Shown here: in pieces, positions 1 to 64,000 of the stretch | How the letters are laid out: each line of letters opens with the position of its first letter | How positions within the stretch are numbered: position 1 is the first letter of the stretch | NCBI RefSeq assembly: GCF_000622405.1 | Contig: NZ_JASF01000005.1 | Span: 868,001 to 932,000 of the forward strand | Reading direction: 5' to 3' | Length of the DNA: 64,000 nt | DNA from: Sulfitobacter donghicola DSW-25 = KCTC 12864 = JCM 14565 | GTDB taxonomy: Bacteria; Pseudomonadota; Alphaproteobacteria; Rhodobacterales; Rhodobacteraceae | Position numbers and translations under genes: made by a program | The notes under the pieces: generated by a model | What the model was told of the DNA's origin: nothing | The model's input: only the letters and a program-made list of their open reading frames with translations | Database searches by the model: none

Positions 1-504
1 GCCATAACCGGCCAGCTTGGTGATCAGTACCGGATCAGGGCGTTCCATCATGAAATCGACAGTGAACTCATCCACCACCACAACTTCGCTGATAGATGTG
101 TAATTGCTGCGCTGTGGCCCTTTTTCGCCTTCTTCGCCCAGCAAGCGGTCAAAGGTGTATTTCACCGCCTCGGCGTTAAAGGGCTCGCCGTTATGAAATT
201 CAACGCCCTCCCGCAGGGTAAAGCGGATGCGGGTTTCATCGTCGAGGAATTCCCAGCCTGTCGCCAGCCCAGGCTGCAGCTCAAGGTCTTCGCCACGCAA
301 AACAAGCCCGTCAAAAACGTTGCTACCGATCGAGCCCCAAGACAGGCGGAACGTGTCAATCGGGTCAAGGTTTTGGGGATCCTGACGCTGGGCAACGTTT
401 AGGGTCGTATCTTGGGCAAAGGCAGGCGCCGCAAGCGCAAAACACGTCGCCAGCAGCGCTGAACGCATGGCACCTTTCGCTATCGTTTTTGGGCGAATTT
501 TCAT
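1..504 (-). CDS. peptide ABC transporter substrate-binding protein (SBP family 5), 3' part cut by window edge
   Basis: The first 168 codons are present and the gene continues beyond position 1. The product begins with a basic stretch and a hydrophobic signal peptide ending near AAPAFA-QD, so it should be exported to the periplasm. The segments QDPQNLDPIDT and LREGVEFHNGEPFNAE are typical of dipeptide/oligopeptide-binding proteins of the DppA/OppA type. The ATG at 504 has an AGGAG box about 8 bases upstream. It follows the double-ATPase gene by 39 bp on the same strand, so permease genes are expected just outside the window. Family assignment is firm. Preference for pyroglutamyl peptides is inferred only from the neighbouring peptidase gene. 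Confidence 0.88.
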   Translation of the reverse strand, partial: MKIRPKTIAKGAMRSALLATCFALAAPAFAQDTTLNVAQRQDPQNLDPIDTFRLSWGSIGSNVFDGLVLRGEDLELQPGLATGWEFLDDETRIRFTLREGVEFHNGEPFNAEAVKYTFDRLLGEEGEKGPQRSNYTSISEVVVVDEFTVDFMMERPDPVLITKLAGYG

Positions 505-543
505 TTCATATCTCCTGTTGGTTGGTTGATTTATGGTGTGGTT

Positions 544-2385
544 TCAAGAGGCTTGCGCAGCAACGAAGTGCCCGTCGCTCACAGCCCTAAGCGTCACGGG
601 GGCCGGTTCATTGCCTACAGCGCGCAAACCGCTGGGGATTTCGCCCTCTAGCGGCGGCCGCGAGGGGCGAACGCCGGGGTTGAGGACTGGCACCGCGGAC
701 AAAAGCCTTTTGGTGTAGGGATGTTGCGGATTTTCAAAGACCTGTTGGCGGCTGCCGATCTCGACGATCTGACCCAGATACATGACAGCGACACGGTGGC
801 TGATCCGTTCGACCACAGCCATGTCATGGGTGATAAAGAGGTAAGACAGCCCTTGTTCGGCTTGCAACTGCATCAAAAGATTGACCACCTGCGCTTGCAC
901 ACTGACATCAAGCGCCGAGACGGCCTCGTCCGCGATGATCAGGCTGGGATCACAGGCCAGCGCGCGGGCGATACACAGGCGTTGGCGTTGCCCACCAGAA
1001 AACTGATGCGGATAGCGCCCTGCGTGCTCTGCCGGCAAGCCAACCTTCACCAGCAAGTCGGCAACCTTGTCCTTTGCTTCGGCCTTTGATGTCACAAGAC
1101 CATGGACCAAGGCGGGTTCGATCAGGCTCTCCCCGACTGGCTTGCGCGGGTTAAGCGAGCCGTAAGGATCTTGAAAGACGTATTGTGTCTGCTTGCGAAA
1201 CGCTTTGCGGTCCTCAGTCGGCAGCGAAAAGATATCCTGCCCGTGAAAGCGCATCGCGCCTGACACTGGTTCCTGCAATTGCTGGATCGTTTTACCGACG
1301 GTCGACTTGCCGCTACCCGATTCCCCGACAAGCGCCAGCGTTTCGCCTGGGTAGATGTTGAACGACAGCTTTTCGGCGGCATGGACGCGGTGGGTGACGC
1401 GACTGAGGAGCCCGCCCCGAATATCAAACCGCACCGTCAAATCTTCGATTTCCAGAACCGGTTTGCTGCGGTCAACCGGTTTGGCGGGGGCCGCCGCAGG
1501 CGCGTTCTCTTGGCCCGGGATGTCAAATAGCTTTGGCATCGTTGTGCCCGTCATCGAGCCAATCCGCGGCACAGCGGCCAAAAGCTCTTGCGTATAGGGT
1601 TCCTTGGGGTGGCTCAGCACCTCTGTCACGCCACCTGCTTCGATAGGTTTGCTCGCCTTCATCACCAGCACGTCATCGGCCATTTCCGACACCACACCCA
1701 TGTCATGACTGATAAAGATCACCGAGGTCTGCATTTCGGCCTGAAGATCGCGGATGATGTGTAGGATTTGCGCCTGAATGGTCACATCCAGTGCGGTTGT
1801 CGGCTCGTCCGCAATCAGGATTTTTGGCTGACAGCACAGCGCCATGGCGATCATCACCCGCTGGCGCATGCCACCAGAAAGCTGGTGGGGATAAGAATCG
1901 AGCAACCGCTTGGCGTTCGGGAGGCGCACAAGGTCGAGAAACTCTTGCGCTTTCTTGCGTGCATCATTGCGCGACAAACACTGGTGGAGCGCAAGCGTTT
2001 CCCCCATCTGCGAACCAATCGTGTAGACTGGATTGAGCGATGTCATTGGCTCTTGAAAGATCATCGCGATCTCATTGCCGCGTATTTTGCGAAGCTCGGC
2101 CTCAGTCAGATGGTCGAGATTGACGCGCCGCCCCAAAACATCACTTTGAAACAGTATCTCACCACCCGCGACCCGCCCGCCCAAGTGTTTTAGCAAGCCA
2201 AGGACCGCCAGTGACGTGATCGACTTGCCCGAACCGGATTCACCAACAATGGCGAGGGTGCGATTGTGCGCAATATCAAAGGAAACACCATCAACCACCC
2301 GCGCGGCGGTGGGGCCTTCTCCGAAGGTGACACTCAGGTCACGGACGGAAAGCAAAGGCGTATTCGAAGCGGTAATGTCAGGCAT
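544..2385 (-). CDS. dipeptide/oligopeptide ABC transporter ATP-binding protein, fused DppD-DppF type
   Basis: The 613-residue protein contains two complete ABC ATPase domains. The first has Walker A GESGSGKS near residues 48-55, signature LSGGM near 169-173 and Walker B ILIADE near 189-194. The second has Walker A near 354-361 and signature FSGGQ near 462-466. Each half ends with the oligopeptide-transporter C-terminal extension (HPKEPYTQELL and NPQHPYTKRLL). Separate DppD and DppF proteins are the usual arrangement; the fusion is common in Rhodobacterales and Rhizobiales. It energises peptide uptake with the downstream binding protein. The ATG at 2385 follows a clear GAAGGAG box. It lies 13 bp after the pyroglutamyl peptidase gene in the same operon. 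Confidence 0.95.
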   Translation of the reverse strand: MPDITASNTPLLSVRDLSVTFGEGPTAARVVDGVSFDIAHNRTLAIVGESGSGKSITSLAVLGLLKHLGGRVAGGEILFQSDVLGRRVNLDHLTEAELRKIRGNEIAMIFQEPMTSLNPVYTIGSQMGETLALHQCLSRNDARKKAQEFLDLVRLPNAKRLLDSYPHQLSGGMRQRVMIAMALCCQPKILIADEPTTALDVTIQAQILHIIRDLQAEMQTSVIFISHDMGVVSEMADDVLVMKASKPIEAGGVTEVLSHPKEPYTQELLAAVPRIGSMTGTTMPKLFDIPGQENAPAAAPAKPVDRSKPVLEIEDLTVRFDIRGGLLSRVTHRVHAAEKLSFNIYPGETLALVGESGSGKSTVGKTIQQLQEPVSGAMRFHGQDIFSLPTEDRKAFRKQTQYVFQDPYGSLNPRKPVGESLIEPALVHGLVTSKAEAKDKVADLLVKVGLPAEHAGRYPHQFSGGQRQRLCIARALACDPSLIIADEAVSALDVSVQAQVVNLLMQLQAEQGLSYLFITHDMAVVERISHRVAVMYLGQIVEIGSRQQVFENPQHPYTKRLLSAVPVLNPGVRPSRPPLEGEIPSGLRAVGNEPAPVTLRAVSDGHFVAAQAS

Positions 2386-2398
2386 AGTGGTCTCCTTC

Positions 2399-3052
2399 TC
2401 AATCGGCTTTGGCAGAGCGTGCGGTTAATGCAGCCGTGAGGGTTTCGATGCAGATCGCGATTGCATCGGTTGTCATGCCCAAACTCATAGAGGCCGAATG
2501 CCGCTTGCGATCTTGCATCTTCGCGATATTGGCAGGGGTCTGAGGGACGTGAATGAAACCTGCCAGCGTTTGCAGGCCTCGTTTCTCAATCACATGCGCC
2601 GTGGTATAGAGCATCTGGTTGCACAGATGCGTTCCGGCGCTGAATGAAACCGATGCGGGGATACCCGCGGCATTCATCGCGTTGACCATCTCAGCATTTG
2701 GCAGCGTCGCGTTATACCCCACCGGCCCGTCAGAAATGATCGGCGATAGGTTGACCTGCGCGCCGGAATTGTCGGGCACGTCAAAATGGCGCCAGTTTAC
2801 GCCTACCATTTCCGTCTGGATGATTGCGGCTTCGGAGACGCCGATACCAACCCAAGCATCGGGCTGGTGTTTATCCAACAACGCCTGAATGCTTGCTGAT
2901 AGGTCATCAGAATGGACAGGCATCACATGGCCGATTACCTCGCAACCGGCCCAATCGCGTTTGCCAAGCTCACCGACAATTTGCGCTGCGGGGTTGTCTT
3001 CGGCCTTTGCCCAAGCGCCGTAACCGGCGACAAGAATTCGTGGTAGCTGCAC
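2399..3052 (-). CDS. pcp: pyroglutamyl-peptidase I (pyrrolidone-carboxylate peptidase, C15 family)
   Basis: This cytosolic cysteine peptidase removes N-terminal 5-oxoproline from peptides. The full triad is visible at canonical positions: Glu81 (IIQTE), Cys144 in SAGTHLCN and His168 in GFIHVP. The length of 217 residues matches the family. The start is a GTG at 3052 with AAGGA six bases upstream; no in-frame ATG precedes it. It is the first gene of an operon with a peptide importer, which suggests that imported pyroglutamyl peptides are cut here. The released 5-oxoproline can then be opened by the PxpABC proteins encoded 1 kb away. A LysR gene is transcribed divergently. Confidence 0.93.
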   Translation of the reverse strand: MQLPRILVAGYGAWAKAEDNPAAQIVGELGKRDWAGCEVIGHVMPVHSDDLSASIQALLDKHQPDAWVGIGVSEAAIIQTEMVGVNWRHFDVPDNSGAQVNLSPIISDGPVGYNATLPNAEMVNAMNAAGIPASVSFSAGTHLCNQMLYTTAHVIEKRGLQTLAGFIHVPQTPANIAKMQDRKRHSASMSLGMTTDAIAICIETLTAALTARSAKAD

Positions 3053-3101
3053 CCTGCATCCTTCCTAACCAAAATATTAACTAACTTTTTTGGCGACCGA
3101 G

Positions 3102-3114
3102 TTGATGCAATCAA
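3102..3114. promoter_or_regulatory. candidate LysR-type operator in the pcp/lysR intergenic region
   Basis: TTGATGCAATCAA is a perfect 5-bp inverted repeat with a 3-bp centre and fits the T-N11-A rule for LysR-type boxes. It lies in the 98-bp gap between divergent pcp and lysR, 37 bp upstream of lysR. Binding is inferred from position and symmetry only. Confidence 0.45.
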
Positions 3115-3150
3115 GTCATTTTGATACATAAGAGAATGTGAAAATGTTAT

Positions 3151-4080
3151 ATGTGGTCGAAACAAATGATGAAACATAGGCAGGTCGAAGCGTTCCGATA
3201 TGTGATGCAGACAGGCACGACGGCACAGGCTGCCAAACTGATGTCAGTGACCCAACCCGCGGTCAGTCGTCTCGTCGCTGATCTGGAATATCATTTAAAA
3301 TTCAAGCTGTTCGAGCGCCGCATGGGGCGTTTGCACCCCACCGCAGAAGCAACGCAATTCTATGCGGCGGTCGACAGTTTTTTCATCGGAATTGAGCAGC
3401 TAGAGCACTCTGCCCAACAGTTGCGCGACCAGTCTGCGACCCCACTCAAGATCTGCGCCACGCCCGCACTTTCGACAAGTATTGTGCCAAAGGCGATTTC
3501 GCGTTTTCGCAAACTGCACACCAATGTAGCAATCGAACTTGAATCCGCATCCTATTCGAAGATCGCGTTAAAACTGCGAACGCAACAAACCAATCTGGGA
3601 ATCACGCATGCTTTCCCTGACTTGCCTGGATTGACGCAAGAACCTGTGCTGTCCGTGCCCCATGTCTGCGCCATGCACGAGTCTCATCCACTGGCAGCAA
3701 AAGACGTCATCGTCCCGCAGGACCTAGAAGGCGAGAACGTTTTACGCATTCTGTCCGAAGCAGATGTGGACTGGGATGCAACAACTGGTGTGCTCGAAGG
3801 CTTCGGCGTTCAGTTCTATTCAAATATCGCCACGCAGAGTTCTCACGCGGGGTATGCCCTCATCGCAGAAAATCTTGCCCTCGGGTTGATTGAGCCTTTC
3901 GCCGCGCATTCGTGGCTGCGCAATAACGTGGTGACCCGCCCGTTCGAACCTCAGGTGGATTATACCTATGTGGTCGCCCTGCCGGAGTTTCAGCCCGTCT
4001 CACGTATGGTGAAAGAATTTATAGCCGTCTTGCGCGTGACCGCAGCGTCTTTTGGCACAGCCGGGTTGGACGCCGAGTAA
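3151..4080 (+). CDS. LysR-family transcriptional regulator
   Basis: The N-terminal winged helix-turn-helix is clear: QVEAFRYVMQTGTTAQAAKLM, followed by SVTQPAVSRLVADLE. A substrate-binding domain fills the remainder to residue 309. It is divergent from pcp, with a T-N11-A inverted repeat between them, so local control of the pyroglutamyl-peptide operon is likely. The start may be ATG 3151 or ATG 3166/3169 a few codons in; neither has a strong ribosome-binding site. It converges with pxpA, ending 11 bp from its stop codon. The inducer is unknown; 5-oxoproline or a pyroglutamyl peptide would fit. Confidence 0.9.
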   Translation: MWSKQMMKHRQVEAFRYVMQTGTTAQAAKLMSVTQPAVSRLVADLEYHLKFKLFERRMGRLHPTAEATQFYAAVDSFFIGIEQLEHSAQQLRDQSATPLKICATPALSTSIVPKAISRFRKLHTNVAIELESASYSKIALKLRTQQTNLGITHAFPDLPGLTQEPVLSVPHVCAMHESHPLAAKDVIVPQDLEGENVLRILSEADVDWDATTGVLEGFGVQFYSNIATQSSHAGYALIAENLALGLIEPFAAHSWLRNNVVTRPFEPQVDYTYVVALPEFQPVSRMVKEFIAVLRVTAASFGTAGLDAE

Positions 4081-4091
4081 GACCGACCGCC

Positions 4092-4865
4092 CTAAACGGG
4101 AAGCCCGTCAAACTGCGCAAGGGTAACGCCACTGTCCACCAATGCACGGCGAACCTCGGATGCAATGCGGACTGCCGACGGGGTGTCACCATGAAGGCAG
4201 ATCGTATCAATGCGCGTTTCGATGCGTTTACCGCTATTGGTGATGATAGCCCCCTCGCCGACCATTTTGGCCATGCGGCGGCCTGCCTCGTCCGGATCAT
4301 GGATCACGGCACCAGATAGCGCGCGATCGACCAAGGTTGCGTCATCATTATAGGCCCGATCCGCAAAGATTTCACAGGCCACTTTGCATCCCAAAGAAGA
4401 TGCAGCACGCTGCTGCGCTGTGCCAGCTAAGACCATGATGATGAGATCTGGAGCTAGGTCGAGTGCGGCCTCATAGCAGGCTTTGGCCATCGCCTCATCC
4501 TCAGATGCCATATTTGCCAATGCGCCATGCAGCTTGAGGTGGCGTACCGCGCCGCCTGCGGCCCTCGCCATCGCCTGAGCTGCACCAATTTGGTAGCGCA
4601 CCAAATTTTGAAGGGAACCCGTAGCAAAGTTCATTCGCTGCCGTCCGAACCCGTGTAGATCAGGAAACCCAGGATGCGCGCCAATGCCAACGCCTTTTTG
4701 CGCCGCCGCCTTCATTGTTGCGGCCATCACATCCCAATCCCCCGCATGAAACCCGCAGGCGACATTGGCCGAGGTCACAATATCCAGCAAGGCCGCGTCA
4801 TCGCCCATTTTCCAAGCGCCATAACTTTCGCCCATGTCGGCATTCAGATCGACTGTTTGGGTCAT
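4092..4865 (-). CDS. pxpA: 5-oxoprolinase subunit A (LamB/YcsF family)
   Basis: The product is a 257-residue member of the LamB/YcsF family, beginning VDLNADMGESYGAWKMGDD, with the conserved NVACGFHAGDWDVM and GAHPGFPDLHGFGRQ segments. PxpA with PxpB and PxpC catalyses ATP-dependent opening of 5-oxo-L-proline to glutamate in the cytosol. The ATG at 4865 has a GAGGAA box and starts one base after the pxpC stop codon, so the genes are translated in succession. It is the last gene of the dctPQM-pxpBCA operon. Some relatives act on other small amides. The pcp gene nearby supports 5-oxoproline here. Confidence 0.93.
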   Translation of the reverse strand: MTQTVDLNADMGESYGAWKMGDDAALLDIVTSANVACGFHAGDWDVMAATMKAAAQKGVGIGAHPGFPDLHGFGRQRMNFATGSLQNLVRYQIGAAQAMARAAGGAVRHLKLHGALANMASEDEAMAKACYEAALDLAPDLIIMVLAGTAQQRAASSLGCKVACEIFADRAYNDDATLVDRALSGAVIHDPDEAGRRMAKMVGEGAIITNSGKRIETRIDTICLHGDTPSAVRIASEVRRALVDSGVTLAQFDGLPV

Positions 4866-4866
4866 G

Positions 4867-5886
4867 TCATTTCCTCAAGCTTTCGTTTCCGGCGACCACC
4901 CCATCGATCAGATTGTATGACAGCAGATCGCGCATAAGGCGCGGATCGCGGATCAACGGGCGACAAGATTTGTCCAACTCTACCCGCCGTTTGGCCTCGG
5001 CGCGTTCCAGCTCTATGGCCTCATCGATCTCGATGAAACGGAACTGCAGTTCCGCCCCCGCAGGTGCCTGCGCCACACGTGGTAGGTCGCAGGGCAGAAC
5101 CGTGCCGATCCGAGGGTAACCGCCCGTGGTCTGGCATTCGACCATCAGCACAAAGGGCATACCATCACCCGTGACCTGAATGTCGCCCGGCAACACAATT
5201 TCGGACACCACGTTGCGCCCACCTTCAATGTGATAACCCCCACCTTGAGGGGTCAGCGCCACACCCATCCTGTTTGCGCGCGCGGCACGGCGCAGCGGTT
5301 CGGATTGTAAGCGGTCAAGCGTGGCCTTCTCAAAAAGATGTGTTTGAAAGCTGTGGGTAAGGCGAACCGCACCGCCGTGAAAACGGTCTTCTGGCTCTAT
5401 CATCCTGTTTGTTTCGCATCCTGCATCGGTGCCAATAGCCAGATCTTCGCCATCCTGTATCAACGCGCCGATTCCAGCAGAAAGATGCGCAGACGCGGCG
5501 CCCAAAAACGGTTCTGCAACAAATCCGCCGCCAACATGCAGATACCCGTAACAGCCCGCAGTGGCCGCGCCGATGGATAGACGCGCTCCAGCTGGCAGCC
5601 AATGCGACGCGTTCCACACCACCGCTTCACCGTCGATCGTGACGCGCATAGGTGCCCCCGTGAGGGCGATGCGCGTGTCCTCGCTGGCTTGAAACTCCCC
5701 GCCCAGCGCCGCCATTTCCAACGCGAGCGTATTTGCAGGCTGGCCAAGCAGCGCCGCGCCCTCGGCCAGCGCCAGCCTATCAGCTGCCCCCCCACGCGAC
5801 AGGCCAAGCGCCAAGTGACCAGCGCGCCCCATGTCCTGCAATGTCATGCTGGGGCCAGCGCGTAAGATCGATAGTTTGGCGTTCAT
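4867..5886 (-). CDS. pxpC: 5-oxoprolinase subunit C (biotin-dependent carboxyltransferase-like, KipA family)
   Basis: This 339-residue protein has the family start AGPSMTLQDMGRAGHLALG, then SRGGAADRLALAEGAALLG and, in the C-terminal half, VECQTTGGYPRIGTV. It forms the catalytic complex with PxpB and cooperates with PxpA in hydrolysing 5-oxoproline. Its ATG overlaps the pxpB stop codon (ATGA at 5883-5886), showing translational coupling. Older annotations call this family KipA or allophanate hydrolase subunit 2. The neighbouring pxpA and pxpB genes make 5-oxoprolinase the better name. Confidence 0.93.
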   Translation of the reverse strand: MNAKLSILRAGPSMTLQDMGRAGHLALGLSRGGAADRLALAEGAALLGQPANTLALEMAALGGEFQASEDTRIALTGAPMRVTIDGEAVVWNASHWLPAGARLSIGAATAGCYGYLHVGGGFVAEPFLGAASAHLSAGIGALIQDGEDLAIGTDAGCETNRMIEPEDRFHGGAVRLTHSFQTHLFEKATLDRLQSEPLRRAARANRMGVALTPQGGGYHIEGGRNVVSEIVLPGDIQVTGDGMPFVLMVECQTTGGYPRIGTVLPCDLPRVAQAPAGAELQFRFIEIDEAIELERAEAKRRVELDKSCRPLIRDPRLMRDLLSYNLIDGVVAGNESLRK

Positions 5887-6623
5887 TTGATTATCTCGTA
5901 GGTTGCGCCGCCGTTGGGGTCGCTGCGCATGTTGTTTAATGACGCGGCATCTGTGGCAATGAACTGGACCTCGTCACCGGGGCGTAAAAGGATCGGTTCG
6001 TCCACCTCGGGTTGGAATAGATTGATTGCCGTTTGGCCGACATGTTGCCAGCCTGTTGGCGCAGACACACCAAACAACACAAATTGCTGGATCGCCACGA
6101 CCAACGCCCCCTGTGGGACGCGTTCGGTAAGTTTGCTTTGGCGCGGTATATCCCACGCTTTTGGTAATTCGCCCAGATAAGGCTGACCGGGCGCAAAACC
6201 GAGCGCCTGCACGCGCACACGCGCGTCCGAAAGGGAGGTGATCGCCTCAGCCTCGCTCATCCCTGCGGCTGTGGCGGCCTGCCCAAGTTGCGGCGCCAGA
6301 TCGCCGCCATAGACCGTTGGAATACGCCAGAACCTCCGCCCCGCTGGCAAGGCCGCATCGAACCAATTGCGGCCTTTGGCCAAGGTTTCGACCTTGGCCT
6401 TAATAACGCCATGCGGCAGCTGCAACGGATCAAAGCGGACAAAACAAGACACCAGCGTCGACGATGTCTCCTCGACACCGTCCCAACCTTCAGCTTCGAG
6501 CGCGGCACGAAAGGCCAAGGCAGCACGGTTGGCAGGTTCACTTAACCTGTCACCAAAGCTGATCAAAAGACCGTCTACACCACCCAGACGGACCATGGGG
6601 AATTCAGGGGATGGATGGGTCAC
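5883..6623 (-). CDS. pxpB: 5-oxoprolinase subunit B (KipI family)
   Basis: The 246-residue protein carries the KipI-family signature LGFAPGQPYLGELP and the preceding IPTVYGGDLAPQL. It is the cytosolic partner of PxpC. The start is a GTG at 6623 overlapping the dctM stop codon (GTGA), with a GGAG box just before it; an internal ATG at 6596 is a weaker alternative. Coupling to the TRAP permease gene ties uptake directly to ring opening. Confidence 0.92.
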   Translation of the reverse strand: MTHPSPEFPMVRLGGVDGLLISFGDRLSEPANRAALAFRAALEAEGWDGVEETSSTLVSCFVRFDPLQLPHGVIKAKVETLAKGRNWFDAALPAGRRFWRIPTVYGGDLAPQLGQAATAAGMSEAEAITSLSDARVRVQALGFAPGQPYLGELPKAWDIPRQSKLTERVPQGALVVAIQQFVLFGVSAPTGWQHVGQTAINLFQPEVDEPILLRPGDEVQFIATDAASLNNMRSDPNGGATYEIIK

Positions 6624-7915
6624 ATCTGCTCCGGCAGGTAGGTCACGATAGAGGGGAAGATCACGATCAGTATCAATGCAATGACCATCAGAAAGAAGAA
6701 CGGCAGCGCGGCACGGGCGACAGTCAAAATATCCCGCCCTGTGAGCGATTGAAGCACGAACAGGTTAAAACCAACTGGCGGGGTGATCTGGCTCATCTCG
6801 ACCACGATCACCAGAAAGATGCCAAACCACAGCGGATCGATCCCCGCCTGCTGCACCATCGGCATGATGACCGAGGCCGTCAAAACCACAACAGAAATCC
6901 CATCAAGAAAGCAGCCAAGGATCACAAAGAAAACCGTTAGTGCGGCCAGAAGAGTAAAGGTCGACAGGCCCATGGTACCGATCCATTCGGCAAGGATGCG
7001 TGGGATGCCTGTAAAGCCCATGGCGACGGTCAGGAAAGACGCCCCCGCCAGAATAAAGCCGATCATGCAGGACGTGACGGTCGCGCCCATTAGGCCGTCT
7101 ATAAAACTCGCGCGCGTCAGGGTGCCAGTGCTCCACGACAGCACCAGCGCCAACACGACCCCAACGGCAGCAGCATCCGTAGGCGAAGCAATACCCGCAT
7201 AGATCGAGCCGATCACGCCGCTGATCAGCAACATGACGGGAAGCAAACGCCGCGAGCGGCGCAGCTTCTCGCGGAAGGTGGCTGAGATGTCCTCCATTGG
7301 GAGAGTGTCGCGATTCATCATGGCCCAAATGGCGACATAACCAACAAAAAGAGTCACCAACAGAACACCCGGCAGAACACCTGCGATAAACAGCCGCGCG
7401 ATGGATTGCTCGGTCGCCACGCCATAGACGATCAGGATGATTGACGGCGGGATCAACAGCCCCAGCGTCGCCGAGCCAGCCAAGGTCCCGATCACCATCT
7501 TTTCAGGATAACCGCGCCGCGACAGTTCGGGGATCGAAAGTTTACCAATGGTCGCGGCCGTTGCAGCCGACGATCCAGACACCGCAGCAAAGATACCGCA
7601 AGCAAAGACGTTGACGTGCAACAACTGGCCTGGCAGGCGGTTCATCCACGGCGAAAGACCGGTGAACATATCGTCTGAAAGGCGTGACCGGAACAGGATT
7701 TCACCCATCCAGATAAACAGCGGCAGCGCGGCCAAAGCCCAAGAGTTTGAATGCCCCCACATGGTCGTCGCCATAACAAGGCCCAGCGGCGCATCGGTGA
7801 ACAGTGCCATCGCAGCAATACCCACACCCAGCAGTGAAAAAGCAACCCAAAGCCCCGCGCCAAGAAAGGCAAACAGAAGCACAATTAGAATAATCGAAAG
7901 GACAGCAACAGACAT
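6620..7915 (-). CDS. dctM: TRAP transporter large permease subunit (DctM family)
   Basis: The product is a very hydrophobic protein of 431 residues from ATG 7915 (MSVAVLSIILIVLLFAF), with about a dozen membrane segments and typical DctM stretches such as GIFAAVSGSSAATAATIG and TPPVGFNLFVLQSLTG. An upstream in-frame extension to 8059 overlaps dctQ and lacks membrane character, so it was discarded. DctM is the sodium-coupled channel subunit that works with DctQ and periplasmic DctP. The operon context points to 5-oxoproline as substrate. TRAP binding proteins specific for pyroglutamate are known, for example in Bordetella. Confidence 0.93.
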   Translation of the reverse strand: MSVAVLSIILIVLLFAFLGAGLWVAFSLLGVGIAAMALFTDAPLGLVMATTMWGHSNSWALAALPLFIWMGEILFRSRLSDDMFTGLSPWMNRLPGQLLHVNVFACGIFAAVSGSSAATAATIGKLSIPELSRRGYPEKMVIGTLAGSATLGLLIPPSIILIVYGVATEQSIARLFIAGVLPGVLLVTLFVGYVAIWAMMNRDTLPMEDISATFREKLRRSRRLLPVMLLISGVIGSIYAGIASPTDAAAVGVVLALVLSWSTGTLTRASFIDGLMGATVTSCMIGFILAGASFLTVAMGFTGIPRILAEWIGTMGLSTFTLLAALTVFFVILGCFLDGISVVVLTASVIMPMVQQAGIDPLWFGIFLVIVVEMSQITPPVGFNLFVLQSLTGRDILTVARAALPFFFLMVIALILIVIFPSIVTYLPEQM

Positions 7916-7926
7916 GGTTCGGGTTC

Positions 7927-8475
7927 CTATTCGCTTAGCAGGTTTTCGCCCTTGCCGTCCCAAGACGCAGGGCGACCGCGCAAAAGACCGACCAATTCGT
8001 CGAGCAAGGCAATGGTGAGAATAATCAGGCCAAACGCGACGGGCAGTTGCGGCAACCAAAGCGGAACAGAGACCATGCCAGACGACCGGTCGCCATATTC
8101 AAAGGACTCGTAAACCAGCAGGAGTATATACCCGCTCGCATAGGCGCTCATCGCGAGGGCAACAGCGACGACAATGATTTCAACACCGCGTTGCGCGCGC
8201 GCCGGAAGGCGGGTCAGCAGCAGCGTTACGCGAATATGCCCGCCCGCTCGCAGCGCATAGGCCAGCGCCAGAAAGGTAGACGCCGCTAAAAAGAAACCTG
8301 TGAAATCAGCATAAGACGGGATCGTCAGCCCAAGGCCAGCGCCGGTAATGGCTGCGGCGACCTTATCTGCAAGGTTCAGACAGACTTGAACAAAGACAAC
8401 GCCAACGATGGCCACAATGAATGCGGCAGCCAACCCGCCTGATATTTGGTAAAGATAGTCCAAGGTACGCCGCAT
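7927..8475 (-). CDS. dctQ: TRAP transporter small permease subunit (DctQ family)
   Basis: This 182-residue protein has four hydrophobic segments, the expected DctQ topology, and LALAYALRAGGHIRVTLLL in the region conserved among small permeases. It sits between dctP and dctM, 11 bp before the latter. It pairs with DctM in the inner membrane. Confidence 0.9.
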   Translation of the reverse strand: MRRTLDYLYQISGGLAAAFIVAIVGVVFVQVCLNLADKVAAAITGAGLGLTIPSYADFTGFFLAASTFLALAYALRAGGHIRVTLLLTRLPARAQRGVEIIVVAVALAMSAYASGYILLLVYESFEYGDRSSGMVSVPLWLPQLPVAFGLIILTIALLDELVGLLRGRPASWDGKGENLLSE

Positions 8476-8534
8476 CGTCGGTTCCCTTCAGGTTAAGGTT
8501 AGGTCGGGCACGGTGATGCGCCCGACCTGTAGGA

Positions 8535-9506
8535 TTACTGCTCGTAGGCGCTCAGCAATGCGGCACCGGCTTCGCCTGCTTTTGCGGACCAGTTTTCCAG
8601 CATCTGCGCACCGATCTCGCGCAGCCCTGTCATCAGTTCCTCGGATGGCTCGACGACAGTGATGCCGTTTTCGGCCAGAACCGCAGTTTGCGCTTTGGTT
8701 TCTGAACGGCTCATTTCCCACCCGCGGGTTTCCGCTGCGGCGGCTGCCTCAAGAACGGCGGCCTGAGTGGCGTCATCCAGACGGCGGAAAGAGCGGGTGT
8801 TCACCACCACAACGTTCTTGGGAATCCAGGCCTGAATGTCGGTGTAATGCGTCAGGAAATCCCAAGCTTTGGAATTAACGCCTGTCGAGGGCGACGTGAT
8901 CATCGCCTCAACACGGCCCGTGCTGAACGCTTGTGGAATATCTGGCACTTCAACCTGCGTCGGAGCCGCACCTGCAAGGTTGGCGAACTCTTCGAGGGTG
9001 GCGTTATAAGTGCGGAACTTTAGGCCAGCGAGGTCTTCAACCGAGGTGATCGCGCTGGTGGTATAAAGGCCCTGTGGTGGCCACGGAACAGCATAGAGCA
9101 CCATCATGCCCTGCTCTTTCAACAACTCGGAAATAACATCTTTCTGAGCGGCCCATAGTTTTTCCGCATCATCATAGTTGGTGGCAAGGAACGGCAGCGA
9201 GTCCGCGCCAAAGGCCGGATTTTCATTTGCCAGCAACGACAGGAAAAACTCGCCAATCGGTACCTGACCGCTGCGCACTGCGCGGCTGATCTCGGGGTGC
9301 TTAAATAGCGACGCCGCTGAATGGACGTTAATTTCAAGCGCGCCATCCGTTGCAGTGGCCACATCAGAGGCAAATTCACTGATGTTGACTGTGTGGAAGG
9401 TCGCGTCGGGGTAAGGCGTTGGCATGTCCCAGGTTTCAGCCTGTGCGCTAATGGCCAGCCCAGCCAGAGCAGCGGCCGTGCCGCCAAGAATTCGTGAAAT
9501 GAGCAT
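8535..9506 (-). CDS. dctP: TRAP transporter substrate-binding protein (DctP family)
   Basis: From ATG 9506 the product has 323 residues with a signal peptide (MLISRILGGTAAALAGLA, then ISAQA-E). The DctP fold is indicated by YDDAEKLWAAQKD, MMVLYAVPWPPQGLYT and LAGLKFRTYN, the last containing the conserved arginine that usually binds the substrate carboxylate. An AGGGAGA box lies just upstream; the longer in-frame start at 9566 has no support. As first gene of dctPQM-pxpBCA it should capture 5-oxoproline or a similar small acid in the periplasm. A TTGACG hexamer upstream may be a -35 box. Confidence 0.92.
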   Translation of the reverse strand: MLISRILGGTAAALAGLAISAQAETWDMPTPYPDATFHTVNISEFASDVATATDGALEINVHSAASLFKHPEISRAVRSGQVPIGEFFLSLLANENPAFGADSLPFLATNYDDAEKLWAAQKDVISELLKEQGMMVLYAVPWPPQGLYTTSAITSVEDLAGLKFRTYNATLEEFANLAGAAPTQVEVPDIPQAFSTGRVEAMITSPSTGVNSKAWDFLTHYTDIQAWIPKNVVVVNTRSFRRLDDATQAAVLEAAAAAETRGWEMSRSETKAQTAVLAENGITVVEPSEELMTGLREIGAQMLENWSAKAGEAGAALLSAYEQ

Positions 9507-9676
9507 CGTTGTCTCCCTGTTTTTGTTGGATGCAGGCAAACTTACATTACGCTTGCATTTCGTCAACGTTTTATAATCGTATTGGATGAGCAGAGGTTAT
9601 GCCTATTGAAATATCGAGGAAATATGGACATCATATGCTAAAATTATCAGAGAGATGCGTGTGAAGAGAGCCATCA

Positions 9677-10198
9677 ATGACAGACAAATCCTCCGCTAAC
9701 CGTCGAATCGTCTCTTCGCGCCACCTAGCCGAAGGCGAGGGCTGGGAGTTGTCAGAGCTTGAATTTGGTCTGATCGTCGGGTTCAACGCATTCTCGCGGT
9801 GGGTCACGCGCTGCATGGCGGCTGCGGGCCAGCCCGACCTCAGCCCCCTCGAAATTCTGATCCTGCATAACGTCAACCATCGGGACAGGGATAAACGGCT
9901 CACCGACATCTGTTTTCTGCTCAACATCGAAGACAGCCACACGGTGAACTATGCCCTGCGCAAACTGCTAAAGGCCGAGCTGATCGTATCCGAGAAACGG
10001 GGCAAAGAAGTCTTTTACCGGACATCGGCAACCGGAATCGCGCTGTGCGAGGCTTACCGCGATGTGCGGCGGCAATGCCTGTTGGAGGGGCTATCCCCCA
10101 CGGATATGAGCGGCACCGAGTTGCGCGAACTGGCCCGTATGTTACGCGCTCTGTCTGGCCACTATGACCAAGCCAGCCGCGCCGCCGCATCGCTTTGA
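9677..10198 (+). CDS. MarR-like winged-helix transcriptional regulator
   Basis: This 173-residue protein has a winged-helix core: LSPLEILILHNVNHRDRDK, then RLTDICFLLNIEDSHTVNYALRKLLKAELIVSEK read as recognition helix and wing. It matches the predicted MarR-type family common next to TRAP operons in Rhodobacterales. The gene is divergent from dctP with a 170-bp gap, which holds two GAAATAT repeats but no clear palindrome. It probably controls the dctPQM-pxpBCA operon. This is inferred from gene order. Confidence 0.85.
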   Translation: MTDKSSANRRIVSSRHLAEGEGWELSELEFGLIVGFNAFSRWVTRCMAAAGQPDLSPLEILILHNVNHRDRDKRLTDICFLLNIEDSHTVNYALRKLLKAELIVSEKRGKEVFYRTSATGIALCEAYRDVRRQCLLEGLSPTDMSGTELRELARMLRALSGHYDQASRAAASL

Positions 10199-10317
10199 AA
10201 GCGTTATTTGCTTCGGGTCTCGGCCTCTTGCCATTGCAAGAATGCCTTCCTTAATTGCTGTAGGGAGAGCAATGCCAAGCGTCAGGCAAATGGACAAGCT
10301 TGAATGGCCTTTCAAAA

Positions 10318-10500
10318 TCAACCGAATTGTTTCCGCTTTGCGCGGGACAAGATATCTTTCGCAAAGCCTTCCAATGGCGCGCGCTGCTCGGATAAAGCCG
10401 CGATGTTATTTGAACTCCGCGCCCACATGTGTCGGAATGCTGTGGCAAATAGTGGGTAAACAGGCCGAAGCCGCGCGACAACATCGACAACAGCAGGCGA
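10318..10500 (-). pseudogene. unidentified C-terminal coding fragment, opposite strand to its neighbours
   Basis: Reading the minus strand from about 10500 gives a 60-residue protein-like tail, including RPVYPLFATAFRHMWARSS and ending SRAKRKQFG with a TGA stop at 10318-10320. It has no start and abuts the plus-strand cyclodeaminase remnant at about 10495. The composition looks like a real protein end rather than a shadow, but I cannot name the family. I read it as the 3' end of a lost gene brought here by a rearrangement. Confidence 0.3.
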
Positions 10501-10690
10501 GATCGTTCTTGCCGCACAAGATTACGGCTGGACGGTCGACGATCTGCGTGGTGATCTAGGCGAGCTGTCTGCTGGAAAATGCCCGATACCTGATAGGGAC
10601 CGGCCCCTCTTTTTTCGCTCTGTTGATTTAGGTCTTGTAGACATTGCCATCGCCCATGCCATCTATCGCGCCGCTTGCGCCCCTAAATAG
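10493..10690 (+). pseudogene. 3' remnant of an ornithine cyclodeaminase/mu-crystallin family gene
   Basis: In frame from 10493 the sequence reads AGEIVLAAQDYGWTVDDL, then LGELSAGKCPIPDR, LFFRSVDLGLVDIAIAHAI and a stop at 10688-10690. This is the C-terminal end of the ornithine cyclodeaminase family, which usually has 320-350 residues; only about 65 remain. The upstream frame closes at a TAA near 10457 and has no start codon. The stop overlaps the AGGAA ribosome-binding site of the aminotransferase, as expected if the two genes were once an operon. Confidence 0.6.
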
Positions 10691-10700
10691 GAACCACACT

Positions 10701-11822
10701 ATGCACATCGAACCTTTTGGCGTCGAAATTTGGATGAACGAGTGGGAGACCAAATGCGAGTGGAATTTGGCCGAGACCTGTGTAGAGAGCCTGACGATTG
10801 ACGAATTGCTGACCCTTGCGGGCAAGAATGACGCCGACCTGTCGGACCTTCTTTCGATGAAAATGACCTACGGCGCGATTGAGGGGTCGATGCGTCTGCG
10901 CCGCGCAATTTGCGCACTTTATGAGAAGCAAAAGGCCGAGAATATGGTCATCACACACGGCACAATCGGGGCCAATATGTTGGTACATAAGGCCATGGTT
11001 TCTGCGGGTGATCGGGTTGTCGCTGTTGTGCCGACCTATCAGCAGCACTATTCGATCCCCGCTAGCATTGGCGCTAAAGTACATCATCTGCAATTGCGCG
11101 AAGACAACGGATTTCTTCCAGACCTAGAGGAATTGCGCACGCTTGTTACGCCCGACACCAAACTGATTGCGATCAACAATCCCAACAACCCGACCGGCGC
11201 ATTGATGGACCGCGAGATGCTGGAAGCCATTGCGTCGATTGCCCGCGCAGTGGGGGCTTGGGTGCTTTGTGACGAGGTTTATCGCGGCACAAACCAACAG
11301 GGTTTGGGTGCGACCATTTCGATGGCCGATGTTTATGAAAAAGGGATCAGCACCGCCAGCGTATCCAAGGCCTTTGCGCTTGCGGGTCTGCGCCTTGGGT
11401 GGATCGCAGCACCGCGCGAGGTGATAGATGCCGTTTCAATCCACCGCGATTACGACACCATTTCTATCGGGATGATCAACGATCATTTCGCAACGCTTGC
11501 GCTGGAAAATAGCGACAAAGTGCTAGGACGCAGTCAAACGATTACACGTGGCAACCTTGCGATACTGGATGCATGGGTTGCCCAGGAACCCAAAATCAGT
11601 TGGGTCAAGCCAAAATCAGGCACCACGGCCTTGCTAAAGTTCGACCTGCCGATGACATCTCGGGACTTCTGTATCGCTTTGTTGAAAGAAACAGGCGTCA
11701 TGCTCACCCCCGGCTCGGCGCTGAATATGGAAGGTTACGTGCGGATTGGCTATGCGAATAACCCTGCGATCTTGAAAGAAGGGCTAAAGCTTGTCTCTGC
11801 TTTCTTGGCGAAACAAGCCTGA
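10701..11822 (+). CDS. PLP-dependent aminotransferase, class I/II fold
   Basis: From ATG 10701 (AGGAA box at 10689-10693) the protein has 373 residues. It contains fold type I landmarks: NNPNNPTG at 159-166, DEVYR at 191-195 and the PLP lysine in SVSKAFALAGLRLGW (Lys223). The start at 10644 would lie inside the cyclodeaminase remnant and was rejected. Members of this group often neighbour ornithine cyclodeaminase genes, consistent with the remnant just upstream. The substrate is an amino acid or amine that I cannot identify. The gene looks intact although its presumed operon partner is decayed. Confidence 0.88.
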   Translation: MHIEPFGVEIWMNEWETKCEWNLAETCVESLTIDELLTLAGKNDADLSDLLSMKMTYGAIEGSMRLRRAICALYEKQKAENMVITHGTIGANMLVHKAMVSAGDRVVAVVPTYQQHYSIPASIGAKVHHLQLREDNGFLPDLEELRTLVTPDTKLIAINNPNNPTGALMDREMLEAIASIARAVGAWVLCDEVYRGTNQQGLGATISMADVYEKGISTASVSKAFALAGLRLGWIAAPREVIDAVSIHRDYDTISIGMINDHFATLALENSDKVLGRSQTITRGNLAILDAWVAQEPKISWVKPKSGTTALLKFDLPMTSRDFCIALLKETGVMLTPGSALNMEGYVRIGYANNPAILKEGLKLVSAFLAKQA

Positions 11823-12055
11823 GCTCAAGAAGCATGAAAAAGAAATGTTATGCCCGCCTCAATATGCGCGGCACTCGTCACGCCTGTAACATCGTCATAG
11901 GACGTTGATATTCCAAAGCTGGCAAAGCTGACGGGACAAGTGCTCTTTTGAGCGCAATTTTGCGTCAAAACGGAAATCATGTATCATTGTTTCAATGCTG
12001 GTTCCCCAAAAGAAATTTCAAAACACTCAACTTGAATAAGGAAAAAGGAATTTAG

Positions 12056-12478
12056 ATGTCCATTTTACCCCTCCCCATCGAAGAGCAAGTCGATGAGATT
12101 ATTTCGCAGCTTGATCATATTTTCCCCCCAGCCAAAGGTGAACGCCTTACAGCAACCGGCCGAGAGATACTGATCGTTCAAACGTCACAATTTTTCACAG
12201 CAGGGCACGCAACGAACGGTGTCGCTGGAAGTCAGGGCTATATTCGATTGCTGGGGTCGCCTTCGCCAAGCTCGCAAGTCACGAATGGCTACATACGGTT
12301 CGTCCCTCCGGATCAGATCCGAACGCCAACCTATAGTACTGAACGGAAGCAGATCAATATTTGGACCGACCAAAGCAACCTGCCTATGACCTTGGCTCAG
12401 ATGGCGCATTCGCAACGTTATCTTTGGGTCGGCTTTTTTGGTGCGCACACATATGGAGACCTGCATTCAGCGCCCTAG
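12056..12478 (+). CDS. hypothetical protein, possibly frameshifted near its 3' end
   Basis: This 140-residue ORF has a good AAGGA box seven bases before its ATG and no recognisable domain or membrane segment. It starts SILPLPIEEQVDEIISQLD. The reading closes at 12476-12478, but the +2 frame continues across the same point with a plausible 42-residue tail (LEPDLNHAAKVAVLNLSM and onward) to 12609. A single-base frameshift near 12465 would join the two. No function can be assigned. It stands alone between an aminotransferase gene and a convergent AraC gene. Confidence 0.5.
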   Translation: MSILPLPIEEQVDEIISQLDHIFPPAKGERLTATGREILIVQTSQFFTAGHATNGVAGSQGYIRLLGSPSPSSQVTNGYIRFVPPDQIRTPTYSTERKQINIWTDQSNLPMTLAQMAHSQRYLWVGFFGAHTYGDLHSAP

Positions 12479-12601
12479 AACCCGACCTAAATCACGCCGC
12501 CAAAGTTGCAGTCTTGAACTTGTCTATGATCATTGTTCGGGAGATCGAATTGGTAAATGGATATGACAATTTGGGCCTGCTTTTGACGCGCTTCGGAGTG
12601 A

Positions 12602-13495
12602 TCAGGTGACACCCATCGGAACCTGTTGCGCTTCGCCCCACTGTCTGGGCGATTGGCCATACATGCGCTTGAACTCTCGGCTGAATTGCGAGGGGCTGAC
12701 GTAGCCCACGCCTATTGCCGCCTCGTTCACTGTCATGCCGCCTGCAATCTTCATGGCAGCGTTGTTAAGGCGCATTGATTTCACGAATTGGATCGGGGCC
12801 ATTGTTGTGACTTGTTTGAACTTGCGATGAAACACCGCGCGGCTCATGCCTGCTCGGGTTGCCATATCGTCAATCGAAATTGGCTGGTCCAGATGGGACG
12901 AGACATGCGAGATGGAGCGCGCGATGGCGTTGCCAGCGCCAAAGGCCTGACGCGCAAACGCGCCCGCTTCCCCCTGAAGGACCGCATAGTACAACTCGCG
13001 CAGCCTTGCATCCCCAAGCACGGCTGCATCCGTTGGGTTTGCCCCTAGCTGTAACAACCGTAATAGCGCATCGGTGAAACTCTCATCCCACTCTGCCAGT
13101 CGAATACCCTGCACGCGCAAATCGCCCTTGATCACGGGGAGCGCGCCGCCAACATTTTCCATCTCAAGCACCAGTTCCGCCATGACCCGTTGGTTTAGGG
13201 AAATGAAAACACCATAGAGAGGATTATCTGTGGATGCCTTAGGTGTTCCAGCTTTCACTGGCATCGACATGGGGCAACATAAGTATCGGTTGTCGTCGTA
13301 GACATATCTGTGACCATCCAAAACGGCTTCCTTAGAACCGCTGACAATGGCAACGATGCTGGGTTCATACACAGCCGGCACACAAGGGATCGCCTGTGTG
13401 GCCCGAAACATGCGCACACCCTTAATGCCGGATTCAGTCAAACCGTCTTGGCTGGTACGGCTTTCGATAAGCTGTCTGATACGTTGTTTGCTCAT
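12602..13495 (-). CDS. AraC-family transcriptional regulator
   Basis: The 297-residue protein has an N-terminal AraC_N sensor domain (about 20-170) and two helix-turn-helix motifs at the C-terminus: ISIDDMATRAGMSRAVFHRKF and MTVNEAAIGVGYVSPSQFSREFKRMYG. The AraC signature end is GQSPRQW. It is divergent from an SDR gene across a 169-bp gap. Regulators of this subgroup often control the adjacent oxidoreductase gene, so the SDR is the likely target. The effector is unknown. Confidence 0.9.
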   Translation of the reverse strand: MSKQRIRQLIESRTSQDGLTESGIKGVRMFRATQAIPCVPAVYEPSIVAIVSGSKEAVLDGHRYVYDDNRYLCCPMSMPVKAGTPKASTDNPLYGVFISLNQRVMAELVLEMENVGGALPVIKGDLRVQGIRLAEWDESFTDALLRLLQLGANPTDAAVLGDARLRELYYAVLQGEAGAFARQAFGAGNAIARSISHVSSHLDQPISIDDMATRAGMSRAVFHRKFKQVTTMAPIQFVKSMRLNNAAMKIAGGMTVNEAAIGVGYVSPSQFSREFKRMYGQSPRQWGEAQQVPMGVT

Positions 13496-13664
13496 ACGGC
13501 CAATTTAATGCGGCGGAAATCGCGCTGACAACCCAACTGATACAATCAGGCAAGTATTCAAGACAATTCCGCCTATTTTCAACAGACAGCGAGAGTTATC
13601 TACAATCCCAAGACACCACCACGAACCCTGCGGCTAGAACGCCGACGTCAAAAGGAGCAACACA

Positions 13665-14612
13665 ATGGCAGATACGACATTCGGACCCAAAGGTTGGACA
13701 CCAGAACGCCTTGGGTCTCTTACAGGCAAAACTTACTTAATCACCGGCGCCAACGCAGGCGCTGGTTTTCAGGCCGCGCGCAGCTTTTTGTCAAAGGGTG
13801 CAAAGGTGGTGATGCTGAACCGTAGCGCAGACAAATCCAACGCCGCCATTAAAGAACTGAAGGAAGAGTTTGGCCCAAATGCCGATGTGCGCTTCATACG
13901 TATGGACCTGTCTGATCTGGCAAGCGTGCGCGCAGCTGCAGCTGAGGTGAACAATACTGTTTCGCAGATTGACGCGCTGATCTGCAACGCGGCTATCGCC
14001 CAAGTGCCGAAACAAAAGTTCACCGTTGATGGGTTCGAGAGCCAGCTTGGCACTAATCACTACGGCCATTTCGTGTTGTGCGGGATGTTGTTTGACAGGA
14101 TCGAAGCCAGCAAAGGACGCATCGTCGTTGTCGCCAGTCTCGGCTATAACTTGGGGATCAAAACCATCCAGTTCGATGACATAAATTGGGACAAAAACTA
14201 CAGCGCCAATCCCGTTTATAGCCAAAGCAAGTTGGCCCAGATGATGTTTGCCTATGAGTTGCAAGATCGTCTGAAAAGGACTGGCAAAGATGTTCAGGTC
14301 TATGTCTGCCACCCCGGCGCTTCGGCGACCTCCCTGATAAGCACAAGCGGGGGGCTTCTGACGCGGTTGACGTGGTGGTTTATCAGTAAGACGCCTATGG
14401 TTCAAACCGCCGAGAAAGGTGCCTACCCCGAGATCATGTGCGCGACTGAAGATGGGCTGGAACAACGCGCGCTTTATGGCCCCACAGGTTTGATGCAAAC
14501 GGGTGGTCCGGTTGGGAAAGGCACGCTAAATCCCCACGCTTATGACAAAGCGGTCATGGAAAAGCTTTGGGAAGTCTCTGAACAGGCCACCGGATTCAGA
14601 TGGGCCATATGA
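13665..14612 (+). CDS. short-chain dehydrogenase/reductase (protochlorophyllide-reductase-like SDR)
   Basis: This 315-residue enzyme has the cofactor motif TGANAGAG at 27-34, CNAA near 108-110 and the catalytic pair Tyr185-x3-Lys189 (YSQSK), with Ser158 in VVASLGY. LNRS after the second strand suggests NADPH. The overall pattern (long insertion near DDINWDKNY, and YVCHPGASATSL) is that of the retinol/protochlorophyllide-reductase-like SDR group, whose bacterial members act on unknown carbonyls. An AGGAG box precedes ATG 13665. It is divergent from the AraC gene, its likely regulator. Confidence 0.88.
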   Translation: MADTTFGPKGWTPERLGSLTGKTYLITGANAGAGFQAARSFLSKGAKVVMLNRSADKSNAAIKELKEEFGPNADVRFIRMDLSDLASVRAAAAEVNNTVSQIDALICNAAIAQVPKQKFTVDGFESQLGTNHYGHFVLCGMLFDRIEASKGRIVVVASLGYNLGIKTIQFDDINWDKNYSANPVYSQSKLAQMMFAYELQDRLKRTGKDVQVYVCHPGASATSLISTSGGLLTRLTWWFISKTPMVQTAEKGAYPEIMCATEDGLEQRALYGPTGLMQTGGPVGKGTLNPHAYDKAVMEKLWEVSEQATGFRWAI

Positions 14613-14685
14613 TGTTCCACCGCAAAAGCTGAGCTTCAGGCCTCGTTTACCTGCCCAACAGTGTCGTGTTGCTTGGCCCGTTCGT

Positions 14686-15030
14686 TCACTTTGACCCAGA
14701 CAGCGCGTTTTCCAGAAACCGGACAACTTTTCCAATCTGCTCTTCGCGCTCTTTCAACTCTTCGATTTTACGCTGGATGACGGCGCGCGCGACCTCGCGG
14801 TCGCAACTCTCTGCGGTGGCCTCCACAATTGAGCGCAGGTCAGCAACTGACATGCCTGCTTCTCGTGCGCCTGCGAAAAATTGAAGCCAAACGAGGCTGT
14901 CGTCTTTGTAATTGCGATAGCTATTCGTCTCACTGTCGCCGACGGTCGAAGTGATCAGGCCATTTCGTTCGTAAAACCGGATTGTATCCCGACTAACGCC
15001 AGATTTCTGTGCAAGTTCGCCAATGCGCAT
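14686..15030 (-). CDS. MerR-family transcriptional regulator
   Basis: This 114-residue protein starts MRIGELAQKSGVSRDTIRFYERNGLI, the MerR helix-turn-helix and wing, followed by a dimerisation coiled coil rich in Glu and Lys (IQRKIEELKEREEQIGK). There is no cysteine cluster for metal binding at the C-terminus, which suggests an organic or redox signal. It is divergent from an FAD oxidoreductase gene. A short inverted repeat 21 bp upstream may be its operator. Confidence 0.88.
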   Translation of the reverse strand: MRIGELAQKSGVSRDTIRFYERNGLITSTVGDSETNSYRNYKDDSLVWLQFFAGAREAGMSVADLRSIVEATAESCDREVARAVIQRKIEELKEREEQIGKVVRFLENALSGSK

Positions 15031-15050
15031 CGCTAAATCCTAAACCGTGG

Positions 15051-15065
15051 ACAATGGTCTATTGT
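15051..15065. promoter_or_regulatory. candidate MerR operator
   Basis: ACAATGGTCTATTGT has perfect 5-bp arms around a 5-bp centre. It lies in the 108-bp gap between divergent merR and the FAD oxidoreductase gene, 21 bp from the merR start. MerR regulators usually bind such sites between -35 and -10. The assignment is positional. Confidence 0.4.
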
Positions 15066-15138
15066 TTTTATTTCCGTTTCGTTTACATGCATCCAAGAAC
15101 ATCAAAATGCAATCAAATTAGCTACTGGGGCATCGCAC

Positions 15139-16218
15139 ATGACAAAACGTATTATTATCGTCGGTGGGGGTTATGTTGGTGTACAACTGGCCAAAGCGAT
15201 GGACTCAAAGGCCGAGGTGACACTGATTGAACCTCGCAGCCATTTCGTCCACGCCCCTGCGATGATCCGCGCGGTTGTTGACCCGCAAATTCTGGATCAA
15301 GGTTTGATCCCCTATGATGATTTGCTCAAAAACGGCCAAGTCCTGCGCGCCCGCGCCCATAGCATAACCTCCGCGGGAGTCACTCTTGACGACGGAACTG
15401 AGGTGCTTGGCGATTACATCGTTGTCGCGACAGGCTCTAACAATGCGACGCCCTTCAAACCGACCAGTGACAGCATCGAAGCCTTTCGGGCGGATAACGC
15501 GCGCATTCACGCGATGCTGGAGGCCGCGCAAAGCGTCGCCATTGTTGGCGCAGGGGCGGTCGGGACAGAATTGGCCGGTGAAATTGCGCATTTCATGCCG
15601 GACAAAAAGGTCACGTTGATTTCGTCAGAGCCGTCGCTGTTTCCGACCATGCCATCGAAGCTTGGGACAACCCTATTCGGTAAACTCAATGATGCTGGCG
15701 TGACGACGATCTTTGGTGTGCGCGCCGAAAACCTTGAGAGCCTAACAGAACCCTATTCTGGCGCGCTGGAACTGAATAACGGTGACAAAATTGCCGCTGA
15801 TCTGATCTTCCCCGTTATCGGGTCTCGTGCCTCATCCGCCATTCTGGACACGCTGCCCGGCATCTCCAAAGGGGGTGCAAATAGGGTCAAGACAGACCCG
15901 TGGCTGCGCCCCTCTGATCTGCCAAACGTCTTTGCAGCAGGAGATGTGGCAGAGTCCGGAGATGCGATGACAATCGTCGCCGTAAGCCGCCAGACACCTT
16001 GGCTGGAAAAGATGCTGACGTCACTGATCAACGGCAAAAAGGTCGAGGAAACGGCCAAATACAAGCCGTGGGGCAAGGCGCCTTTCCTAGTCCCTCTCGG
16101 GCCGCTGAAAGGCAGTTCTTTCCTCGTCTTATTCACCGCAGGTGATTTGATGACCCGCCTCATGAAGGGCAAGGATCTGTTTGTCTCCAAATACCGCAAG
16201 ATGCTGAACAGGACCTAA
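15139..16218 (+). CDS. FAD-dependent NAD(P)H oxidoreductase (NDH-2/AIFM2-like)
   Basis: The 359-residue protein shows the FAD-binding start RIIIVGGGYVGVQLAKA, a second dinucleotide motif VAIVGAGAVGTELAGE near 133-148, and the C-terminal FAD motif NVFAAGDVAESGD. This layout matches pyridine nucleotide-disulfide family members of the NDH-2 and AIF-like group, which pass electrons from NAD(P)H to quinones or other acceptors. No redox-active CxxC is seen. It lies beside a merR gene, which suggests stress-induced expression. The acceptor is not evident. Confidence 0.85.
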   Translation: MTKRIIIVGGGYVGVQLAKAMDSKAEVTLIEPRSHFVHAPAMIRAVVDPQILDQGLIPYDDLLKNGQVLRARAHSITSAGVTLDDGTEVLGDYIVVATGSNNATPFKPTSDSIEAFRADNARIHAMLEAAQSVAIVGAGAVGTELAGEIAHFMPDKKVTLISSEPSLFPTMPSKLGTTLFGKLNDAGVTTIFGVRAENLESLTEPYSGALELNNGDKIAADLIFPVIGSRASSAILDTLPGISKGGANRVKTDPWLRPSDLPNVFAAGDVAESGDAMTIVAVSRQTPWLEKMLTSLINGKKVEETAKYKPWGKAPFLVPLGPLKGSSFLVLFTAGDLMTRLMKGKDLFVSKYRKMLNRT

Positions 16219-16225
16219 GGCGAGG

Positions 16226-16255
16226 AACTCACTCTCGGGACCAATCTGAGTTTTT
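16226..16255 (+). terminator. weak candidate terminator after the FAD oxidoreductase gene
   Basis: AACTCA and TGAGTT can pair around a 15-base loop and are followed by TTT, 8 bp after the stop codon. The stem is short, so this is tentative. Confidence 0.25.
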
Positions 16256-16316
16256 GATACGACCTCGATTGGCAAAGCAGACGCAGAAATGGGCTCATTG
16301 TCACTCTTGGCCAGCC

Positions 16317-17603
16317 CTATGGTTTGGCGGGTTTCGCAACCACGCCAGAGTTGGGCCGCAAAAAACCTGCAGTGACGGCAGCGATCGCCACCATCGCAGT
16401 CGCCGTGCCCAACATAAGGGTCAGCCCGCCAATCTGATAGGTCACGCCCGACAGAACCGTGCCTGCCAAACGCCCGCCTGCATTGGCCATATAATAGAAT
16501 CCCACGTCCATCGTGACCCGTTCAGTCTCGGTAAAGGCAAGGATCAGATAGGAATGCAGCGCCGAGTTCACCGCGAACACCCCTCCAAATACAAGCAGAC
16601 CAATCACAAGTGACATGGTGAGCCATGTCTGCGGCTCTGAGGCAGAAAAGGCGACGGCGGTCAGAAGGGCTGGCACCGCCGCCAAAGCCCACGCCCAAGC
16701 GCGTGCGACACCGATCAAATCGGCCTCGGTGCGGGTACTGGCACGTAACAAACGAGGCGCTGCCGCTTGCACCGCGCCATAAAGAATGGTCCAGATCGCC
16801 ATGAATGTGCCGATCAAGAAAAACGCAGTGCGATTACCCTCTGTCGTGCCATCGGACAGCACGGCGTAGAAATAAATTGGAATACCAACGACAAACCACA
16901 CGTCCCGCGCCCCAAACAGGAACACCCGCGCGAGCGACAGCCAGTTCACATTCGCCGATTTCGAAAAGACTTCGGAAAACTTCGCCCCCTTCCGCCCTTT
17001 TGGCAGCCCCGCAGGCATCGCGATCAGCACCACCACGAGAATGGCGAAAAGAACCGCCGCCATTCCAAGCACCGCAATTTGGAACCCGAACATTGCGAGA
17101 AGTGCCGCCCCTAGCAAAAAGCCAAGCCCCTTCACCGCATTCTTAGAGCCCGTCAGCAGGGCCACCCAGCGGAACAACCCGTCCCCCTCTTGAGGCGCCA
17201 GAAACTTGACGGCGGATTTGGAAGACATCTTGGCCAGATCCTTGGCCACGCCGCTTGCGCCCTGTACCAGCATAACAAAGGCTACCGAGGCTCCGATCGC
17301 CCATGTTGGGTCCAGTTGCGTCAGCGCCAAAAGCGCGAGCACCTGAATGCCCAACCCCGCATAGAGGGTCGAGGTCAACCCAAACCGCGCCGCGATCCAG
17401 CCAGCCGCCAGATTGGTAACCATGCCCGCGATCTCGTAGAGCACAAAGAGATAGGCCAGCTGCACAGAGCTGAACCCCAACGTGTGGAAATGCAGCAGCA
17501 CCAGCATCCTGAGCGCCCCATCGGTGAGCATGAACGCCCAATAGGCAGCAGTGACAGCGATATAGGCTAACAGACCTTCGGGGCGGGAGCCGGTTTCAGT
17601 CAC
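16317..17603 (-). CDS. arsJ: organoarsenical efflux MFS transporter ArsJ
   Basis: The product is a major facilitator protein of 428 residues with about twelve membrane segments. Segments such as [21 protein letters not shown] and [26 protein letters not shown] are characteristic of ArsJ. In the known pathway a GAPDH makes 1-arseno-3-phosphoglycerate from arsenate and ArsJ exports it; the product decays outside to arsenate. The gene starts with GTG at 17603 overlapping the gapdh stop codon (GTGA). The gapdh partner and an arsRC gene directly upstream make the assignment secure. Confidence 0.93.
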
Positions 17604-18598
17604 AGGCTGTCCCCGACCATAAACGCCACATCGACAAGGCGATGAGCATAGCCCATTTCATTGTCATACCAAGCATAGATTTTCACCTGCGTTCCGTTGA
17701 TGACCATTGTGGAGAGCGCATCGACGATGCTGGAGCGTTCGTCGTTGGTATAATCTGTTGAGACCAACGGGCGTTCCTCATATCCAAGGATACCGGCAAG
17801 CGGCCCCTCTGAAGCTGTTTTGAACAAGGCATTGACCTCTTCAGACGTCGTCTCGCGTTCAACCTCAAACACGCAATCGGTCAGCGATGCGTTCAAAAGC
17901 GGGACACGGACAGCGTGGCCGTTCAAACGCCCCGTTAGCTCGGGGTAAATCAGAGTGATGGCCGTTGCACTGCCCGTTGTCGTCGGGATAAGTGAGTTCA
18001 GCGCCGAGCGGGCGCGGCGAAGATCTTTTGCTGGTCGGTCCACAATGGTTTGGGTGTTCGTCACATCGTGGATGGTGGTGATCGAACCGTGCTTGATGCC
18101 CAGATTCTCATGGATCACTTTCACCACGGGGGCGAGGCAATTTGTTGTGCAACTGGCCGCGGTCACAATGCGATGCTCTGCCGGATCATAGGTATCGTGG
18201 TTCACACCGTAGACGATGTTGGCCGCATCGCCGTCCTTCACAGGGGCCGAGACAACAACCTTTTTTACGCCAGCATCGAAATACGGCGCGATCTTTGCTT
18301 CGGTCTTGAACACCCCCGTACAGTCGATCACCACATCAACACCTTCAAGCGGCAGGTCGGCAATGTCGCGCGTCCCGATGAACGGGATGCGGGTGCCGTC
18401 GATGGTGATGCTCTCCTCATCATAGGAAAAATCCGCCTGCCACCGCCCATGCACGGTGTCGAACTCTAGCAAATGCGCATGCATCTCAGGGTCACCAACC
18501 GCGTCGTTGATCCATGCAATCTGCGCGCCGCGCGCAAGCAGAGGCTTTAGGGCAAGTTTTCCGATACGGCCAAGGCCATTGAGGGCATAAACGGTCAT
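17600..18598 (-). CDS. ArsJ-associated glyceraldehyde-3-phosphate dehydrogenase
   Basis: The 332-residue enzyme has the NAD-binding start [18 protein letters not shown] and the catalytic cysteine in [16 protein letters not shown] proteins encoded beside arsJ use arsenate in place of phosphate to form 1-arseno-3-phosphoglycerate. The usual INGFGRIGR start is altered to LNGLGRIGK, as is common in this ars-linked subgroup. Its ATG overlaps the arsRC stop (ATGA at 18595-18598). It is probably dedicated to arsenate detoxification rather than glycolysis. Confidence 0.92.
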
Positions 18599-19443
18599 GT
18601 TGCAGGTCCTTTTTCTTGTGACTGAGCCAGATCATCGACAGCCTTTTGCAAAGACATACGGTCCAGCGATGCGATGGGCAGGCCCGTAAAGCCCGTCATT
18701 CGATTACGAAGCGCGCCATAGGTCTGATGGAACGCAAGGTTCTTTTCCGCGTCAGAGCCTTCGACCTTTACCGGATCGGGCAACCCCCAATGGGCGGTAA
18801 CAGGTTGGCCCTGCCATGACGGGCATTCCTCGTTCGCGGCGCCGTTACAGACAGTAAAGATGAAATCGAATTTGGGGGCATCGGGTGTTTGGAACTCCGA
18901 GATGTTTTTCGAGCGCAACACCGACACGTCATGGCCCTTCTGTTCCAGCACCTCAACCGCGAAGGGATTCAACTCCGAGCGGGGTTTGGTGCCTGCTGAA
19001 TAGGCTACAAACCGATCCCCCGCCATGTCACGCAGAATGGATTCAGCAAAGATCGATCGCGCTGAATTTCCGGTGCAGATGAAAAGGGCATTGAACTTAC
19101 GGTCACTCATGGCGGTTTCTCCGAATGAGGTTGGATAAAGGTCGGGCGAACAGATGTCGGGGCGGCCTCGGCAGCAGTCGATGATGAGATAATCGATGGT
19201 CTCGCGGGCCGCCTGCATGTGGATGGCATAGCGCAGGGATGTCCCGACGCGCTCTTGCGTCACCAGACCTGCGTGCATCAACGCATTCACGTAAGTGGAC
19301 AGCGTGTTAGGCTTGATCATGAGGGCTTGCGCCAACTCAGTCGCAGGAACGCGATCGGGATAGCGACGCATGAGCAGCCGAAACAGGGCCAGCCGCTGCG
19401 GGTGGCCTAGGGTTGAGAGGCGGGTGAGAATCATTTCTTCCAT
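18595..19443 (-). CDS. ArsR repressor - ArsC arsenate reductase fusion
   Basis: The single 282-residue protein joins two domains. Residues 1-105 form an ArsR winged helix ([20 protein letters not shown]). A Cys90-Cys91...Cys98 group in [10 protein letters not shown] resembles the C-terminal As(III) site of Acidithiobacillus ferrooxidans ArsR. Residues 115-282 are a low-molecular-weight-phosphatase ArsC with the P-loop CTGNSARS (Cys123), a Cys199/Cys207 redox pair ([10 protein letters not shown]) and the DP pair in GLPDPVKV. This fits thioredoxin-coupled arsenate reduction. Starts at 19443 or 19434 are possible. A palindrome at 19442-19465 suggests autoregulation. Confidence 0.92.
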
Positions 19444-19465
19444 AATTCGTGAATATGTGAATTAT
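19442..19465. promoter_or_regulatory. candidate ArsR operator
   Basis: ATAATTC and GAATTAT form a perfect 7-bp inverted repeat separated by 10 bp (24 bp overall) and touch the start codon of the arsRC fusion. Further GAAT elements continue to about 19472. AT-rich sites of the ATTC/GAAT kind are typical for ArsR, and occupancy here would block both transcription and translation start. Confidence 0.6.
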
Positions 19466-19640
19466 GAATTTTCACCAAGTGAAGGTTTTATGACAACGTC
19501 CGTTTTCTACGATGTCCGATGAAACGAAGCCGCCATAGCCGCAAACCACGCGCAGCGGGATTTACCCTTTTGTATCTGCGGCCAGATACAGACAGCGGAG
19601 AGCAAAAGGTTTGGCATCAACCCTCTTTCGTTCCAGAAAA

Positions 19641-20657
19641 TCAGCAGACGGAACGCGCCTTTTGAACAACTGCTAAGAATGGCGATGGTTCAGCTTGGCG
19701 TGCCTGCTGAACTTCAACGACCAATTGCTGCTCATACGCAAAGGCCTGCGCGATTTCGGCCAATGCAGAGACTGCAATCAGGTCGGCATTTCGCAGCGAA
19801 GGGACAAGGCCAATTGGCCCCCGAATGCGCTGCTGATCCCGTTCAGAAATACCCCTGTCAGCCAACTGGGCAAGCCGCGCCGCGTGCGTACGCTGGCTGC
19901 CTAACGCCCCGATAAATCCAGCTGTGGTAGCCAGCGCCGCGACAAGAAATGCAGGTTCCCAATCATGATCGTGAAACAGAGTTAAAAATCCACTGGTTGC
20001 GTCCAGTTCCAGCGCAGTGATGCCTTGTTGAGAGGTCACATGCGTTGGTGGTTTATTACAGTAGGCTGTGATCGCATCGAGGTCATGGAGGTCGGGGGAA
20101 AAGGCCGTCACATCAAACCCGATCGCATGTGCAATTTTGGCGGTCGCGCGAAAAATTGCACCCCGTCCAGCAAGGGTCAGCGCCACCTTGGGCTGATAGG
20201 CAATCGTGATCGGGGCAAGAGCCCCCCCTGCCGTTTCAGGGAAGAACGTCAGGGTTGCAGGCGCACGTGCCAGCAAGGCGTTGTAGGCCTCCACAAGTGC
20301 CGCGGTATCGGGTGCGGGGTCGATCCACACCGACAATGCCCCGCCGCACGGCAAAGTCAGATCACGGAAGGGAGACCCATCACCATACCGCAACAAACGG
20401 GCTGAACCCGACCGCAAGCATTCCAACGCTTGAAGCAGGATATCCTGATCAATGCAGCCATTAGACATATAGCCCGTCATTTCGCCGGCATCATTGACGA
20501 CAGCCAGTGATCCCAGATCACGTGCACTGCCGCCCTTGATATCCACCGACGTAATCAACACAAAACGCTGCCCTGTTCGCACATAGGCCGCAACCTGCGC
20601 CAAAACTTCGACCGCATGGTCATGATATGTGATGGGGTTAACCAACGGTTTCGCCAT
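19641..20657 (-). CDS. XdhC-family molybdenum cofactor insertion/maturation protein (second copy in the cox cluster)
   Basis: From ATG 20657 the protein has 338 residues. It shows the XdhC/CoxI layout with an N-terminal segment (MTGYMSNGCIDQDILLQ, then LTLPCGGALSVWIDP) and a C-terminal Rossmann-like part (FIGALGSQRTHAARL, near GPIGL). XdhC proteins deliver sulfurated Mo cofactor to xanthine-dehydrogenase-type enzymes; relatives in cox clusters are needed for active CO dehydrogenase. The start overlaps coxG by 20 bp; the longer frame to 20771 is a shadow. It is the last gene of the cox operon. It differs clearly from the XdhC-like gene at 21804. Confidence 0.85.
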   Translation of the reverse strand: MAKPLVNPITYHDHAVEVLAQVAAYVRTGQRFVLITSVDIKGGSARDLGSLAVVNDAGEMTGYMSNGCIDQDILLQALECLRSGSARLLRYGDGSPFRDLTLPCGGALSVWIDPAPDTAALVEAYNALLARAPATLTFFPETAGGALAPITIAYQPKVALTLAGRGAIFRATAKIAHAIGFDVTAFSPDLHDLDAITAYCNKPPTHVTSQQGITALELDATSGFLTLFHDHDWEPAFLVAALATTAGFIGALGSQRTHAARLAQLADRGISERDQQRIRGPIGLVPSLRNADLIAVSALAEIAQAFAYEQQLVVEVQQARQAEPSPFLAVVQKARSVC

Positions 20658-21090
20658 CCAGCACTTCGGCAAATTTCTTAAAGAACTTGGCCGCGAGTTT
20701 TTTCGATGTGCTCTGAATGAGCCGGCTGCCCAGTTGCGCCAGCTTACCGCCGATTTGCGCCTTGGCGTCATAGGTCAGAATCGTGGTGTCACCCTCGGCC
20801 ACCAGCGTGACATCCGCGCCGCCTTTGGCATGCCCCGCAGCGCCGCCACTGCCTTCTCCGGTGAGGGAAAACGCGTCTGGAGCGCCACTTTTGTCCAGCG
20901 TGACATTACCGCCGAAACGCGCCTTTACGGGCCCGACTTTCAGCAAAATTTTTGCTTCTAGCTCAGTATCGGAATGTTGGATCAATTCTTCGCACCCTGG
21001 AATGCATTCGCGCAGGATATCGGGATCGTTCAATGCTTCGTAAACGCGGGTCATTGGCGCATTGATGGTGATTTCGTCTTTAAGTTCCAT
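20638..21090 (-). CDS. coxG: CoxG, SRPBCC-fold CO dehydrogenase accessory protein
   Basis: From ATG 21090 the product has 150 residues beginning MELKDEITINAPMTRVYEAL, with NDPDILRECIPGCEEL, the signature of the CoxG/SRPBCC family, and a glycine/alanine-rich tail. CoxG has been linked to membrane attachment of CO dehydrogenase and to lipid or quinone handling. The start was placed at MELKD because the upstream extension overlaps a small ORF and lacks similarity. It belongs to the coxMSLDEF-mocA operon. Confidence 0.9.
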   Translation of the reverse strand: MELKDEITINAPMTRVYEALNDPDILRECIPGCEELIQHSDTELEAKILLKVGPVKARFGGNVTLDKSGAPDAFSLTGEGSGGAAGHAKGGADVTLVAEGDTTILTYDAKAQIGGKLAQLGSRLIQSTSKKLAAKFFKKFAEVLDGETVG

Positions 21091-21101
21091 GTTTTCTCTT
21101 T

Positions 21102-21203
21102 CTAACAGCAGGGAAATTTTACGGAGGCAAGTGTTTCTACTTGATCCGGTGAAAGGGCCCATTTTTGACGATAGGCGTGTAAAAGGCTGCGTAACTTCTT
21201 CAT
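21102..21203 (-). CDS. small ORF of 33 residues between mocA-like gene and coxG
   Basis: The frame encodes MKKLRSLLHAYRQKWALS followed by PDQVETLASVKFPCC. Its ATG overlaps the stop codon of the mocA-like gene (ATGA at 21200-21203), and AAAGGA lies eight bases upstream. It ends 11 bp before coxG. It is basic at the N-terminus, amphipathic, and ends in a Cys-Cys pair. Good ribosome-binding site, coupling and operon position argue for translation. I know no family for it. Confidence 0.5.
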   Translation of the reverse strand: MKKLRSLLHAYRQKWALSPDQVETLASVKFPCC

Positions 21204-21811
21204 ATCAGGTCCTTTAACGTTGTTGATTTTTTGAAGGCTTCAAACGCGGCTGGCGTGTCGATGTCATTGAAAAACCCCGATTGTGTCATGGGGTGATGTT
21301 GGGCCAGTTCAGGATGGGTGCGGGTGAATTTCCCACAACCAGGATTGGCCTGATCTAGCAGCAACCTCTTCCGCATCGCGGCAGGAACAATGATTGGATT
21401 GCCCCGTGTGGAACCTTGGTAAGGGATGGAAATCTTCTGAACATCCCCCGCCAAATGCGCCGCCATCAATGCGCGCAAATCCCCATCGGTTAGGTCTGGC
21501 TGATCTCCAAGGCCGATTAGATAATGCTGCGCGCCGCGTGCTTCACAAAGCCCTGCGCGAACTGAAAACGGTTGCCCTGCCTCGAAATTTTCGTTGTGCA
21601 CAATTTGCACATCCAACCCGCGCAGCGCAGCTTCAATCCGTTCGCTTTCATATCCCGTCACAACCCAAACCCGTTCATCCACAACGGACAGGTAGGTTTC
21701 AACGACGTGGCGGATCATCGGTTTGCCGTGGATCGACAACAGTAGCTTGTTGCGATCTCCCATGCGCCGCGACAGACCTGCGGCCAAAATTATCGCGCCA
21801 AAACTACCCAT
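21200..21811 (-). CDS. MobA-like nucleotidyltransferase (MocA/molybdenum cofactor cytidylyltransferase type)
   Basis: From ATG 21811 the protein has 203 residues with the NTP-transferase loop ILAAGLSRRMGDRNKLLLS and GLGDQPDLTDGDLRALM, then GNPIIVPAAMRKRLL. MocA-type enzymes attach CMP to molybdopterin to make the cytosine dinucleotide cofactor used by CO dehydrogenase. The cox context therefore favours CTP over GTP specificity; this is not provable from sequence here. The start overlaps coxF by 8 bp. The extension to 21838 was rejected. Confidence 0.88.
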   Translation of the reverse strand: MGSFGAIILAAGLSRRMGDRNKLLLSIHGKPMIRHVVETYLSVVDERVWVVTGYESERIEAALRGLDVQIVHNENFEAGQPFSVRAGLCEARGAQHYLIGLGDQPDLTDGDLRALMAAHLAGDVQKISIPYQGSTRGNPIIVPAAMRKRLLLDQANPGCGKFTRTHPELAQHHPMTQSGFFNDIDTPAAFEAFKKSTTLKDLI

Positions 21812-22583
21812 TTTGGGCGAGCCTCGCCAAAAGATCACGTTTGACCTGTGTCAGCTCCGCAAGTATCGCCAGCGCGATTTCGGCAGGGGTGACAGCACCA
21901 ATGTCCAGCCCAGCGGGCGCACGAACAGTGGCGATTTGTGCGGGGTCGGCACCTGCCGCGATCAGCTTTTCAGACAGGCTCGTGAACTTTTTAGTGCTCC
22001 CAACAAAGGCGATGTACTCGGCAAGGTCCGCCAGCCCTGTTTTTAATGCAGCAAGATCACCCTGCCCCTGCGTCGCGATAACAAGATAGCGCGCAGAACT
22101 GGGTGTGCGTGGGGGCAATGGGGCATCCGCACTTACTGTGGTGGCGCCCCAACCAAACTGCGGAGCAAGCTCGATCAGTTTTTTTGCCACTGGGGATTCC
22201 CCAAAGACCAGCAAGTCAGGTTTCGGGAGATGAGGTTCGATAAAGATGTCGATGGTCCCCTTGGACGGGCATCCGTTGCGTGCAAATCGGACGCCATCAA
22301 CGTCATCGCCTGCACGCACGCCTTTTTCCGCCAGCTCTTCTTGCGGGGCGACCGAGATAAATTGGGGTTGGCCCGTTGCATAGGCCCGCAAGGTCGCGTC
22401 CTTGATCGCCCCGCGGACACAGCCGCCACCGAGCCACCCTTCAAGAATTGTTCCGTCTTCGCGCATCAACGCCTTAGCGCCAGGTTTGGCTGAGGTGGTT
22501 CCAGTGGTGCGCACAATCGTGGCGATGGCAAAGCATTTTTCGCCCTCGTTCAATCCGTGTTCCATGATCTGTTTTGGTGTCAT
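21804..22583 (-). CDS. coxF: CoxF/XdhC-family CO dehydrogenase maturation factor
   Basis: The 259-residue protein has the XdhC N-terminal pattern FAIATIVRTTGTTSAKPGAKALM, then EGWLGGGCVRGAIKDATL, and a C-terminal Rossmann-type domain (DLLVFGESPVAKKLIELA, near RAPAGLDIGAVTPAEIALAI). It follows coxE with an ATGA-type overlap at 22580-22583. CoxF is required for assembly of the copper- and sulfur-containing Mo centre. Naming between CoxF and CoxI is uncertain because both are XdhC relatives. Confidence 0.85.
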   Translation of the reverse strand: MTPKQIMEHGLNEGEKCFAIATIVRTTGTTSAKPGAKALMREDGTILEGWLGGGCVRGAIKDATLRAYATGQPQFISVAPQEELAEKGVRAGDDVDGVRFARNGCPSKGTIDIFIEPHLPKPDLLVFGESPVAKKLIELAPQFGWGATTVSADAPLPPRTPSSARYLVIATQGQGDLAALKTGLADLAEYIAFVGSTKKFTSLSEKLIAAGADPAQIATVRAPAGLDIGAVTPAEIALAILAELTQVKRDLLARLAQNG

Positions 22584-23761
22584 AGCCGCACCATTTCGCT
22601 CTCAAGCGCCGCAAGGTCGCCCAGCGTATTGGCCGCGCGAAACAGATCCAGATGCGGCAAGGCATTAGCCATCGCGCGTGCTGTCGGTTCATAGCCGTCC
22701 CAACCTTTGAGAGGGTTAAGCCAAATGATCTTGCAGCCACGTTTTTTCAAACGGGCAAGCGCGTCAGAAATCAGCTCAGGCGATGCGGTGTCATAGCCGT
22801 CCGACAGGATCATAACGACCGTTCGATTATCAACAAATCGACGGCCATAGGTGTTTGCAAATGTTTCAAGACTGTCCGCAATCTTTGATCCACCAGCAAA
22901 GCCTTCGGCCAGCAAAGACAACCGCGCCAACGCGCGCAGTGCATCTTTGTCACGCAGGGCCTCGGTAATCCGCACAAGCCTCGTATGAAAAAGATAGGCA
23001 TCCGCCCGAGTATCGGCGCGCATGAGGCCTGCAAGGAACGCGAGAAAAATGCGTGAATAGACGGTCATCGACCCTGACACATCGCAGATCGCCGTGATCC
23101 GCATCGTGCGGTCGGGTCGTTGGCGTTTGGGCAGCGTAAAAGGTTCGCCACCTGTCGCAAGGCATTGCCGCATGACTTTGCGAAAGTGGATTTGATCCCC
23201 CTTGCGCGCGTCTTTGCGACGACGTGATCGCCTATCCCTTAACGCGGCCCCAAGGCGCTGCGCGATCTTTTCCGCTTCGGCAATGTCTTCGGGGTGAACA
23301 AGATCGCGCAAGTCTTTCTTGAGCAGGTTGGTGACATCCGTTGCAACTAATTTGCCTTCCCCGTCGCTTTCCGCTTCGCCATTGCCACCGTCAGGCGCGC
23401 TGATGTCACCCGTGCCGCTGCTGGCCTCTTCGCTGGCTTCACGACTGGATTTTACGTTTTCGCTTTGGCTTGGCGTCGCTGTTGCGGTCACGCGGGTTTT
23501 GACACGTCCGCCGTTCATCCAAAAGCTGTCGAACAACCCGTCGAACTGGGCGGCTTCTTCGGCGCAGCCCGTAAACACAGATTTCAGTGCGCGGCGTGCA
23601 TCATGGGGGTTTGCTGCGTTGATATGGGTCAAGGCGTCCAGCGCTGCGCCCGTTTCGCCCACGCCAAGCCGCAAGCCGTGGTCACGCAGATGCGCAACAA
23701 ATCCAGCCATTCGGGCGGCAGGGCCCGGATCACGGGCGGCAAATTTGGTCACGAGGCTCAT
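22580..23761 (-). CDS. coxE: CoxE, von Willebrand factor A domain protein
   Basis: From ATG 23761 the protein has 393 residues. The C-terminal half is a VWA domain with a MIDAS start CDVSGSMTVYSR and VMILSDGYDTASPELI. An acidic, low-complexity linker (SSGTGDISAPDGGNGEAESDG) and a basic RRSRRRKDARKG patch lie in the middle. CoxE acts with the AAA ATPase CoxD in building the CuSMo centre. The ATG overlaps the coxD stop codon (23758-23761). Confidence 0.92.
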   Translation of the reverse strand: MSLVTKFAARDPGPAARMAGFVAHLRDHGLRLGVGETGAALDALTHINAANPHDARRALKSVFTGCAEEAAQFDGLFDSFWMNGGRVKTRVTATATPSQSENVKSSREASEEASSGTGDISAPDGGNGEAESDGEGKLVATDVTNLLKKDLRDLVHPEDIAEAEKIAQRLGAALRDRRSRRRKDARKGDQIHFRKVMRQCLATGGEPFTLPKRQRPDRTMRITAICDVSGSMTVYSRIFLAFLAGLMRADTRADAYLFHTRLVRITEALRDKDALRALARLSLLAEGFAGGSKIADSLETFANTYGRRFVDNRTVVMILSDGYDTASPELISDALARLKKRGCKIIWLNPLKGWDGYEPTARAMANALPHLDLFRAANTLGDLAALESEMVRL

Positions 23762-24633
23762 GCGGCTTTGCCCGCCAAGCGTTGCGCGATTTCTGTGGAA
23801 ATTGCGTCGCGGTCTATCTGCGTTTTTAACAGGGTCGTCAGCGTTGCCTGTAAAATTGCCGGATCGCTCGTCAGATCGGCCACGCCAAGGCCCATCAAAG
23901 CAGCGGCAAAATCCAGCATCTCGGCAATGCCAGGTTTCTTTTCCAGCTCTTGTTTGCGCAGGGCCTGAACAAACCCGACAATCTGCGCGCACAGACGATC
24001 GGTGATGTCAGGATTACGCGCAATCAAGATCGCCAGCTCGGTCTCGTGATCGGGATAGGGCACGTGAGCATACAGACAACGACGGCGCAGTGCATCGCTT
24101 AGATCGCGTGTGCCGTTGGCCGTCAGGATAACCATCGGCCGCGTCGTTGCGGTGATGGTGCCCATTTCGGGAACGGTCACCTGAAATTCTGACAGGATTT
24201 CCAGCAGGTATGCCTCGAACTCTTCATCAGCGCGGTCAATCTCGTCGATCAGCAGAACCGGTGCTTTGTCTTGGCGGATCGCCTTGAGCAGCGGACGTTC
24301 CAGCAGGAATTCATCCGAGAATATCCGCGCCTCAACGGATTTACCCGTCTCGCCATCTTCAGATGCCGCGCGGATTGCCAGTAACTGACGCTGATAATTC
24401 CATTCGTAAATTGCCTGAGCAGCATCCAGACCTTCGTAGCACTGCAAACGGATCAGCTGCGTGTCCTCAACCGCCGCCAGCACCCGCGCAACTTCGGTTT
24501 TGCCGACCCCTGCAGCGCCCTCCAGCAGCAAAGGACGGCCCAGCGACAGCGCCAAATGCAGCGCCATCGCCAGATCCCCAGAGGCAATATATCCCTGATC
24601 GGCCATGGCCGTTTGTAACGTATTCCAAGTCAT
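23758..24633 (-). CDS. coxD: CoxD, MoxR-type AAA+ ATPase
   Basis: The product has about 291 residues with Walker A EGAAGVGKTEVA and Walker B LLIDEIDRADEEFEAYLL, both typical of MoxR-type ATPases. CoxD is an ATP-dependent chaperone that with CoxE and CoxF inserts sulfur and copper into apo-CO dehydrogenase. Two ATGs in a row (24636 and 24633) follow GGAGG; the second has the better spacing. It lies 49 bp after coxL. Confidence 0.92.
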   Translation of the reverse strand: MTWNTLQTAMADQGYIASGDLAMALHLALSLGRPLLLEGAAGVGKTEVARVLAAVEDTQLIRLQCYEGLDAAQAIYEWNYQRQLLAIRAASEDGETGKSVEARIFSDEFLLERPLLKAIRQDKAPVLLIDEIDRADEEFEAYLLEILSEFQVTVPEMGTITATTRPMVILTANGTRDLSDALRRRCLYAHVPYPDHETELAILIARNPDITDRLCAQIVGFVQALRKQELEKKPGIAEMLDFAAALMGLGVADLTSDPAILQATLTTLLKTQIDRDAISTEIAQRLAGKAA

Positions 24634-24684
24634 CATTGTCCTCCCAGACGATGCGGGCCGCAAAGCGCAGCCCGCATCATTATC

Positions 24685-27111
24685 TTAGTCGTGCATGCCC
24701 AGATCGTTGGCAGTCTGCCAAATGCGCCAGTGGTCATGCGGCATATTGGTGTGGGTGTTGCCAAACGGGCGGAAGGCATCCTGCACCGCATTCGAGAAGC
24801 AAGGCACGCCGCCCACATGCGGGCTTTCGCCGACACCTTTTGCGCCAATCGGGTGGTGCGGGCTGGGCGTCACGGTATAGTCGGTTTCATAGTTTGGCAC
24901 TTCCCAAGCAGTCGGCAGGAAGAAGTCCATCAATGTCCCCGTCTTGACGTTACCCAAATCGTCATAGGCAATCTCTTGGCCCAAAGCGACGGCAAGCGCC
25001 TCGGTCAGACCGCCATGGATTTGCCCCTCAATCACCATCGGGTTAATCCGCGTCCCGCAATCATCCAGCGCATAGAAGCGGCGGATTTCCGGCACACCCG
25101 TATCAACGTCGATGTCCATGACGCAAATATACGCGCCAAAGGGATAGGTCATGTTGGGGGGATCATAATAGCTAACCGCTTCCAGACCGGGTTCGAGCCC
25201 TGGGATGGCCTGATTATAGGCAGCATAGGCGACTTCTTTCATCGTCTTGAACTGCTCAGGCGATCCTTTGACAACAAAGCGGTCCACGTCGAATTCCACG
25301 TCATTGTCGTGAACCTCTAGCAGATAGGCCGCGATCATCTGTGCCTTGGCGCGGATCTTCCGCCCCGCCATCGCCGCCGCAGCACCCGCAACCGGAGTCG
25401 AACGCGACCCATAGGTGCCCAAACCGTAAGGCGCCGTATCTGTGTCGCCTTCTTCAATTGTGATGCTCTCAGCGGATAGGCCGATCTCGGTTGCGAGGAT
25501 CTGCGCAAAGGTCGTTGCGTGGCCCTGACCTTGGCTGATCGTCCCCAGCCGCGCCACAGCCGACCCTGTAGGGTGGATGCGGATTTCGCAGCTGTCAAAC
25601 ATGCCCATTCCAAGAATATCACAATTCTTGACCGGACCCGCGCCAACGATCTCGGTGAAGAAGGACAAACCAATGCCCATCACCTTACGCGTCTTGCCTG
25701 CCTTAAAGTCCTCTACCCGCTGGGCTTGTTCGGCACGCAGACCTTTGTAATCGACGGCCTCCAGTGCTTTGTCCCATGCGGTTTGATAGTCGCCTGAATC
25801 GTATTCCCACCCCAGCGCAGCCTGATACGGGAACTGCTCTTTCTTGATAAAGTTGATCGAGCGTAGCTCAGCCGGATCCATATTCAGCTTGATCGCAAGA
25901 ACTTCGATCATGCGTTCAATGAAATACACCGCCTCGGTTACGCGGAAGGAACACCGGTAGGAAACACCGCCTGGCGCCTTGTTGGTGTAGACACCGTCCA
26001 CCCCCAGATAGGCGACAGGGATGTCATAAGACCCCGTACAAATGTTCATGAAACCAGCTGGGAATTTCGTCGGATCCGCGCAGGCATCAAATGCACCGTG
26101 GTCAGCTGTCACATGGCAATGCAGGCCGGTGATCTTACCTTCCTTGGTGGCGCTGATCTGACCCTTCATCCAATAGTCGCGGGCAAAGGCCGTCGACATC
26201 AGGTTTTCCATCCGGTCCTCGACCCACTTCACAGGCACGCCTGTGACAATGGAGGCCACGATTGAGCAGACATAGCCGGGATAAACACCCACTTTGTTGC
26301 CAAACCCGCCGCCAATATCGGGAGAGATGACGCGGATGTTGTGTTCTTCTATGCCAGACAAAAGCGAGGCAACGGTGCGCACAACATGTGGTGCCTGAAA
26401 CGTGCCCCATAGGGTCAGCTTGCCGTTGACCTTGTCCATGGAAGCGACGGAACCGCAGGTTTCAAGCGGACAGGGATGGGTGCGGTGGTAATACATCTCT
26501 TCGGTAGCGACGACTTCAGCGTCGCCGATCACCTGCTCGGTTGCTTCTTTTTCGCCTGCTTCCCAAGTGAAAATATGGTTCGGGTGGTTGCGTGGACCAT
26601 GCGCGCCATTTGGAACCGATCCATCTTCGGCCACCATGTCTTCGCGCAGAACAACATCCGATTTCAAAGCCTCGAACGGGTCTACAACCACCTCAAGCTC
26701 TTCGTAGTCGACCTCAACCAATTCAACCGCATCTGCTGCAACATAGCGATCAGACGCCACAACAAAGGCGACCTCCTGACCTTGGAACAGCACTTTGCCG
26801 TCGGCCAGAACCATCTGTTTGTCACCCGCCAATGTTGGCATCCAGTGCAGGCCCAGCGGCTCTAGATCTTTGGCGGTCAGAACCGCAGTCACACCCGGCA
26901 GCGCCATCGCAGCATCGATGTTGATCGATTTGATCCGCGCATGCGCATAGGGCGAGCGCACGAAATCACCGTGCAACATGCCAGGCAGTTTGACGTCATC
27001 GACGTAGTTGCCCTTACCTTGGGTGAAACGGGCGTCCTCAACGCGCTTGCGTGAACACCCCATCCCTTTAAGATTGGCAACCCGTTCTTCGCGTGTCATT
27101 TCGTCCTTCAT
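24685..27111 (-). CDS. coxL: aerobic carbon monoxide dehydrogenase large subunit, form I
   Basis: This 808-residue Mo-hydroxylase subunit binds the molybdopterin cytosine dinucleotide and the Cu-S-Mo site that oxidises CO to CO2. The active-site loop reads SYRCSFR at 384-390 with Cys387 as copper ligand, the form I signature; form II enzymes have AYRGAGR. The first residue is Ser instead of the usual Ala. The catalytic glutamate is in [11 protein letters not shown] near the C-terminus. The ATG overlaps the coxS stop (27108-27111). Genes for both other subunits and the maturation factors are present, so the enzyme is probably functional. Confidence 0.97.
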
Positions 27112-27602
27112 TGTGCCGCCTCCTTGGCTGCGTTCAGCTCAGACGCGGCTGAGAGAATGGATTTCACGATGTTCTGGTAGCCCGTGCAGCGGCAGATATT
27201 CCCTGCAATGCCAAACCGGACCTCTTCTTCGGTCGGGTTCGGGTTCTCTTCCAGCAACTTGGCCGCGCGGGTGATCATACCCGGCGTACAGAAACCACAT
27301 TGCAGGCCGTGGTGCTCTTTGAAGTTCTCTTGCAGGACGTGCAGCGCATCTGGGCTACCGAGCCCTTCAATCGTGGTGACCTCTGCGCCGTCGGCCTGAG
27401 CCACAAAAACTGTGCAGGATTTAACAGATTTACCGTTCATCGTAACCGTGCAAGCCCCACAATGGGAGGTTTCACAGCCCACATGCGGACCCGTCAGGTT
27501 GAGCTTTTCGCGCAATGCGTAGATCAGCAATTCGCGTGGCTCAGCGAGGAATTCGTGATCTTCGCCGTTGACGTTGAGTTTAACGTGCATCTTTTTTGAC
27601 AT
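27108..27602 (-). CDS. coxS: aerobic carbon monoxide dehydrogenase small iron-sulfur subunit
   Basis: The 164-residue protein has two [2Fe-2S] cluster sites: the plant-ferredoxin-type [11 protein letters not shown] and the C-terminal CGFCTPGM with CRCTGYQNI. It carries electrons from the Mo site to the CoxM flavin. It lies 12 bp after coxM and is coupled to coxL. Length and motifs match known CoxS proteins fully. Confidence 0.96.
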
Positions 27603-27614
27603 GTGTTTTCTCCC

Positions 27615-28469
27615 TTACGCCCGTGACCAAGCGCGCGTGATGGCGCGGCCAAGAACGATGCCAGCAGCGTGGCGTTTGAATGCGACGGGGCCGCGGTTGT
27701 CCTCGGTTGGGTCGATGTCGTCGAGCATCGCAGCGATGGCAGATTTAACCGCCCCTTCATCACAATCCGTCCCAACCAACGCATCGGCCGCCGCTTCGGA
27801 CCAGACGGGCGTATCGCTTAGGTTTGTCATCGCAATCGAGGCTTGGGAAACCTTGCCGTCTTCTTTGATGATCTGCACCGCAGCAGCCGCAGTGGCGTAA
27901 TCTCCGATTTTGCGTTTTTGCTTCTCATAGGCGTATCCGCCTTTTGGCGCATCAAAGCTCACTGCGGTCAGGATTTCTTCATCTTCACGATCGGTCATAA
28001 AAGCCGCTTCGTAAAAGTCGCGCGCTTGAACTGTGCGCTCGCCATCGGGACCAATAAGGTGGAGCTGCGCATTTAGGCATTGCATCAGACCCGGCATATC
28101 GTTGGCCGGATCACCGTTTGCGACATTGCCACCAACGGTTCCCATGTAGCGGACCTGCGGATCAGCGATTTGGCGCGCTGCTTCGGTCATGATGGGGGCC
28201 GCTTTTTCAATTTCAGCCGAGTTGATAAGTTCATGCTGCGTCACCATCGCGCCGATCTTGATGGTTCCGTCTGAAATGGTGATGCCATTTAGGCTGTCGA
28301 TCGCTTGTAGATCGATCAGATGCGGCACATCGGCCATACGTAATTTCATCATGGGGATCAGGCTGTGCCCCCCCGCAATCACGCGCGCATCGTCGCCATG
28401 TTCTTCAAGTATGGCAATTACGCCTGCTATGTCTGTGGGCCTGTAGTACTCAAACTCCGCTGGTATCAT
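27615..28469 (-). CDS. coxM: aerobic carbon monoxide dehydrogenase medium FAD subunit
   Basis: From ATG 28469, with GGGAGGTG upstream, the protein has 284 residues beginning MIPAEFEYYRPTDIAGVIAIL. FAD-binding motifs AGGHSLIPMMKLRMAD and TVGGNVANGDPANDMP are intact. It passes electrons to the respiratory chain, probably to quinones. It is the first gene of coxMSLDEF; three direct repeats lie 80-130 bp upstream of its start. An in-frame extension to 28496 has no support. Confidence 0.96.
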   Translation of the reverse strand: MIPAEFEYYRPTDIAGVIAILEEHGDDARVIAGGHSLIPMMKLRMADVPHLIDLQAIDSLNGITISDGTIKIGAMVTQHELINSAEIEKAAPIMTEAARQIADPQVRYMGTVGGNVANGDPANDMPGLMQCLNAQLHLIGPDGERTVQARDFYEAAFMTDREDEEILTAVSFDAPKGGYAYEKQKRKIGDYATAAAAVQIIKEDGKVSQASIAMTNLSDTPVWSEAAADALVGTDCDEGAVKSAIAAMLDDIDPTEDNRGPVAFKRHAAGIVLGRAITRAWSRA

Positions 28470-28549
28470 TGCTTCACCTCCCGTTTCCGCAATCAAGTGT
28501 CAGGAGGACAGACTGTACGCAGCGGTATGCCAGCGCTTGCGTTAATCAA

Positions 28550-28598
28550 CGAAATGATCGGGATTTTTCACGAAATGCGCCCACGGCTGCACGAAATG
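28550..28598 (-). promoter_or_regulatory. three direct repeats, exact 21-bp period, upstream of coxM (candidate CoxC/LytTR operator)
   Basis: On the minus strand CATTTCG occurs at 28598-28592, 28577-28571 and 28556-28550, with two copies extended to CATTTCGTG. Each is 21 bp from the next, two helical turns. LytTR domains bind short direct repeats with such spacing, and the gene just upstream (coxC) encodes a LytTR protein. The nearest copy is 81 bp from the coxM start, a normal activator distance. Confidence 0.6.
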
Positions 28599-28605
28599 CG
28601 AAAGG

Positions 28606-29769
28606 CTAAAGGCCAAGTACGTCGCGGACACCAGTGAGGTGCGAGCGGCTGACTGGGACGGGCGGCAGATGCTGCGCAGCAAAGCGGCACAGGCCTGTGT
28701 CTTTCAGACGTTCAAAGTTATTTACTTGCGTAGGGTTCACCAAATAGCTGCGGTGGGTCCTGATAAAGCCAGTGGCTTCTAGCCGCGTCATCGCTTCGCT
28801 AATGGACCACCCGCAAAAGTACTTTCCGTCTTTGGTAAATACGTTCGTGTAATGCCCCTCGGCTTGAACAAAAGCGACCTCTTCGGGGGGTATCAATTTC
28901 GTAACGCCATTTTGGTCGCACGGAATTCGGATGGTGGTTGGCGGCAGATTGGAAATAATCTGGCTCGCCTGTGGGACGGGGCCGGATGCAGGGGCTGGCT
29001 CCGCCTGAGAAACAAGGGCGGCGCCCCCAAATGGGGGCTGTGTTGCCTTAACCGCCGTTGGCGCCAAGAACGTAACCCCCATCCAAAGGAACGCACCAAA
29101 GATGACAAAGCTTGAAAGAATAACGCCCATCGCAAGGGTTTCATTGCTCATTACGGGGCCAAATTGTTGCAGCGTTGGAACGGCAACAAAATTCGTGCCA
29201 GCCATCGCCGCGAAATGAACCGCGCTGACGGCAACCCCAAAGCACAGCGTTCCCAATAAGATGTTGCGATTGGTCCGTTGGCCATAAGCAATCCAGAACG
29301 CGGCAATACACAGACCCACGGCGGACACGACAGCCAAAAGAATCCCAAGGGGCGTATAAACAGCGCGGCATAATTGAAGGCCCGCCATCCCGATATAATG
29401 CATCGCCAGTATGCCACATCCAACCAATGCACCCGCTGCCGACAAGGTGAAAGGCGTCCGTTCGCGAAAGTGAAGAAGCAGCAAAGCCGTTCCCACAATG
29501 AGGATAGCCAGCAAAGCAGACGCGAGCGTAATCGCGGCATCATAGTAAAATAGAACCGGCATTTGTATCCCAAGCATTGCAACGAAATGCATCGACCAAA
29601 TACCACCGCCTAAAGCGATAGCTGACATTGCAATCGACACTTTGCGACGCAAAACGCTTTGCTTGGAAAGGTCCTTGGACAACGTCAAACCAGTGAAGCC
29701 CGCGATAATGGCAACTACGATCGATGCAATGACAAGTGCAGCGTTATGGTTAACGTCTAGAAATTCCAT
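28606..29769 (-). CDS. coxC: CoxC-like membrane sensor-regulator: MHYT domain plus LytTR DNA-binding domain
   Basis: From ATG 29769 the protein has 387 residues. Residues about 8-235 form a seven-helix MHYT-type membrane domain with the repeated Met-His motifs WSMHFVAMLGIQMP, ILAMHYIGMAG and AVHFAAMAGT, thought to bind metal and sense small gases. After a Pro/Ala linker, residues about 280-385 are a LytTR DNA-binding domain (FVQAEGHYTNVFTKDGKYF, FIRTHRSYLVNPTQV). CoxC and CoxH of Oligotropha have this architecture. It lies upstream of coxM on the same strand and probably controls the operon from the membrane. Confidence 0.88.
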   Translation of the reverse strand: MEFLDVNHNAALVIASIVVAIIAGFTGLTLSKDLSKQSVLRRKVSIAMSAIALGGGIWSMHFVAMLGIQMPVLFYYDAAITLASALLAILIVGTALLLLHFRERTPFTLSAAGALVGCGILAMHYIGMAGLQLCRAVYTPLGILLAVVSAVGLCIAAFWIAYGQRTNRNILLGTLCFGVAVSAVHFAAMAGTNFVAVPTLQQFGPVMSNETLAMGVILSSFVIFGAFLWMGVTFLAPTAVKATQPPFGGAALVSQAEPAPASGPVPQASQIISNLPPTTIRIPCDQNGVTKLIPPEEVAFVQAEGHYTNVFTKDGKYFCGWSISEAMTRLEATGFIRTHRSYLVNPTQVNNFERLKDTGLCRFAAQHLPPVPVSRSHLTGVRDVLGL

Positions 29770-30076
29770 GCCGCTTGCATGCACCAAAATTTGCAAAAAT
29801 CAAACCAATAAGATTGATCGCCAACTCAATCCTACACCTCCAACCAAGTTTCCCAGACACCGCCTACAGTTATTTTGCCCGTCTATCTGAGTGCGCTTGC
29901 GACCCGACGAGACGCACCAAATTGGCTGTGTGGCATGCTGGGTTTCTCCGATGCGCCTTGTGCGAATAATGCTGGTGCGCCGTCGCAAAAATCTTGCAAA
30001 CCTTGGTTTTGGAAACGCTCGTTTTCAAAAACAGAGAATGGAACAGCCGCAGCGAATTCACCCATTTGTAAACATT
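29770..30076. other. intergenic stretch upstream of coxC without a recognisable gene
   Basis: About 300 bp lie between coxC and the dispersed repeat. All short frames look like shadows. It should hold the coxC promoter, but no convincing -35/-10 pair was seen. Confidence 0.4.
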
Positions 30077-30254
30077 GCAGACCTTGAACCGGACATCCCG
30101 GAAGGTCCGGTTTTGGTGAGTGCTGCGTGACTCCGCCACTTAATAATATTCAGAGCTCGCCAGCCATCGAGTAAAAGGGGCGAGCCATTCCATACCTCGT
30201 TTAAGAGGGAATTTATCAACAAAAAGTAAAAGGCGGATCCTGAGGATCCGCCTT
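30077..30254 (+). repeat. dispersed 178-bp repeat, copy A, ending in an 11-bp palindrome
   Basis: The stretch starts GCAGACCTTGA and ends with AAGGCGGATCC-TGA-GGATCCGCCTT (30230-30254). It aligns along its whole length with 59993-60168 (copy B): shared blocks include AAGGTCCGGTTT, TGCGTGAC, ATTCAGAGC, GCCAGCCATC, CCTCGTT and GACAAAAA-like/AAAGGCGGATCC. I estimate about three quarters identity by eye. The palindrome could act as a terminator in RNA. No protein is encoded. Confidence 0.75.
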
Positions 30255-30660
30255 CATCGGGGCGCATCGCGATGAGTTCGGTGTACGTGCCATGTGTCGG
30301 GTGCTGCGGGTGCATTTCAGCGGCTTCTACGCTTGGGCAAAGAATCCGTTAAGCCACCCTGCGCAGGAGTATGCGCGCCAGACCGTACTGATCCGGCAGG
30401 CCTGAGCCGACAGCGGCAAGGTTTATGGCTACCGGAAACTGACGGATGATCTGCGCGACCGGCGCGAACGCATCGCGGATCAGGCGGCGCACATACCCAA
30501 CGCGCGACCACGCAAGACAGGACGCATTCGACGACATCGAGATGTTCTACAACCCGAAACGCAAGCACTCGAACAACGGCATGCTGTCGCCCGCTGACTT
30601 CGAAGAAAGACAGCTCAAACTGGAAAAGGCAGGCGTCTAGGAAACTAACGGGACCGTTTG
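30253..30660 (+). pseudogene. IS3-family (IS51-like) transposase OrfB remnant
   Basis: Frame 1 from 30253 reads [36 protein letters not shown] and, after an in-frame TGA at the usual tryptophan, ADSGKVYGYRKLTDDLRD. A second frame then gives ARQDAFDDIEMFYNPKRKH and NNGMLSPADFEERQLKLEKAG with stop at 30640. These are the N- and C-terminal ends of IS3 OrfB; the DDE core is deleted. TAGGAAACTA after the stop looks like the right terminal repeat. The element is dead, and it joins copy A of the dispersed repeat without a gap. Confidence 0.85.
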
Positions 30661-30891
30661 CGAGGCCGTCCATTGGCGCTCGGGGGCGGTATGGGCGGCG
30701 AGCTTCGGCTTTCCGGTTGTCGCCGCTCTGAAGGTTTCGTTGCCCAACGTGTCGAGATACCCGCGCACAGCGCGGGGTTCATCTTTGGGATCTATCTCGC
30801 GGGCTGCCCAATCTTCAAGGAGCCACTTTCTGCGCTAGAAACACATTGCTTTTCAAAAGTATCCGCCCATAGCCGGCTTTCATTCCTATCG
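30661..30891. other. non-coding stretch downstream of the RND permease gene
   Basis: The 231 bp after the IS3 remnant contain a GC-rich part and then an AT-richer part next to the RND stop codon. No convincing gene or terminator was seen; the frames may be further decayed mobile DNA. Confidence 0.35.
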
Positions 30892-33800
30892 TCAATTTGG
30901 AGCAATTTGGAGTGAAGCCTTCCGGAAGAACGCAAAATAGAAAACCGGTGCTGCAATCAAGGTTAAGATCGATGCAAAAGCGAGCCCCCCCATAATTGTG
31001 ACGGCCATCGATTGAAAGAAGGCATCCCAAATCAACGGTATCATCCCCAAGATCGTTGTTGCAGCCGCCAAAATGACTGGCCGCAGACGTGATGTTGAGG
31101 CGGTTACGATCGCTTCCTTGAGGCTCTCTTGCGGATTTTCACGGCGCACAATGTCGATTTCTTCGACCAAAACGATCCCGTTCTTGATCAACATACCCGA
31201 CAGCGAAAGCAGGCCAAGCAAAGCGGTAAACGTGAAAGGTAGGCCCGTCCCTACCAGAGCAAGACTGACACCGTTCACCGACATCGGCACAAGCAACCAG
31301 ATGATCAATGGTTGGCGCAAAGCATTGAACAAAAGGATCGAGATCAGCACCATGATGATCATACTGAGAGGAAGTTGACCGGCAAGGCTGGCTTGTGCCT
31401 CACGTGAGCTTTCATATTCGCCACCCCATTCCATTTGATAGCCCAAGGGCAGAGGCATCGCGTCCATTGCTTCTTGAACTTCTGCCTGTACCTCTGCAGC
31501 GGTGCGATCCGGTGAAATATCTGCGCCCACCGTGATGGTGAGTTTCCGGTCCCTTCGCAGCACAAGGGTATTTTGTGCGTCAAAGACAAAACCATCAATG
31601 ACTTGTTCAAATGAAACAAAGGTTTGACCGGTATCGGTGTAGATTACATGGTCTGTCAAAGCCAAGTTTGCATCTTTCTCGGCACGCATGACAATTGGGA
31701 TTTGGCGATCGCCTTCGCGATAAACGCCCGCTGTGACGCCCTCTGTCGCAAAAAGCATTGTCTCCGCAATATCCTCTCGGGAAATGCCCGCCTGCTGTGC
31801 GCGATCCGTTGCATAGATAGGGCGCAAGACCTGTTCCATTTCGCGCCAATCAGTCCGAGGCGCAATGATGTGGGAAGATGCTTCTGTCAATCTGATGATT
31901 GCAGCCTCAGATAGCTCTCGTAATACCGACGGATCGGGGCCAGAGAAACGCACCTGAATAGGGTCACCACCGCCTGGGCCAAAGGACAGACGCTTTGCGC
32001 GGAATTCACCTTGTGGCAAGTTTTCAAAGGAAAACTGCGTCATTTCTGAGATCAGGGGGGCAATTTCGTTGATCGTGTCTGTTCGAACAATGATATGCCC
32101 ATAACTCGGGTTAGGATCTTCGGCTTGATAGGTCAGCATAAACCGCGACGCACCTTGTCCAGCATAGGACGTAAATGCGACGACATCTTCCTGTTCGGAC
32201 AGCCAACCTTCCATGATGCCTAGGTCGCGCGACACTTCGTGGATCGAAGCGCCTTGCGCGAGCTTATAATGCACAAAGAAGAGCGGCGTGTTGCTATCAG
32301 GGAAGAACTGTTGCTTCACCTGTCCAAACAGAGCGAAACAAGCGACGGTCACTGCAAGCAGTGCGGGGATGATCAGCCACCACAGTTTTAGGCAAAACCG
32401 CAGCAATCCCTTGTATGCACGAAAGAGGAACCCTCCATAGGCGTCGGTGCCGCCCTCTTGACCTTGCTTGAAAAAGTAATGGCCCAACAGAGGCGTCACT
32501 GTTAGCGCAAGCCCCCATGACAAGCCAAGCGAGATCGCGATAACCGCAAAAAGAGAGAACAGGAACTCACCCGTCGCGTCAGGGCTAAGTCCAATCCCCG
32601 CGAAAGCCATGATTCCAATGACCGTCGCGCCTAGCAGGGGAATTTGCGTCTTGCTCGCCGTGTCCTCGGCGGCTTCCCGTGATGTCTTTCCGCGTGCCAT
32701 CGAAATCTGCATGCCTTCAGCCACAACAATGGCATTATCCACCAACATACCCATCGCGATGATCAGCGCACCAAGCGAGATACGTTCCATTTCGATCGAG
32801 AAGATCCCCATGAACAACAAGGTGCCAACGACCGTCAGCAACAATGTTGTGCCAACAACGACTGCTGCCCTTGGCCCCATAAAGAGCGCGAGAACCGCGA
32901 CCACGATTCCGACAGACAACGCCAAATTTACCAAGAACGAACCTGACGCTTCTTCCACAATAACGTGCTGTTGGTAGATCGGTGTCAGTTCGATCCCCAA
33001 TGGAATTTGCGGCGCAAGTTCTAAAAGTTTGGCATCAGTACGTTCCCCGACCGTGACGATGTTTTCACTGGCAAGTCCTGCCACACCCATGGTGAAGGCC
33101 TCAACTCCGTCATGGCGAATGATCAAATTTGGGTTCTGTTCGCGCGCTCGGGTGACGGTTGAAAAATCGAATAGGTTCAGGATCTCGCCCCCGACCCCAA
33201 CAGTCAGACCCGCAATATCCTGCACGCTATCGTTGCCTTCTGGCCCCTGAAGCAGGACACGCCCATCGGTCGACTGAAACGACCCTGCATCGGATACAGG
33301 ATTGGCGTTTGCGATTGCGGCCTGTATCGCTGCGGGGGGGACGTTTTGGTTTACGGTTAGGCTCAAGTTAGGCTCGACATAAACGACTTCGTTTGGAACG
33401 CCAGATAGGCTGACATCAGCAACACCATCCACTGAAAGCAGCTCGCGGCGCAGAAATGTTGAAAGTCCATAGATTTCAGCATCCGAAAACCCAGGTGCCG
33501 TGACCGCATAATAGATGCCGTAGACATCGCCAAACCCATCATTCACAAATGGGACGGACGTGCCGCTCGGCAAATTGGCATTGCCCACTCGATTGCGGAG
33601 CTTGGTCCAGATTTCAGGCAATTCTGTGCCGTCATACTGATCCTTCATGTCAACGGTGATCCATGACAGCCCCGGTTGGTTCATCGAGCGCACTTCTTTA
33701 ACTTCGCCCATTTTCTGAATTTCAGATTCAAGCGGCTCTGAAACTTCCCGCGCGACCTGTTCTGCATCCGCGCCGGGGTATTGTGTGACGATTACAGCTG

Positions 33801-33930
33801 TCTTGATCGTAAATGCGGGGTCCTCTAACCGCCCCAAAGATAAGAATGCCCAGATCCCACCAAGCAAACAGCCCAGCATGATCAACCACGTAATGATAGG
33901 ACGTTCGATAGAACCGCGTGCGATATTCAT
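30892..33930 (-). CDS. RND-family multidrug efflux permease (AcrB/MexB-like HAE1 group)
   Basis: From ATG 33930 the inner-membrane pump has 1012 residues starting MNIARGSIERPIITWLIML. It has the RND layout: TM1, a large periplasmic loop (YPGADAEQVAREVSEPLESEI), TM2-6 with GMLVDNAIVVAEGMQ, a second loop and TM7-12 ending with SLSGMLIKNGIVLVEEID. The acidic proton-relay part of TM4 reads GMLVDNAIV. It pairs with the membrane-fusion protein encoded 10 bp upstream; no outer-membrane factor gene is nearby, so a TolC-like protein must come from elsewhere. Substrates are unknown. Confidence 0.93.
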   Translation of the reverse strand: MNIARGSIERPIITWLIMLGCLLGGIWAFLSLGRLEDPAFTIKTAVIVTQYPGADAEQVAREVSEPLESEIQKMGEVKEVRSMNQPGLSWITVDMKDQYDGTELPEIWTKLRNRVGNANLPSGTSVPFVNDGFGDVYGIYYAVTAPGFSDAEIYGLSTFLRRELLSVDGVADVSLSGVPNEVVYVEPNLSLTVNQNVPPAAIQAAIANANPVSDAGSFQSTDGRVLLQGPEGNDSVQDIAGLTVGVGGEILNLFDFSTVTRAREQNPNLIIRHDGVEAFTMGVAGLASENIVTVGERTDAKLLELAPQIPLGIELTPIYQQHVIVEEASGSFLVNLALSVGIVVAVLALFMGPRAAVVVGTTLLLTVVGTLLFMGIFSIEMERISLGALIIAMGMLVDNAIVVAEGMQISMARGKTSREAAEDTASKTQIPLLGATVIGIMAFAGIGLSPDATGEFLFSLFAVIAISLGLSWGLALTVTPLLGHYFFKQGQEGGTDAYGGFLFRAYKGLLRFCLKLWWLIIPALLAVTVACFALFGQVKQQFFPDSNTPLFFVHYKLAQGASIHEVSRDLGIMEGWLSEQEDVVAFTSYAGQGASRFMLTYQAEDPNPSYGHIIVRTDTINEIAPLISEMTQFSFENLPQGEFRAKRLSFGPGGGDPIQVRFSGPDPSVLRELSEAAIIRLTEASSHIIAPRTDWREMEQVLRPIYATDRAQQAGISREDIAETMLFATEGVTAGVYREGDRQIPIVMRAEKDANLALTDHVIYTDTGQTFVSFEQVIDGFVFDAQNTLVLRRDRKLTITVGADISPDRTAAEVQAEVQEAMDAMPLPLGYQMEWGGEYESSREAQASLAGQLPLSMIIMVLISILLFNALRQPLIIWLLVPMSVNGVSLALVGTGLPFTFTALLGLLSLSGMLIKNGIVLVEEIDIVRRENPQESLKEAIVTASTSRLRPVILAAATTILGMIPLIWDAFFQSMAVTIMGGLAFASILTLIAAPVFYFAFFRKASLQIAPN

Positions 33931-33940
33931 GATACGTTCC

Positions 33941-34993
33941 TTAGTTCGCGAAACCAGTGAACCGGCGCACTTGGTCGCCGTCAGACAAGAGGTTCGCACC
34001 ACTTGCGACAAACTCTATTCCGTCTTCCAAGCCTGACGTGACGATCACCTCGCCATGGTTACCAGGTGTGATTTCCACAGGCACGGCACTCACCGTGCCG
34101 GTATCATCACCAGTGGATGTGAAAATCATCACTTCAGTTGTGCCGTTTGGCGCATTAACGACGGCTGAATGTGGGATGATCTTCTCTGGTTCCAGATCAT
34201 TTTGTGTCGCAAAGACTGTGACAGAAGATCCTGGGAGCACGACCAAACCTTCAGGCGGGGTCATTCCAAGCGTAATTTGAAATGTTTGACCTACTTCAGA
34301 GGTTTCTGCGTTGAACTCTCTAACTTGTAGCGGGAACATTTCGTCGCTTGCAGGAAATTTTGCAGAAAGTGTGATATTCGGGTTTTTACCTGCTTGCTGA
34401 AACAGCACTTCTGGTACGTCTATTTCAATCCGTAAATCCGACATATCGTGAAGGCGCACGACGGGTGTCCCAGCGTTTATCGTGGTGAAATTCGCAACAT
34501 TGCGAGACGCAATCAAAGCCTCAAATGGTGCCGTAAGCTGCGCATTGCGCAATGCGCGCTCGGCATCGCGGACGGCAAGTTCTGACAGTTCCAATTGGGT
34601 TTCAGCGTCGTCCACGCTGACCTTACTGACCGTACCCCCTTGAAGCTTCTTTAGGCGTTCGAACGTCCGTCTTGACTGCGTTCTTTGTACCTGCGCCTGA
34701 TCCAAGGCCAGCTCAAACGGTTCAAGGTCTAGAACCGCGATCACGTCGCCAGCAGCGATCGTCTCACCCTCGGTGATTGGCAGCGAAACAATCTGGCCAC
34801 CAACCTGGAAGGCAATATCTACGGTTTCTTTGGCGACGACATGGCCAAAGAACTGTCGTTCGGCCTCCGGAACGCTAGAAGAAACTGTCATGGTTTTGAC
34901 AAGCCTTGGCACTGTGTCTTGTGCATCGGATACCGATGCGACCACCAAAAGGGATAGAGCAATTGTGATTTGGCCAAAGATACGCATGGGCAT
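33941..34993 (-). CDS. RND efflux periplasmic adaptor (membrane fusion protein)
   Basis: The 350-residue protein has a signal peptide (IFGQITIALSLLVVASVSDAQD), the biotinyl-lipoyl-like half-motifs AKETVDIAFQVGGQIVSLP and TAPFEALIASRNVANFTTI, and a coiled-coil hairpin near 95-150. It bridges the RND permease to an outer-membrane channel. ATG 34993 follows AGGAAA; ATG 34987 is a close alternative. Expression is probably controlled by the TetR gene directly upstream on the same strand. Confidence 0.92.
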   Translation of the reverse strand: MPMRIFGQITIALSLLVVASVSDAQDTVPRLVKTMTVSSSVPEAERQFFGHVVAKETVDIAFQVGGQIVSLPITEGETIAAGDVIAVLDLEPFELALDQAQVQRTQSRRTFERLKKLQGGTVSKVSVDDAETQLELSELAVRDAERALRNAQLTAPFEALIASRNVANFTTINAGTPVVRLHDMSDLRIEIDVPEVLFQQAGKNPNITLSAKFPASDEMFPLQVREFNAETSEVGQTFQITLGMTPPEGLVVLPGSSVTVFATQNDLEPEKIIPHSAVVNAPNGTTEVMIFTSTGDDTGTVSAVPVEITPGNHGEVIVTSGLEDGIEFVASGANLLSDGDQVRRFTGFAN

Positions 34994-35092
34994 TTCAATT
35001 TCCTGTTTTGTGAATGAGCTTTATTCTGGTGGATGATTGGATCGGTCTAATTTGACCATTTCGTAGAGAAGGGGTGAGTAGAGCCGTCATAG

Positions 35093-35641
35093 TCATGCCA
35101 CCACACTTGCATTCACCAAGAACTGACTCATCGTTTGCGCATCCGGAGTACACCCGGCATCAATCCATTCCAAAAGCACAGCGACGAGAGCGCCCGCGTG
35201 GAGCGGCGCAACAAAGCGTTGAAGCTCTGGTGTGGCGGCGTCAAATCGGTTGTGAGGGGCCATTTCATGTAGTTTCTTGATTTGGTCATGAAAGTTTGTC
35301 AGCGCATTTGGCCCAGCTTCACCGCGAAGGATCGTACGCGCGATAAGCGGTTCGGCCGCAACGCGTTCGAACGCAAAACGGTGTATCGCAAGCCTCCAAT
35401 CTTCGTTGTCTTCCAAACTTTTCTTTACGATTGAAAGCTGTTCTTCCTTACTTTTCTGGAAACGCACATCCAACATGTCACCAATACTTTTGAAGTGTCG
35501 ATAGAAAGTCTGGCGTCCAATTCCGGCCTGTCGCGAAAGATCACTTACAGTGATCTCGAAGAATGGCTTTTCAGTCAAAAGATCACCCAAAGCATCAAAA
35601 AGGGCCGCTTGCGTTTTCTCAATACGTAGATCTGTCAACAT
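35093..35641 (-). CDS. TetR-family transcriptional regulator
   Basis: The 182-residue repressor starts at ATG 35641 (MLTDLRIEKTQAALFDALGDL) with the TetR helix-turn-helix ITVSDLSRQAGIGRQTFYRHF at about 32-52. The C-terminal ligand domain is not classifiable. It lies 100 bp before the RND adaptor gene on the same strand. A 20-bp palindrome sits 32 bp upstream, so autoregulation with control of the pump operon is likely. The TTG nine bases earlier was rejected as start. Confidence 0.9.
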   Translation of the reverse strand: MLTDLRIEKTQAALFDALGDLLTEKPFFEITVSDLSRQAGIGRQTFYRHFKSIGDMLDVRFQKSKEEQLSIVKKSLEDNEDWRLAIHRFAFERVAAEPLIARTILRGEAGPNALTNFHDQIKKLHEMAPHNRFDAATPELQRFVAPLHAGALVAVLLEWIDAGCTPDAQTMSQFLVNASVVA

Positions 35642-35672
35642 TACCCCCAAAAAGCGTTTGCAGGAGTGAATA

Positions 35673-35692
35673 TATGGAACAAGTGATCCATA
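35673..35692. promoter_or_regulatory. candidate TetR operator
   Basis: TATGGA and TCCATA form a perfect 6-bp inverted repeat with an 8-bp spacer, 32 bp upstream of the tetR start. Length and symmetry fit TetR-family operators. No second copy was noticed before the adaptor gene. Confidence 0.5.
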
Positions 35693-35899
35693 AGGTCAAG
35701 CTGGCAAAAATTGACCGTGAGCACTTTCGACCAGCGCTTTGTTGAGGAACATCAAAAAGCTAAAATCATTCGGTTCGCGGTTTGGACTATTCCCTTGCTC
35801 TCTAGATGCCAGGCAACCGATCTTACTCAAGGGACAAGGGGTCGTTCTTGATGATGTGCAAACTTAAGGAAGCTAACATTCAAACAGGTCTTTTGCCGA

Positions 35900-36234
35900 A
35901 TAGCTACTAATAGACAGGATAATGTCCGCGTTGAGGTTGGCTCGACACGATAGCGCATCCGCAGCGAAAATCCGCTTCCCTCCCCTTGTGCCAAACCGTC
36001 GCTTGCAGCCCGAAGCCGACGTTGACCTAAAGAGCCGAAGCCGCATCGCAGCGTCACCGAAGCTGACATTCATGGATGGCGCAGTATTTTTAGAGATCAG
36101 GCGTCCGCTATGCGGACGAAGCCGACGTTTGCTGCGTTTGCGCCAAGGGCCGCTTTCAGAAAACAAGGCCAAGCGGATCCAAAAACCTGCAAATCTGACA
36201 TGCACAAGATATCGGAATGTTTAGCGCGTGCGGA
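35900..36234. repeat. non-coding stretch with short repeats and a hairpin
   Basis: No gene is seen between tetR and the receiver gene. CGAAGCCGACGTT occurs at 36011-36023 and again at 36117-36129. CGTCCGC-TAT-GCGGACG (36102-36118) is a perfect 7-bp hairpin. Similar GC-rich blocks (CCGCAGCGAAAATCCGCTT, GCAGCGTCACCGAAGCTGA) look like the degenerate intergenic repeats common in Roseobacter genomes. Function unknown. Confidence 0.45.
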
Positions 36235-36642
36235 TTAGGCCGCTTTGCAATACTGCTCAATCAAGCCATTTAACTCAACGGCTGTAATAGGCTTAGCTAT
36301 AAATCCATCCATGCCATGTTTACTCACCACCGATTTATCGTGATAATGCGCATCGGCGGTTACGGCAATGATTGCAACATTGCGCGGCGGATCATTGGGA
36401 TTCTGTCTAATCAGTTTGGTCGCGTCTACGCCCGACAGCTTTGGCATGTGAATGTCCATTAAGACCAAGCCATATGCGCCCGGATTTTTGTCGAGCTGGT
36501 CGCAACCTTCTTGGCCATTCGCTGCTATTTCGACATCAATACCCAACGTATCAATGATTTCCTTCATCATAAAGCGAGTGAAGTAGTCATCCTCAACCAG
36601 TAAGATTTTTTTTGTTGTTGTCATTGAGGTTGTTCTTTTCAT
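36235..36642 (-). CDS. single-domain response regulator (CheY-like receiver)
   Basis: This 135-residue receiver has the acidic pair Glu17-Asp18-Asp19 in LLVEDDYFTRF, phospho-acceptor Asp63 in LVLMDIHMPKLSG, the Thr/Ala in AVTADAHYHD and Lys in FIAKPITAVE. It has no output domain. Its ATG overlaps the stop of the histidine kinase gene (36639-36642); a second in-frame ATG at 36624 is possible. It is probably phosphorylated by that kinase and acts by protein contact. Confidence 0.9.
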   Translation of the reverse strand: MKRTTSMTTTKKILLVEDDYFTRFMMKEIIDTLGIDVEIAANGQEGCDQLDKNPGAYGLVLMDIHMPKLSGVDATKLIRQNPNDPPRNVAIIAVTADAHYHDKSVVSKHGMDGFIAKPITAVELNGLIEQYCKAA

Positions 36643-38624
36643 TTGTTTGATTGCAACCGTAGCGAGAAGGTTGTTGTAAAGCTATCGTGAGGCGAAGGAC
36701 TCGCTACGTCAAGTGCCGCCCCCATAAGCTCTGCAAGTTCGCGACTGATCGCCAGACCAAGACCTGAGCCTCCGTGCTCTCTCGTTTGTGCATCGTCAAT
36801 TTGAACAAAACGCTCAAAAATTGCTTTTTGTTTGTCTTGGGCGATGCCACATCCTGTATCAGACACCGATATCTCCAATTGCAGAGGCTCAGATGTATCA
36901 GTCTCAAGCACGGGGTTAATCTGAATGGAAACGTGGCCCTCCTCTGTGAATTTGAGCGCGTTATCCGTTAGGTTGTTCAGTATTTGTGTCACCCGTCGTT
37001 CGTCTAGGCTGGATAGTTCAGGAATAGCTTCATCAATCGTAAGCGATAATTCGATGGATTTCCCGAGCCGATGGTTTGTTGCGGTTGCGGCCTCTAACCA
37101 CTGCTCCGCCAAAGATCGAATGTCTGTTGGTTTGGGCACGATTTCAACCGCATTGGCTTCCACGCGAGAAAGCTCCAGAACGTTTACAAGTTGCGCCAAG
37201 AGATGGTGTGATGCATTCAGGCCAACCTCGGCCTGTTTCTTTTGCCGTTCCGGCACGTCTGCCATCTGAATAAGCTGAAACAACCCCATGATGGCATTAA
37301 GCGGTGTACGAACTTCATGGCTCATGTTGGCAAGGAAGATCTTGCGGATTTCCATCGCTTTCTTGGCTTCTTGCACACTTTCTTCAGCGAGCATTTTCGC
37401 TGAATGAAGTTCAGTGACGTCACTGGCAATGGAAAAAATTTTGGACGGTTGGTCATTTTCAAATACCACCAAGTTCGACCAAAGCAGGATTTTTGGTACC
37501 CCGTTCATCTCCTGCTCCATAAGAACGGAGTAAAGAGGGTTTTCAGGCGTTGCGCTTGAAAAAGCCAGTTGGACTTCTTGCTTGTATTGTACGGGAATAT
37601 AATCGGCAAACTGGACGCCCAAGAGATCTTCAGACGCCAAGCCGAACAATTTCTCACAAGCTGGATTGGCTTGCAAAATGGTTGTGTCCATCGCTGATAC
37701 CGACATCGGTTCAGGCGCGTAATTGAAGAATGCCGAAAAGTTACTGGTTTGTTCAGCGAGTGCATGCTCCAGCATTCGCCGCTCGGTAATGTCTTGAACA
37801 AATGCGATGAACACATCATCTTCATCGCTGTGGTATTCTAGTCTTATCGATACCGGATAGGTGCTGCCGTCCTTACGCTCATGCTTTGTTTCGAATTCCA
37901 GGTTGGGGACTTCTTTGTTTAGAAGCGGTTTTATGAACTCTTCAAACTCTTGCTGACTGTACTCAGGCTTTATATCGACAGGCGAAAGCATCTGTAATTC
38001 TGCTAATTCGTAACCAAGGTTTTCGCATGCACCTTTGTTAACACTCCTGAATTTGAGCGTGTTGGGTTCAAACGTAAAGACTTCGTGGTGCGCATTTTCG
38101 ATAATGCGCCCAAAGCGCGCCGAGGTTTTTCGAGCTTCCTCACTTGTCAGCAACGCCGCGCGCAATCCGATCTGACTGGTAACCGAAGCGGCCAGATCAG
38201 TCAGCGTTGAAATATCTTCATCAGTCCAAACGCGGGGCTGGCTATCAATTGCACATAAAGCACCAAGACATGCACCGTCAGGAGCAGTAATTGGTATCCC
38301 CAGATAGGCAATAACATTTAGGTCCGGTATGGCGTGATTACTGCGCACAAGCGGGTGGGTTCGGGCGTCTTTAACCACAAGAGGCTTGTTGTCGGTAACG
38401 ACATGTTGGCAGAATGAATGCGACAATGGTGTTTGCCGTTGGCTTGCCCATGGCTCGCCTAGTCCGTAGGCGCTAGTGAAAAACTGCCTGTCTTCGTCAA
38501 AATCAACAATTGACACAAGGGCTACGGGCACGCCGAGCATCTTGGTCGCAAGTCGCGTGAAGCGGTCAAAATCCTCTGACGCCGGACTGTCGACTAATGA
38601 CAATTGTTGGAGATAGTGACTCAT
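36639..38624 (-). CDS. GAF-PAS-PAS sensor histidine kinase
   Basis: This 661-residue cytoplasmic kinase has no membrane segments. A GAF domain (about 20-155, with FCQHVVTDNKPLVVKDA and IPITAPDGACLGALCAID) precedes two PAS domains (about 170-285 and 295-405). HisKA carries His436 in NMSHEVRTPLNAIMGL, followed by HATPase_c motifs NLTDNALKFTEEG, DTGCGIAQD and HGGSGLGLAI. It is coupled to a receiver gene downstream. A second receiver gene is divergent. The signal is probably an intracellular ligand or redox state; the PAS domains show no obvious haem or LOV cysteine motif. Confidence 0.93.
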   Translation of the reverse strand: MSHYLQQLSLVDSPASEDFDRFTRLATKMLGVPVALVSIVDFDEDRQFFTSAYGLGEPWASQRQTPLSHSFCQHVVTDNKPLVVKDARTHPLVRSNHAIPDLNVIAYLGIPITAPDGACLGALCAIDSQPRVWTDEDISTLTDLAASVTSQIGLRAALLTSEEARKTSARFGRIIENAHHEVFTFEPNTLKFRSVNKGACENLGYELAELQMLSPVDIKPEYSQQEFEEFIKPLLNKEVPNLEFETKHERKDGSTYPVSIRLEYHSDEDDVFIAFVQDITERRMLEHALAEQTSNFSAFFNYAPEPMSVSAMDTTILQANPACEKLFGLASEDLLGVQFADYIPVQYKQEVQLAFSSATPENPLYSVLMEQEMNGVPKILLWSNLVVFENDQPSKIFSIASDVTELHSAKMLAEESVQEAKKAMEIRKIFLANMSHEVRTPLNAIMGLFQLIQMADVPERQKKQAEVGLNASHHLLAQLVNVLELSRVEANAVEIVPKPTDIRSLAEQWLEAATATNHRLGKSIELSLTIDEAIPELSSLDERRVTQILNNLTDNALKFTEEGHVSIQINPVLETDTSEPLQLEISVSDTGCGIAQDKQKAIFERFVQIDDAQTREHGGSGLGLAISRELAELMGAALDVASPSPHDSFTTTFSLRLQSNK

Positions 38625-38812
38625 CGTTTCTATACCTCTGCTTTGGCATGTGCGCTCAATTGGATGTTAACAAATCCTTAGGCCGAGCGCGTTAATACTT
38701 TGTTAAGAAATGCAAAGTGGTAGGGCGTGTTTCAGGTCATCAGAACATTCACGATTTTTTAACTTTGAGCGGTAATAGGTTGTCAATCTTTTACCTGATT
38801 GAAGGAAAGAGC

Positions 38813-39202
38813 TTGAAAATTTTAATTTTAGAAGATGATTCCGCTCTCCGATTTGCGTTAACCGAAATTCTTGAAGATGCAGGACACTTAGCCTTTGCAG
38901 CAGCCAGTATCCCTGCCGCGTGTGAAATACTGAACCAAGTTACACCTGATCTCCTTTTGTTGGATTTGATGATTGGTCCTATCGCCTCCATTCAAGTTGC
39001 CGATCTTGCTGGGTATAGGGCTCCTGGCGCAGAGGTAATCTATGTGACTGGCAGCAACAAATTCCCGAATGGTGAATTGTTTCAGCTTTCACGAAACGCC
39101 TCTTGGGTTTTGCGAAAACCTGTGGACTTTAGGGAGTTGAAGTCCATAATCGCTCATTTTGACAACGCATCTTTCGCGCAACCAATGGCTCTCGTTTCGT
39201 AA
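38813..39202 (+). CDS. response regulator receiver protein
   Basis: The product has 129 residues from a TTG at 38813 with AAGGAAA five bases upstream, reading MKILILEDDSALRFALTEIL. Acidic residues Glu7-Asp8-Asp9, phospho-acceptor Asp51 in LLLLDLMIGP, Thr in VIYVTGS and Lys in VLRKPVDF are in place. A longer frame from GTG 38717 has no ribosome-binding site. It is divergent from the histidine kinase gene and may be a second partner of it. Confidence 0.75.
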   Translation: MKILILEDDSALRFALTEILEDAGHLAFAAASIPAACEILNQVTPDLLLLDLMIGPIASIQVADLAGYRAPGAEVIYVTGSNKFPNGELFQLSRNASWVLRKPVDFRELKSIIAHFDNASFAQPMALVS

Positions 39203-39404
39203 CGAAGCAGATGAGCCGCTGACGTGTTGATCTTGTTCTAGGAGTTGGCATGTTTCGGCAGTGATCGAAAATCGAACCCAACCTTTCAAGCCTTTCAAGC
39301 TTTTCAACGAAACTGTCGCGTTGCAATTAGTAGTGAAAAGAGCTCACGTTTCCATGCTCCCATGCGCTTCCATAGGCTAAGCGGTCATTGGTGAACTACG
39401 CAGC

Positions 39405-39643
39405 ATCAGTCGCTTTTGGCCGATTGTGTTGAAAAACTCGTTGCTTTCAGCCTTTCGAAGTGGGTTATCGCATTGATTTTTCTTGGACGTCTGTATGGCG
39501 ACCACGATGTTAGCCTGTGGCGGGCACCAAGGGCTTGAGCTTAGCGAGTTTTCGGAGGTTTTGGGCGGTTGCTGCGAGGGTAAATTCGTTTTGTCGCGAT
39601 AAGGATTTCCCAAAGCGGACTTAGCCCAACGACGCAGAGTCAA
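39405..39643 (-). pseudogene. transposase 3' end remnant (IS5/IS1182-like)
   Basis: The minus strand reads LRRWAKSALGNPYRDKT and then, after a one-base frame change, NEFTLAATAQNLRKLAKL ending at TAA 39510-39512. This tail is typical of IS5/IS1182-type transposases. The following GTTTTTCAACACAATCGGCC block (39417-39436 reversed) resembles the sequence outside such genes. Only about 45 codons are left, so the element is inactive. Nothing else is recognisable between 39203 and 39770. Confidence 0.6.
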
Positions 39644-39770
39644 TCTTATGTTAGATGTGGTCAGATCCAGACATTCTGCAATAACCTCACCATTCAGACA
39701 ACTTGGGCAACCGATAGAAATTCACTAATGCCTCGGACCACGAACTCTCTTTGTATATCATGAATTAACA

Positions 39771-40643
39771 TCAAGTTTCCGCCTGCGCCAAAAACCAAGC
39801 CATCACTGTTTGAATCGCAGTGTTTTTCTTGGCTTTACGCGAGGCAAGAAGGTAAAAATCTTGTTTGCCGGACATGGTTCTAGGCGTAACTTGGATCAGC
39901 CGTTTGGCTTCAATGTCCGCAGCCACAAGGAAGCGACTTACCAGAGCGACCCCTTGTCCAAAAAGCGCGGCATCCACAGCTAAGGCTGTCTGGCTCAGGC
40001 GCAAACCATGCCCTCCGTTGTCAGGAATATTGTGCAACTTAAGGAATTCAGGCCAAAGATCATGGGTATCGTGAAGCTTAGGCATAAGCGACAAGGCGTC
40101 TGTGCTGACGGGTAAGGTCTGTTCGTCAACAAGGCTTGGCGCCGCTACGGCAATCACCTCCTGACGAAACAGCAGCTGCGCGCCCAGTGAGGCACCGAAG
40201 GGTGGCTCCCCTTGGCGCACCGCAAGATCAATACCATCGCCGTGAAAGCTCGATACTTTTTCTGTAGCCAGAATACGAAGATCGATCTCGGGGTGTTTGG
40301 CCGAGAAATCAGGGAGGTTGGGGATCAGCCATTTCGCGGCGAAGGTTGGCGTAACACTGACAAGGACTTTGCCGGGCTCTGGCTTTAGGTGGCCGGTTGC
40401 GACGCGCAATGCCTCAAACGAAGCGGCGACATTCACATGATAGTTTCGCCCTGATGATGTGAACGCCAACCCCTTGGGCAGCCTTTCAAACAACTGAACC
40501 CCTAAATAGGCCTCAAGGTTGCGCACATGTTGCGCGACAGCGCCTTGGGTTACGCCCATTTCGTCAGCGGCCGCCCGAAAATTCAGGCACCGGCCAGAGA
40601 CCTCAAATGCGCGCAGTCCGTTGAGTGGAGGGAGTTGTGCCAT
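39771..40643 (-). CDS. LysR-family transcriptional regulator (GcvA-like)
   Basis: The 290-residue protein starts PPLNGLRAFEVSGRCLNFRAA with EMGVTQGAVAQHVRNLEAYLG, the GcvA-type helix-turn-helix, followed by a periplasmic-binding-like effector domain (TPTFAAKWLIPNLPDFSAKHP). It is divergent from an SDR gene 98 bp away, which is the likely target. Confidence 0.9.
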   Translation of the reverse strand: MAQLPPLNGLRAFEVSGRCLNFRAAADEMGVTQGAVAQHVRNLEAYLGVQLFERLPKGLAFTSSGRNYHVNVAASFEALRVATGHLKPEPGKVLVSVTPTFAAKWLIPNLPDFSAKHPEIDLRILATEKVSSFHGDGIDLAVRQGEPPFGASLGAQLLFRQEVIAVAAPSLVDEQTLPVSTDALSLMPKLHDTHDLWPEFLKLHNIPDNGGHGLRLSQTALAVDAALFGQGVALVSRFLVAADIEAKRLIQVTPRTMSGKQDFYLLASRKAKKNTAIQTVMAWFLAQAET

Positions 40644-40741
40644 TCGGCAATAGTATTTCTATCGATAGGAAACATCAATTCTCAATCGAAAATCCGAAGA
40701 TGCCCTCATATAACATATAAATCACAATGATGGAGGTCCCT

Positions 40742-41446
40742 ATGTCAGTAGAAAAAGTAGCACTTATCACCGCAGGCGGAAGTGGCATGGGCGCAGATGC
40801 AGCCCGTCAGCTGGCCGAAGATGGATTTAAGGTTGGGATTCTGTCTTCGTCAGGTAAGGGCGAGGCGCTTGGAGTTGAATTGGGGGGCTTTGGTGTCACC
40901 GGTTCCAATACCGATGTCGACGCCCTGTCTGCGTTGGTGCAAGGCGCTGTTGACCGTTGGGGGCGCGTTGACACCTTGGTCAATTCCGCGGGCCACGGCC
41001 CCAAGGGGCCAGTTCTGGAAATTTCAGACGACGATTGGCACACTGGGATGGAGGTCTATCTTATGAATGTCATCCGCCCGACGCGGTTGGTGACACCCGT
41101 CATGCAGACACAGGGTGGCGGTGCGATCATCAACATCTCGACTTTTGCGGCTTTCGAGCCTGACCCGTTGTTCCCAACCTCAGGGGTCTTCCGCGCAGGC
41201 CTGGCCGCTTTCACCAAGCTCTATTCGGATAAATATGCCGCTGACAATATCCGCATGAACAATGTCCTGCCGGGCTTCATCGACAGTCTTCCTGAGACCC
41301 AAGATCGCAAGGCGCGCATTCCTATGGGTCGCTACGGACGCTCCCAAGAAGTATCCTCGGTGATTTCGCTGCTCGCGTCCGAAGGTGGCGGTTACATAAC
41401 GGGCCAAAACCTGCGTATCGACGGGGGGCTGACCCGTTCCGTTTGA
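40742..41446 (+). CDS. SDR-fold protein lacking the usual Tyr-x3-Lys pair
   Basis: From ATG 40742 (GGAGG at 40732-40736) the protein has 234 residues. The cofactor loop is TAGGSGMG (10-17) instead of TGxxxGxG, NSAG stands for NNAG, and Ser133 in INISTFA is present. At the place of YxxxK it reads SGVFR (Ser147, Arg151). The C-terminal part (NNVLPGFIDSLPE, GQNLRIDGGLTRSV) is a normal classical SDR. Such S-x3-R members occur as a subgroup in Rhodobacterales. It may be catalytic with altered chemistry or act as a binding protein. Confidence 0.85.
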   Translation: MSVEKVALITAGGSGMGADAARQLAEDGFKVGILSSSGKGEALGVELGGFGVTGSNTDVDALSALVQGAVDRWGRVDTLVNSAGHGPKGPVLEISDDDWHTGMEVYLMNVIRPTRLVTPVMQTQGGGAIINISTFAAFEPDPLFPTSGVFRAGLAAFTKLYSDKYAADNIRMNNVLPGFIDSLPETQDRKARIPMGRYGRSQEVSSVISLLASEGGGYITGQNLRIDGGLTRSV

Positions 41447-41694
41447 CGTTACATCGAGGGATCAGAGTTTATCCGCATCGTTTTGCGGTCAAATGGGGCG
41501 CGTCAATCATTCAGGTTATGGGCTACACTGCTACGGGTTTTGGATGGACGCCTTGGAACCTCTATCTTTTCTTGATCGGTGTGTTGGGGTGGTTTGTAGT
41601 CGGTGCAATTTGGAATGACAAAGCGTTGATGCTGGTCCATCTCGTCGCGCTTGGTGCGATGATCGCAGGAATGACAAGCGGGTCTTCGACGTAG
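41443..41694 (+). CDS. small membrane protein (DUF6552-like)
   Basis: The frame gives up to 83 residues with two hydrophobic segments: WNLYLFLIGVLGWFVVGAIW and ALMLVHLVALGAMIAGM. The only in-frame start covering the conserved VKWGASIIQVMGYTATGFG part is a TTG at 41443 overlapping the SDR stop (TTGA); an ATG at 41518 would shorten it. I recall similar small proteins following LysR-SDR pairs in Roseobacter genomes, filed as DUF6552. Function unknown. Confidence 0.65.
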   Translation: MTLHRGIRVYPHRFAVKWGASIIQVMGYTATGFGWTPWNLYLFLIGVLGWFVVGAIWNDKALMLVHLVALGAMIAGMTSGSST

Positions 41695-41717
41695 AGCTGC
41701 CATTCAAACAAGAACAG

Positions 41718-42455
41718 TCAGTGTGTCAAAACCTGATCCAAAAATGCACGAGTTCGTTCGCTGGATGGGGACGTGAAGAAAGTCTCAGGATCATTTTCTT
41801 CGATGATCTCGCCTGCGTCCATAAACAACACACGATCCGCCACTTTGCGCGCAAACCCCATTTCGTGGGTGACACAAACCATCGTCATGCCTTCTTCGGC
41901 CAATGTTACCATCACATCCAGCACTTCACCGATCATCTCAGGGTCCAGCGCCGAGGTCGGCTCATCAAACAACAAGATTTCAGGCTTCATGCAAAGCGCC
42001 CGCGCGATTGCCACGCGCTGCTGTTGCCCACCAGACAATTGCCCGGGAAACTTTGCCGCCTGATTGCCGATCTGAACCTTGTTTAGAAACGCCATTGCAG
42101 TTTCTTCAGCCTCAGCTTGTGGTGTTTTGCGCGCAAGCATTGGGGCCAGCGTGCAATTCTCAAGAATCGAGAGGTGCGGGAAGAGGTTAAAGTGCTGAAA
42201 ACACATGCCAACCTCACGACGCATAATTTCGATGTTGGGCGCATCGGCATTAATAATTTCGCCGTTAATGAAAATATCACCTGACTGATGTTCTTCCAAC
42301 TGATTGATGGTACGGATCATCGTTGATTTTCCCGACCCAGACGGGCCGCAGACAACGATCTTTTCACCTTTCGCGACAGAGAGGTTGATGTCCTTAAGGG
42401 CATGAAACGTGCCGTAGAACTTATTCACATTTCGCATTTCAACAGCAGCAGTCAT
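41718..42455 (-). CDS. polar amino-acid ABC transporter ATP-binding protein (GlnQ/BztD/AapP type)
   Basis: The 245-residue ATPase has Walker [12 protein letters not shown], signature [15 protein letters not shown], Walker [16 protein letters not shown] and the H-loop CVTHEMGFA. It is closest to the BztD/AapP/GlnQ group. It is the last gene of the operon DAO-hyuA-hyuB-SDR-prpE-ridA, 12 bp after ridA. No permease gene is adjacent. The BztABC-like binding protein and permeases at 56.1-59.5 kb lack an ATPase, so this is their likely partner. Confidence 0.93.
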
Positions 42456-42467
42456 CCGGTTTTTCCT

Positions 42468-42818
42468 TCAAGTTTCCAATTTTTCGGCAGCGGTAATAAT
42501 GATCTCGACCTTCAGGACATCACGCGCCAGTTTCGCTTCTCCGCACGCGCGGGCGGGTGCGTGCCCCTGTGGCACCCATGCGTCCCACACGGCGTTCATT
42601 TCAGTAAAATCAGACATATCAGATAGCCAGACTATGGCTTGCAGGATGTGCTCACGGTCGGATCCCGCCTCAAGCAGCAACGCGTCAACCCGCGACAAAC
42701 AATCTGCGGTTTGTGCCGCGACGCTGTCCCCCGCCCCGACTTGCCCGCACAAGTAGATCGTGCCGTTGTGCTTAACAATTTTGCTCATCCGCTCGGATGT
42801 TTGAAGTCGCGTAATCAT
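42468..42818 (-). CDS. RidA/YjgF-family enamine/imine deaminase
   Basis: This 116-residue protein has the family pattern [42 protein letters not shown] and the arginine in [12 protein letters not shown]. RidA proteins hydrolyse reactive enamine/imine intermediates, such as 2-aminoacrylate or 2-aminocrotonate, made by PLP lyases or amine oxidases. This cluster encodes both enzyme types. The ATG overlaps the prpE stop (42815-42818). Confidence 0.88.
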
Positions 42819-44728
42819 GTAACTTGTCCAATCAGGTCTCGTGCGCTGAGCGCAGCCGAAATTTCATCGAGGATAACCGGATCATCAATGGCGGCTGGCA
42901 TCTTGTAGCTTTGCCCGTCCGCAATCTTTTGCACCGTTCCGCGAAGCACCTTACCGGATCGTGTCTTTGGCAGCCGCTTGACCTCAACAGCACATTTGAA
43001 CGCGGCAACAGCACCAATCTTGGCACGCACCAGCTTCACCAGTTCCAACTCTAGTTCGCTCGCATCCCGTCCCGCCCCGTCATTGGTGACAAATAGCCCA
43101 AGTGGCATCTGCCCTTTGAGCGCATCCCCTTTGCCCACGACCGCGCATTCCGCGATATCGGGGTGGCTGGCGATAACCTCTTCCATGGCTCCGGTGGACA
43201 AACGGTGCCCCGCCACGTTGATGATGTCATCCGTGCGTGCCATGATGAAAACATAGCCGTCTTCATCAACGATCCCTGCATCCGACGTCGCATAGTACCC
43301 CGGATATTCCGCCATATAGGACGAGATAAACCGTTCTGGCGCGTTCCAAAGTGTCGGGAAACCCGACGGTGGCAACGGCAACTTGCAAACGATATTTCCA
43401 AGCGTTCCTGCCGGCACGGGATGTCCTTCGTCATCCAGAACATGAATGTCATAGCCGGGCATTGGTTTGCCCGGAGACCCGAGCTTGATTGGAAAGGCAC
43501 CCAAACCAACAGGATTGCCGGACATCGCCCAACCAAGTTCTGTTTGCCACCAGTGATCGATTACAGGACGGTCCAGTTTGGCCTGAGCCCATTCTATCGT
43601 TGCCGGATCGGAACGCTCACCCGCAAGGAAAAGCGTGCGAAAACTACTCAGGTCGTAATCTGCGATCAACGCTCCTTTTGGGTCGACCTTCTTGATCGCA
43701 CGAAAGGCTGTTGGCGCAGTGAACAACGCCACGACGCCATGATCTTGTATCACCCGCCAGAATGCGCCCGCGTCAGGCGTCCCTACTGGTTTGCCCTCAT
43801 AAACAACTGTGGCCGCGCCGTGCAGCAATGGCCCGTAGCAGATGTAGGAATGGCCAACGACCCAGCCGACGTCTGACGCAGCCCAGAACACTTCACCAGG
43901 TTTCACGCCGTAATGGTTCTCCATCGTCCACTTCAGCGCCACCATATGCCCGCCATTGTCTCGTACGACACCTTTGGGCTGCCCCGTCGTTCCTGATGTA
44001 TAAAGGATATACAGCGGATCGGTTGCCAAGACAGGCACACATTCGGTGCCCTCACCTGCCAAAATCGCGGCGTTCACGGCTTGGTCGTAGTCCACGTCCC
44101 GATCTAGGGTCAGATCACACCGCAGCGTGTCGCGTTGCAAAATAACGCAGTGGTCAGGCTTGTTGGTGGATAGCTCGATCGCCTCGTCTAGCAGCGGCTT
44201 ATACGCGATCACTCGTCCCGGCTCGATCCCGCAGGATGCCGAAATAATAACCTTGGGCGCGGCATCGTCAATGCGGGTCGCCAATTCCTGCGGGGCAAAA
44301 CCACCAAACACAACAGAATGAACAGCCCCAAGTCGCGCGCAAGCGAGCATGGCGAAGACCGCCTGCGGGACCATCGGCATGTAGATGACAACACGGTCAC
44401 CCTTTTCAACGCCCAAACCACGTAATACGTGCGCCAGTCCGCTGACGTGATCCTTCAGTTCGCCGTAGGTATACCGCTCAACCGTGTCCGTCACTGGGCT
44501 GTCATAGATGACCGCTTGCCGATCTCCATGGCCCTCCTCTACATGGCGATCCACGCAATTGTAGCAAGTATTACACGTCGCACCGTCAAACCATCGGCCA
44601 TAGGCGCCGCTGTCCTTATTGAAGACAGACGTTGCAGGCGCAAACCAGTCGATCTCTTTGCCGGCATCTTCCCAAAAGCCAATTGGGTCGGATTGCCAAG
44701 CGTCATAAGTTGCGGGGTATTGCGACAT
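42815..44728 (-). CDS. prpE: propionyl-CoA synthetase-like acyl-CoA synthetase (PrpE family)
   Basis: The 637-residue adenylate-forming enzyme has the P-loop [19 protein letters not shown], the A5-A8 motifs ([37 protein letters not shown]) and the C-terminal lysine in [11 protein letters not shown]. The VRDNGGH segment after the P-loop favours PrpE over acetyl-CoA synthetase. It would activate propionate or another short acid from the upstream catabolic steps. The gene follows the SDR by 11 bp and is coupled to ridA. Confidence 0.88.
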
Positions 44729-44739
44729 ATTAATTGACC

Positions 44740-45486
44740 TCAGCAGGTGTAGTTCAGGCCAAGACGGCCGCCGTCGACGTAAATCGTCTCGCCGGTGATG
44801 TAACTGGCTTTCTTAGAGCATAGGAACGCAACCACATCGCCAATTTCGCGCGTATCACCTGCACGACCCAGCGGGGTGCGCGACATGGCCATTTTGAACG
44901 CCTCTGGATTGGCGTTCACACCCGCCATCATCTCTGTGTCAATTGAACCTGGCCCAACCGCGTTCACGCGAATGTTGTTTTTCGCCAGGGCCAATGCCGC
45001 AACTTTGGTCAGCTGCATCACGCCACCTTTCGACGCGCAATAAGCGGGGATCGCGGGGATCGCGACCTGCGCGTTGATTGATGACATATTAACAATCGCA
45101 CCCGCGATCTTATGCTCAACCATCACCCGTGCCGCCATTTGCGTTGCAACAAAAACACCGCGCAGGTTGATGTCGATCACCTTTTGAAACGTCTCAATAT
45201 CATAGCTCAGGAAATCACCCGGCATCGCTATACCAGCGTTGTTGACCAATGCGCTTAGCGGACCATGATCCGCCGCGATTTGGGCGAACATCGCTTCAAC
45301 TTGCTCAAGATCACCCATGTCACAAACTATAGCAGTGCCGCCGAGCTTTTTAGCCGCTTCCGCGACACCGTCCGCGTTGATGTCGGAAAGAATTACGTTA
45401 TAGCCGTCTTCAGCCAAGGCCTCGGCGCAGGAAAAACCAATGCCCTGTGCGGCCCCTGTGATCAATGCGAGTGGTTTCTGTGTCAT
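44740..45486 (-). CDS. classical short-chain dehydrogenase/reductase
   Basis: This 248-residue enzyme has the motif TGAAQGIG, NNAG, catalytic Ser in NMSSIN and the Tyr-x3-Lys in AYCASKGG, with Asp in LSDINAD suggesting NAD(H). It resembles 3-hydroxyacid or polyol dehydrogenases. It lies between hyuB and prpE with short gaps, so it may oxidise an alcohol or reduce a keto group made by the pathway. The true substrate is unknown. Confidence 0.88.
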   Translation of the reverse strand: MTQKPLALITGAAQGIGFSCAEALAEDGYNVILSDINADGVAEAAKKLGGTAIVCDMGDLEQVEAMFAQIAADHGPLSALVNNAGIAMPGDFLSYDIETFQKVIDINLRGVFVATQMAARVMVEHKIAGAIVNMSSINAQVAIPAIPAYCASKGGVMQLTKVAALALAKNNIRVNAVGPGSIDTEMMAGVNANPEAFKMAMSRTPLGRAGDTREIGDVVAFLCSKKASYITGETIYVDGGRLGLNYTC

Positions 45487-45489
45487 GGT

Positions 45490-47136
45490 TTATCCTTCAA
45501 ATCCGTAGTCTTTTTTGGCTTGCTCGACCGAAATCAAACCAGCACGTATATCTTCTGCAACAAGTGTCTTTTCGCGGCCTGCAGCATCGCCATAGCCGCC
45601 CCCACCAGGCAAACTCAGCCGTAGGCGTTGGCCGTTCTTGACCAATTGCCGACCCTTACTACGCAGTTTGGTGCCATCCGACAGTTCTACCTGCCCCGCC
45701 GTGCCAGCCCCGCCGCCATCTCGGCCGCGCGCTGGATTTTCCACACGATCAAACATCGCGTTGAAAAAGAAGTCATACCCTTCGCGCGGTTCGATCTCGA
45801 TGGTTTGACCAAGCCCGCCGCGCAATGCGCCTGCGCCACCAGAGCCTTCGCGCAGGTCTTTGCGCCAGACGGTGATCGGGCCAACGTGTTCTGTGGCTTC
45901 AACGCTCATGGTGGACACACCTGACGGAAACGCCGTAGCAGACAGCCCGTCGAATGCAGGCCGCGCGCCAGTGCCGCCAGAGTTGAACATCAACACCTCG
46001 GCATTGCGCAATCCGCTGTTTGGGTCACTTGGTCGCGCAGAGATTTGAATGTTCCACAGCGCGCTGGCCCCTTCGGCCGGAACGGTATTTGGCAAGGCTT
46101 GGTGCAACGCGCCAAGGACGACGTCTGGCACCAAATGCCCCAAAACGTGGCGAACCGATACGGGTGCAGGGCGCTTGGCCGCCAAGATACATCCCTCTGG
46201 TGCGGTGATCACAAACGGCTCAAGCGACCCTGTATTGTTGGGAACCTGCGGCGCAATCGCGCATTTCAAACCATAGCAGGCATAGGCGCGGGTGTAGACT
46301 TCGGGAACATTGACGCCAAAGCGGTTCATGCCGGATGTACCGTCGAAATCCGCTTTTATCGTGTCGCCCTCTACATCCAACTTAACCGCCATATGTACTG
46401 GATCGTCGTAGCCATCGACTTGCATGCTGTGGGCAAATGATCCGTCAGGCACTTTTGCGATAGCTTCATGCGTGGCTTTGCGGCTGGTTTCGATCACAAA
46501 ATCCGCAAGCCCGTCCAGATTGGCGATGCCGAATTCAGCCATCATCGTTTGCAGACGGCGATCACCGGCTTCGTTGCAGGCAGCCAATGAATACATGTCG
46601 CCAACAACCTGATCCGGCTCGCGCACGTTCGCCCGCACGATGCGGATCAAATCTTGGGCGACGTTGCCGCGTTCAGCGAACTTCATGATCGGGATCAGCA
46701 GGCCTTCTTCGTAAACCTCATTCGCGTCTGGGCCAAAACCGCGCCCACCGATATCAACCACATGCGCGGTGCAGGCGAAAAACCCGATATGGGCGCCATC
46801 GCGGAAGGCGGGCGACACAACAGTAATGTCATGAAGGTGCCCCGTGCCAAGCCAAGGGTCATTGGTGATGAAAACATCGCCTTCAAAGATGTTCTGCGCG
46901 CCGATTTCGCGGACAAAATGTGTCACGCTTTCTGCCATCGCGTTCACGTGGCCCGGTGTTCCGGTCACAGCCTGCGCCATCATGCGGCCATGCCGATCGA
47001 ACAAGCCCGCCGACAGGTCGCCAGCTTCGCGCACAGATGTGGAAAAAGCGGTCCGGATCAGTGTCGTTGCCTGTTCTTCGACAACGGCAATCAAGCGGTT
47101 CCACATGATTTGATAGTCAATCGCGGTGGGGGTCAT
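45490..47136 (-). CDS. hyuB: hydantoinase B/oxoprolinase family protein (HyuB)
   Basis: The 548-residue protein has TAIDYQIMWNRLIAVVEEQA, FSTSVREAGDLSAGLFDRHG, VFITNDPWLGTGHLHDITVV and the C-terminal GGAGALRGGLGQTIEI. HyuA/HyuB pairs hydrolyse five-membered cyclic amides such as N-methylhydantoin or 5-oxoproline with ATP; related pairs carboxylate ketones. The ATG overlaps the hyuA stop (47133-47136). The specific substrate cannot be told from sequence. Confidence 0.92.
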   Translation of the reverse strand: MTPTAIDYQIMWNRLIAVVEEQATTLIRTAFSTSVREAGDLSAGLFDRHGRMMAQAVTGTPGHVNAMAESVTHFVREIGAQNIFEGDVFITNDPWLGTGHLHDITVVSPAFRDGAHIGFFACTAHVVDIGGRGFGPDANEVYEEGLLIPIMKFAERGNVAQDLIRIVRANVREPDQVVGDMYSLAACNEAGDRRLQTMMAEFGIANLDGLADFVIETSRKATHEAIAKVPDGSFAHSMQVDGYDDPVHMAVKLDVEGDTIKADFDGTSGMNRFGVNVPEVYTRAYACYGLKCAIAPQVPNNTGSLEPFVITAPEGCILAAKRPAPVSVRHVLGHLVPDVVLGALHQALPNTVPAEGASALWNIQISARPSDPNSGLRNAEVLMFNSGGTGARPAFDGLSATAFPSGVSTMSVEATEHVGPITVWRKDLREGSGGAGALRGGLGQTIEIEPREGYDFFFNAMFDRVENPARGRDGGGAGTAGQVELSDGTKLRSKGRQLVKNGQRLRLSLPGGGGYGDAAGREKTLVAEDIRAGLISVEQAKKDYGFEG

Positions 47137-49220
47137 GAGGCATCTCCTTTGCGGATCAGGCGCAAACTTCCGTCGCCTTGGCCAACGGCGCGATAGCCGG
47201 ATGTGACGATTGTGGTGGTCTCGTTTTCAACAATGATCGCGGGGCCTTCGACAAGCTGCCCAGCACTCATTGCTTTGCGATCTACTTCCTGCGCATCGAC
47301 GGTCCTACGCAAAGCAGCATCAAAGAACTGGCGTGTCTTCAGCGGTGCGGCAGGCGACCCAGACGTGTGACGCACAACAGAAGGTGTTTCAGGCAGAACC
47401 GAGGCCACGACAAGGGACCAGTTGGTGATTTCAATTCCAAGCCCGTCAATGACGCGCCCGAAAAGCGTTCGATAAGCGGTTTCAAATGCCGCGAGTATTT
47501 CGGACATATCCGCATCAACAAAGGTCTTGTATAACAGCGGAACTGGTATCTCCCAACCTTGCCCCGTATAGCGCATGAATGCCGTCAGCTGGGTAGTGGT
47601 TTGCGCATCTTTCGCACCAGCCTCTACAAAGGCTTTCGCCTCTTGCTCCATCTCCGCCAATGCGACATTGACCGAGGCCGCATCAAACGCGTCAAGCCTC
47701 TGGAATAATCCCCGCGTTGCCTCATAGCTGAACGGTGCTTTTAAAAAACCAATGGCCGACCCCACACCTGCACCGGGCGGGATGATCAACTCTTTGATGC
47801 CGAGTTTCTCGCACAAACGGCAGGCGTGCAAAGGCGCGCCGCCGCCAAATCCAATCATCGTGAAATGTTCAATATCGCGGCCATTCTCAACGGTGTGAAC
47901 GCGCGCGGCATTGGCCATATTTTCATCCACCATTTCAGTCACGCCAAAGGCGGCCTGATCGCTGGACATGTCCAAGCGGTTGGCCAGTTTATTGGTCACC
48001 GCCGCATCCGACGCAGATACCGACAATGGAATTGCGCCGCCCGCGAAATTATCGGGGTCCAAGCGACCAAGCAAAAGATTGGCGTCCGTTACGGTGGGTT
48101 CTTCGCCGCCCTTACCATAACACGCCGGACCGGGTTCGGACGCGGCAGAGCGTGGCCCGACCTGAATGCGGCCAAGCGTGTCTATCGACGCAATGGAGCC
48201 ACCCCCTGCCCCAATTTCAACCATCTCAACCACAGGCGTTGAAACGGTCATACCGGACCCTTTTTTAAACCTGTAAGTACGGGCAACCTCAAAGGTGTTG
48301 GCGGTCTTGGGCGCGCCACCTTCAATCAGGCAAATCTTCGCGGTTGTGCCGCCCATATCGAAAGACAGAACGCTGTCGAGCCCATGCCCCCGCGCAAAGT
48401 CCGCTGCAAAAATAGCACCGCCAGCTGGGCCGGATTCCAGCAAGCGCACGGGTTGTTCGGTGGCAACATCAACCGAGATTAGACCACCACCTGAATGCAG
48501 CATGAACACAGGCGCACCAATGCCGACCTCATTCAATCGAAGAACCAATCGGCCCAGGTAATCGGCGACTTGCGGCTGCACATAGGCGTTCGCAATGACC
48601 GTATTGAAACGCGGGAGCTCCCGCATTTGTGGCGATATCACCGATGAAATCGAGATCGACATGTCCGGTGCAGCGGCGCGCAAGGCAGCAGCCATCTGCA
48701 CTTCGTGGGCGTCGTTGGCGTAGGAGTGCATGAGGCCAATCGCGACAGCCTCGTAGTCACCAGCCAGCACCGTCGCGACCATTGCATCAACCTCAGCGGG
48801 ATCAAGCGACAAAAGAACTTCGCCATTTGGCCCCATCCGTTCGTTCAATGTCAGGCGGTCCTCGCGCGGGACCATCGGTTTTGGCAGCGTCAGGTTGAGA
48901 TCATATTGCTCAAACCGATTTTCCGAGCGCATCTCAATCACATCACGAAACCCTTCTGTCGTGATAAACGCGAGCTTCGCGCCGCGCCGTTCAATCAATG
49001 AATTGGTGACAAGCGTTGTCCCGTGGATCACCTGCGTGATGTCCGCCAATGCAAGCCCCGCTTTATCCGCCGCGATCTGAATACCATCGATGATCGCTTG
49101 CTCGGGCTGGGCATAATTGGTCAGAACCTTGCAGGTTGCCAAGCCACCAGCGTGCTCCAACGCTACATCAGTAAAAGTGCCGCCGATATCGACGCCAACG
49201 CGGTTCATAAGGTGTGTCAT
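47133..49220 (-). CDS. hyuA: hydantoinase A/oxoprolinase family protein (HyuA)
   Basis: This 695-residue protein starts with the nucleotide-binding VGVDIGGTFTDVALEH, then VIHGTTLVTNSLIERRGAK, FMLHSGGGLISVDVA and SFDMGGTTAKICLIEGG, the actin-like ATPase signature of HyuA. It provides ATP-dependent activation for HyuB. It starts directly at the stop of the FAD oxidase gene; ATG 49220 and ATG 49208 are both possible. Confidence 0.92.
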   Translation of the reverse strand: MTHLMNRVGVDIGGTFTDVALEHAGGLATCKVLTNYAQPEQAIIDGIQIAADKAGLALADITQVIHGTTLVTNSLIERRGAKLAFITTEGFRDVIEMRSENRFEQYDLNLTLPKPMVPREDRLTLNERMGPNGEVLLSLDPAEVDAMVATVLAGDYEAVAIGLMHSYANDAHEVQMAAALRAAAPDMSISISSVISPQMRELPRFNTVIANAYVQPQVADYLGRLVLRLNEVGIGAPVFMLHSGGGLISVDVATEQPVRLLESGPAGGAIFAADFARGHGLDSVLSFDMGGTTAKICLIEGGAPKTANTFEVARTYRFKKGSGMTVSTPVVEMVEIGAGGGSIASIDTLGRIQVGPRSAASEPGPACYGKGGEEPTVTDANLLLGRLDPDNFAGGAIPLSVSASDAAVTNKLANRLDMSSDQAAFGVTEMVDENMANAARVHTVENGRDIEHFTMIGFGGGAPLHACRLCEKLGIKELIIPPGAGVGSAIGFLKAPFSYEATRGLFQRLDAFDAASVNVALAEMEQEAKAFVEAGAKDAQTTTQLTAFMRYTGQGWEIPVPLLYKTFVDADMSEILAAFETAYRTLFGRVIDGLGIEITNWSLVVASVLPETPSVVRHTSGSPAAPLKTRQFFDAALRRTVDAQEVDRKAMSAGQLVEGPAIIVENETTTIVTSGYRAVGQGDGSLRLIRKGDAS

Positions 49221-50495
49221 TTAAATGGCCTTGAGTATCTGTTTGGCAGTGAACGCGGATTGATAAATACGCGACACGATGGGTGCCGACGCCACAGTCG
49301 ACATATCCGTCATCGGAAGTGGCAGGTCAGCCCGATCCATACCTGTCAGCAATCCGGCCATGGTTTCACCGAACATCGTGCCCGTAGTGATGCCACGGCC
49401 ATTATAGCCGATTGGCGTGAACAGGTTTGTCTCAAGCTCGTGAATACGTGGCAAATGGTCGGGCGTCATCGCAATCTGACCGTGCCAAGCTTCTTCGAAT
49501 TCAACCGGACCCAGTGTCGGGAATATCCGCGCGATTTGTTTCTTTGCCCAACGATGCGAAAGACCGCGATCTTTGGAGCCAACAACTTTGCCCATGGACC
49601 CAACGATAAGCCGATCATAAGCATCGCGCCGAATATTGAACATAATCTGGCCTGTATCCCAGAGACCTTGCTTGCCCGGCAAAATGTGACCCGCATCAGG
49701 ACCTAGGGGCTTAGTGGCGAGCTGAAAGTAATGGATCATCGTGAAGACGCGCTTCAGGTCAGGCCACAAGTCGTCCGTGTAGGCGTTTGTGCCTAGCACG
49801 ACGGCCTTCGCCGTGATTACGCCCTGATCCGTTTCCACTTTCCACAAGTCACCGTCACGCCGTAGCTTTGTGGCGCGTTCCCCTGTGCTGATTGTCGCCC
49901 CAGCGCCAAGTGCGGCGCGGGCTAGACCACGGCAATAGCCCATCGGGTTGATCGTCCCGCAGCGGTTGTCCAACAGTCCGCCGTGAAAATGATCTGTTCC
50001 GATCATGTCGGATACTTCGGCACGCGAAAGCAGATCGACCGGTTCGCCCAAACGCTGCCATTCCTTGTGGCGCTCTTTAAGGTCGGTGAAACCGCTTGGC
50101 CCGTGGGCAGCGTGGATTGTCCCTGTACGGGTCACTTCGCAACGAATTTGGTGTTTCTCGATCAGCGAGAAAACGTATTCCGGACCGCTCCCGAATTTTT
50201 TGATAAAGCGGGGGCCGTATGTCTCGCCCAGCTTCTCGCGCACCTTCTGGGGCGGCAACCAAAGCGCGGCATTGACCAACCCGCAATTGCGCCCTGACCC
50301 ACCAAAGCCAATTTGCTCGGCCTCCAGGACATGTGCTGACAAACCCTTTTCGGCACAGTGCAATCCCGTCGACAAACCCGTGTACCCACCGCCGACAATT
50401 GCAACGTCCACAGTGATATCTGCGCTCATTGGAGCGCGGTAGTCCTGTTCTTGTGCCGAAGCATCCCACAGCGAAATGGCATCCCTATCTGTCAT
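49221..50495 (-). CDS. FAD-dependent amine/amino-acid oxidoreductase (DAO family, PuuB-like)
   Basis: From ATG 50495 (GGAGAAG box) the protein has 424 residues with the FAD motif DVAIVGGGYTGLSTGLH and GFGGSGRNCGLVNA, close to the GASGRNGG of gamma-glutamylputrescine oxidase. The C-terminal GYNGRGITTGTMFGETMAG is typical of the group. It should oxidise an amine or N-alkyl amino acid with release of imine or aldehyde. As first gene of the long operon it probably starts the pathway. Confidence 0.9.
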   Translation of the reverse strand: MTDRDAISLWDASAQEQDYRAPMSADITVDVAIVGGGYTGLSTGLHCAEKGLSAHVLEAEQIGFGGSGRNCGLVNAALWLPPQKVREKLGETYGPRFIKKFGSGPEYVFSLIEKHQIRCEVTRTGTIHAAHGPSGFTDLKERHKEWQRLGEPVDLLSRAEVSDMIGTDHFHGGLLDNRCGTINPMGYCRGLARAALGAGATISTGERATKLRRDGDLWKVETDQGVITAKAVVLGTNAYTDDLWPDLKRVFTMIHYFQLATKPLGPDAGHILPGKQGLWDTGQIMFNIRRDAYDRLIVGSMGKVVGSKDRGLSHRWAKKQIARIFPTLGPVEFEEAWHGQIAMTPDHLPRIHELETNLFTPIGYNGRGITTGTMFGETMAGLLTGMDRADLPLPMTDMSTVASAPIVSRIYQSAFTAKQILKAI

Positions 50496-50560
50496 GTGTC
50501 GCTTCTCCACGTCCGAGTCAGAATCCTGTTATTGGGGGAGGTTGCACGAGTACGCTGTTT

Positions 50561-50578
50561 GTGTCAATATTCGAAATG
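50561..50578 (+). promoter_or_regulatory. regulon motif, copy 1 (candidate IclR-family operator)
   Basis: GTGTCAATATTCGAAATG lies between the divergent FAD-oxidase operon (start 66 bp away) and the rhodanese gene (start 32 bp away). It matches copy 2 at 54166-54183 in 16 of 18 positions and copy 3 at 59492-59509 in 13 of 18. A CCATATACCAATACAA block follows, similar to CCATTATACAATACAA next to copy 2. Confidence 0.65.
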
Positions 50579-50609
50579 ATCGTTCCATATACCAATACAA
50601 GGCAGACCC

Positions 50610-51014
50610 ATGAACAGACTCAAGATGTCGTCCTCACAGATGGTTTCCGATGCGCGCGCACGGATTGAAGAAATCGAAACCGCCGATCTTATTGGTATGT
50701 TGGATGACCCGAATGTTGTCGTGGTCGACATCCGCGATGTGCGCGAACGCCAGCGCAGCGGCTACATTCCCGGTAGCTTTCATGCGCCACGTGGGATGAT
50801 TGAATTCTGGGTTGATCCAGACAGTCCCTATTTCAAGGACATCTTTGCGCAGGACGGCAAGAAATTCGTTTTCCACTGTGCTTCTGGTTGGCGTTCCGCC
50901 ATCACAACTGCGACCTTGCAGGACATGGGCTTTGACGCTGCACACCTAAAAGAGGGATTTTCCAATTGGGAAAAACAGGGCGGCCCTGTCGAATTTCCCG
51001 AAAAGAAATCCTGA
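50610..51014 (+). CDS. rhodanese-like sulfurtransferase domain protein
   Basis: This 134-residue single rhodanese domain has VVVVDIRDVRERQRSGYIPGS and the active-site loop HCASGWRSA with Cys90. Rhodaneses move persulfide sulfur between cysteine and acceptors. Nothing indicates export. It is divergent from the FAD-oxidase operon and shares its motif-bearing promoter region. Its stop is 7 bp from the iclR stop (convergent). The sulfur chemistry fits the nearby C-S lyase and Mo enzyme. Confidence 0.9.
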   Translation: MNRLKMSSSQMVSDARARIEEIETADLIGMLDDPNVVVVDIRDVRERQRSGYIPGSFHAPRGMIEFWVDPDSPYFKDIFAQDGKKFVFHCASGWRSAITTATLQDMGFDAAHLKEGFSNWEKQGGPVEFPEKKS

Positions 51015-51021
51015 GCGCGCC

Positions 51022-51792
51022 CTAGCCGCGGCCCAGCTTGGCAGAAACAGAGCGGGCCGCGAGCGACACCAATCCGCCATACTGATCGACACCACCTTCG
51101 GGCAAATTGATATCCGGCACAGATATCCCAAGCGCGCCGACAGGTTCACCGCCTGGCAATGTTATCGCCGCACCAAAGCTAAGGATACGATCTCGGAACT
51201 CTCCAGTATCAAAGGCATACCCACGGGCCAGAGTTGCGGAAATGTCTGCGTCGAGCGAGGCAAGATCGGTCAGGGTCTTTTCGGTGTGATGTGTCAAGAC
51301 ACCGCTAACCTGGTCCCGCAGTTTGTTGAAATCCGCGGCCAAGATGGCTTTGCCGGTGCCAACACAATGCAACGGAGCTGAGCCACCGATCGCATTCCAT
51401 GATCTGATGGGTTTTTGGCTGTCTATCTTATCAATGTAGATCACATTGAGATTTTCGCGCACAGCGAGGTACACCGCCTCGCCGGTCTCTTGGGACAGGT
51501 GCAAAAGTTCAGGTGCAGCCAGTTCCCGCAAATTCAGGTTTTCAACGGACGCACGCCCGACCCGCCAAGTCTTCAGCGTTGCGGCATAGCTTTTGTCGGG
51601 GCGATGTTGCACGTAACCTAACGTGGTGAGCGTTTGCAGCAGACGAAAGGTGTTCGATTTGGTGAGCCCCAGTTCCTTGGACAGTTCGGTGACGCCTTTG
51701 CCATTTTGCGAACCAGCAAGGTTTTCAAGGATCAAAAGCCCCTTGGATAGGGTTGAGTCGACTTTCGGTTCTTTGGGGGCTGCATCGATCAT
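51022..51792 (-). CDS. IclR-family transcriptional regulator
   Basis: The 256-residue protein has the IclR winged helix (STLSKGLLILENLA, then GVTELSKELGLTKSNTFRLLQTL) and a C-terminal ligand domain (SQETGEAVYLAVRENLNVIYIDK, HCVGTGKAILA). It follows the Mo-oxidoreductase gene by 33 bp on the same strand, so it shares that promoter and motif copy 2. It is the only regulator gene inside the 41.7-59.5 kb cluster and therefore the prime candidate to bind the three motif copies. Confidence 0.9.
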   Translation of the reverse strand: MIDAAPKEPKVDSTLSKGLLILENLAGSQNGKGVTELSKELGLTKSNTFRLLQTLTTLGYVQHRPDKSYAATLKTWRVGRASVENLNLRELAAPELLHLSQETGEAVYLAVRENLNVIYIDKIDSQKPIRSWNAIGGSAPLHCVGTGKAILAADFNKLRDQVSGVLTHHTEKTLTDLASLDADISATLARGYAFDTGEFRDRILSFGAAITLPGGEPVGALGISVPDINLPEGGVDQYGGLVSLAARSVSAKLGRG

Positions 51793-51825
51793 AGTTTTCC
51801 GGTCCTGTTTTGACCTTGTTATCAG

Positions 51826-54132
51826 CTACCCTTCCTCTCCGAAAGGCGGCTGTTCATGCGCTTCTATTGGCGGCAGCGGATCTTCGAAGGCACGTAATTC
51901 AATCATCGCCGAATGCGCCGCCGGACTTTGCGTCAGCAAAGACGTGCGCAGGTCGTGGGTCAGGACGTTTGGATTGCCGTGCCGATCTCTGGCCTGCGGT
52001 GCATCAAAGTCCGGATCATACCACGCGCCGGTCCAAAGAAAAACACAGCCTGTGCTAATCTCGTCGGTGACCTTGGCCCCCGCCAAACACCGCCCCCGCG
52101 CATTGAACATCTCAACCACGTCCCCCGATTTGATCCCCCTTGCCGCCGCATCGTCTGGGTGGATCAAAACAGGTTCGCGGCCCGCGATCTTGTGACTTAG
52201 ACTATAGGCGCCATTATCAAGTTGACTGTGCAGCCGTGTCTTGGGTTGGCCAGAAAGCATTGCGAGGGGGAATTCACCGTTCGGATCATTGGCGCGGTCA
52301 CGCGGCGGGAACCACGCGGGATGCCCTTTGCAGTCCGTCAGATCAAATCCTGCGATTGCTTCGGAAAACAGCTCGATCTTGCCGCTAGGCGTTGGCAAGG
52401 CAAATTTCTTGGGGTCAGAACGATAGTCCGCCAAGAACACCTGTTCAGGGCTTGGATCAGGAAGGTGAACCACATCCCCAGCAAGAAAGCTCTGCCAATC
52501 GGGCAAGGTAATCCCTGCCTTTGTTGCGCGGCTGCGGGTGGTTTCCCAAATGTCGTTCAACCAGCCGTCAATGGATTTGCCATCCGTAAATTCTTCTTCG
52601 TTCCCAAGTCGCGCCGCGAGGTCCGCGTAAATGTCGTATTCTACCCGTGCCTCGCCTTGCGGCGTGACAAGTCTTGGCATGGGCACCAGCGCATTGTCCG
52701 ACTTCCCTGCCCCAAAATCGGTACGTTCCTGCGCCGCAGCGACAGGCAATACAATGTCCGCATGGCGCGCCGTGGCGGTCCAGTTCAACTCATTCACGAT
52801 AATGGTTTCGGGTGTCTGAAACGCATCGTGCAATCGGTTCAGGTCTTGATGATGGTGAAACGGGTTGCCCCCCGCCCACCACACCATCCGCGCATCCGGG
52901 AACGTCCTGTCCTGGCCCTGATACTGGTATGATCCAGCGGGGTTCAAAAGCATCTCGCTGATCATGGCCACCGGAATGAACTCACTGACAGGATTTACCC
53001 CCTGCGGCAGTGTCCCCCAGCGAAAAGGCCGTTCAATGTTTCCTATATTGGCGTTCACACCATAGCCAACCGTATACCCCCCACCCGGCAGACCGATTTG
53101 GCCAAGCATCGCAGCAAGCGCGATCGCCATCCACATTGGTTGTTCTCCGAAATCGGTCCGCTGCACGCCAGCCGCGACGCTAATCATGGTGCGCCCGCCC
53201 GCCATCCGACGCGCCAATGCGCGAATTTCAGTGGCGTCGACACCTGTCAGGTTAGAAGCCCACTCAGCGTCTTTTGGCTGATCGTCAGTCTCGCCCATAA
53301 GATAGGCGCGGACCTGTTCGAACCCGACTGTATAGTTCTGTAGGAACGCCAAATCGCACAGGTCTTCCTGTAAGAGCGTATGTGCGAGCCCCATCATTAA
53401 CGCCGTATCGCTGCCTGGCTGAACCGGAAGCCATCGTGCTGCTAAGACGTCTGCAGCATCACTACGCAGAGGGCTAATATTGACAAAATCAACGCCCGCC
53501 TTGGCACAGGCCTCAAGGTTGTCAGACATACGGTGCTTGGAAACGCCACCGTCACTCACCTGCGTATTGCGCAACGCCATGCCGCCAAACATGACAACCA
53601 AATCCGAGTGTTTTGCGATCACCGGCCAGCGTGTTGCCTGCGCCACATGTTGGCGATACGGGCCAACAATATGCGGCATCAACCCAAGGGCCGCATTGTA
53701 GCTGTAATTCCCTTCGGAACGCACGAACCCGCCTTGGGTGTTAAGAAAACGCTTAAGCTGGCTTTGGGCGTGATGAAACCGACCAGCACTTGACCACCCG
53801 TAAGACCCGGCAAAAATCGCTTTGTTGCCATGTGTCTTTCGAACCCGCGTGATCTCTTGCGCGATCAAATCCAAGGCACGGTCCCAGCTGACTTCGACGA
53901 ACACGTCACGACCGCGCGGCACAGCAGCAGGGCTACCATCAAGCCAGCTTTTGCGAACTGCGGGGCGCAAAATACGGGCCTTGCCATACAGGCTTCCAGC
54001 GATGTTCGCGTTAATTTCCGAAGCGGCCGGATCACTCTCATGCCCTTCGACAGCGATGATACGGTCATCAACTACGGTGGCGACCCCGATGCCCCAATGA
54101 CTCGCAGTCAGCTTTTTCTTGTGGTCGCTCAT
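51826..54132 (-). CDS. molybdopterin-dependent oxidoreductase of the DMSO reductase family (BisC/TorZ-like)
   Basis: From ATG 54132 (AAGG box) the protein has 768 residues and no twin-arginine signal, so it should be cytosolic like biotin sulfoxide reductase. It begins TASHWGIGVATVVDDRIIAV. The SYGW segment (Tyr111, Trp113) and Ser145 in EGNYSYNAALG correspond to Tyr114, Trp116 and the Mo-ligand Ser147 of DMSO reductase. There is no N-terminal iron-sulfur cysteine cluster. Such enzymes reduce S- or N-oxides. The extension to 54252 covers the promoter and was rejected. Confidence 0.9.
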   Translation of the reverse strand: MSDHKKKLTASHWGIGVATVVDDRIIAVEGHESDPAASEINANIAGSLYGKARILRPAVRKSWLDGSPAAVPRGRDVFVEVSWDRALDLIAQEITRVRKTHGNKAIFAGSYGWSSAGRFHHAQSQLKRFLNTQGGFVRSEGNYSYNAALGLMPHIVGPYRQHVAQATRWPVIAKHSDLVVMFGGMALRNTQVSDGGVSKHRMSDNLEACAKAGVDFVNISPLRSDAADVLAARWLPVQPGSDTALMMGLAHTLLQEDLCDLAFLQNYTVGFEQVRAYLMGETDDQPKDAEWASNLTGVDATEIRALARRMAGGRTMISVAAGVQRTDFGEQPMWMAIALAAMLGQIGLPGGGYTVGYGVNANIGNIERPFRWGTLPQGVNPVSEFIPVAMISEMLLNPAGSYQYQGQDRTFPDARMVWWAGGNPFHHHQDLNRLHDAFQTPETIIVNELNWTATARHADIVLPVAAAQERTDFGAGKSDNALVPMPRLVTPQGEARVEYDIYADLAARLGNEEEFTDGKSIDGWLNDIWETTRSRATKAGITLPDWQSFLAGDVVHLPDPSPEQVFLADYRSDPKKFALPTPSGKIELFSEAIAGFDLTDCKGHPAWFPPRDRANDPNGEFPLAMLSGQPKTRLHSQLDNGAYSLSHKIAGREPVLIHPDDAAARGIKSGDVVEMFNARGRCLAGAKVTDEISTGCVFLWTGAWYDPDFDAPQARDRHGNPNVLTHDLRTSLLTQSPAAHSAMIELRAFEDPLPPIEAHEQPPFGEEG

Positions 54133-54165
54133 CCGCCTTACCCTTGTGCCATTATACAATACAAA

Positions 54166-54183
54166 CATTCCAAATATTGACAC
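54166..54183 (-). promoter_or_regulatory. regulon motif, copy 2 (candidate IclR-family operator)
   Basis: On the minus strand GTGTCAATATTTGGAATG lies 34 bp before the Mo-oxidoreductase gene and 51 bp before the divergent lyase gene. CAATA and TATTG around it give partial dyad symmetry (54157-54179). It is the closest match to copy 1. Confidence 0.65.
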
Positions 54184-54233
54184 GACGCACTCTGACTGGC
54201 ATCGTATCAAAAGACAATACACGTGAGTCACAA

Positions 54234-55418
54234 ATGCCCAATCCCACATCAAACATCGCAGACGACCTCGTCCAAATGGGGCGCCCAGACCGCACCGCAG
54301 GGCGGCACGTTAATATGCCGCTCGAACTGGGTTCGACCCATGTTTTCGACACGCTCGCTGACTTTGAGGCCGCACGTGACGCGCGGTATGTCAGCGGCAC
54401 AATGTATTACGGACGCTATGGAAACGCGGCCTCGTTCAAGCTCGAAGAGATGCTCGCGCGCCTTGAACACGCGGACGCTGTCACGCTGACGTCATCAGGC
54501 GTTGCGGCCATTACCATGGCCCTTCTGACCTTCGCACGTCCGGGCGCACATCTGTTGGTTGCTGATCATGTCTACGGCAACACCCGCGCGTTTTGCGATG
54601 GTGTCTTGACCCGTCAGGGTGTCGATATCGAATATTTTGATCCAATGATTGGCGCAGATGTCGCGGATCTGATGCGCGAAACGACCTGTGCTGTAATGTT
54701 CGAAGCACCGGGATCTGGCACATTCGAAATGCCCGACATTCCGGCAATCGCCATTGCAGCGCGTGCGGCCGGAATTCCCTCGATCTTAGACGGCACATGG
54801 GCGACCCCGATTTTCTGCCAACCACTGACACTGGGCGTTGATATTGTCGTGGCCTCTATGTCGAAATACCTCAGCGGGCATTCCGACTGTATGATGGGGA
54901 TGATCGCATCCGGTGCAAAACACGCCAAAGACATCCGCCAAACCACTATGGCGATTGGTGACAAAACCGGCGGCCAAGAGGTGTTCTTAGCTTTGCGCGG
55001 CTTACGTACACTCAAGATGCGGATGGCGTATTTTGATACAGTCGGGCGCGATATGGCGAAGTGGTTCTCGAACCAACCGCAGGTTAAAACGGTCTTGCAT
55101 CCCGCATTTGAAAGCTGCCCCGGCCACGCCAATTGGAAACGCGATTTTAGCGGTGCCTCGGGCCTGTTTGGCGTTGTGTTTCATCCCTGCACTGATGATC
55201 AAATCCGCACCTTTGTAGATGCCCTGCACCATTTCGGCATCGGCGTCAGTTGGGGCGGTTATGAAAGCCTTGTTTTGCCCGTCACGCCACAGCGCAGCGC
55301 AAACACATGGCATGAGGAGGGCCAGCTTGTCCGCTTCAACATCGGCCTTGAAGAACCTGAAACCCTCAAAGCAGACCTTATGGCCGCCCTTCCACATCTC
55401 AACACTGCACCGGAGTAA
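54234..55418 (+). CDS. cystathionine beta/gamma-lyase family PLP enzyme (Cys/Met metabolism)
   Basis: From ATG 54234 the protein has 394 residues. It shows the family pattern TMYYGRYGNAASFKLEEMLA, the aromatic DHVYGNTRAFCDGVL, the aspartate in ILDGTWATP and the PLP lysine Lys211 in SMSKYLSGHSDCMMG. The group includes cystathionine beta-lyase, methionine gamma-lyase and related C-S lyases. Such enzymes release a thiol and an enamine, which RidA can hydrolyse; gamma-lyases yield 2-oxobutyrate, a source of propionyl units. The start at 54144 was rejected because it covers the motif. Confidence 0.9.
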   Translation: MPNPTSNIADDLVQMGRPDRTAGRHVNMPLELGSTHVFDTLADFEAARDARYVSGTMYYGRYGNAASFKLEEMLARLEHADAVTLTSSGVAAITMALLTFARPGAHLLVADHVYGNTRAFCDGVLTRQGVDIEYFDPMIGADVADLMRETTCAVMFEAPGSGTFEMPDIPAIAIAARAAGIPSILDGTWATPIFCQPLTLGVDIVVASMSKYLSGHSDCMMGMIASGAKHAKDIRQTTMAIGDKTGGQEVFLALRGLRTLKMRMAYFDTVGRDMAKWFSNQPQVKTVLHPAFESCPGHANWKRDFSGASGLFGVVFHPCTDDQIRTFVDALHHFGIGVSWGGYESLVLPVTPQRSANTWHEEGQLVRFNIGLEEPETLKADLMAALPHLNTAPE

Positions 55419-55421
55419 ACC

Positions 55422-56060
55422 ATGCACAACAAGATCGACCATTTCGCAATCGGCGCGGACACGCTGGACCAAGGCGTTGCCGATATGAAAACCAAGCTGG
55501 GCGTGACAGTGCCGCGCGGTGGCAAACATGACGCGATGAGCACGCATAACTGCGTAATGCAGTCCGGCAACGAAAGTTTCTTTGAACTTATCGCGATTGA
55601 TCCCGATGCACCAGCCGACCCCGGCCGGACACGCTGGTTCACCTTGGATGACCCCGCAACGCAGGAACGGCTTGCGGCGCGGCCCCGCGCGCTCTGCTGG
55701 GTTGTTGGTACGGATGATCTGGACGGCATAATCGCCGCCAGCCCTGTTGATCTGGGCGAGGTGGTCTTGTTCACACGCGGCGAACGCTCTTGGCGGTTGA
55801 CTGTGCCCAAAGACGGCCACCTACCGATGGGTGGCCTGTTGCCTGCGTTCATAGAATGGTCGCCTGGGCCGCATCCCAGCACAGGCCAGCAGGATCTGGG
55901 TGTTACCCTTGATGCTGTCCAGCTGACACACCCAAACCCAGATGAACTGACAGGTATTTTGCGGGCGCTTCAGGTGGATCATCTGGCGCAGGTCAGCAAA
56001 GGCGATGCCGCACTTTCGTTTGCCTTGAACACACCAAAGGGCCTCGTTGTCGTCGACTAG
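55422..56060 (+). CDS. VOC/glyoxalase-like domain protein
   Basis: This 212-residue protein starts HNKIDHFAIGADTLDQGVADM, a VOC-type fold of the Glyoxalase_3 group, with FFELIAIDPDAP and a second half resembling FIEWSPGPHPST. It follows the lyase gene by three bases with a CGGAG box. Members are isomerases, lyases or dioxygenases that bind a metal. The catalytic type is unclear here. A strong terminator follows. Confidence 0.8.
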   Translation: MHNKIDHFAIGADTLDQGVADMKTKLGVTVPRGGKHDAMSTHNCVMQSGNESFFELIAIDPDAPADPGRTRWFTLDDPATQERLAARPRALCWVVGTDDLDGIIAASPVDLGEVVLFTRGERSWRLTVPKDGHLPMGGLLPAFIEWSPGPHPSTGQQDLGVTLDAVQLTHPNPDELTGILRALQVDHLAQVSKGDAALSFALNTPKGLVVVD

Positions 56061-56080
56061 TCATACCGCAAAACGACAAG

Positions 56081-56113
56081 ACGGCGCCGCCCCACCCAGG
56101 GCGGCGCCGTTTT
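56081..56113 (+). terminator. rho-independent terminator between the VOC gene and the convergent permease gene
   Basis: ACGGCGCCGCCC-CACCCA-GGGCGGCGCCGT is a perfect 12-bp stem with a 6-base loop followed by TTT, 20 bp after the VOC stop codon. It may also serve the convergent permease operon, though the T-run is on the plus-strand side. Confidence 0.85.
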
Positions 56114-56124
56114 CATGTCGGCAT

Positions 56125-57207
56125 CTAATGCGCCGCGAGCGCCATCCGACCCTTTAGGTATTCCCCATACTGGCCCAGCGAAAAAATGAAGACCCAATAG
56201 ATCGCCGCAACAAAGAAGAACACTTCGATGTAATAAGGTGCCCAGGCAGCGGTGCCAAAGGCCGTCTTGCCGGACGCGAGGATGTCAAAGAAGCCAATGA
56301 TCGTCACAATGGCCGTTTCCTTAAACGTCACAACAACCATGTTGATCGTGCTGGGCAACGCATGACGAAACACCTGCGGCAGGACGATGCGCCCCATAAT
56401 GCTCCAATAGCTGATGCCTAATGCCTTACCGGCCTCAAACTGGCCCTTGGGGATTGCCTGAAACCCACCACGAAAGACTTCGGCCTGATAGGCTGCGAAA
56501 AACAACGCAAACGCGATGATCACACGCCAGATTTTATCCCCTTCGAGCCAGTCCGGCAGAAGCAACGGCACAACAACCGCGGCCGTAAACAGCGTCGTCA
56601 CCAATGGCAGTGACCGCACCGTATCAATGATGATCATTGCGAACCAACGCACCACGGGCATGTCTGATCGACGCATAAGCGCGAACCCCAGACCCATCGG
56701 CATGCCAAGCAAGACAACGGCGGCAAACAGGAATAGCGTCAGCGACAACCCGCCCCATCCGTCCGTTGTCACCTGTTGCAGCCCCAACAGACTCCCTTCC
56801 ATCAACAGGTAGTATGTGGCGAACCCAGCGCCCCACAACACCGCAAGACGTTTTGCCTGCCACATCTGGGGCAAACAAGAAATCAGCACGGTCAGAACAA
56901 TCGCGACCGCCGCGAGCGTCGATCGCCAGTGTTCTTCAAACGGATAGGTGCCAAACAAGATCAAACGATGGCGCGCATCAATGACCGACCAGCAAGCCCC
57001 GGCATGTTCGTCACACATGCCGACGTTTTCTTCGCTCCAGACCGCACGGAACACCGCCCAGTCCAGAAAGGTCCACGCGATATAGACTAATATCGCGAAC
57101 ACAATGACAGAGATGGCCGCCGCCAAAGGCGAACCGAACCCCTGTTTGACAAAGGCTTTGCGGGCTAGCTGAAAACGGCTGGGGGGTGAAATGTCGGTCA
57201 TGGCCAT
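56125..57207 (-). CDS. amino-acid ABC transporter permease (BztC/AapM type)
   Basis: The 360-residue inner-membrane protein has a long N-terminal part and a permease core with GLQQVTTDGWGGLSLTLFLF, MIIIDTVRSLPLVTTLFTAA and the EAA loop KGQFEAGKALGISYWSIMG. The pattern matches BztC/AapM of general L-amino-acid or Glu/Gln/Asp/Asn transporters. It is the last gene of the bztABC-like operon, and no ATPase gene follows. The start overlaps none of BztB, whose stop is 2 bp away. Confidence 0.92.
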   Translation of the reverse strand: MAMTDISPPSRFQLARKAFVKQGFGSPLAAAISVIVFAILVYIAWTFLDWAVFRAVWSEENVGMCDEHAGACWSVIDARHRLILFGTYPFEEHWRSTLAAVAIVLTVLISCLPQMWQAKRLAVLWGAGFATYYLLMEGSLLGLQQVTTDGWGGLSLTLFLFAAVVLLGMPMGLGFALMRRSDMPVVRWFAMIIIDTVRSLPLVTTLFTAAVVVPLLLPDWLEGDKIWRVIIAFALFFAAYQAEVFRGGFQAIPKGQFEAGKALGISYWSIMGRIVLPQVFRHALPSTINMVVVTFKETAIVTIIGFFDILASGKTAFGTAAWAPYYIEVFFFVAAIYWVFIFSLGQYGEYLKGRMALAAH

Positions 57208-57208
57208 G

Positions 57209-58345
57209 CTAGTGTTCTTTCAATTGCAAACGCGCATTCAGCCAGTTGGTGAAGATCGCGATGGAATAGTTAATGGCGAGGAACGTCAGCATCAAAATCA
57301 GGATCAGCTCAAGCGTTTGACCGGACTGGCTGATAGAATTGACTGTGATGTAGAAAAGATCGCTAAAGCCAATCGCGATGCCAATGGTTGTGGCCTTCAT
57401 CATGAATATCCACTGATTGCCAAGCGGTGGAATGATGCTGCGCAGCGCCATCGGGACTTTGATCCGAGACCAGATTGACACACGAGACAGGCCCAACGCC
57501 TGCCCCGCCTCAACCAAGCCGCGTGGCACTTGTGCGAGGCCACCGCGCACGATTTCAGCGATATAGGCGCTGCCATACAAGGTGATCGAAACTACAAGCG
57601 CCAAGAGTTCGATTGGAACAGAAATGCCGCCCTGAAAGCGAAGCCCTTGCAACGCTGGAATGGAAAAGAAAGGTGCGCCAACCGGCCGTAGAACAACCGT
57701 AGTAATCAGGCACAAGACGACCGACGCCCCGAACCACGTTGCCAGCCCGCGCCACAGCGAGGCCTTAGAGACAATCAAGCCCACAGCGATTGCGATCGAC
57801 GCCAGAAGGAGGCCAACAGCGACATTCGGGCTGATATTCAAACCTGGCAACATCAATCCCCGTCCAGAGAGGAACGCGACATCTGCGAGGTTTACCGCCT
57901 GACGAGGCCCCCCCATGTGGATTAACACCGCATACAGAAAAACCGCCTGAAGGATCAGTGGAATGTTGCGAAAAATCTGCACATAGACGTTGGCAGCCAA
58001 GCTGAGCGCGGGATGACGCGCGTCACGCAACGTTCCAATGATGAACCCGAAGAACGTGGTGGAAATAATGCAAATGAAGCCAACGAATAATGTGTTCAGC
58101 AGGCCGATGAACAAGGTGTAATAATATCGGTCGCTAATGGATCTCTCGATCAGGGAAAATGAATAGTCCCAACCGGTATCTCGCTCCAGAAACGAAAAGC
58201 CGCTCGTCATGTTCATCTGGGTTAAGTTGTATTGCGCGTTTGACACCGCCCCCCAGACAACAAGGACTGTTAGAACGACAATAATGGATTGAATAGTAAG
58301 ACTGCGGCGCTTTGCGCGCCCGCGTAATTCTTCGGCAGTCGCCAT
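57209..58345 (-). CDS. amino-acid ABC transporter permease (BztB/AapQ type)
   Basis: From ATG 58345 the protein has 378 residues with about eight membrane segments, an IFRNIPLILQAVFLYAVL stretch and the EAA loop RGLVEAGQALGLSRVSIWS. It is the partner of the BztC-like permease. The upstream TTG at 58360 was not chosen. Family assignment to BztB/AapQ is clear from length and gene order. Confidence 0.92.
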   Translation of the reverse strand: MATAEELRGRAKRRSLTIQSIIVVLTVLVVWGAVSNAQYNLTQMNMTSGFSFLERDTGWDYSFSLIERSISDRYYYTLFIGLLNTLFVGFICIISTTFFGFIIGTLRDARHPALSLAANVYVQIFRNIPLILQAVFLYAVLIHMGGPRQAVNLADVAFLSGRGLMLPGLNISPNVAVGLLLASIAIAVGLIVSKASLWRGLATWFGASVVLCLITTVVLRPVGAPFFSIPALQGLRFQGGISVPIELLALVVSITLYGSAYIAEIVRGGLAQVPRGLVEAGQALGLSRVSIWSRIKVPMALRSIIPPLGNQWIFMMKATTIGIAIGFSDLFYITVNSISQSGQTLELILILMLTFLAINYSIAIFTNWLNARLQLKEH

Positions 58346-58423
58346 GATCTCATCCCTCAAGAGCCAAAGACAATAAGGATGGACCGCCCGACCAACTCGG
58401 GCGATCCACTGGTTCAGGTTCGC

Positions 58424-59455
58424 TTAGTCAAGGATCGGCGCGTACAGGACACCGCCATGGCTCCACAGGCTGTTAAGACCGCGCTCAAGGCCATACGGGC
58501 TGTCCTTACCAAGGTTGCGGTCATAGATTTCCGCAAAGTTACCGACGGCCGCGATCATCTCTTTGGCCCATGTGTCGCGCATGCCCAAACGCTCACCCAT
58601 ACCCGGCTCAGCACCCAGCAGGCGTGCGACGCGCGGGTTTGGCGGGTTAGCAGCCATTTCTTCAACGTTGGCAGATGTGATGCCTTCTTCTTCGGCGATC
58701 AACAGGGCGGCAATCATCCAGTTAACCGTATCAACGAAACCGTCGTCGCCTTGGCGCATCGCAGCCGAAATAGGTTCGCTCGACAATTGGTCGTTCAGGA
58801 TGACGTGCGCATCAGGATTGTCCAACTCGGTCGCACGCAGAACCGCAAGGTTAGGCCCCCAGCCTGCAAACGCATCACAGCGGTTTGCCAAATAGGCAGA
58901 GCGCAATTCGGCTTGGCTTTCGTAAGACACCATCGTGTGTTCAACACCGATAGAGGCCATGTGGTTTGCCGCCAGACGTTCGATCGTCGTACCCGCTTCT
59001 ACACAGACAGTGCCGCCTTCAAGGCCGGTTGCATCCGTGATGCCCAGATCGCCATGCGCCATAAACTGTGTGCCGCCAAAGAAGTATGGCAGGCTGAACT
59101 GAAGACCCAGCTCTGTATCACGCCCCATGGTCCAGCCTGTCGCCTTGATGATGACATCGACATCGCCGGACTGAAGCGCCGGAAAACGCTGTGCCCAGCT
59201 GAGCGGCACGATCTGGTTGGCGTCGGGATCACCCAGAATGGCGGTGGTCAGCGCGCGACACAAATCAATGTCGAGGCCTTTCCATTCGTTCTGGTCGTTC
59301 ACTTCGACGAAGCCGAAATAGCTCCCGTTATGACCCGAACACAGCATCGTGCCGCGCTCCATGATTTGTTGGACGGTCGCACTTTGAGCAGACGCAATCT
59401 GAGGCGCGATGACACTTGTTGCCGCAATCGCACCGGCTGCAATAATATTCTTCAT
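58424..59455 (-). CDS. amino-acid ABC transporter substrate-binding protein (BztA/AapJ type)
   Basis: From ATG 59455 (GGGAGAG box) the protein has 343 residues with a signal peptide (MKNIIAAGAIAATSVIAP, QIASAQS). Typical AapJ segments are RGTMLCSGHNGSYFGFVEV, GLDIDLCRALTTAILGD and DVDVIIKATGWTMGRDTELGL. The binding pocket should hold an alpha-amino-acid group. Its promoter has TTGACT (59532-59527) and a -10-like CATGCT overlapped by regulon motif copy 3. The 53 extra residues of the longer frame were rejected. Confidence 0.93.
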   Translation of the reverse strand: MKNIIAAGAIAATSVIAPQIASAQSATVQQIMERGTMLCSGHNGSYFGFVEVNDQNEWKGLDIDLCRALTTAILGDPDANQIVPLSWAQRFPALQSGDVDVIIKATGWTMGRDTELGLQFSLPYFFGGTQFMAHGDLGITDATGLEGGTVCVEAGTTIERLAANHMASIGVEHTMVSYESQAELRSAYLANRCDAFAGWGPNLAVLRATELDNPDAHVILNDQLSSEPISAAMRQGDDGFVDTVNWMIAALLIAEEEGITSANVEEMAANPPNPRVARLLGAEPGMGERLGMRDTWAKEMIAAVGNFAEIYDRNLGKDSPYGLERGLNSLWSHGGVLYAPILD

Positions 59456-59491
59456 TTCACTCTCCCTTTTGTGCCGCATATCAGCACGATT

Positions 59492-59509
59492 GTATCGATA
59501 TTCAGCATG
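59492..59509 (+). promoter_or_regulatory. regulon motif, copy 3, overlapping the transporter promoter
   Basis: GTATCGATATTCAGCATG matches copies 1 and 2 in 13 or fewer of 18 positions, keeping the ATATT core and the final ATG. For the minus-strand promoter, TTGACT at 59532-59527 and a 17-bp spacer place the -10 at 59509-59504, inside the motif. This is the expected place for a repressor. It is 37 bp upstream of the binding-protein start. Confidence 0.5.
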
Positions 59510-59532
59510 TAAGGGAAAATTCATTGAGTCAA

Positions 59533-59992
59533 CAGTTTTTGCCAATCGCTGCTTGTTGGGAGTTTTGAAGATCAGTCCTGCACAATAATTATGCGCGACT
59601 TGCGCCACATGCATAAATTCGGACGACAGCGGGTTCGACCCCCATGTGTTTGGGGGGGGGTGGCAATTCTATCGAAAGACCGTTGCCCATGTTTTGGAGC
59701 ACAGGTGTTTTTGTTGCAGAGAAAAGAAAGGCAAAGAAGGCTTTCTGCGTACATATGCGCGCCTATAAGAACATGTGTGATCTTTCGCGCTACAAGAACA
59801 CGTCGCAAGCAGGCACTCTGAATGAAACACACGCGATAGGTGAATGGCCAAGGTCCGCTTTGACAGTAGCGCTCCAATCAACTCGCAACCTCAGCGAGGT
59901 CGACTTCCCGCCCCGCAGTTCTTCGCTGCACTTGCTGCACGAGACGAGCAGCCATTAGCAGCAAATCGTCGAAGGTCGGCTGCGTCCGCATA
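59533..59992. other. intergenic stretch without a recognisable gene
   Basis: The sequence has an 8-9 base G-run at about 59650-59659 and several short frames, all low in coding character. A GGGTTCGACCCCC string recalls a tRNA T-arm but does not fold into a tRNA. It may contain decayed mobile DNA next to the repeat. Confidence 0.4.
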
Positions 59993-60168
59993 GCAGACCT
60001 TGACCCTGACCGTGCTAAAGGTCCGGTTTGGGTCAGTATTGCGTGACGCCCCCCTGATAGCATTCAGAGCCTGCCAGCCATCAAGTCAAAGATCCGCGAC
60101 GTTCCACACCTCGTTGATGAGGGAACATATCGACAAAAATTTAAAGGCGGATCCTAGGGATCCGCCTT
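59993..60168 (+). repeat. dispersed 176-bp repeat, copy B, ending in an 11-bp palindrome
   Basis: It starts GCAGACCTTGA and ends AAGGCGGATCC-TAG-GGATCCGCCTT (60144-60168), colinear with copy A at 30077-30254 and in the same orientation. Differences are scattered substitutions and one or two gaps, with the palindrome arms identical. Here the repeat is followed by unrelated sequence and not by an IS3 remnant. Confidence 0.75.
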
Positions 60169-60429
60169 CTTTGGTTCTATAGCCTTACAGACTGAAAAGT
60201 CCGATATGACGCTATTTCGATCATCCGCAAAATTCGCCAGAAAACCCGTCTTTTGTCGTAAAGACGGTCTTTCGATGTCGAACATCAACACCTGTCAGAC
60301 ACACCATATATTGGCCAGTGGTGACTTATCCCCCATTGATTTCATTCACTTTATTACGCCGATATCCACAATTATATTTAGCTTTGTCCATTACACCCAT
60401 ATAAAATGACCATCGATTTTTCAAGAAAA
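60169..60429. other. intergenic stretch between repeat copy B and the tni genes
   Basis: No gene is seen. CCGTCTTT-TGTCGT-AAAGACGG (60246-60267) is a perfect 8-bp inverted repeat, and TTTCGAT occurs at 60215-60221 and 60270-60276. These could belong to a transposon end or a resolution site, but no second terminus is available for comparison. Confidence 0.35.
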
Positions 60430-60449
60430 ATGCCGCCCGAAGGCGGCAT
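60430..60449 (-). terminator. rho-independent terminator downstream of tniQ
   Basis: On the minus strand ATGCCGCC-TTCG-GGCGGCAT forms an 8-bp stem with a stable TTCG loop, followed by TTTTC. It lies 80 bp after the tniQ stop codon and should end the tniABQ transcript. Confidence 0.85.
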
Positions 60450-60530
60450 CATATGTTTTTTGAAAAATCCTACGGTGAAGTAGACTGATGGATCAGATCA
60501 GTCCGCCCGTAAATTCAGACATGCCTATCG

Positions 60531-62081
60531 TCACATCATGTGAAACCGAACTTCATCAGAAACGCCGTCCGGTGGCGAAGCAAGTAAGGCTTTGATTTCT
60601 GCTGGTGACACCAACAGAGATGCGAAGCCCTGTTTCGATGCGAGCCGAAACCCCGACGGAAGATGTCCCCCGAACAGCAGTTCCAATATTACATACAGTT
60701 TTGCATGGCACTGCTCAGCAGCCTTTGCCAAGTCCACGAAACCAACCGGGGCATCGGCAACTTCTGCGAACTGGGCCTTAATGAACTGGAACAGATTTTG
60801 GATCCCGCGACCATCCACAGACTTGCCGATCTTACTCTTCAGAATGTCGTGATCCTGAAGACGTTTCAGCAGTCCCAAGTCAATCAATGACTGCACCATT
60901 GGCCGTGAAGCATGGAGGACATATGGCAGCTGCGACACTGGCACTGAATGTTTGGTCAACTCAATGATCTCTTTTGCGTCTGCATAATTCACGAGTGTCC
61001 GCTCCGCTTTTGAAGCCCCCTTCCCCTCTGAAAGTAACCCGGCAGCACGCAGGATATTTCTCAAGGTCACCGGATGGATATGCTCATATGAAGCGATGTA
61101 GGCCACACTGCTTATCTTCGGTTCAGTGACAGCTGACCCCAGTAACATCTGTCCCTTTGTGACTGCCATATTGTTGATAATCTGCTCCCGCAGCAGCGTG
61201 CGGATCGGCCCCGGATCCTTTGACAACCGACTGGCCCCCAACCAGCTGTAGAGCATCCCGTAGGTAGGGCCCGGACGGGCCAGATGTTCCTCTTCACCAC
61301 CAGCCTCTATCATGGCCAGCAAAGCCTCACTGATCGCTTCTGAACCCTTACTGACGATAGGAAACGCGGTTTCGCCTGCAACGTCCCACAGCGCCTCCGT
61401 CATCTTCGCAGCGGACTGCTTTGAACCAAAGGCAATCACCCCGCCAAGCATCTCAGTCGCACGTGCCGCCTGATCAATATGTTGGCGGTCAAGCCACTCA
61501 GGACCTTGTTTGCCTGCAATGCGATCAAGCACATAAGACTGCAAAGCAGATACTGGTCGCGGCGCACTATCATAAGGCGACACCAACTCAGTTCGGATCT
61601 CTGGCATCATCGCCTGAAGCTCGAGTGCAATATCATCCCAGATGCCCCGACGAACATCGCGGAGCGGCACCCCATGAGTTTCACATGTACGCACAGAGGC
61701 AAACCGCCAATGAAGGCGATGACGCAACGCTGCCATCGGGCGCTCTTGGCCAGCCATATCCTCAGCAAGGCAATGCGGGCAGATACGGGTGACAGCCCCG
61801 GTGGTGAACTCAGCTGAAAATTCAAGGTTGCGCAGCGTGAAGCGGCGTTTTCCAACAGCAGTTATTGTGTTGTGGAAAACCGGTGCTGGATCTTGCCCGG
61901 TGATGTCGCATAAGCGCGCCACGGCATCATGCTTCCCACGGGAAAGATCTAACAGCGGGATCTCCAAATCATTCAGAAACGGGACGAGGCGGCCTCCCGT
62001 ATGGAAGGCCGCCTGGCGTGATGCCCAAGAGAGGGGCGTTTCATCGTTGATGAAAGGCAAAAGGGGAAAGAGCTTGGCCAT
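60531..62081 (-). CDS. tniQ: TniQ-family transposition protein
   Basis: The 516-residue protein has the TniQ N-terminal part (LLPFINDETPLSWASRQAAFH) and a zinc-binding pattern RICPHCLAED with RTCETHGVPL. TniQ/TnsD proteins choose target sites for Tn5053- and Tn7-like elements. It follows tniB by 2 bp. At 516 residues it is longer than the about 400-residue TniQ of Tn5053, closer to TnsD-like lengths, which hints at specific target recognition. Confidence 0.9.
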   Translation of the reverse strand: MAKLFPLLPFINDETPLSWASRQAAFHTGGRLVPFLNDLEIPLLDLSRGKHDAVARLCDITGQDPAPVFHNTITAVGKRRFTLRNLEFSAEFTTGAVTRICPHCLAEDMAGQERPMAALRHRLHWRFASVRTCETHGVPLRDVRRGIWDDIALELQAMMPEIRTELVSPYDSAPRPVSALQSYVLDRIAGKQGPEWLDRQHIDQAARATEMLGGVIAFGSKQSAAKMTEALWDVAGETAFPIVSKGSEAISEALLAMIEAGGEEEHLARPGPTYGMLYSWLGASRLSKDPGPIRTLLREQIINNMAVTKGQMLLGSAVTEPKISSVAYIASYEHIHPVTLRNILRAAGLLSEGKGASKAERTLVNYADAKEIIELTKHSVPVSQLPYVLHASRPMVQSLIDLGLLKRLQDHDILKSKIGKSVDGRGIQNLFQFIKAQFAEVADAPVGFVDLAKAAEQCHAKLYVILELLFGGHLPSGFRLASKQGFASLLVSPAEIKALLASPPDGVSDEVRFHMM

Positions 62082-62083
62082 GA

Positions 62084-63058
62084 TCAGCTTACCCGCTTTC
62101 GCGTCTTGGAACGGCGCTTCACGACCAGCTCATCATCCTCATCAGCATCCGGTTTGAGAAGCCAGAACTGCTCTGCATAGAAGACGTTCTTTTGCGCGGT
62201 ACAGCCCTCCTGCATGCCCCAAGCGCGTGCGAAGTGATCAATCGTAAGGTCGGCATCATCCGCAACAAGAGCCATCTCAATAGCATGCACAATAAGTTCA
62301 ACGGCGCGACCGAAACGGTACCTGGCCCCATGAAACAGGCGCGCAATAAGATCGGCCTCAACTGGCGCGCCACGCCCTGCCCGGTCGCAATAATAAGTCA
62401 AGATGTCCTTGAACAGTTCACCGTCGACTTCCTCCGACAACGTCGGCAGGATGATGGTCGAGAACCGGCGCTGGACCTGAGGGTCCGTCCGAATAATCTT
62501 GCCGAGATCCTCCGTCCCGGAAAGAACGACAACAAGCGCGTCATCGCCCTGCATCAATGACTTGAGGGCGCGCAAGATCATGCCACGGTCAGCGCAGAAG
62601 AGATCATGTGCTTCGTCGATCCAAAGTACAGCGGTTCCCATCAGGCGCAGGCGTTCCTGCAAGAGCTCCCAGAGTGCCCATGCCTCTTTGCGTTTTGAAG
62701 CCTCGACGTATCCAGTCTTCTGCAGCAGCGCGAGCGTCATACTCTTGAATGTCGCAGGGCTGGGCACCGAACATTTGATGTATCGCGGCTGACCGTACTC
62801 GCCCTCGGCCAAAACCGGTTGCTTGGCCAATGCACGATCCACAAGGTGCGATTTCCCGCTGCCAGGGCCACCGATCATCAGGACACCCCGGGTCTCCCCA
62901 GTTTTTGTGACACGGAGAGGTTCAGGCATCAAATTGCCCAGTTCGTCCCGCTGCAGCAGCCGTTCGAGATGCTCTGTGATCTCGGCGTCACGCTCAGAAG
63001 CAATGTGGAAATTTCGTACTGTTTCGAGAGTACGGGCGATGGTTGCGTGGTCAGTCAT
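62084..63058 (-). CDS. tniB: TniB-family AAA+ transposition ATPase
   Basis: From ATG 63058 (GAGGAAG box) the protein has 324 residues with Walker A MIGGPGSGKSHLVDRAL and Walker B AVLWIDEAHDLFC. TniB/TnsC-type ATPases link target choice to the transposase. It starts within 3 bp of the tniA stop codon. Confidence 0.93.
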   Translation of the reverse strand: MTDHATIARTLETVRNFHIASERDAEITEHLERLLQRDELGNLMPEPLRVTKTGETRGVLMIGGPGSGKSHLVDRALAKQPVLAEGEYGQPRYIKCSVPSPATFKSMTLALLQKTGYVEASKRKEAWALWELLQERLRLMGTAVLWIDEAHDLFCADRGMILRALKSLMQGDDALVVVLSGTEDLGKIIRTDPQVQRRFSTIILPTLSEEVDGELFKDILTYYCDRAGRGAPVEADLIARLFHGARYRFGRAVELIVHAIEMALVADDADLTIDHFARAWGMQEGCTAQKNVFYAEQFWLLKPDADEDDELVVKRRSKTRKRVS

Positions 63059-63060
63059 GA

Positions 63061-64000
63061 TCAATCTTCCTCAACTTTGAGAGACGGTGATGTCGTCGCG
63101 GATGCGACCTTGGGTGCAGGGGCGTTCTGGGTGGCATCAGTGCGTGATGAAGGGCCAGCTGCTGGATCGGCAGACTGTGCATCAATGGCATCGGGGAGTT
63201 CACGTCCGACTTTGCCGGCGGTCTGCTTCGGGGCCTTGCGCTCAAAGAACTCAACACCTGCGATTACCCGGGCTTCGGCGCGGTCCGCAGCATCGCCAGA
63301 CCAGTCCTCAAGATTAAGGCTGGCGGCGGACATTGCCTTGGCATTTCGTGATGCAATCGCTTTGATCGCCTCACGGACGGCAACCATGTCCACACGGTTC
63401 GAAGCTGGGCTTGCTGCACGTACATGACGTACTGCGGTCAACCACGTCTGCGCAGCTACCCCTTCGAGGGATGGATCTACCGCAGGGATTTCAAACCAGT
63501 CCGGCCCCATCTTCACCGAAATTGCTCCGATGTCTTTCGGATGCCAACGGACATCCACTTTGTGCGGGTCCTTGCGACGCATCCAGGTCGCCAAAGCTTC
63601 AGATTGGTACCGCACGCCGAGAACGGTGATCCCCGTTTTCTCAAGGTTGTATTTCTGGCGCTGGCCAAAAACGAGCCGCGAATGATACATGTCCGGTGGG
63701 CTCTGAACGCCATACTTCTTGCTCAGACGGCGCCAGCACTCGATTGGTGTTTCTCCATCAAGGCTCCGGTGTGGCGTATTGTGATAGATATCAACAACCC
63801 AGCGAATGAAGGCGAAAGTGACGTCCTCCAGCTTCATTGCAGCCCGCTTCTCAGGGTCTGCATCCCCTTTTTCACGAATGTTGGAAAACGTTCGTCCCGG
63901 CATGCGTGCCGCCAAATCCGTAGCCATCGTCCCGAAGACCCGTTCAATCATTCCGCGAAGCTCTGGCGTGCCGTTGATTGCGATTTCAGCCGCAATGCCA
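63061..64000 (-). CDS. tniA: TniA DDE transposase/integrase, N-terminal part outside the window
   Basis: The frame is open from the right edge (GIAAEIAINGTPELRGMIER) to the stop at 63061; about 312 codons are present. ELRGMIERVFG holds the third acidic residue of the DDE site. NTPHRSLDGETPIECWRRL and a Mu-transposase C-terminal beta-barrel follow, then a Pro/Ala-rich tail. It is the catalytic subunit of a Tn5053/Tn7-like transposon. The element's terminal repeat adjacent to tniA must lie beyond 64000. Confidence 0.92.
   Translation of the reverse strand, partial: GIAAEIAINGTPELRGMIERVFGTMATDLAARMPGRTFSNIREKGDADPEKRAAMKLEDVTFAFIRWVVDIYHNTPHRSLDGETPIECWRRLSKKYGVQSPPDMYHSRLVFGQRQKYNLEKTGITVLGVRYQSEALATWMRRKDPHKVDVRWHPKDIGAISVKMGPDWFEIPAVDPSLEGVAAQTWLTAVRHVRAASPASNRVDMVAVREAIKAIASRNAKAMSAASLNLEDWSGDAADRAEARVIAGVEFFERKAPKQTAGKVGRELPDAIDAQSADPAAGPSSRTDATQNAPAPKVASATTSPSLKVEED

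Follow-up and report, generated by a model that had tools for sequence, protein, structure and literature searches.

Tandem sites of the IclR family are the closest described counterparts of the control elements analysed here. In those sections of Suvorova and Gelfand (2021; PMC8222616) on which we draw, such sites were found by phylogenetic footprinting near gene starts; they consist of AT-rich palindromic units (GTTYCRYW3RYGRAAC or TGTYCRYW3RYGRACA) at a spacing of 18-22 nt and lie in the -20 to -80 zone, and for tetramer binding the same sections cite Lu et al. 2010 and TtgV. The words hydantoin-, reductase-, cystathionine- and Rhodobacter- are absent from the main text of that study; its supplement, which lay outside the search, may list the regulator considered below. 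A second described system is BhcR of Paracoccus denitrificans which, in the portion of PMC11323563 that we use, adjoins its target genes with divergent promoters, as does our regulator, but activates the genes of the beta-hydroxyaspartate cycle, a different gene set.

The regulator, in a window comprising the whole 64,000-nucleotide stretch of Sulfitobacter donghicola DNA, is a 256-residue protein (51022..51792, minus strand) with the N-terminal IclR HTH and C-terminal IclR effector domains of the family (PF09339, 53.7 bits, cut-off 22; PF01614, 108.8 bits, cut-off 24). It falls below the cut-off of all eight NCBIfam models matched, and we rejected its identification as BhcR, the best of these models, because the score of 146.6 bits is under the equivalog cut-off of 350. 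A distant sequence match (E = 1.1e-4) was also found to the IclR-family protein TtgV (PDB 2xrn and 2xro, which we take to be the TtgV operator complex). The type of operator is already known; for an uncharacterised catabolic gene set, the analysis offers a precise and testable prediction of operator and regulon.

From gene order and gaps, the cluster probably comprises five transcription units. A gene for an FAD oxidase of the DAO family (fad, 49221..50510, minus strand; best model the L-pipecolate oxidase AmaA, NF050086, 447 bits, cut-off 600) opens a long operon, which continues with HyuA and HyuB of the hydantoinase/oxoprolinase type (45490..49220, minus strand; PF01968, PF05378 and PF02538; best models caprolactamase alpha and beta, NF050156 and NF050157, both under cut-off) and with an SDR dehydrogenase, an acyl-CoA synthetase, a RidA-like protein and an amino-acid ABC ATPase (41718..45486, minus strand). 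A rhodanese-domain protein (50610..51014, plus strand; PF00581) is read in the opposite direction. The first gene of the moly-iclR unit encodes a molybdopterin S/N-oxide reductase of the BisC/TorA type (51826..54132, minus strand; TIGR00509, 904 bits, under the cut-off of 1017.55), on which no Tat-type leader was seen by eye. The remaining units carry a cystathionine beta-lyase-type PLP enzyme (metC; TIGR01324, 384.3 bits, over the cut-off of 365.9) with a glyoxalase-like VOC protein (PF13468; 54234..56060, plus strand), and an amino-acid ABC transporter with a binding protein (58424-59455) and two permeases (56125..59455, minus strand; PF00497).

The element found in all three control regions is a 40-bp operator in which 2 bp separate two near-palindromes of 19 bp, with a centre-to-centre spacing of 21 bp, or about two helical turns, at each window site in the register taken from the alignment. 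We scored it with a model, R1, and a weight matrix, both trained on 26 sites of related genomes and on none of the window. Operator A (50560..50599, plus strand; units 50560-50578 and 50581-50599) lies between fad on the left and the rhodanese gene on the right, and scores 28.2 bits forward and 12.5 reverse with R1 and 49.1 and 28.6 with the matrix. The corresponding values for operator B (54145..54184, minus strand; units 54166-54184 and 54145-54163), between the molybdoenzyme gene on the left and metC on the right, are 30.1/16.3 and 49.6/35.8. Operator C (59470..59509, minus strand; units 59491-59509 and 59470-59488), upstream of the transporter genes, is weak, at 18.6/13.1 and 29.6/18.5. 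R1 thus detects all three on the reverse strand too, and the next-best place in the window has a matrix score of 5.8. Operators A and C each match their own reverse complement in 24 of 40 bases, a level reached by 75 of the 63,961 40-mers of the window; the self-symmetry of operator B is only 18 of 40, which 2,862 of them reach.

The initial annotation had reported a shared 18-bp motif at 50561-50578, 54183-54166 (minus strand) and 59492-59509. All three sequences are present there, and copies 1 and 2 do agree in 16 of 18 bases, an identity exceeding chance: in 300 mononucleotide shuffles of these regions the agreement averaged 12.0 and never rose above 15. Copy 3 agrees with copies 1 and 2 in 13 bases each, about the shuffle level, and taken alone as an 18-mer was set aside as near chance; its position is nevertheless right, being backed by the window-independent matrix of 26 related sites, but its strand is opposite to that proposed, since it is unit 1 of operator C read on the other strand. 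The motif common to the three regions is therefore real, but is only unit 1, that is, half of a longer two-part site, and an 18-bp element was ruled out because conservation and symmetry run to 40 bp (1.18-1.31 bits per column in the operator against 0.14-0.63 in the flanks). The pattern GTRTCRATATTYRRMATG has three perfect matches in the window, and seven with at most three mismatches against 1.23 expected, a count that is not independent because the sites themselves supplied the pattern.

Compared with the tandem sites of PMC8222616, as described in the sections cited, the window operators are alike in their palindromic units, in their 21-nt centre spacing, which falls within 18-22 nt, and in their closeness to gene starts: the site centres lie about 30 nt (rhodanese), 32 nt (molybdoenzyme) and 34 nt (transporter) from the start, inside the -20 to -80 zone. 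They differ in being near rather than exact matches to the group-1 consensus given there, with 11-14 of 17 positions per window unit against 7.3 ± 1.9 at random, and means by site class and unit of 11.7-14.3 of 17.

The motif might have been common at unrelated genes, but across the 3.54 Mb of the genome the only R1 matches at E ≤ 10 were operators A, B and C (of 830 first-look candidates, 150 were scored), and a pattern search of that genome allowing three mismatches gave only A and B; the latter search is blind to sites as weak as C, so further weak sites may have escaped it. Among 39 other genomes of the genus, 21 had weak R1 matches, the best of 16.1 bits, only 2.5 bits below operator C. 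These searches mostly scored 150 candidates per genome, and R1 overlooked a site of 22-23 bits in genome G327. Of the weak R1 matches outside the cluster in relatives, one (G457:C28, L096) scores 2.4 with the matrix.

Alignment of ten orthologous loci gave a single start, GTGTCAA[CT]AT, in 10/10 A and 8/8 B regions. In each of the eight C regions a two-unit site was chosen as the best-scoring place, at low scores with the A/B-trained matrix (-18.5 to 8.4), except in the transporter region of L041, where that matrix chose the wrong place and its second-best place was used as the C site, which agrees with R1, a model whose training set includes this site. The element also follows the pathway where the genes are dispersed. 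The pathway of G327 is split over three distant places, near 1.76, 2.19 and 2.75 Mb, and the only three R1 matches at E ≤ 1 in that genome lie before the transporter, molybdoenzyme and fad/rhodanese genes; fad in G168 is on a separate contig, and the operator is present there too.

Presence of the operator (at least 20 bits with the matrix) was then compared with presence of the IclR orthologue. Where the regulator is kept, the operator was found in 33 of 35 held-out regions, that is, regions whose site was not among the 26 training sites (L071 and L072 belong to genomes that contributed other sites to the training): 16/16 upstream of fad (window, L039, L071, L073-L078, L080-L082, L084, L085, L088, L092), 10/12 upstream of the molybdoenzyme gene (window, L071-L075, L078, L079, L081-L083, L119) and 7/7 of those transporter regions seen (window, L071, L089, L097-L100). 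We excluded L051, L086 and L087 as duplicates (the same place as L032, the same as L069 and a near twin of L075, respectively), the L078 transporter (running off the end of the locus), the L076 molybdoenzyme (truncated) and G383 (partial molybdoenzyme match) as incomplete, and also the L069 molybdoenzyme (39% identity only) and L111 (no fad gene). Controls were genomes with HyuB identity of at least 74% (eight genomes) or molybdoenzyme identity of at least 63% (three genomes) and no IclR match, their best IclR identity being 34%; here the enzymes are kept, and the operator is missing from nine of ten control regions. Fisher's test of IclR presence against the operator, which ignores kinship, gave p = 5.9e-7, and 6.9e-5 for fad regions alone.

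Operator and regulator thus occur together, as in IclR-family tandem operators, with three exceptions. L119, scored as IclR-present since its genome G400 has IclR, holds an orthologous molybdoenzyme gene without the operator; the molybdoenzyme region of L083 has a remnant of 7.1 bits only; and L109 (G232, without an IclR orthologue) has a 26.6-bit site before rhodanese/fad whose symmetry is lost (reverse -0.5), along with a further site, this one symmetric (18.9/27.4), that lies between rhodanese and a different IclR-family gene. This tracking of the IclR orthologue (33/35 against 1/10), and the published IclR type of the site, support the earlier suggestion of an IclR regulon, and the element is very probably where the cluster's own IclR sits, switching the gene groups together.

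That a different regulator uses the sites is highly improbable. A LysR-type protein is encoded just outside the cluster (39771-40643), paralogous IclR genes elsewhere carry similar sites, which reach 26.4 (L068) and so fall within the range of many C sites (22.3-38.4), and L109 retains its sites beside another IclR-family gene; the top R1 match in G461 is likewise the site of an IclR paralogue. Yet the operator follows the IclR orthologue and is of the IclR type described in the cited sections of PMC8222616, and the LysR protein was rejected because no lysR relative (E ≤ 1e-5) occurs in the five loci (including one twin) that extend at least 2.4 kb past the ABC ATPase gene; the other nine loci containing this gene end too early to be informative.

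Conservation also points to probable promoter boxes at all five promoters. A probable rhodanese promoter (50542..50570, plus strand) has a -35 box TTGCAC (50542-50547), a 17-bp spacer and a -10 box CAATAT (50565-50570) inside operator A; of the 26 A sites, 22 have TTG at the -35 offset, against 3 at the next-best one. The fad operon would be read from 50539..50567 (minus strand), with -35 TTGACA (50567-50562) inside operator A and -10 CAACCT (50544-50539). For the moly-iclR unit the likely promoter (54174..54202, minus strand) has -35 ATGCCA (54202-54197) and -10 CAATAT (54179-54174) inside operator B, with TG at offset -17 in 16/18 B sites, and for metC-voc (54177..54205, plus strand) -35 TTGACA (54177-54182), inside operator B, and -10 CATCGT (54200-54205), with CAA at operator positions 6-8 in 17/18 B sites. 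The putative transporter promoter (59504..59532, minus strand) has -35 TTGACT (59532-59527) and -10 CATGCT (59509-59504) at the start of operator C; among C sites, TTG stands at offset -23 in 9/15 and at -24 in 4/15.

These boxes raise the question of whether the motif is mere core promoter sequence. Both CAATAT and, read on the opposite strand, TTGACA lie within the stretch GTGTCAATAT of copies 1 and 2, which explains the near-invariance of these ten bases, and TTGAC with a CA 23 bases further along (the latter identified by eye) survives in six of seven fad upstream regions without an IclR orthologue. The rest of the 40-bp element, however, is lost from all those fad regions except L109, and not only the second unit but also the conservation and the symmetry extend far past the boxes. 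Core promoter alone is thus largely refuted and scarcely credible as the whole explanation, although part of the 18-bp motif is likely core promoter, a partial truth for the near-invariant bases of copies 1 and 2. The pattern suggests that, once the regulator orthologue is lost, the operator disappears but the core promoter is retained.

Our preferred reading, to which we give a probability of roughly 0.86, is that the 40-bp two-unit operator is bound by a tetramer of the cluster IclR, which represses until a metabolite releases it and which regulates its own gene. What the comparisons themselves establish is the 40-bp element, its link with this pathway and with the IclR gene, and its agreement with the published IclR-family site. 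The 51022-51792 protein, as a tetramer of two adjacent dimers, would occupy each operator; at the rhodanese, moly-iclR and transporter promoters it would cover the -10 box together with the start region, and at the divergent fad and metC promoters the -35 box, so that one operator would close two overlapping face-to-face promoters; the arrangement suggests how one operator came to be fitted over such a pair. A pathway metabolite would release IclR from the operators, and uptake, S-oxide reductase, lyase and ring-opening enzymes would thereby be induced together.

IclR could instead be an activator or have a dual role, repressing rhodanese, moly-iclR and the transporter and activating the divergent fad and metC units, an explanation we regard as unlikely but of real weight. 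At fad and metC the operator would lie at about -28 to -67 (by hand from the inferred boxes), a place activators also use, and the IclR-type BhcR activates in Paracoccus, according to the portion of PMC11323563 used here. However, transport and catabolism genes would then respond oppositely, and repression is indicated at the three remaining promoters by the overlap of the operator with the inferred -10 box and start region. An inducer-released repressor is most likely what the cluster IclR is.

Self-regulation of iclR is suggested by its position in the window: it follows the molybdoenzyme gene at a distance of 33 bp and would be read from that gene's promoter, which contains operator B. Among other layouts, L079 has a separate operator for iclR (22.3/23.4) and L085 a weaker one (17.7); the weight matrix detected no such site before iclR in L035, L039, L069 (L040 genome) and L077, and just a single unit (5.1) in L080.

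The substrate can be guessed at only tentatively. Chondrine is a 1,4-thiazane carboxylic acid S-oxide from seaweeds, and it is a doubtful but conceivable proposal that the regulon governs an undescribed route for this cyclic sulfur amino acid S-oxide; no published match for the pathway was among the matches listed in our literature searches. If so, after ABC uptake the BisC-like enzyme would reduce the S-oxide, the pipecolate-oxidase-like flavoenzyme would oxidise the ring and the SDR would yield a lactam, which HyuAB would open in an ATP-dependent step to S-carboxymethylcysteine; the MetC-like lyase would cleave this product, RidA would clear the enamine, and IclR would respond to the S-oxide or to an early product as its inducer. 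The three operators are ready reporters for finding the pathway substrate. The cluster gene set occurs in Rhodobacteraceae, Roseibium, Hoeflea and others.

The three 18-mers that the initial annotation had reported as one motif, one in each control region of the catabolic cluster, were correctly located in the window sequence. The likeness stood for copies 1 and 2, which are identical in 16 of 18 bases, a level reached in none of 300 shuffles of both regions. Copy 3 on its own is unconvincing as a third instance, because its agreement with either of the others, 13 of 18 bases, is close to the shuffle average of about 12. When orthologous clusters were collected using the IclR protein as query and their control regions aligned, the conserved block proved to be 40 bp rather than 18, made up of a pair of 19-bp near-palindromes separated by 2 bp, which rules out the 18-bp unit as the full element. 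In the window this block forms operator A (50560–50599, plus strand) in the fad/rhodanese control region, operator B (54145–54184, minus strand) between moly and metC, and operator C (59470–59509, minus strand) before the transporter genes. Each 18-mer is unit 1 of such a site; the transporter copy had been taken on the opposite strand, where unit 1 can be read because it is a near-palindrome. In the aligned orthologous loci, the start GTGTCAA[CT]AT is present in all 10 fad/rhodanese and all 8 metC/moly regions. For the eight transporter regions the two-unit site was assigned as the top-scoring place, or in L041 as the second-best, and these assignments are weaker because the sites score low by the A/B matrix (−18.5 to 8.4, n = 8) and because of the second-best choice in L041. 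Gene mapping showed the gene set around iclR to be conserved in L032–L034, L036–L038, L041 and L042, with the RidA gene unmatched in L041 and the transporter genes inverted in L036 and L037; L031 and L035 hold partial clusters.

Training on 26 related sites, with the window left out, yielded both a search model (R1) and a weight matrix. The matrix gave 49.6, 49.1 and 29.6 bits at operators B, A and C and 5.8 at the next place in the window. Across the whole S. donghicola genome, R1 at E ≤ 10 returned the three operators only, each on both strands (150 of 830 first-look candidates scored). In the same genome, a pattern search allowing up to three mismatches recovered operators A and B and missed C, and the reversed pattern gave zero matches at that setting. 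Elsewhere in the genus, R1 also found weak matches in 21 of 39 further genomes. The best of these has 16.1 bits, whereas operators B, A and C score 30.1, 28.2 and 18.6, so by R1 the margin for operator C is small. Weak matches in genus genomes without the cluster fit the same IclR-family site type: at least 6 of 30 such places, matched by hand, lie directly upstream of another IclR-family gene, which also shows that this IclR is not the motif's sole partner. A matrix scan of 906,186 positions in the fetched loci gave 73 rows of at least 20 bits (overlapping loci counted twice), six of them away from the start of any pathway-type gene (L070, L068, two of L040/L069, L094 and one of L095); one further L095 row adjoins only a 30%-identical fad relative.

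Among 394 family genomes, 17 have an IclR orthologue (E ≤ 1e-60), S. donghicola itself being one of them. In held-out regions from genomes with an orthologue, an operator of at least 20 bits precedes fad in 16 of 16 cases, moly in 10 of 12 and the transporter in all seven seen, bearing out the expectation that the motif would recur upstream of orthologous genes; the moly exceptions are L083, at 7.1 bits, and L119, with no operator. As controls, we used loci with orthologous enzymes from genomes lacking an IclR orthologue, and these have a site in one of seven fad regions and none of three moly regions. The exception, L109, has an asymmetric site ahead of rhodanese/fad (26.6 bits forward, −0.5 reverse) and, at 15025, a second operator-like site that is symmetric (18.9/27.4) and lies upstream of the gene for another IclR-family protein. 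For the association of operator with orthologue, Fisher's test gives p = 5.9e-7 over all regions and p = 6.9e-5 when only the fad regions are counted, both uncorrected for shared ancestry.

Part of the conserved block may be promoter. A TTG lies 18 bases ahead of the operator in 22 of 26 A sites, with CAATAT after 17 bp, from which we infer a rhodanese promoter whose predicted −10 box falls within the operator. Read on the opposite strand, GTGTCAA is TTGACAC, likely the −35 box of fad and metC. The CAA that this box requires occurs in 25 of 26 A sites and 17 of 18 B sites; the 15 C sites, at which no pathway gene diverges, all lack it. Fad upstream regions without an IclR orthologue keep TTGAC, with CA 23 bases on, in six of seven cases, and have lost the remainder of the 40-bp element except in L109. 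Because the predicted boxes mostly persist without the IclR orthologue while the remainder is lost, the shared motif would be part core promoter, the rest being the regulator's mark.

Suvorova and Gelfand (PMC8222616) give GKTYCRYW3-4RYGRAMC as the IclR-family site consensus and describe sites often in tandem, with centres 18–22 nt apart, which they take to mean a pair of dimers on the same face of the DNA. The units in the window resemble these sites, agreeing with the consensus in 11–14 of 17 positions (random, 7.3 ± 1.9), and their centres are 21 nt apart. The best-supported reading is that IclR is an inducer-released repressor, with a tetramer occupying each 40-bp operator. The predicted tetramer on the three operators would shut five transcription units, that of iclR (51022–51792, minus strand) included, until inducer freed the repressor from them. 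It is also possible that IclR activates, or has dual control over, the fad and metC operons. By family resemblance, mostly below curated cut-offs, the enzyme set comprises an S-oxide reductase, a pipecolate-oxidase-like flavoenzyme, a caprolactamase-like HyuAB, a beta-lyase, RidA and a rhodanese; this resemblance, together with general chemistry, points to a cyclic sulfur amino acid S-oxide as a candidate substrate.

One genome (G327), in which the operators would have to act in trans, has the pathway dispersed over three distant places, with moly and iclR at ~2.19 Mb, the transporter at ~1.76 Mb, and metC-voc-rhodanese and fad-hyuA-hyuB-sdr at ~2.75 Mb. R1 gave only three matches there at E ≤ 1, one per place, and the matrix located a fourth site, which R1 had not picked up, 140 bp ahead of the mapped iclR start. 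A second cluster in Marinovum algicola (L071, G455:C43:317000-336000), seen from acyl-CoA synthetase to transporter, has all three operators. In G400, the acyl-CoA synthetase and permease of L076 matched in pieces and moly and metC are shortened, with operator A intact; the cluster looks decayed, or misassembled, and a full-length moly gene without an operator lies on another contig (L119). Transposition genes (TniQ, TniB and a Mu-type transposase C-terminal domain, 60531–63951) adjoin the cluster in the window, and no IclR orthologue was among the matches listed for 35 other same-genus genomes (best E 3.3e-25), which together suggest horizontal gain. A second HyuB relative, 60% identical, lies at G000:C5:217894-219528 of the S. 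donghicola genome.

Related sites also accompany other genes. An operator in G461 (L069 7590–7629) lies next to the gene for a 60%-identical IclR and ahead of a different gene set, which encodes a NapC-type cytochrome, a delta-type chaperone and a more distant S/N-oxide reductase; the site type is the same. In L068, L090, L091, L094 and L101–L104, a paralogous IclR gene adjoining an ABC ATPase gene is preceded, 66–100 bp ahead of its mapped start, by related sites of 7.7–26.4 bits; these probably mark a separate regulon whose operator is related. L095 (G031) has two symmetric sites, at 5755 and 10252, near another IclR-family gene, one adjoining a FAD oxidase-type gene, and in G459 a fourth operator-like site (L070 6998–7037; 23.0/28.3) stands immediately before an alpha/beta hydrolase gene.
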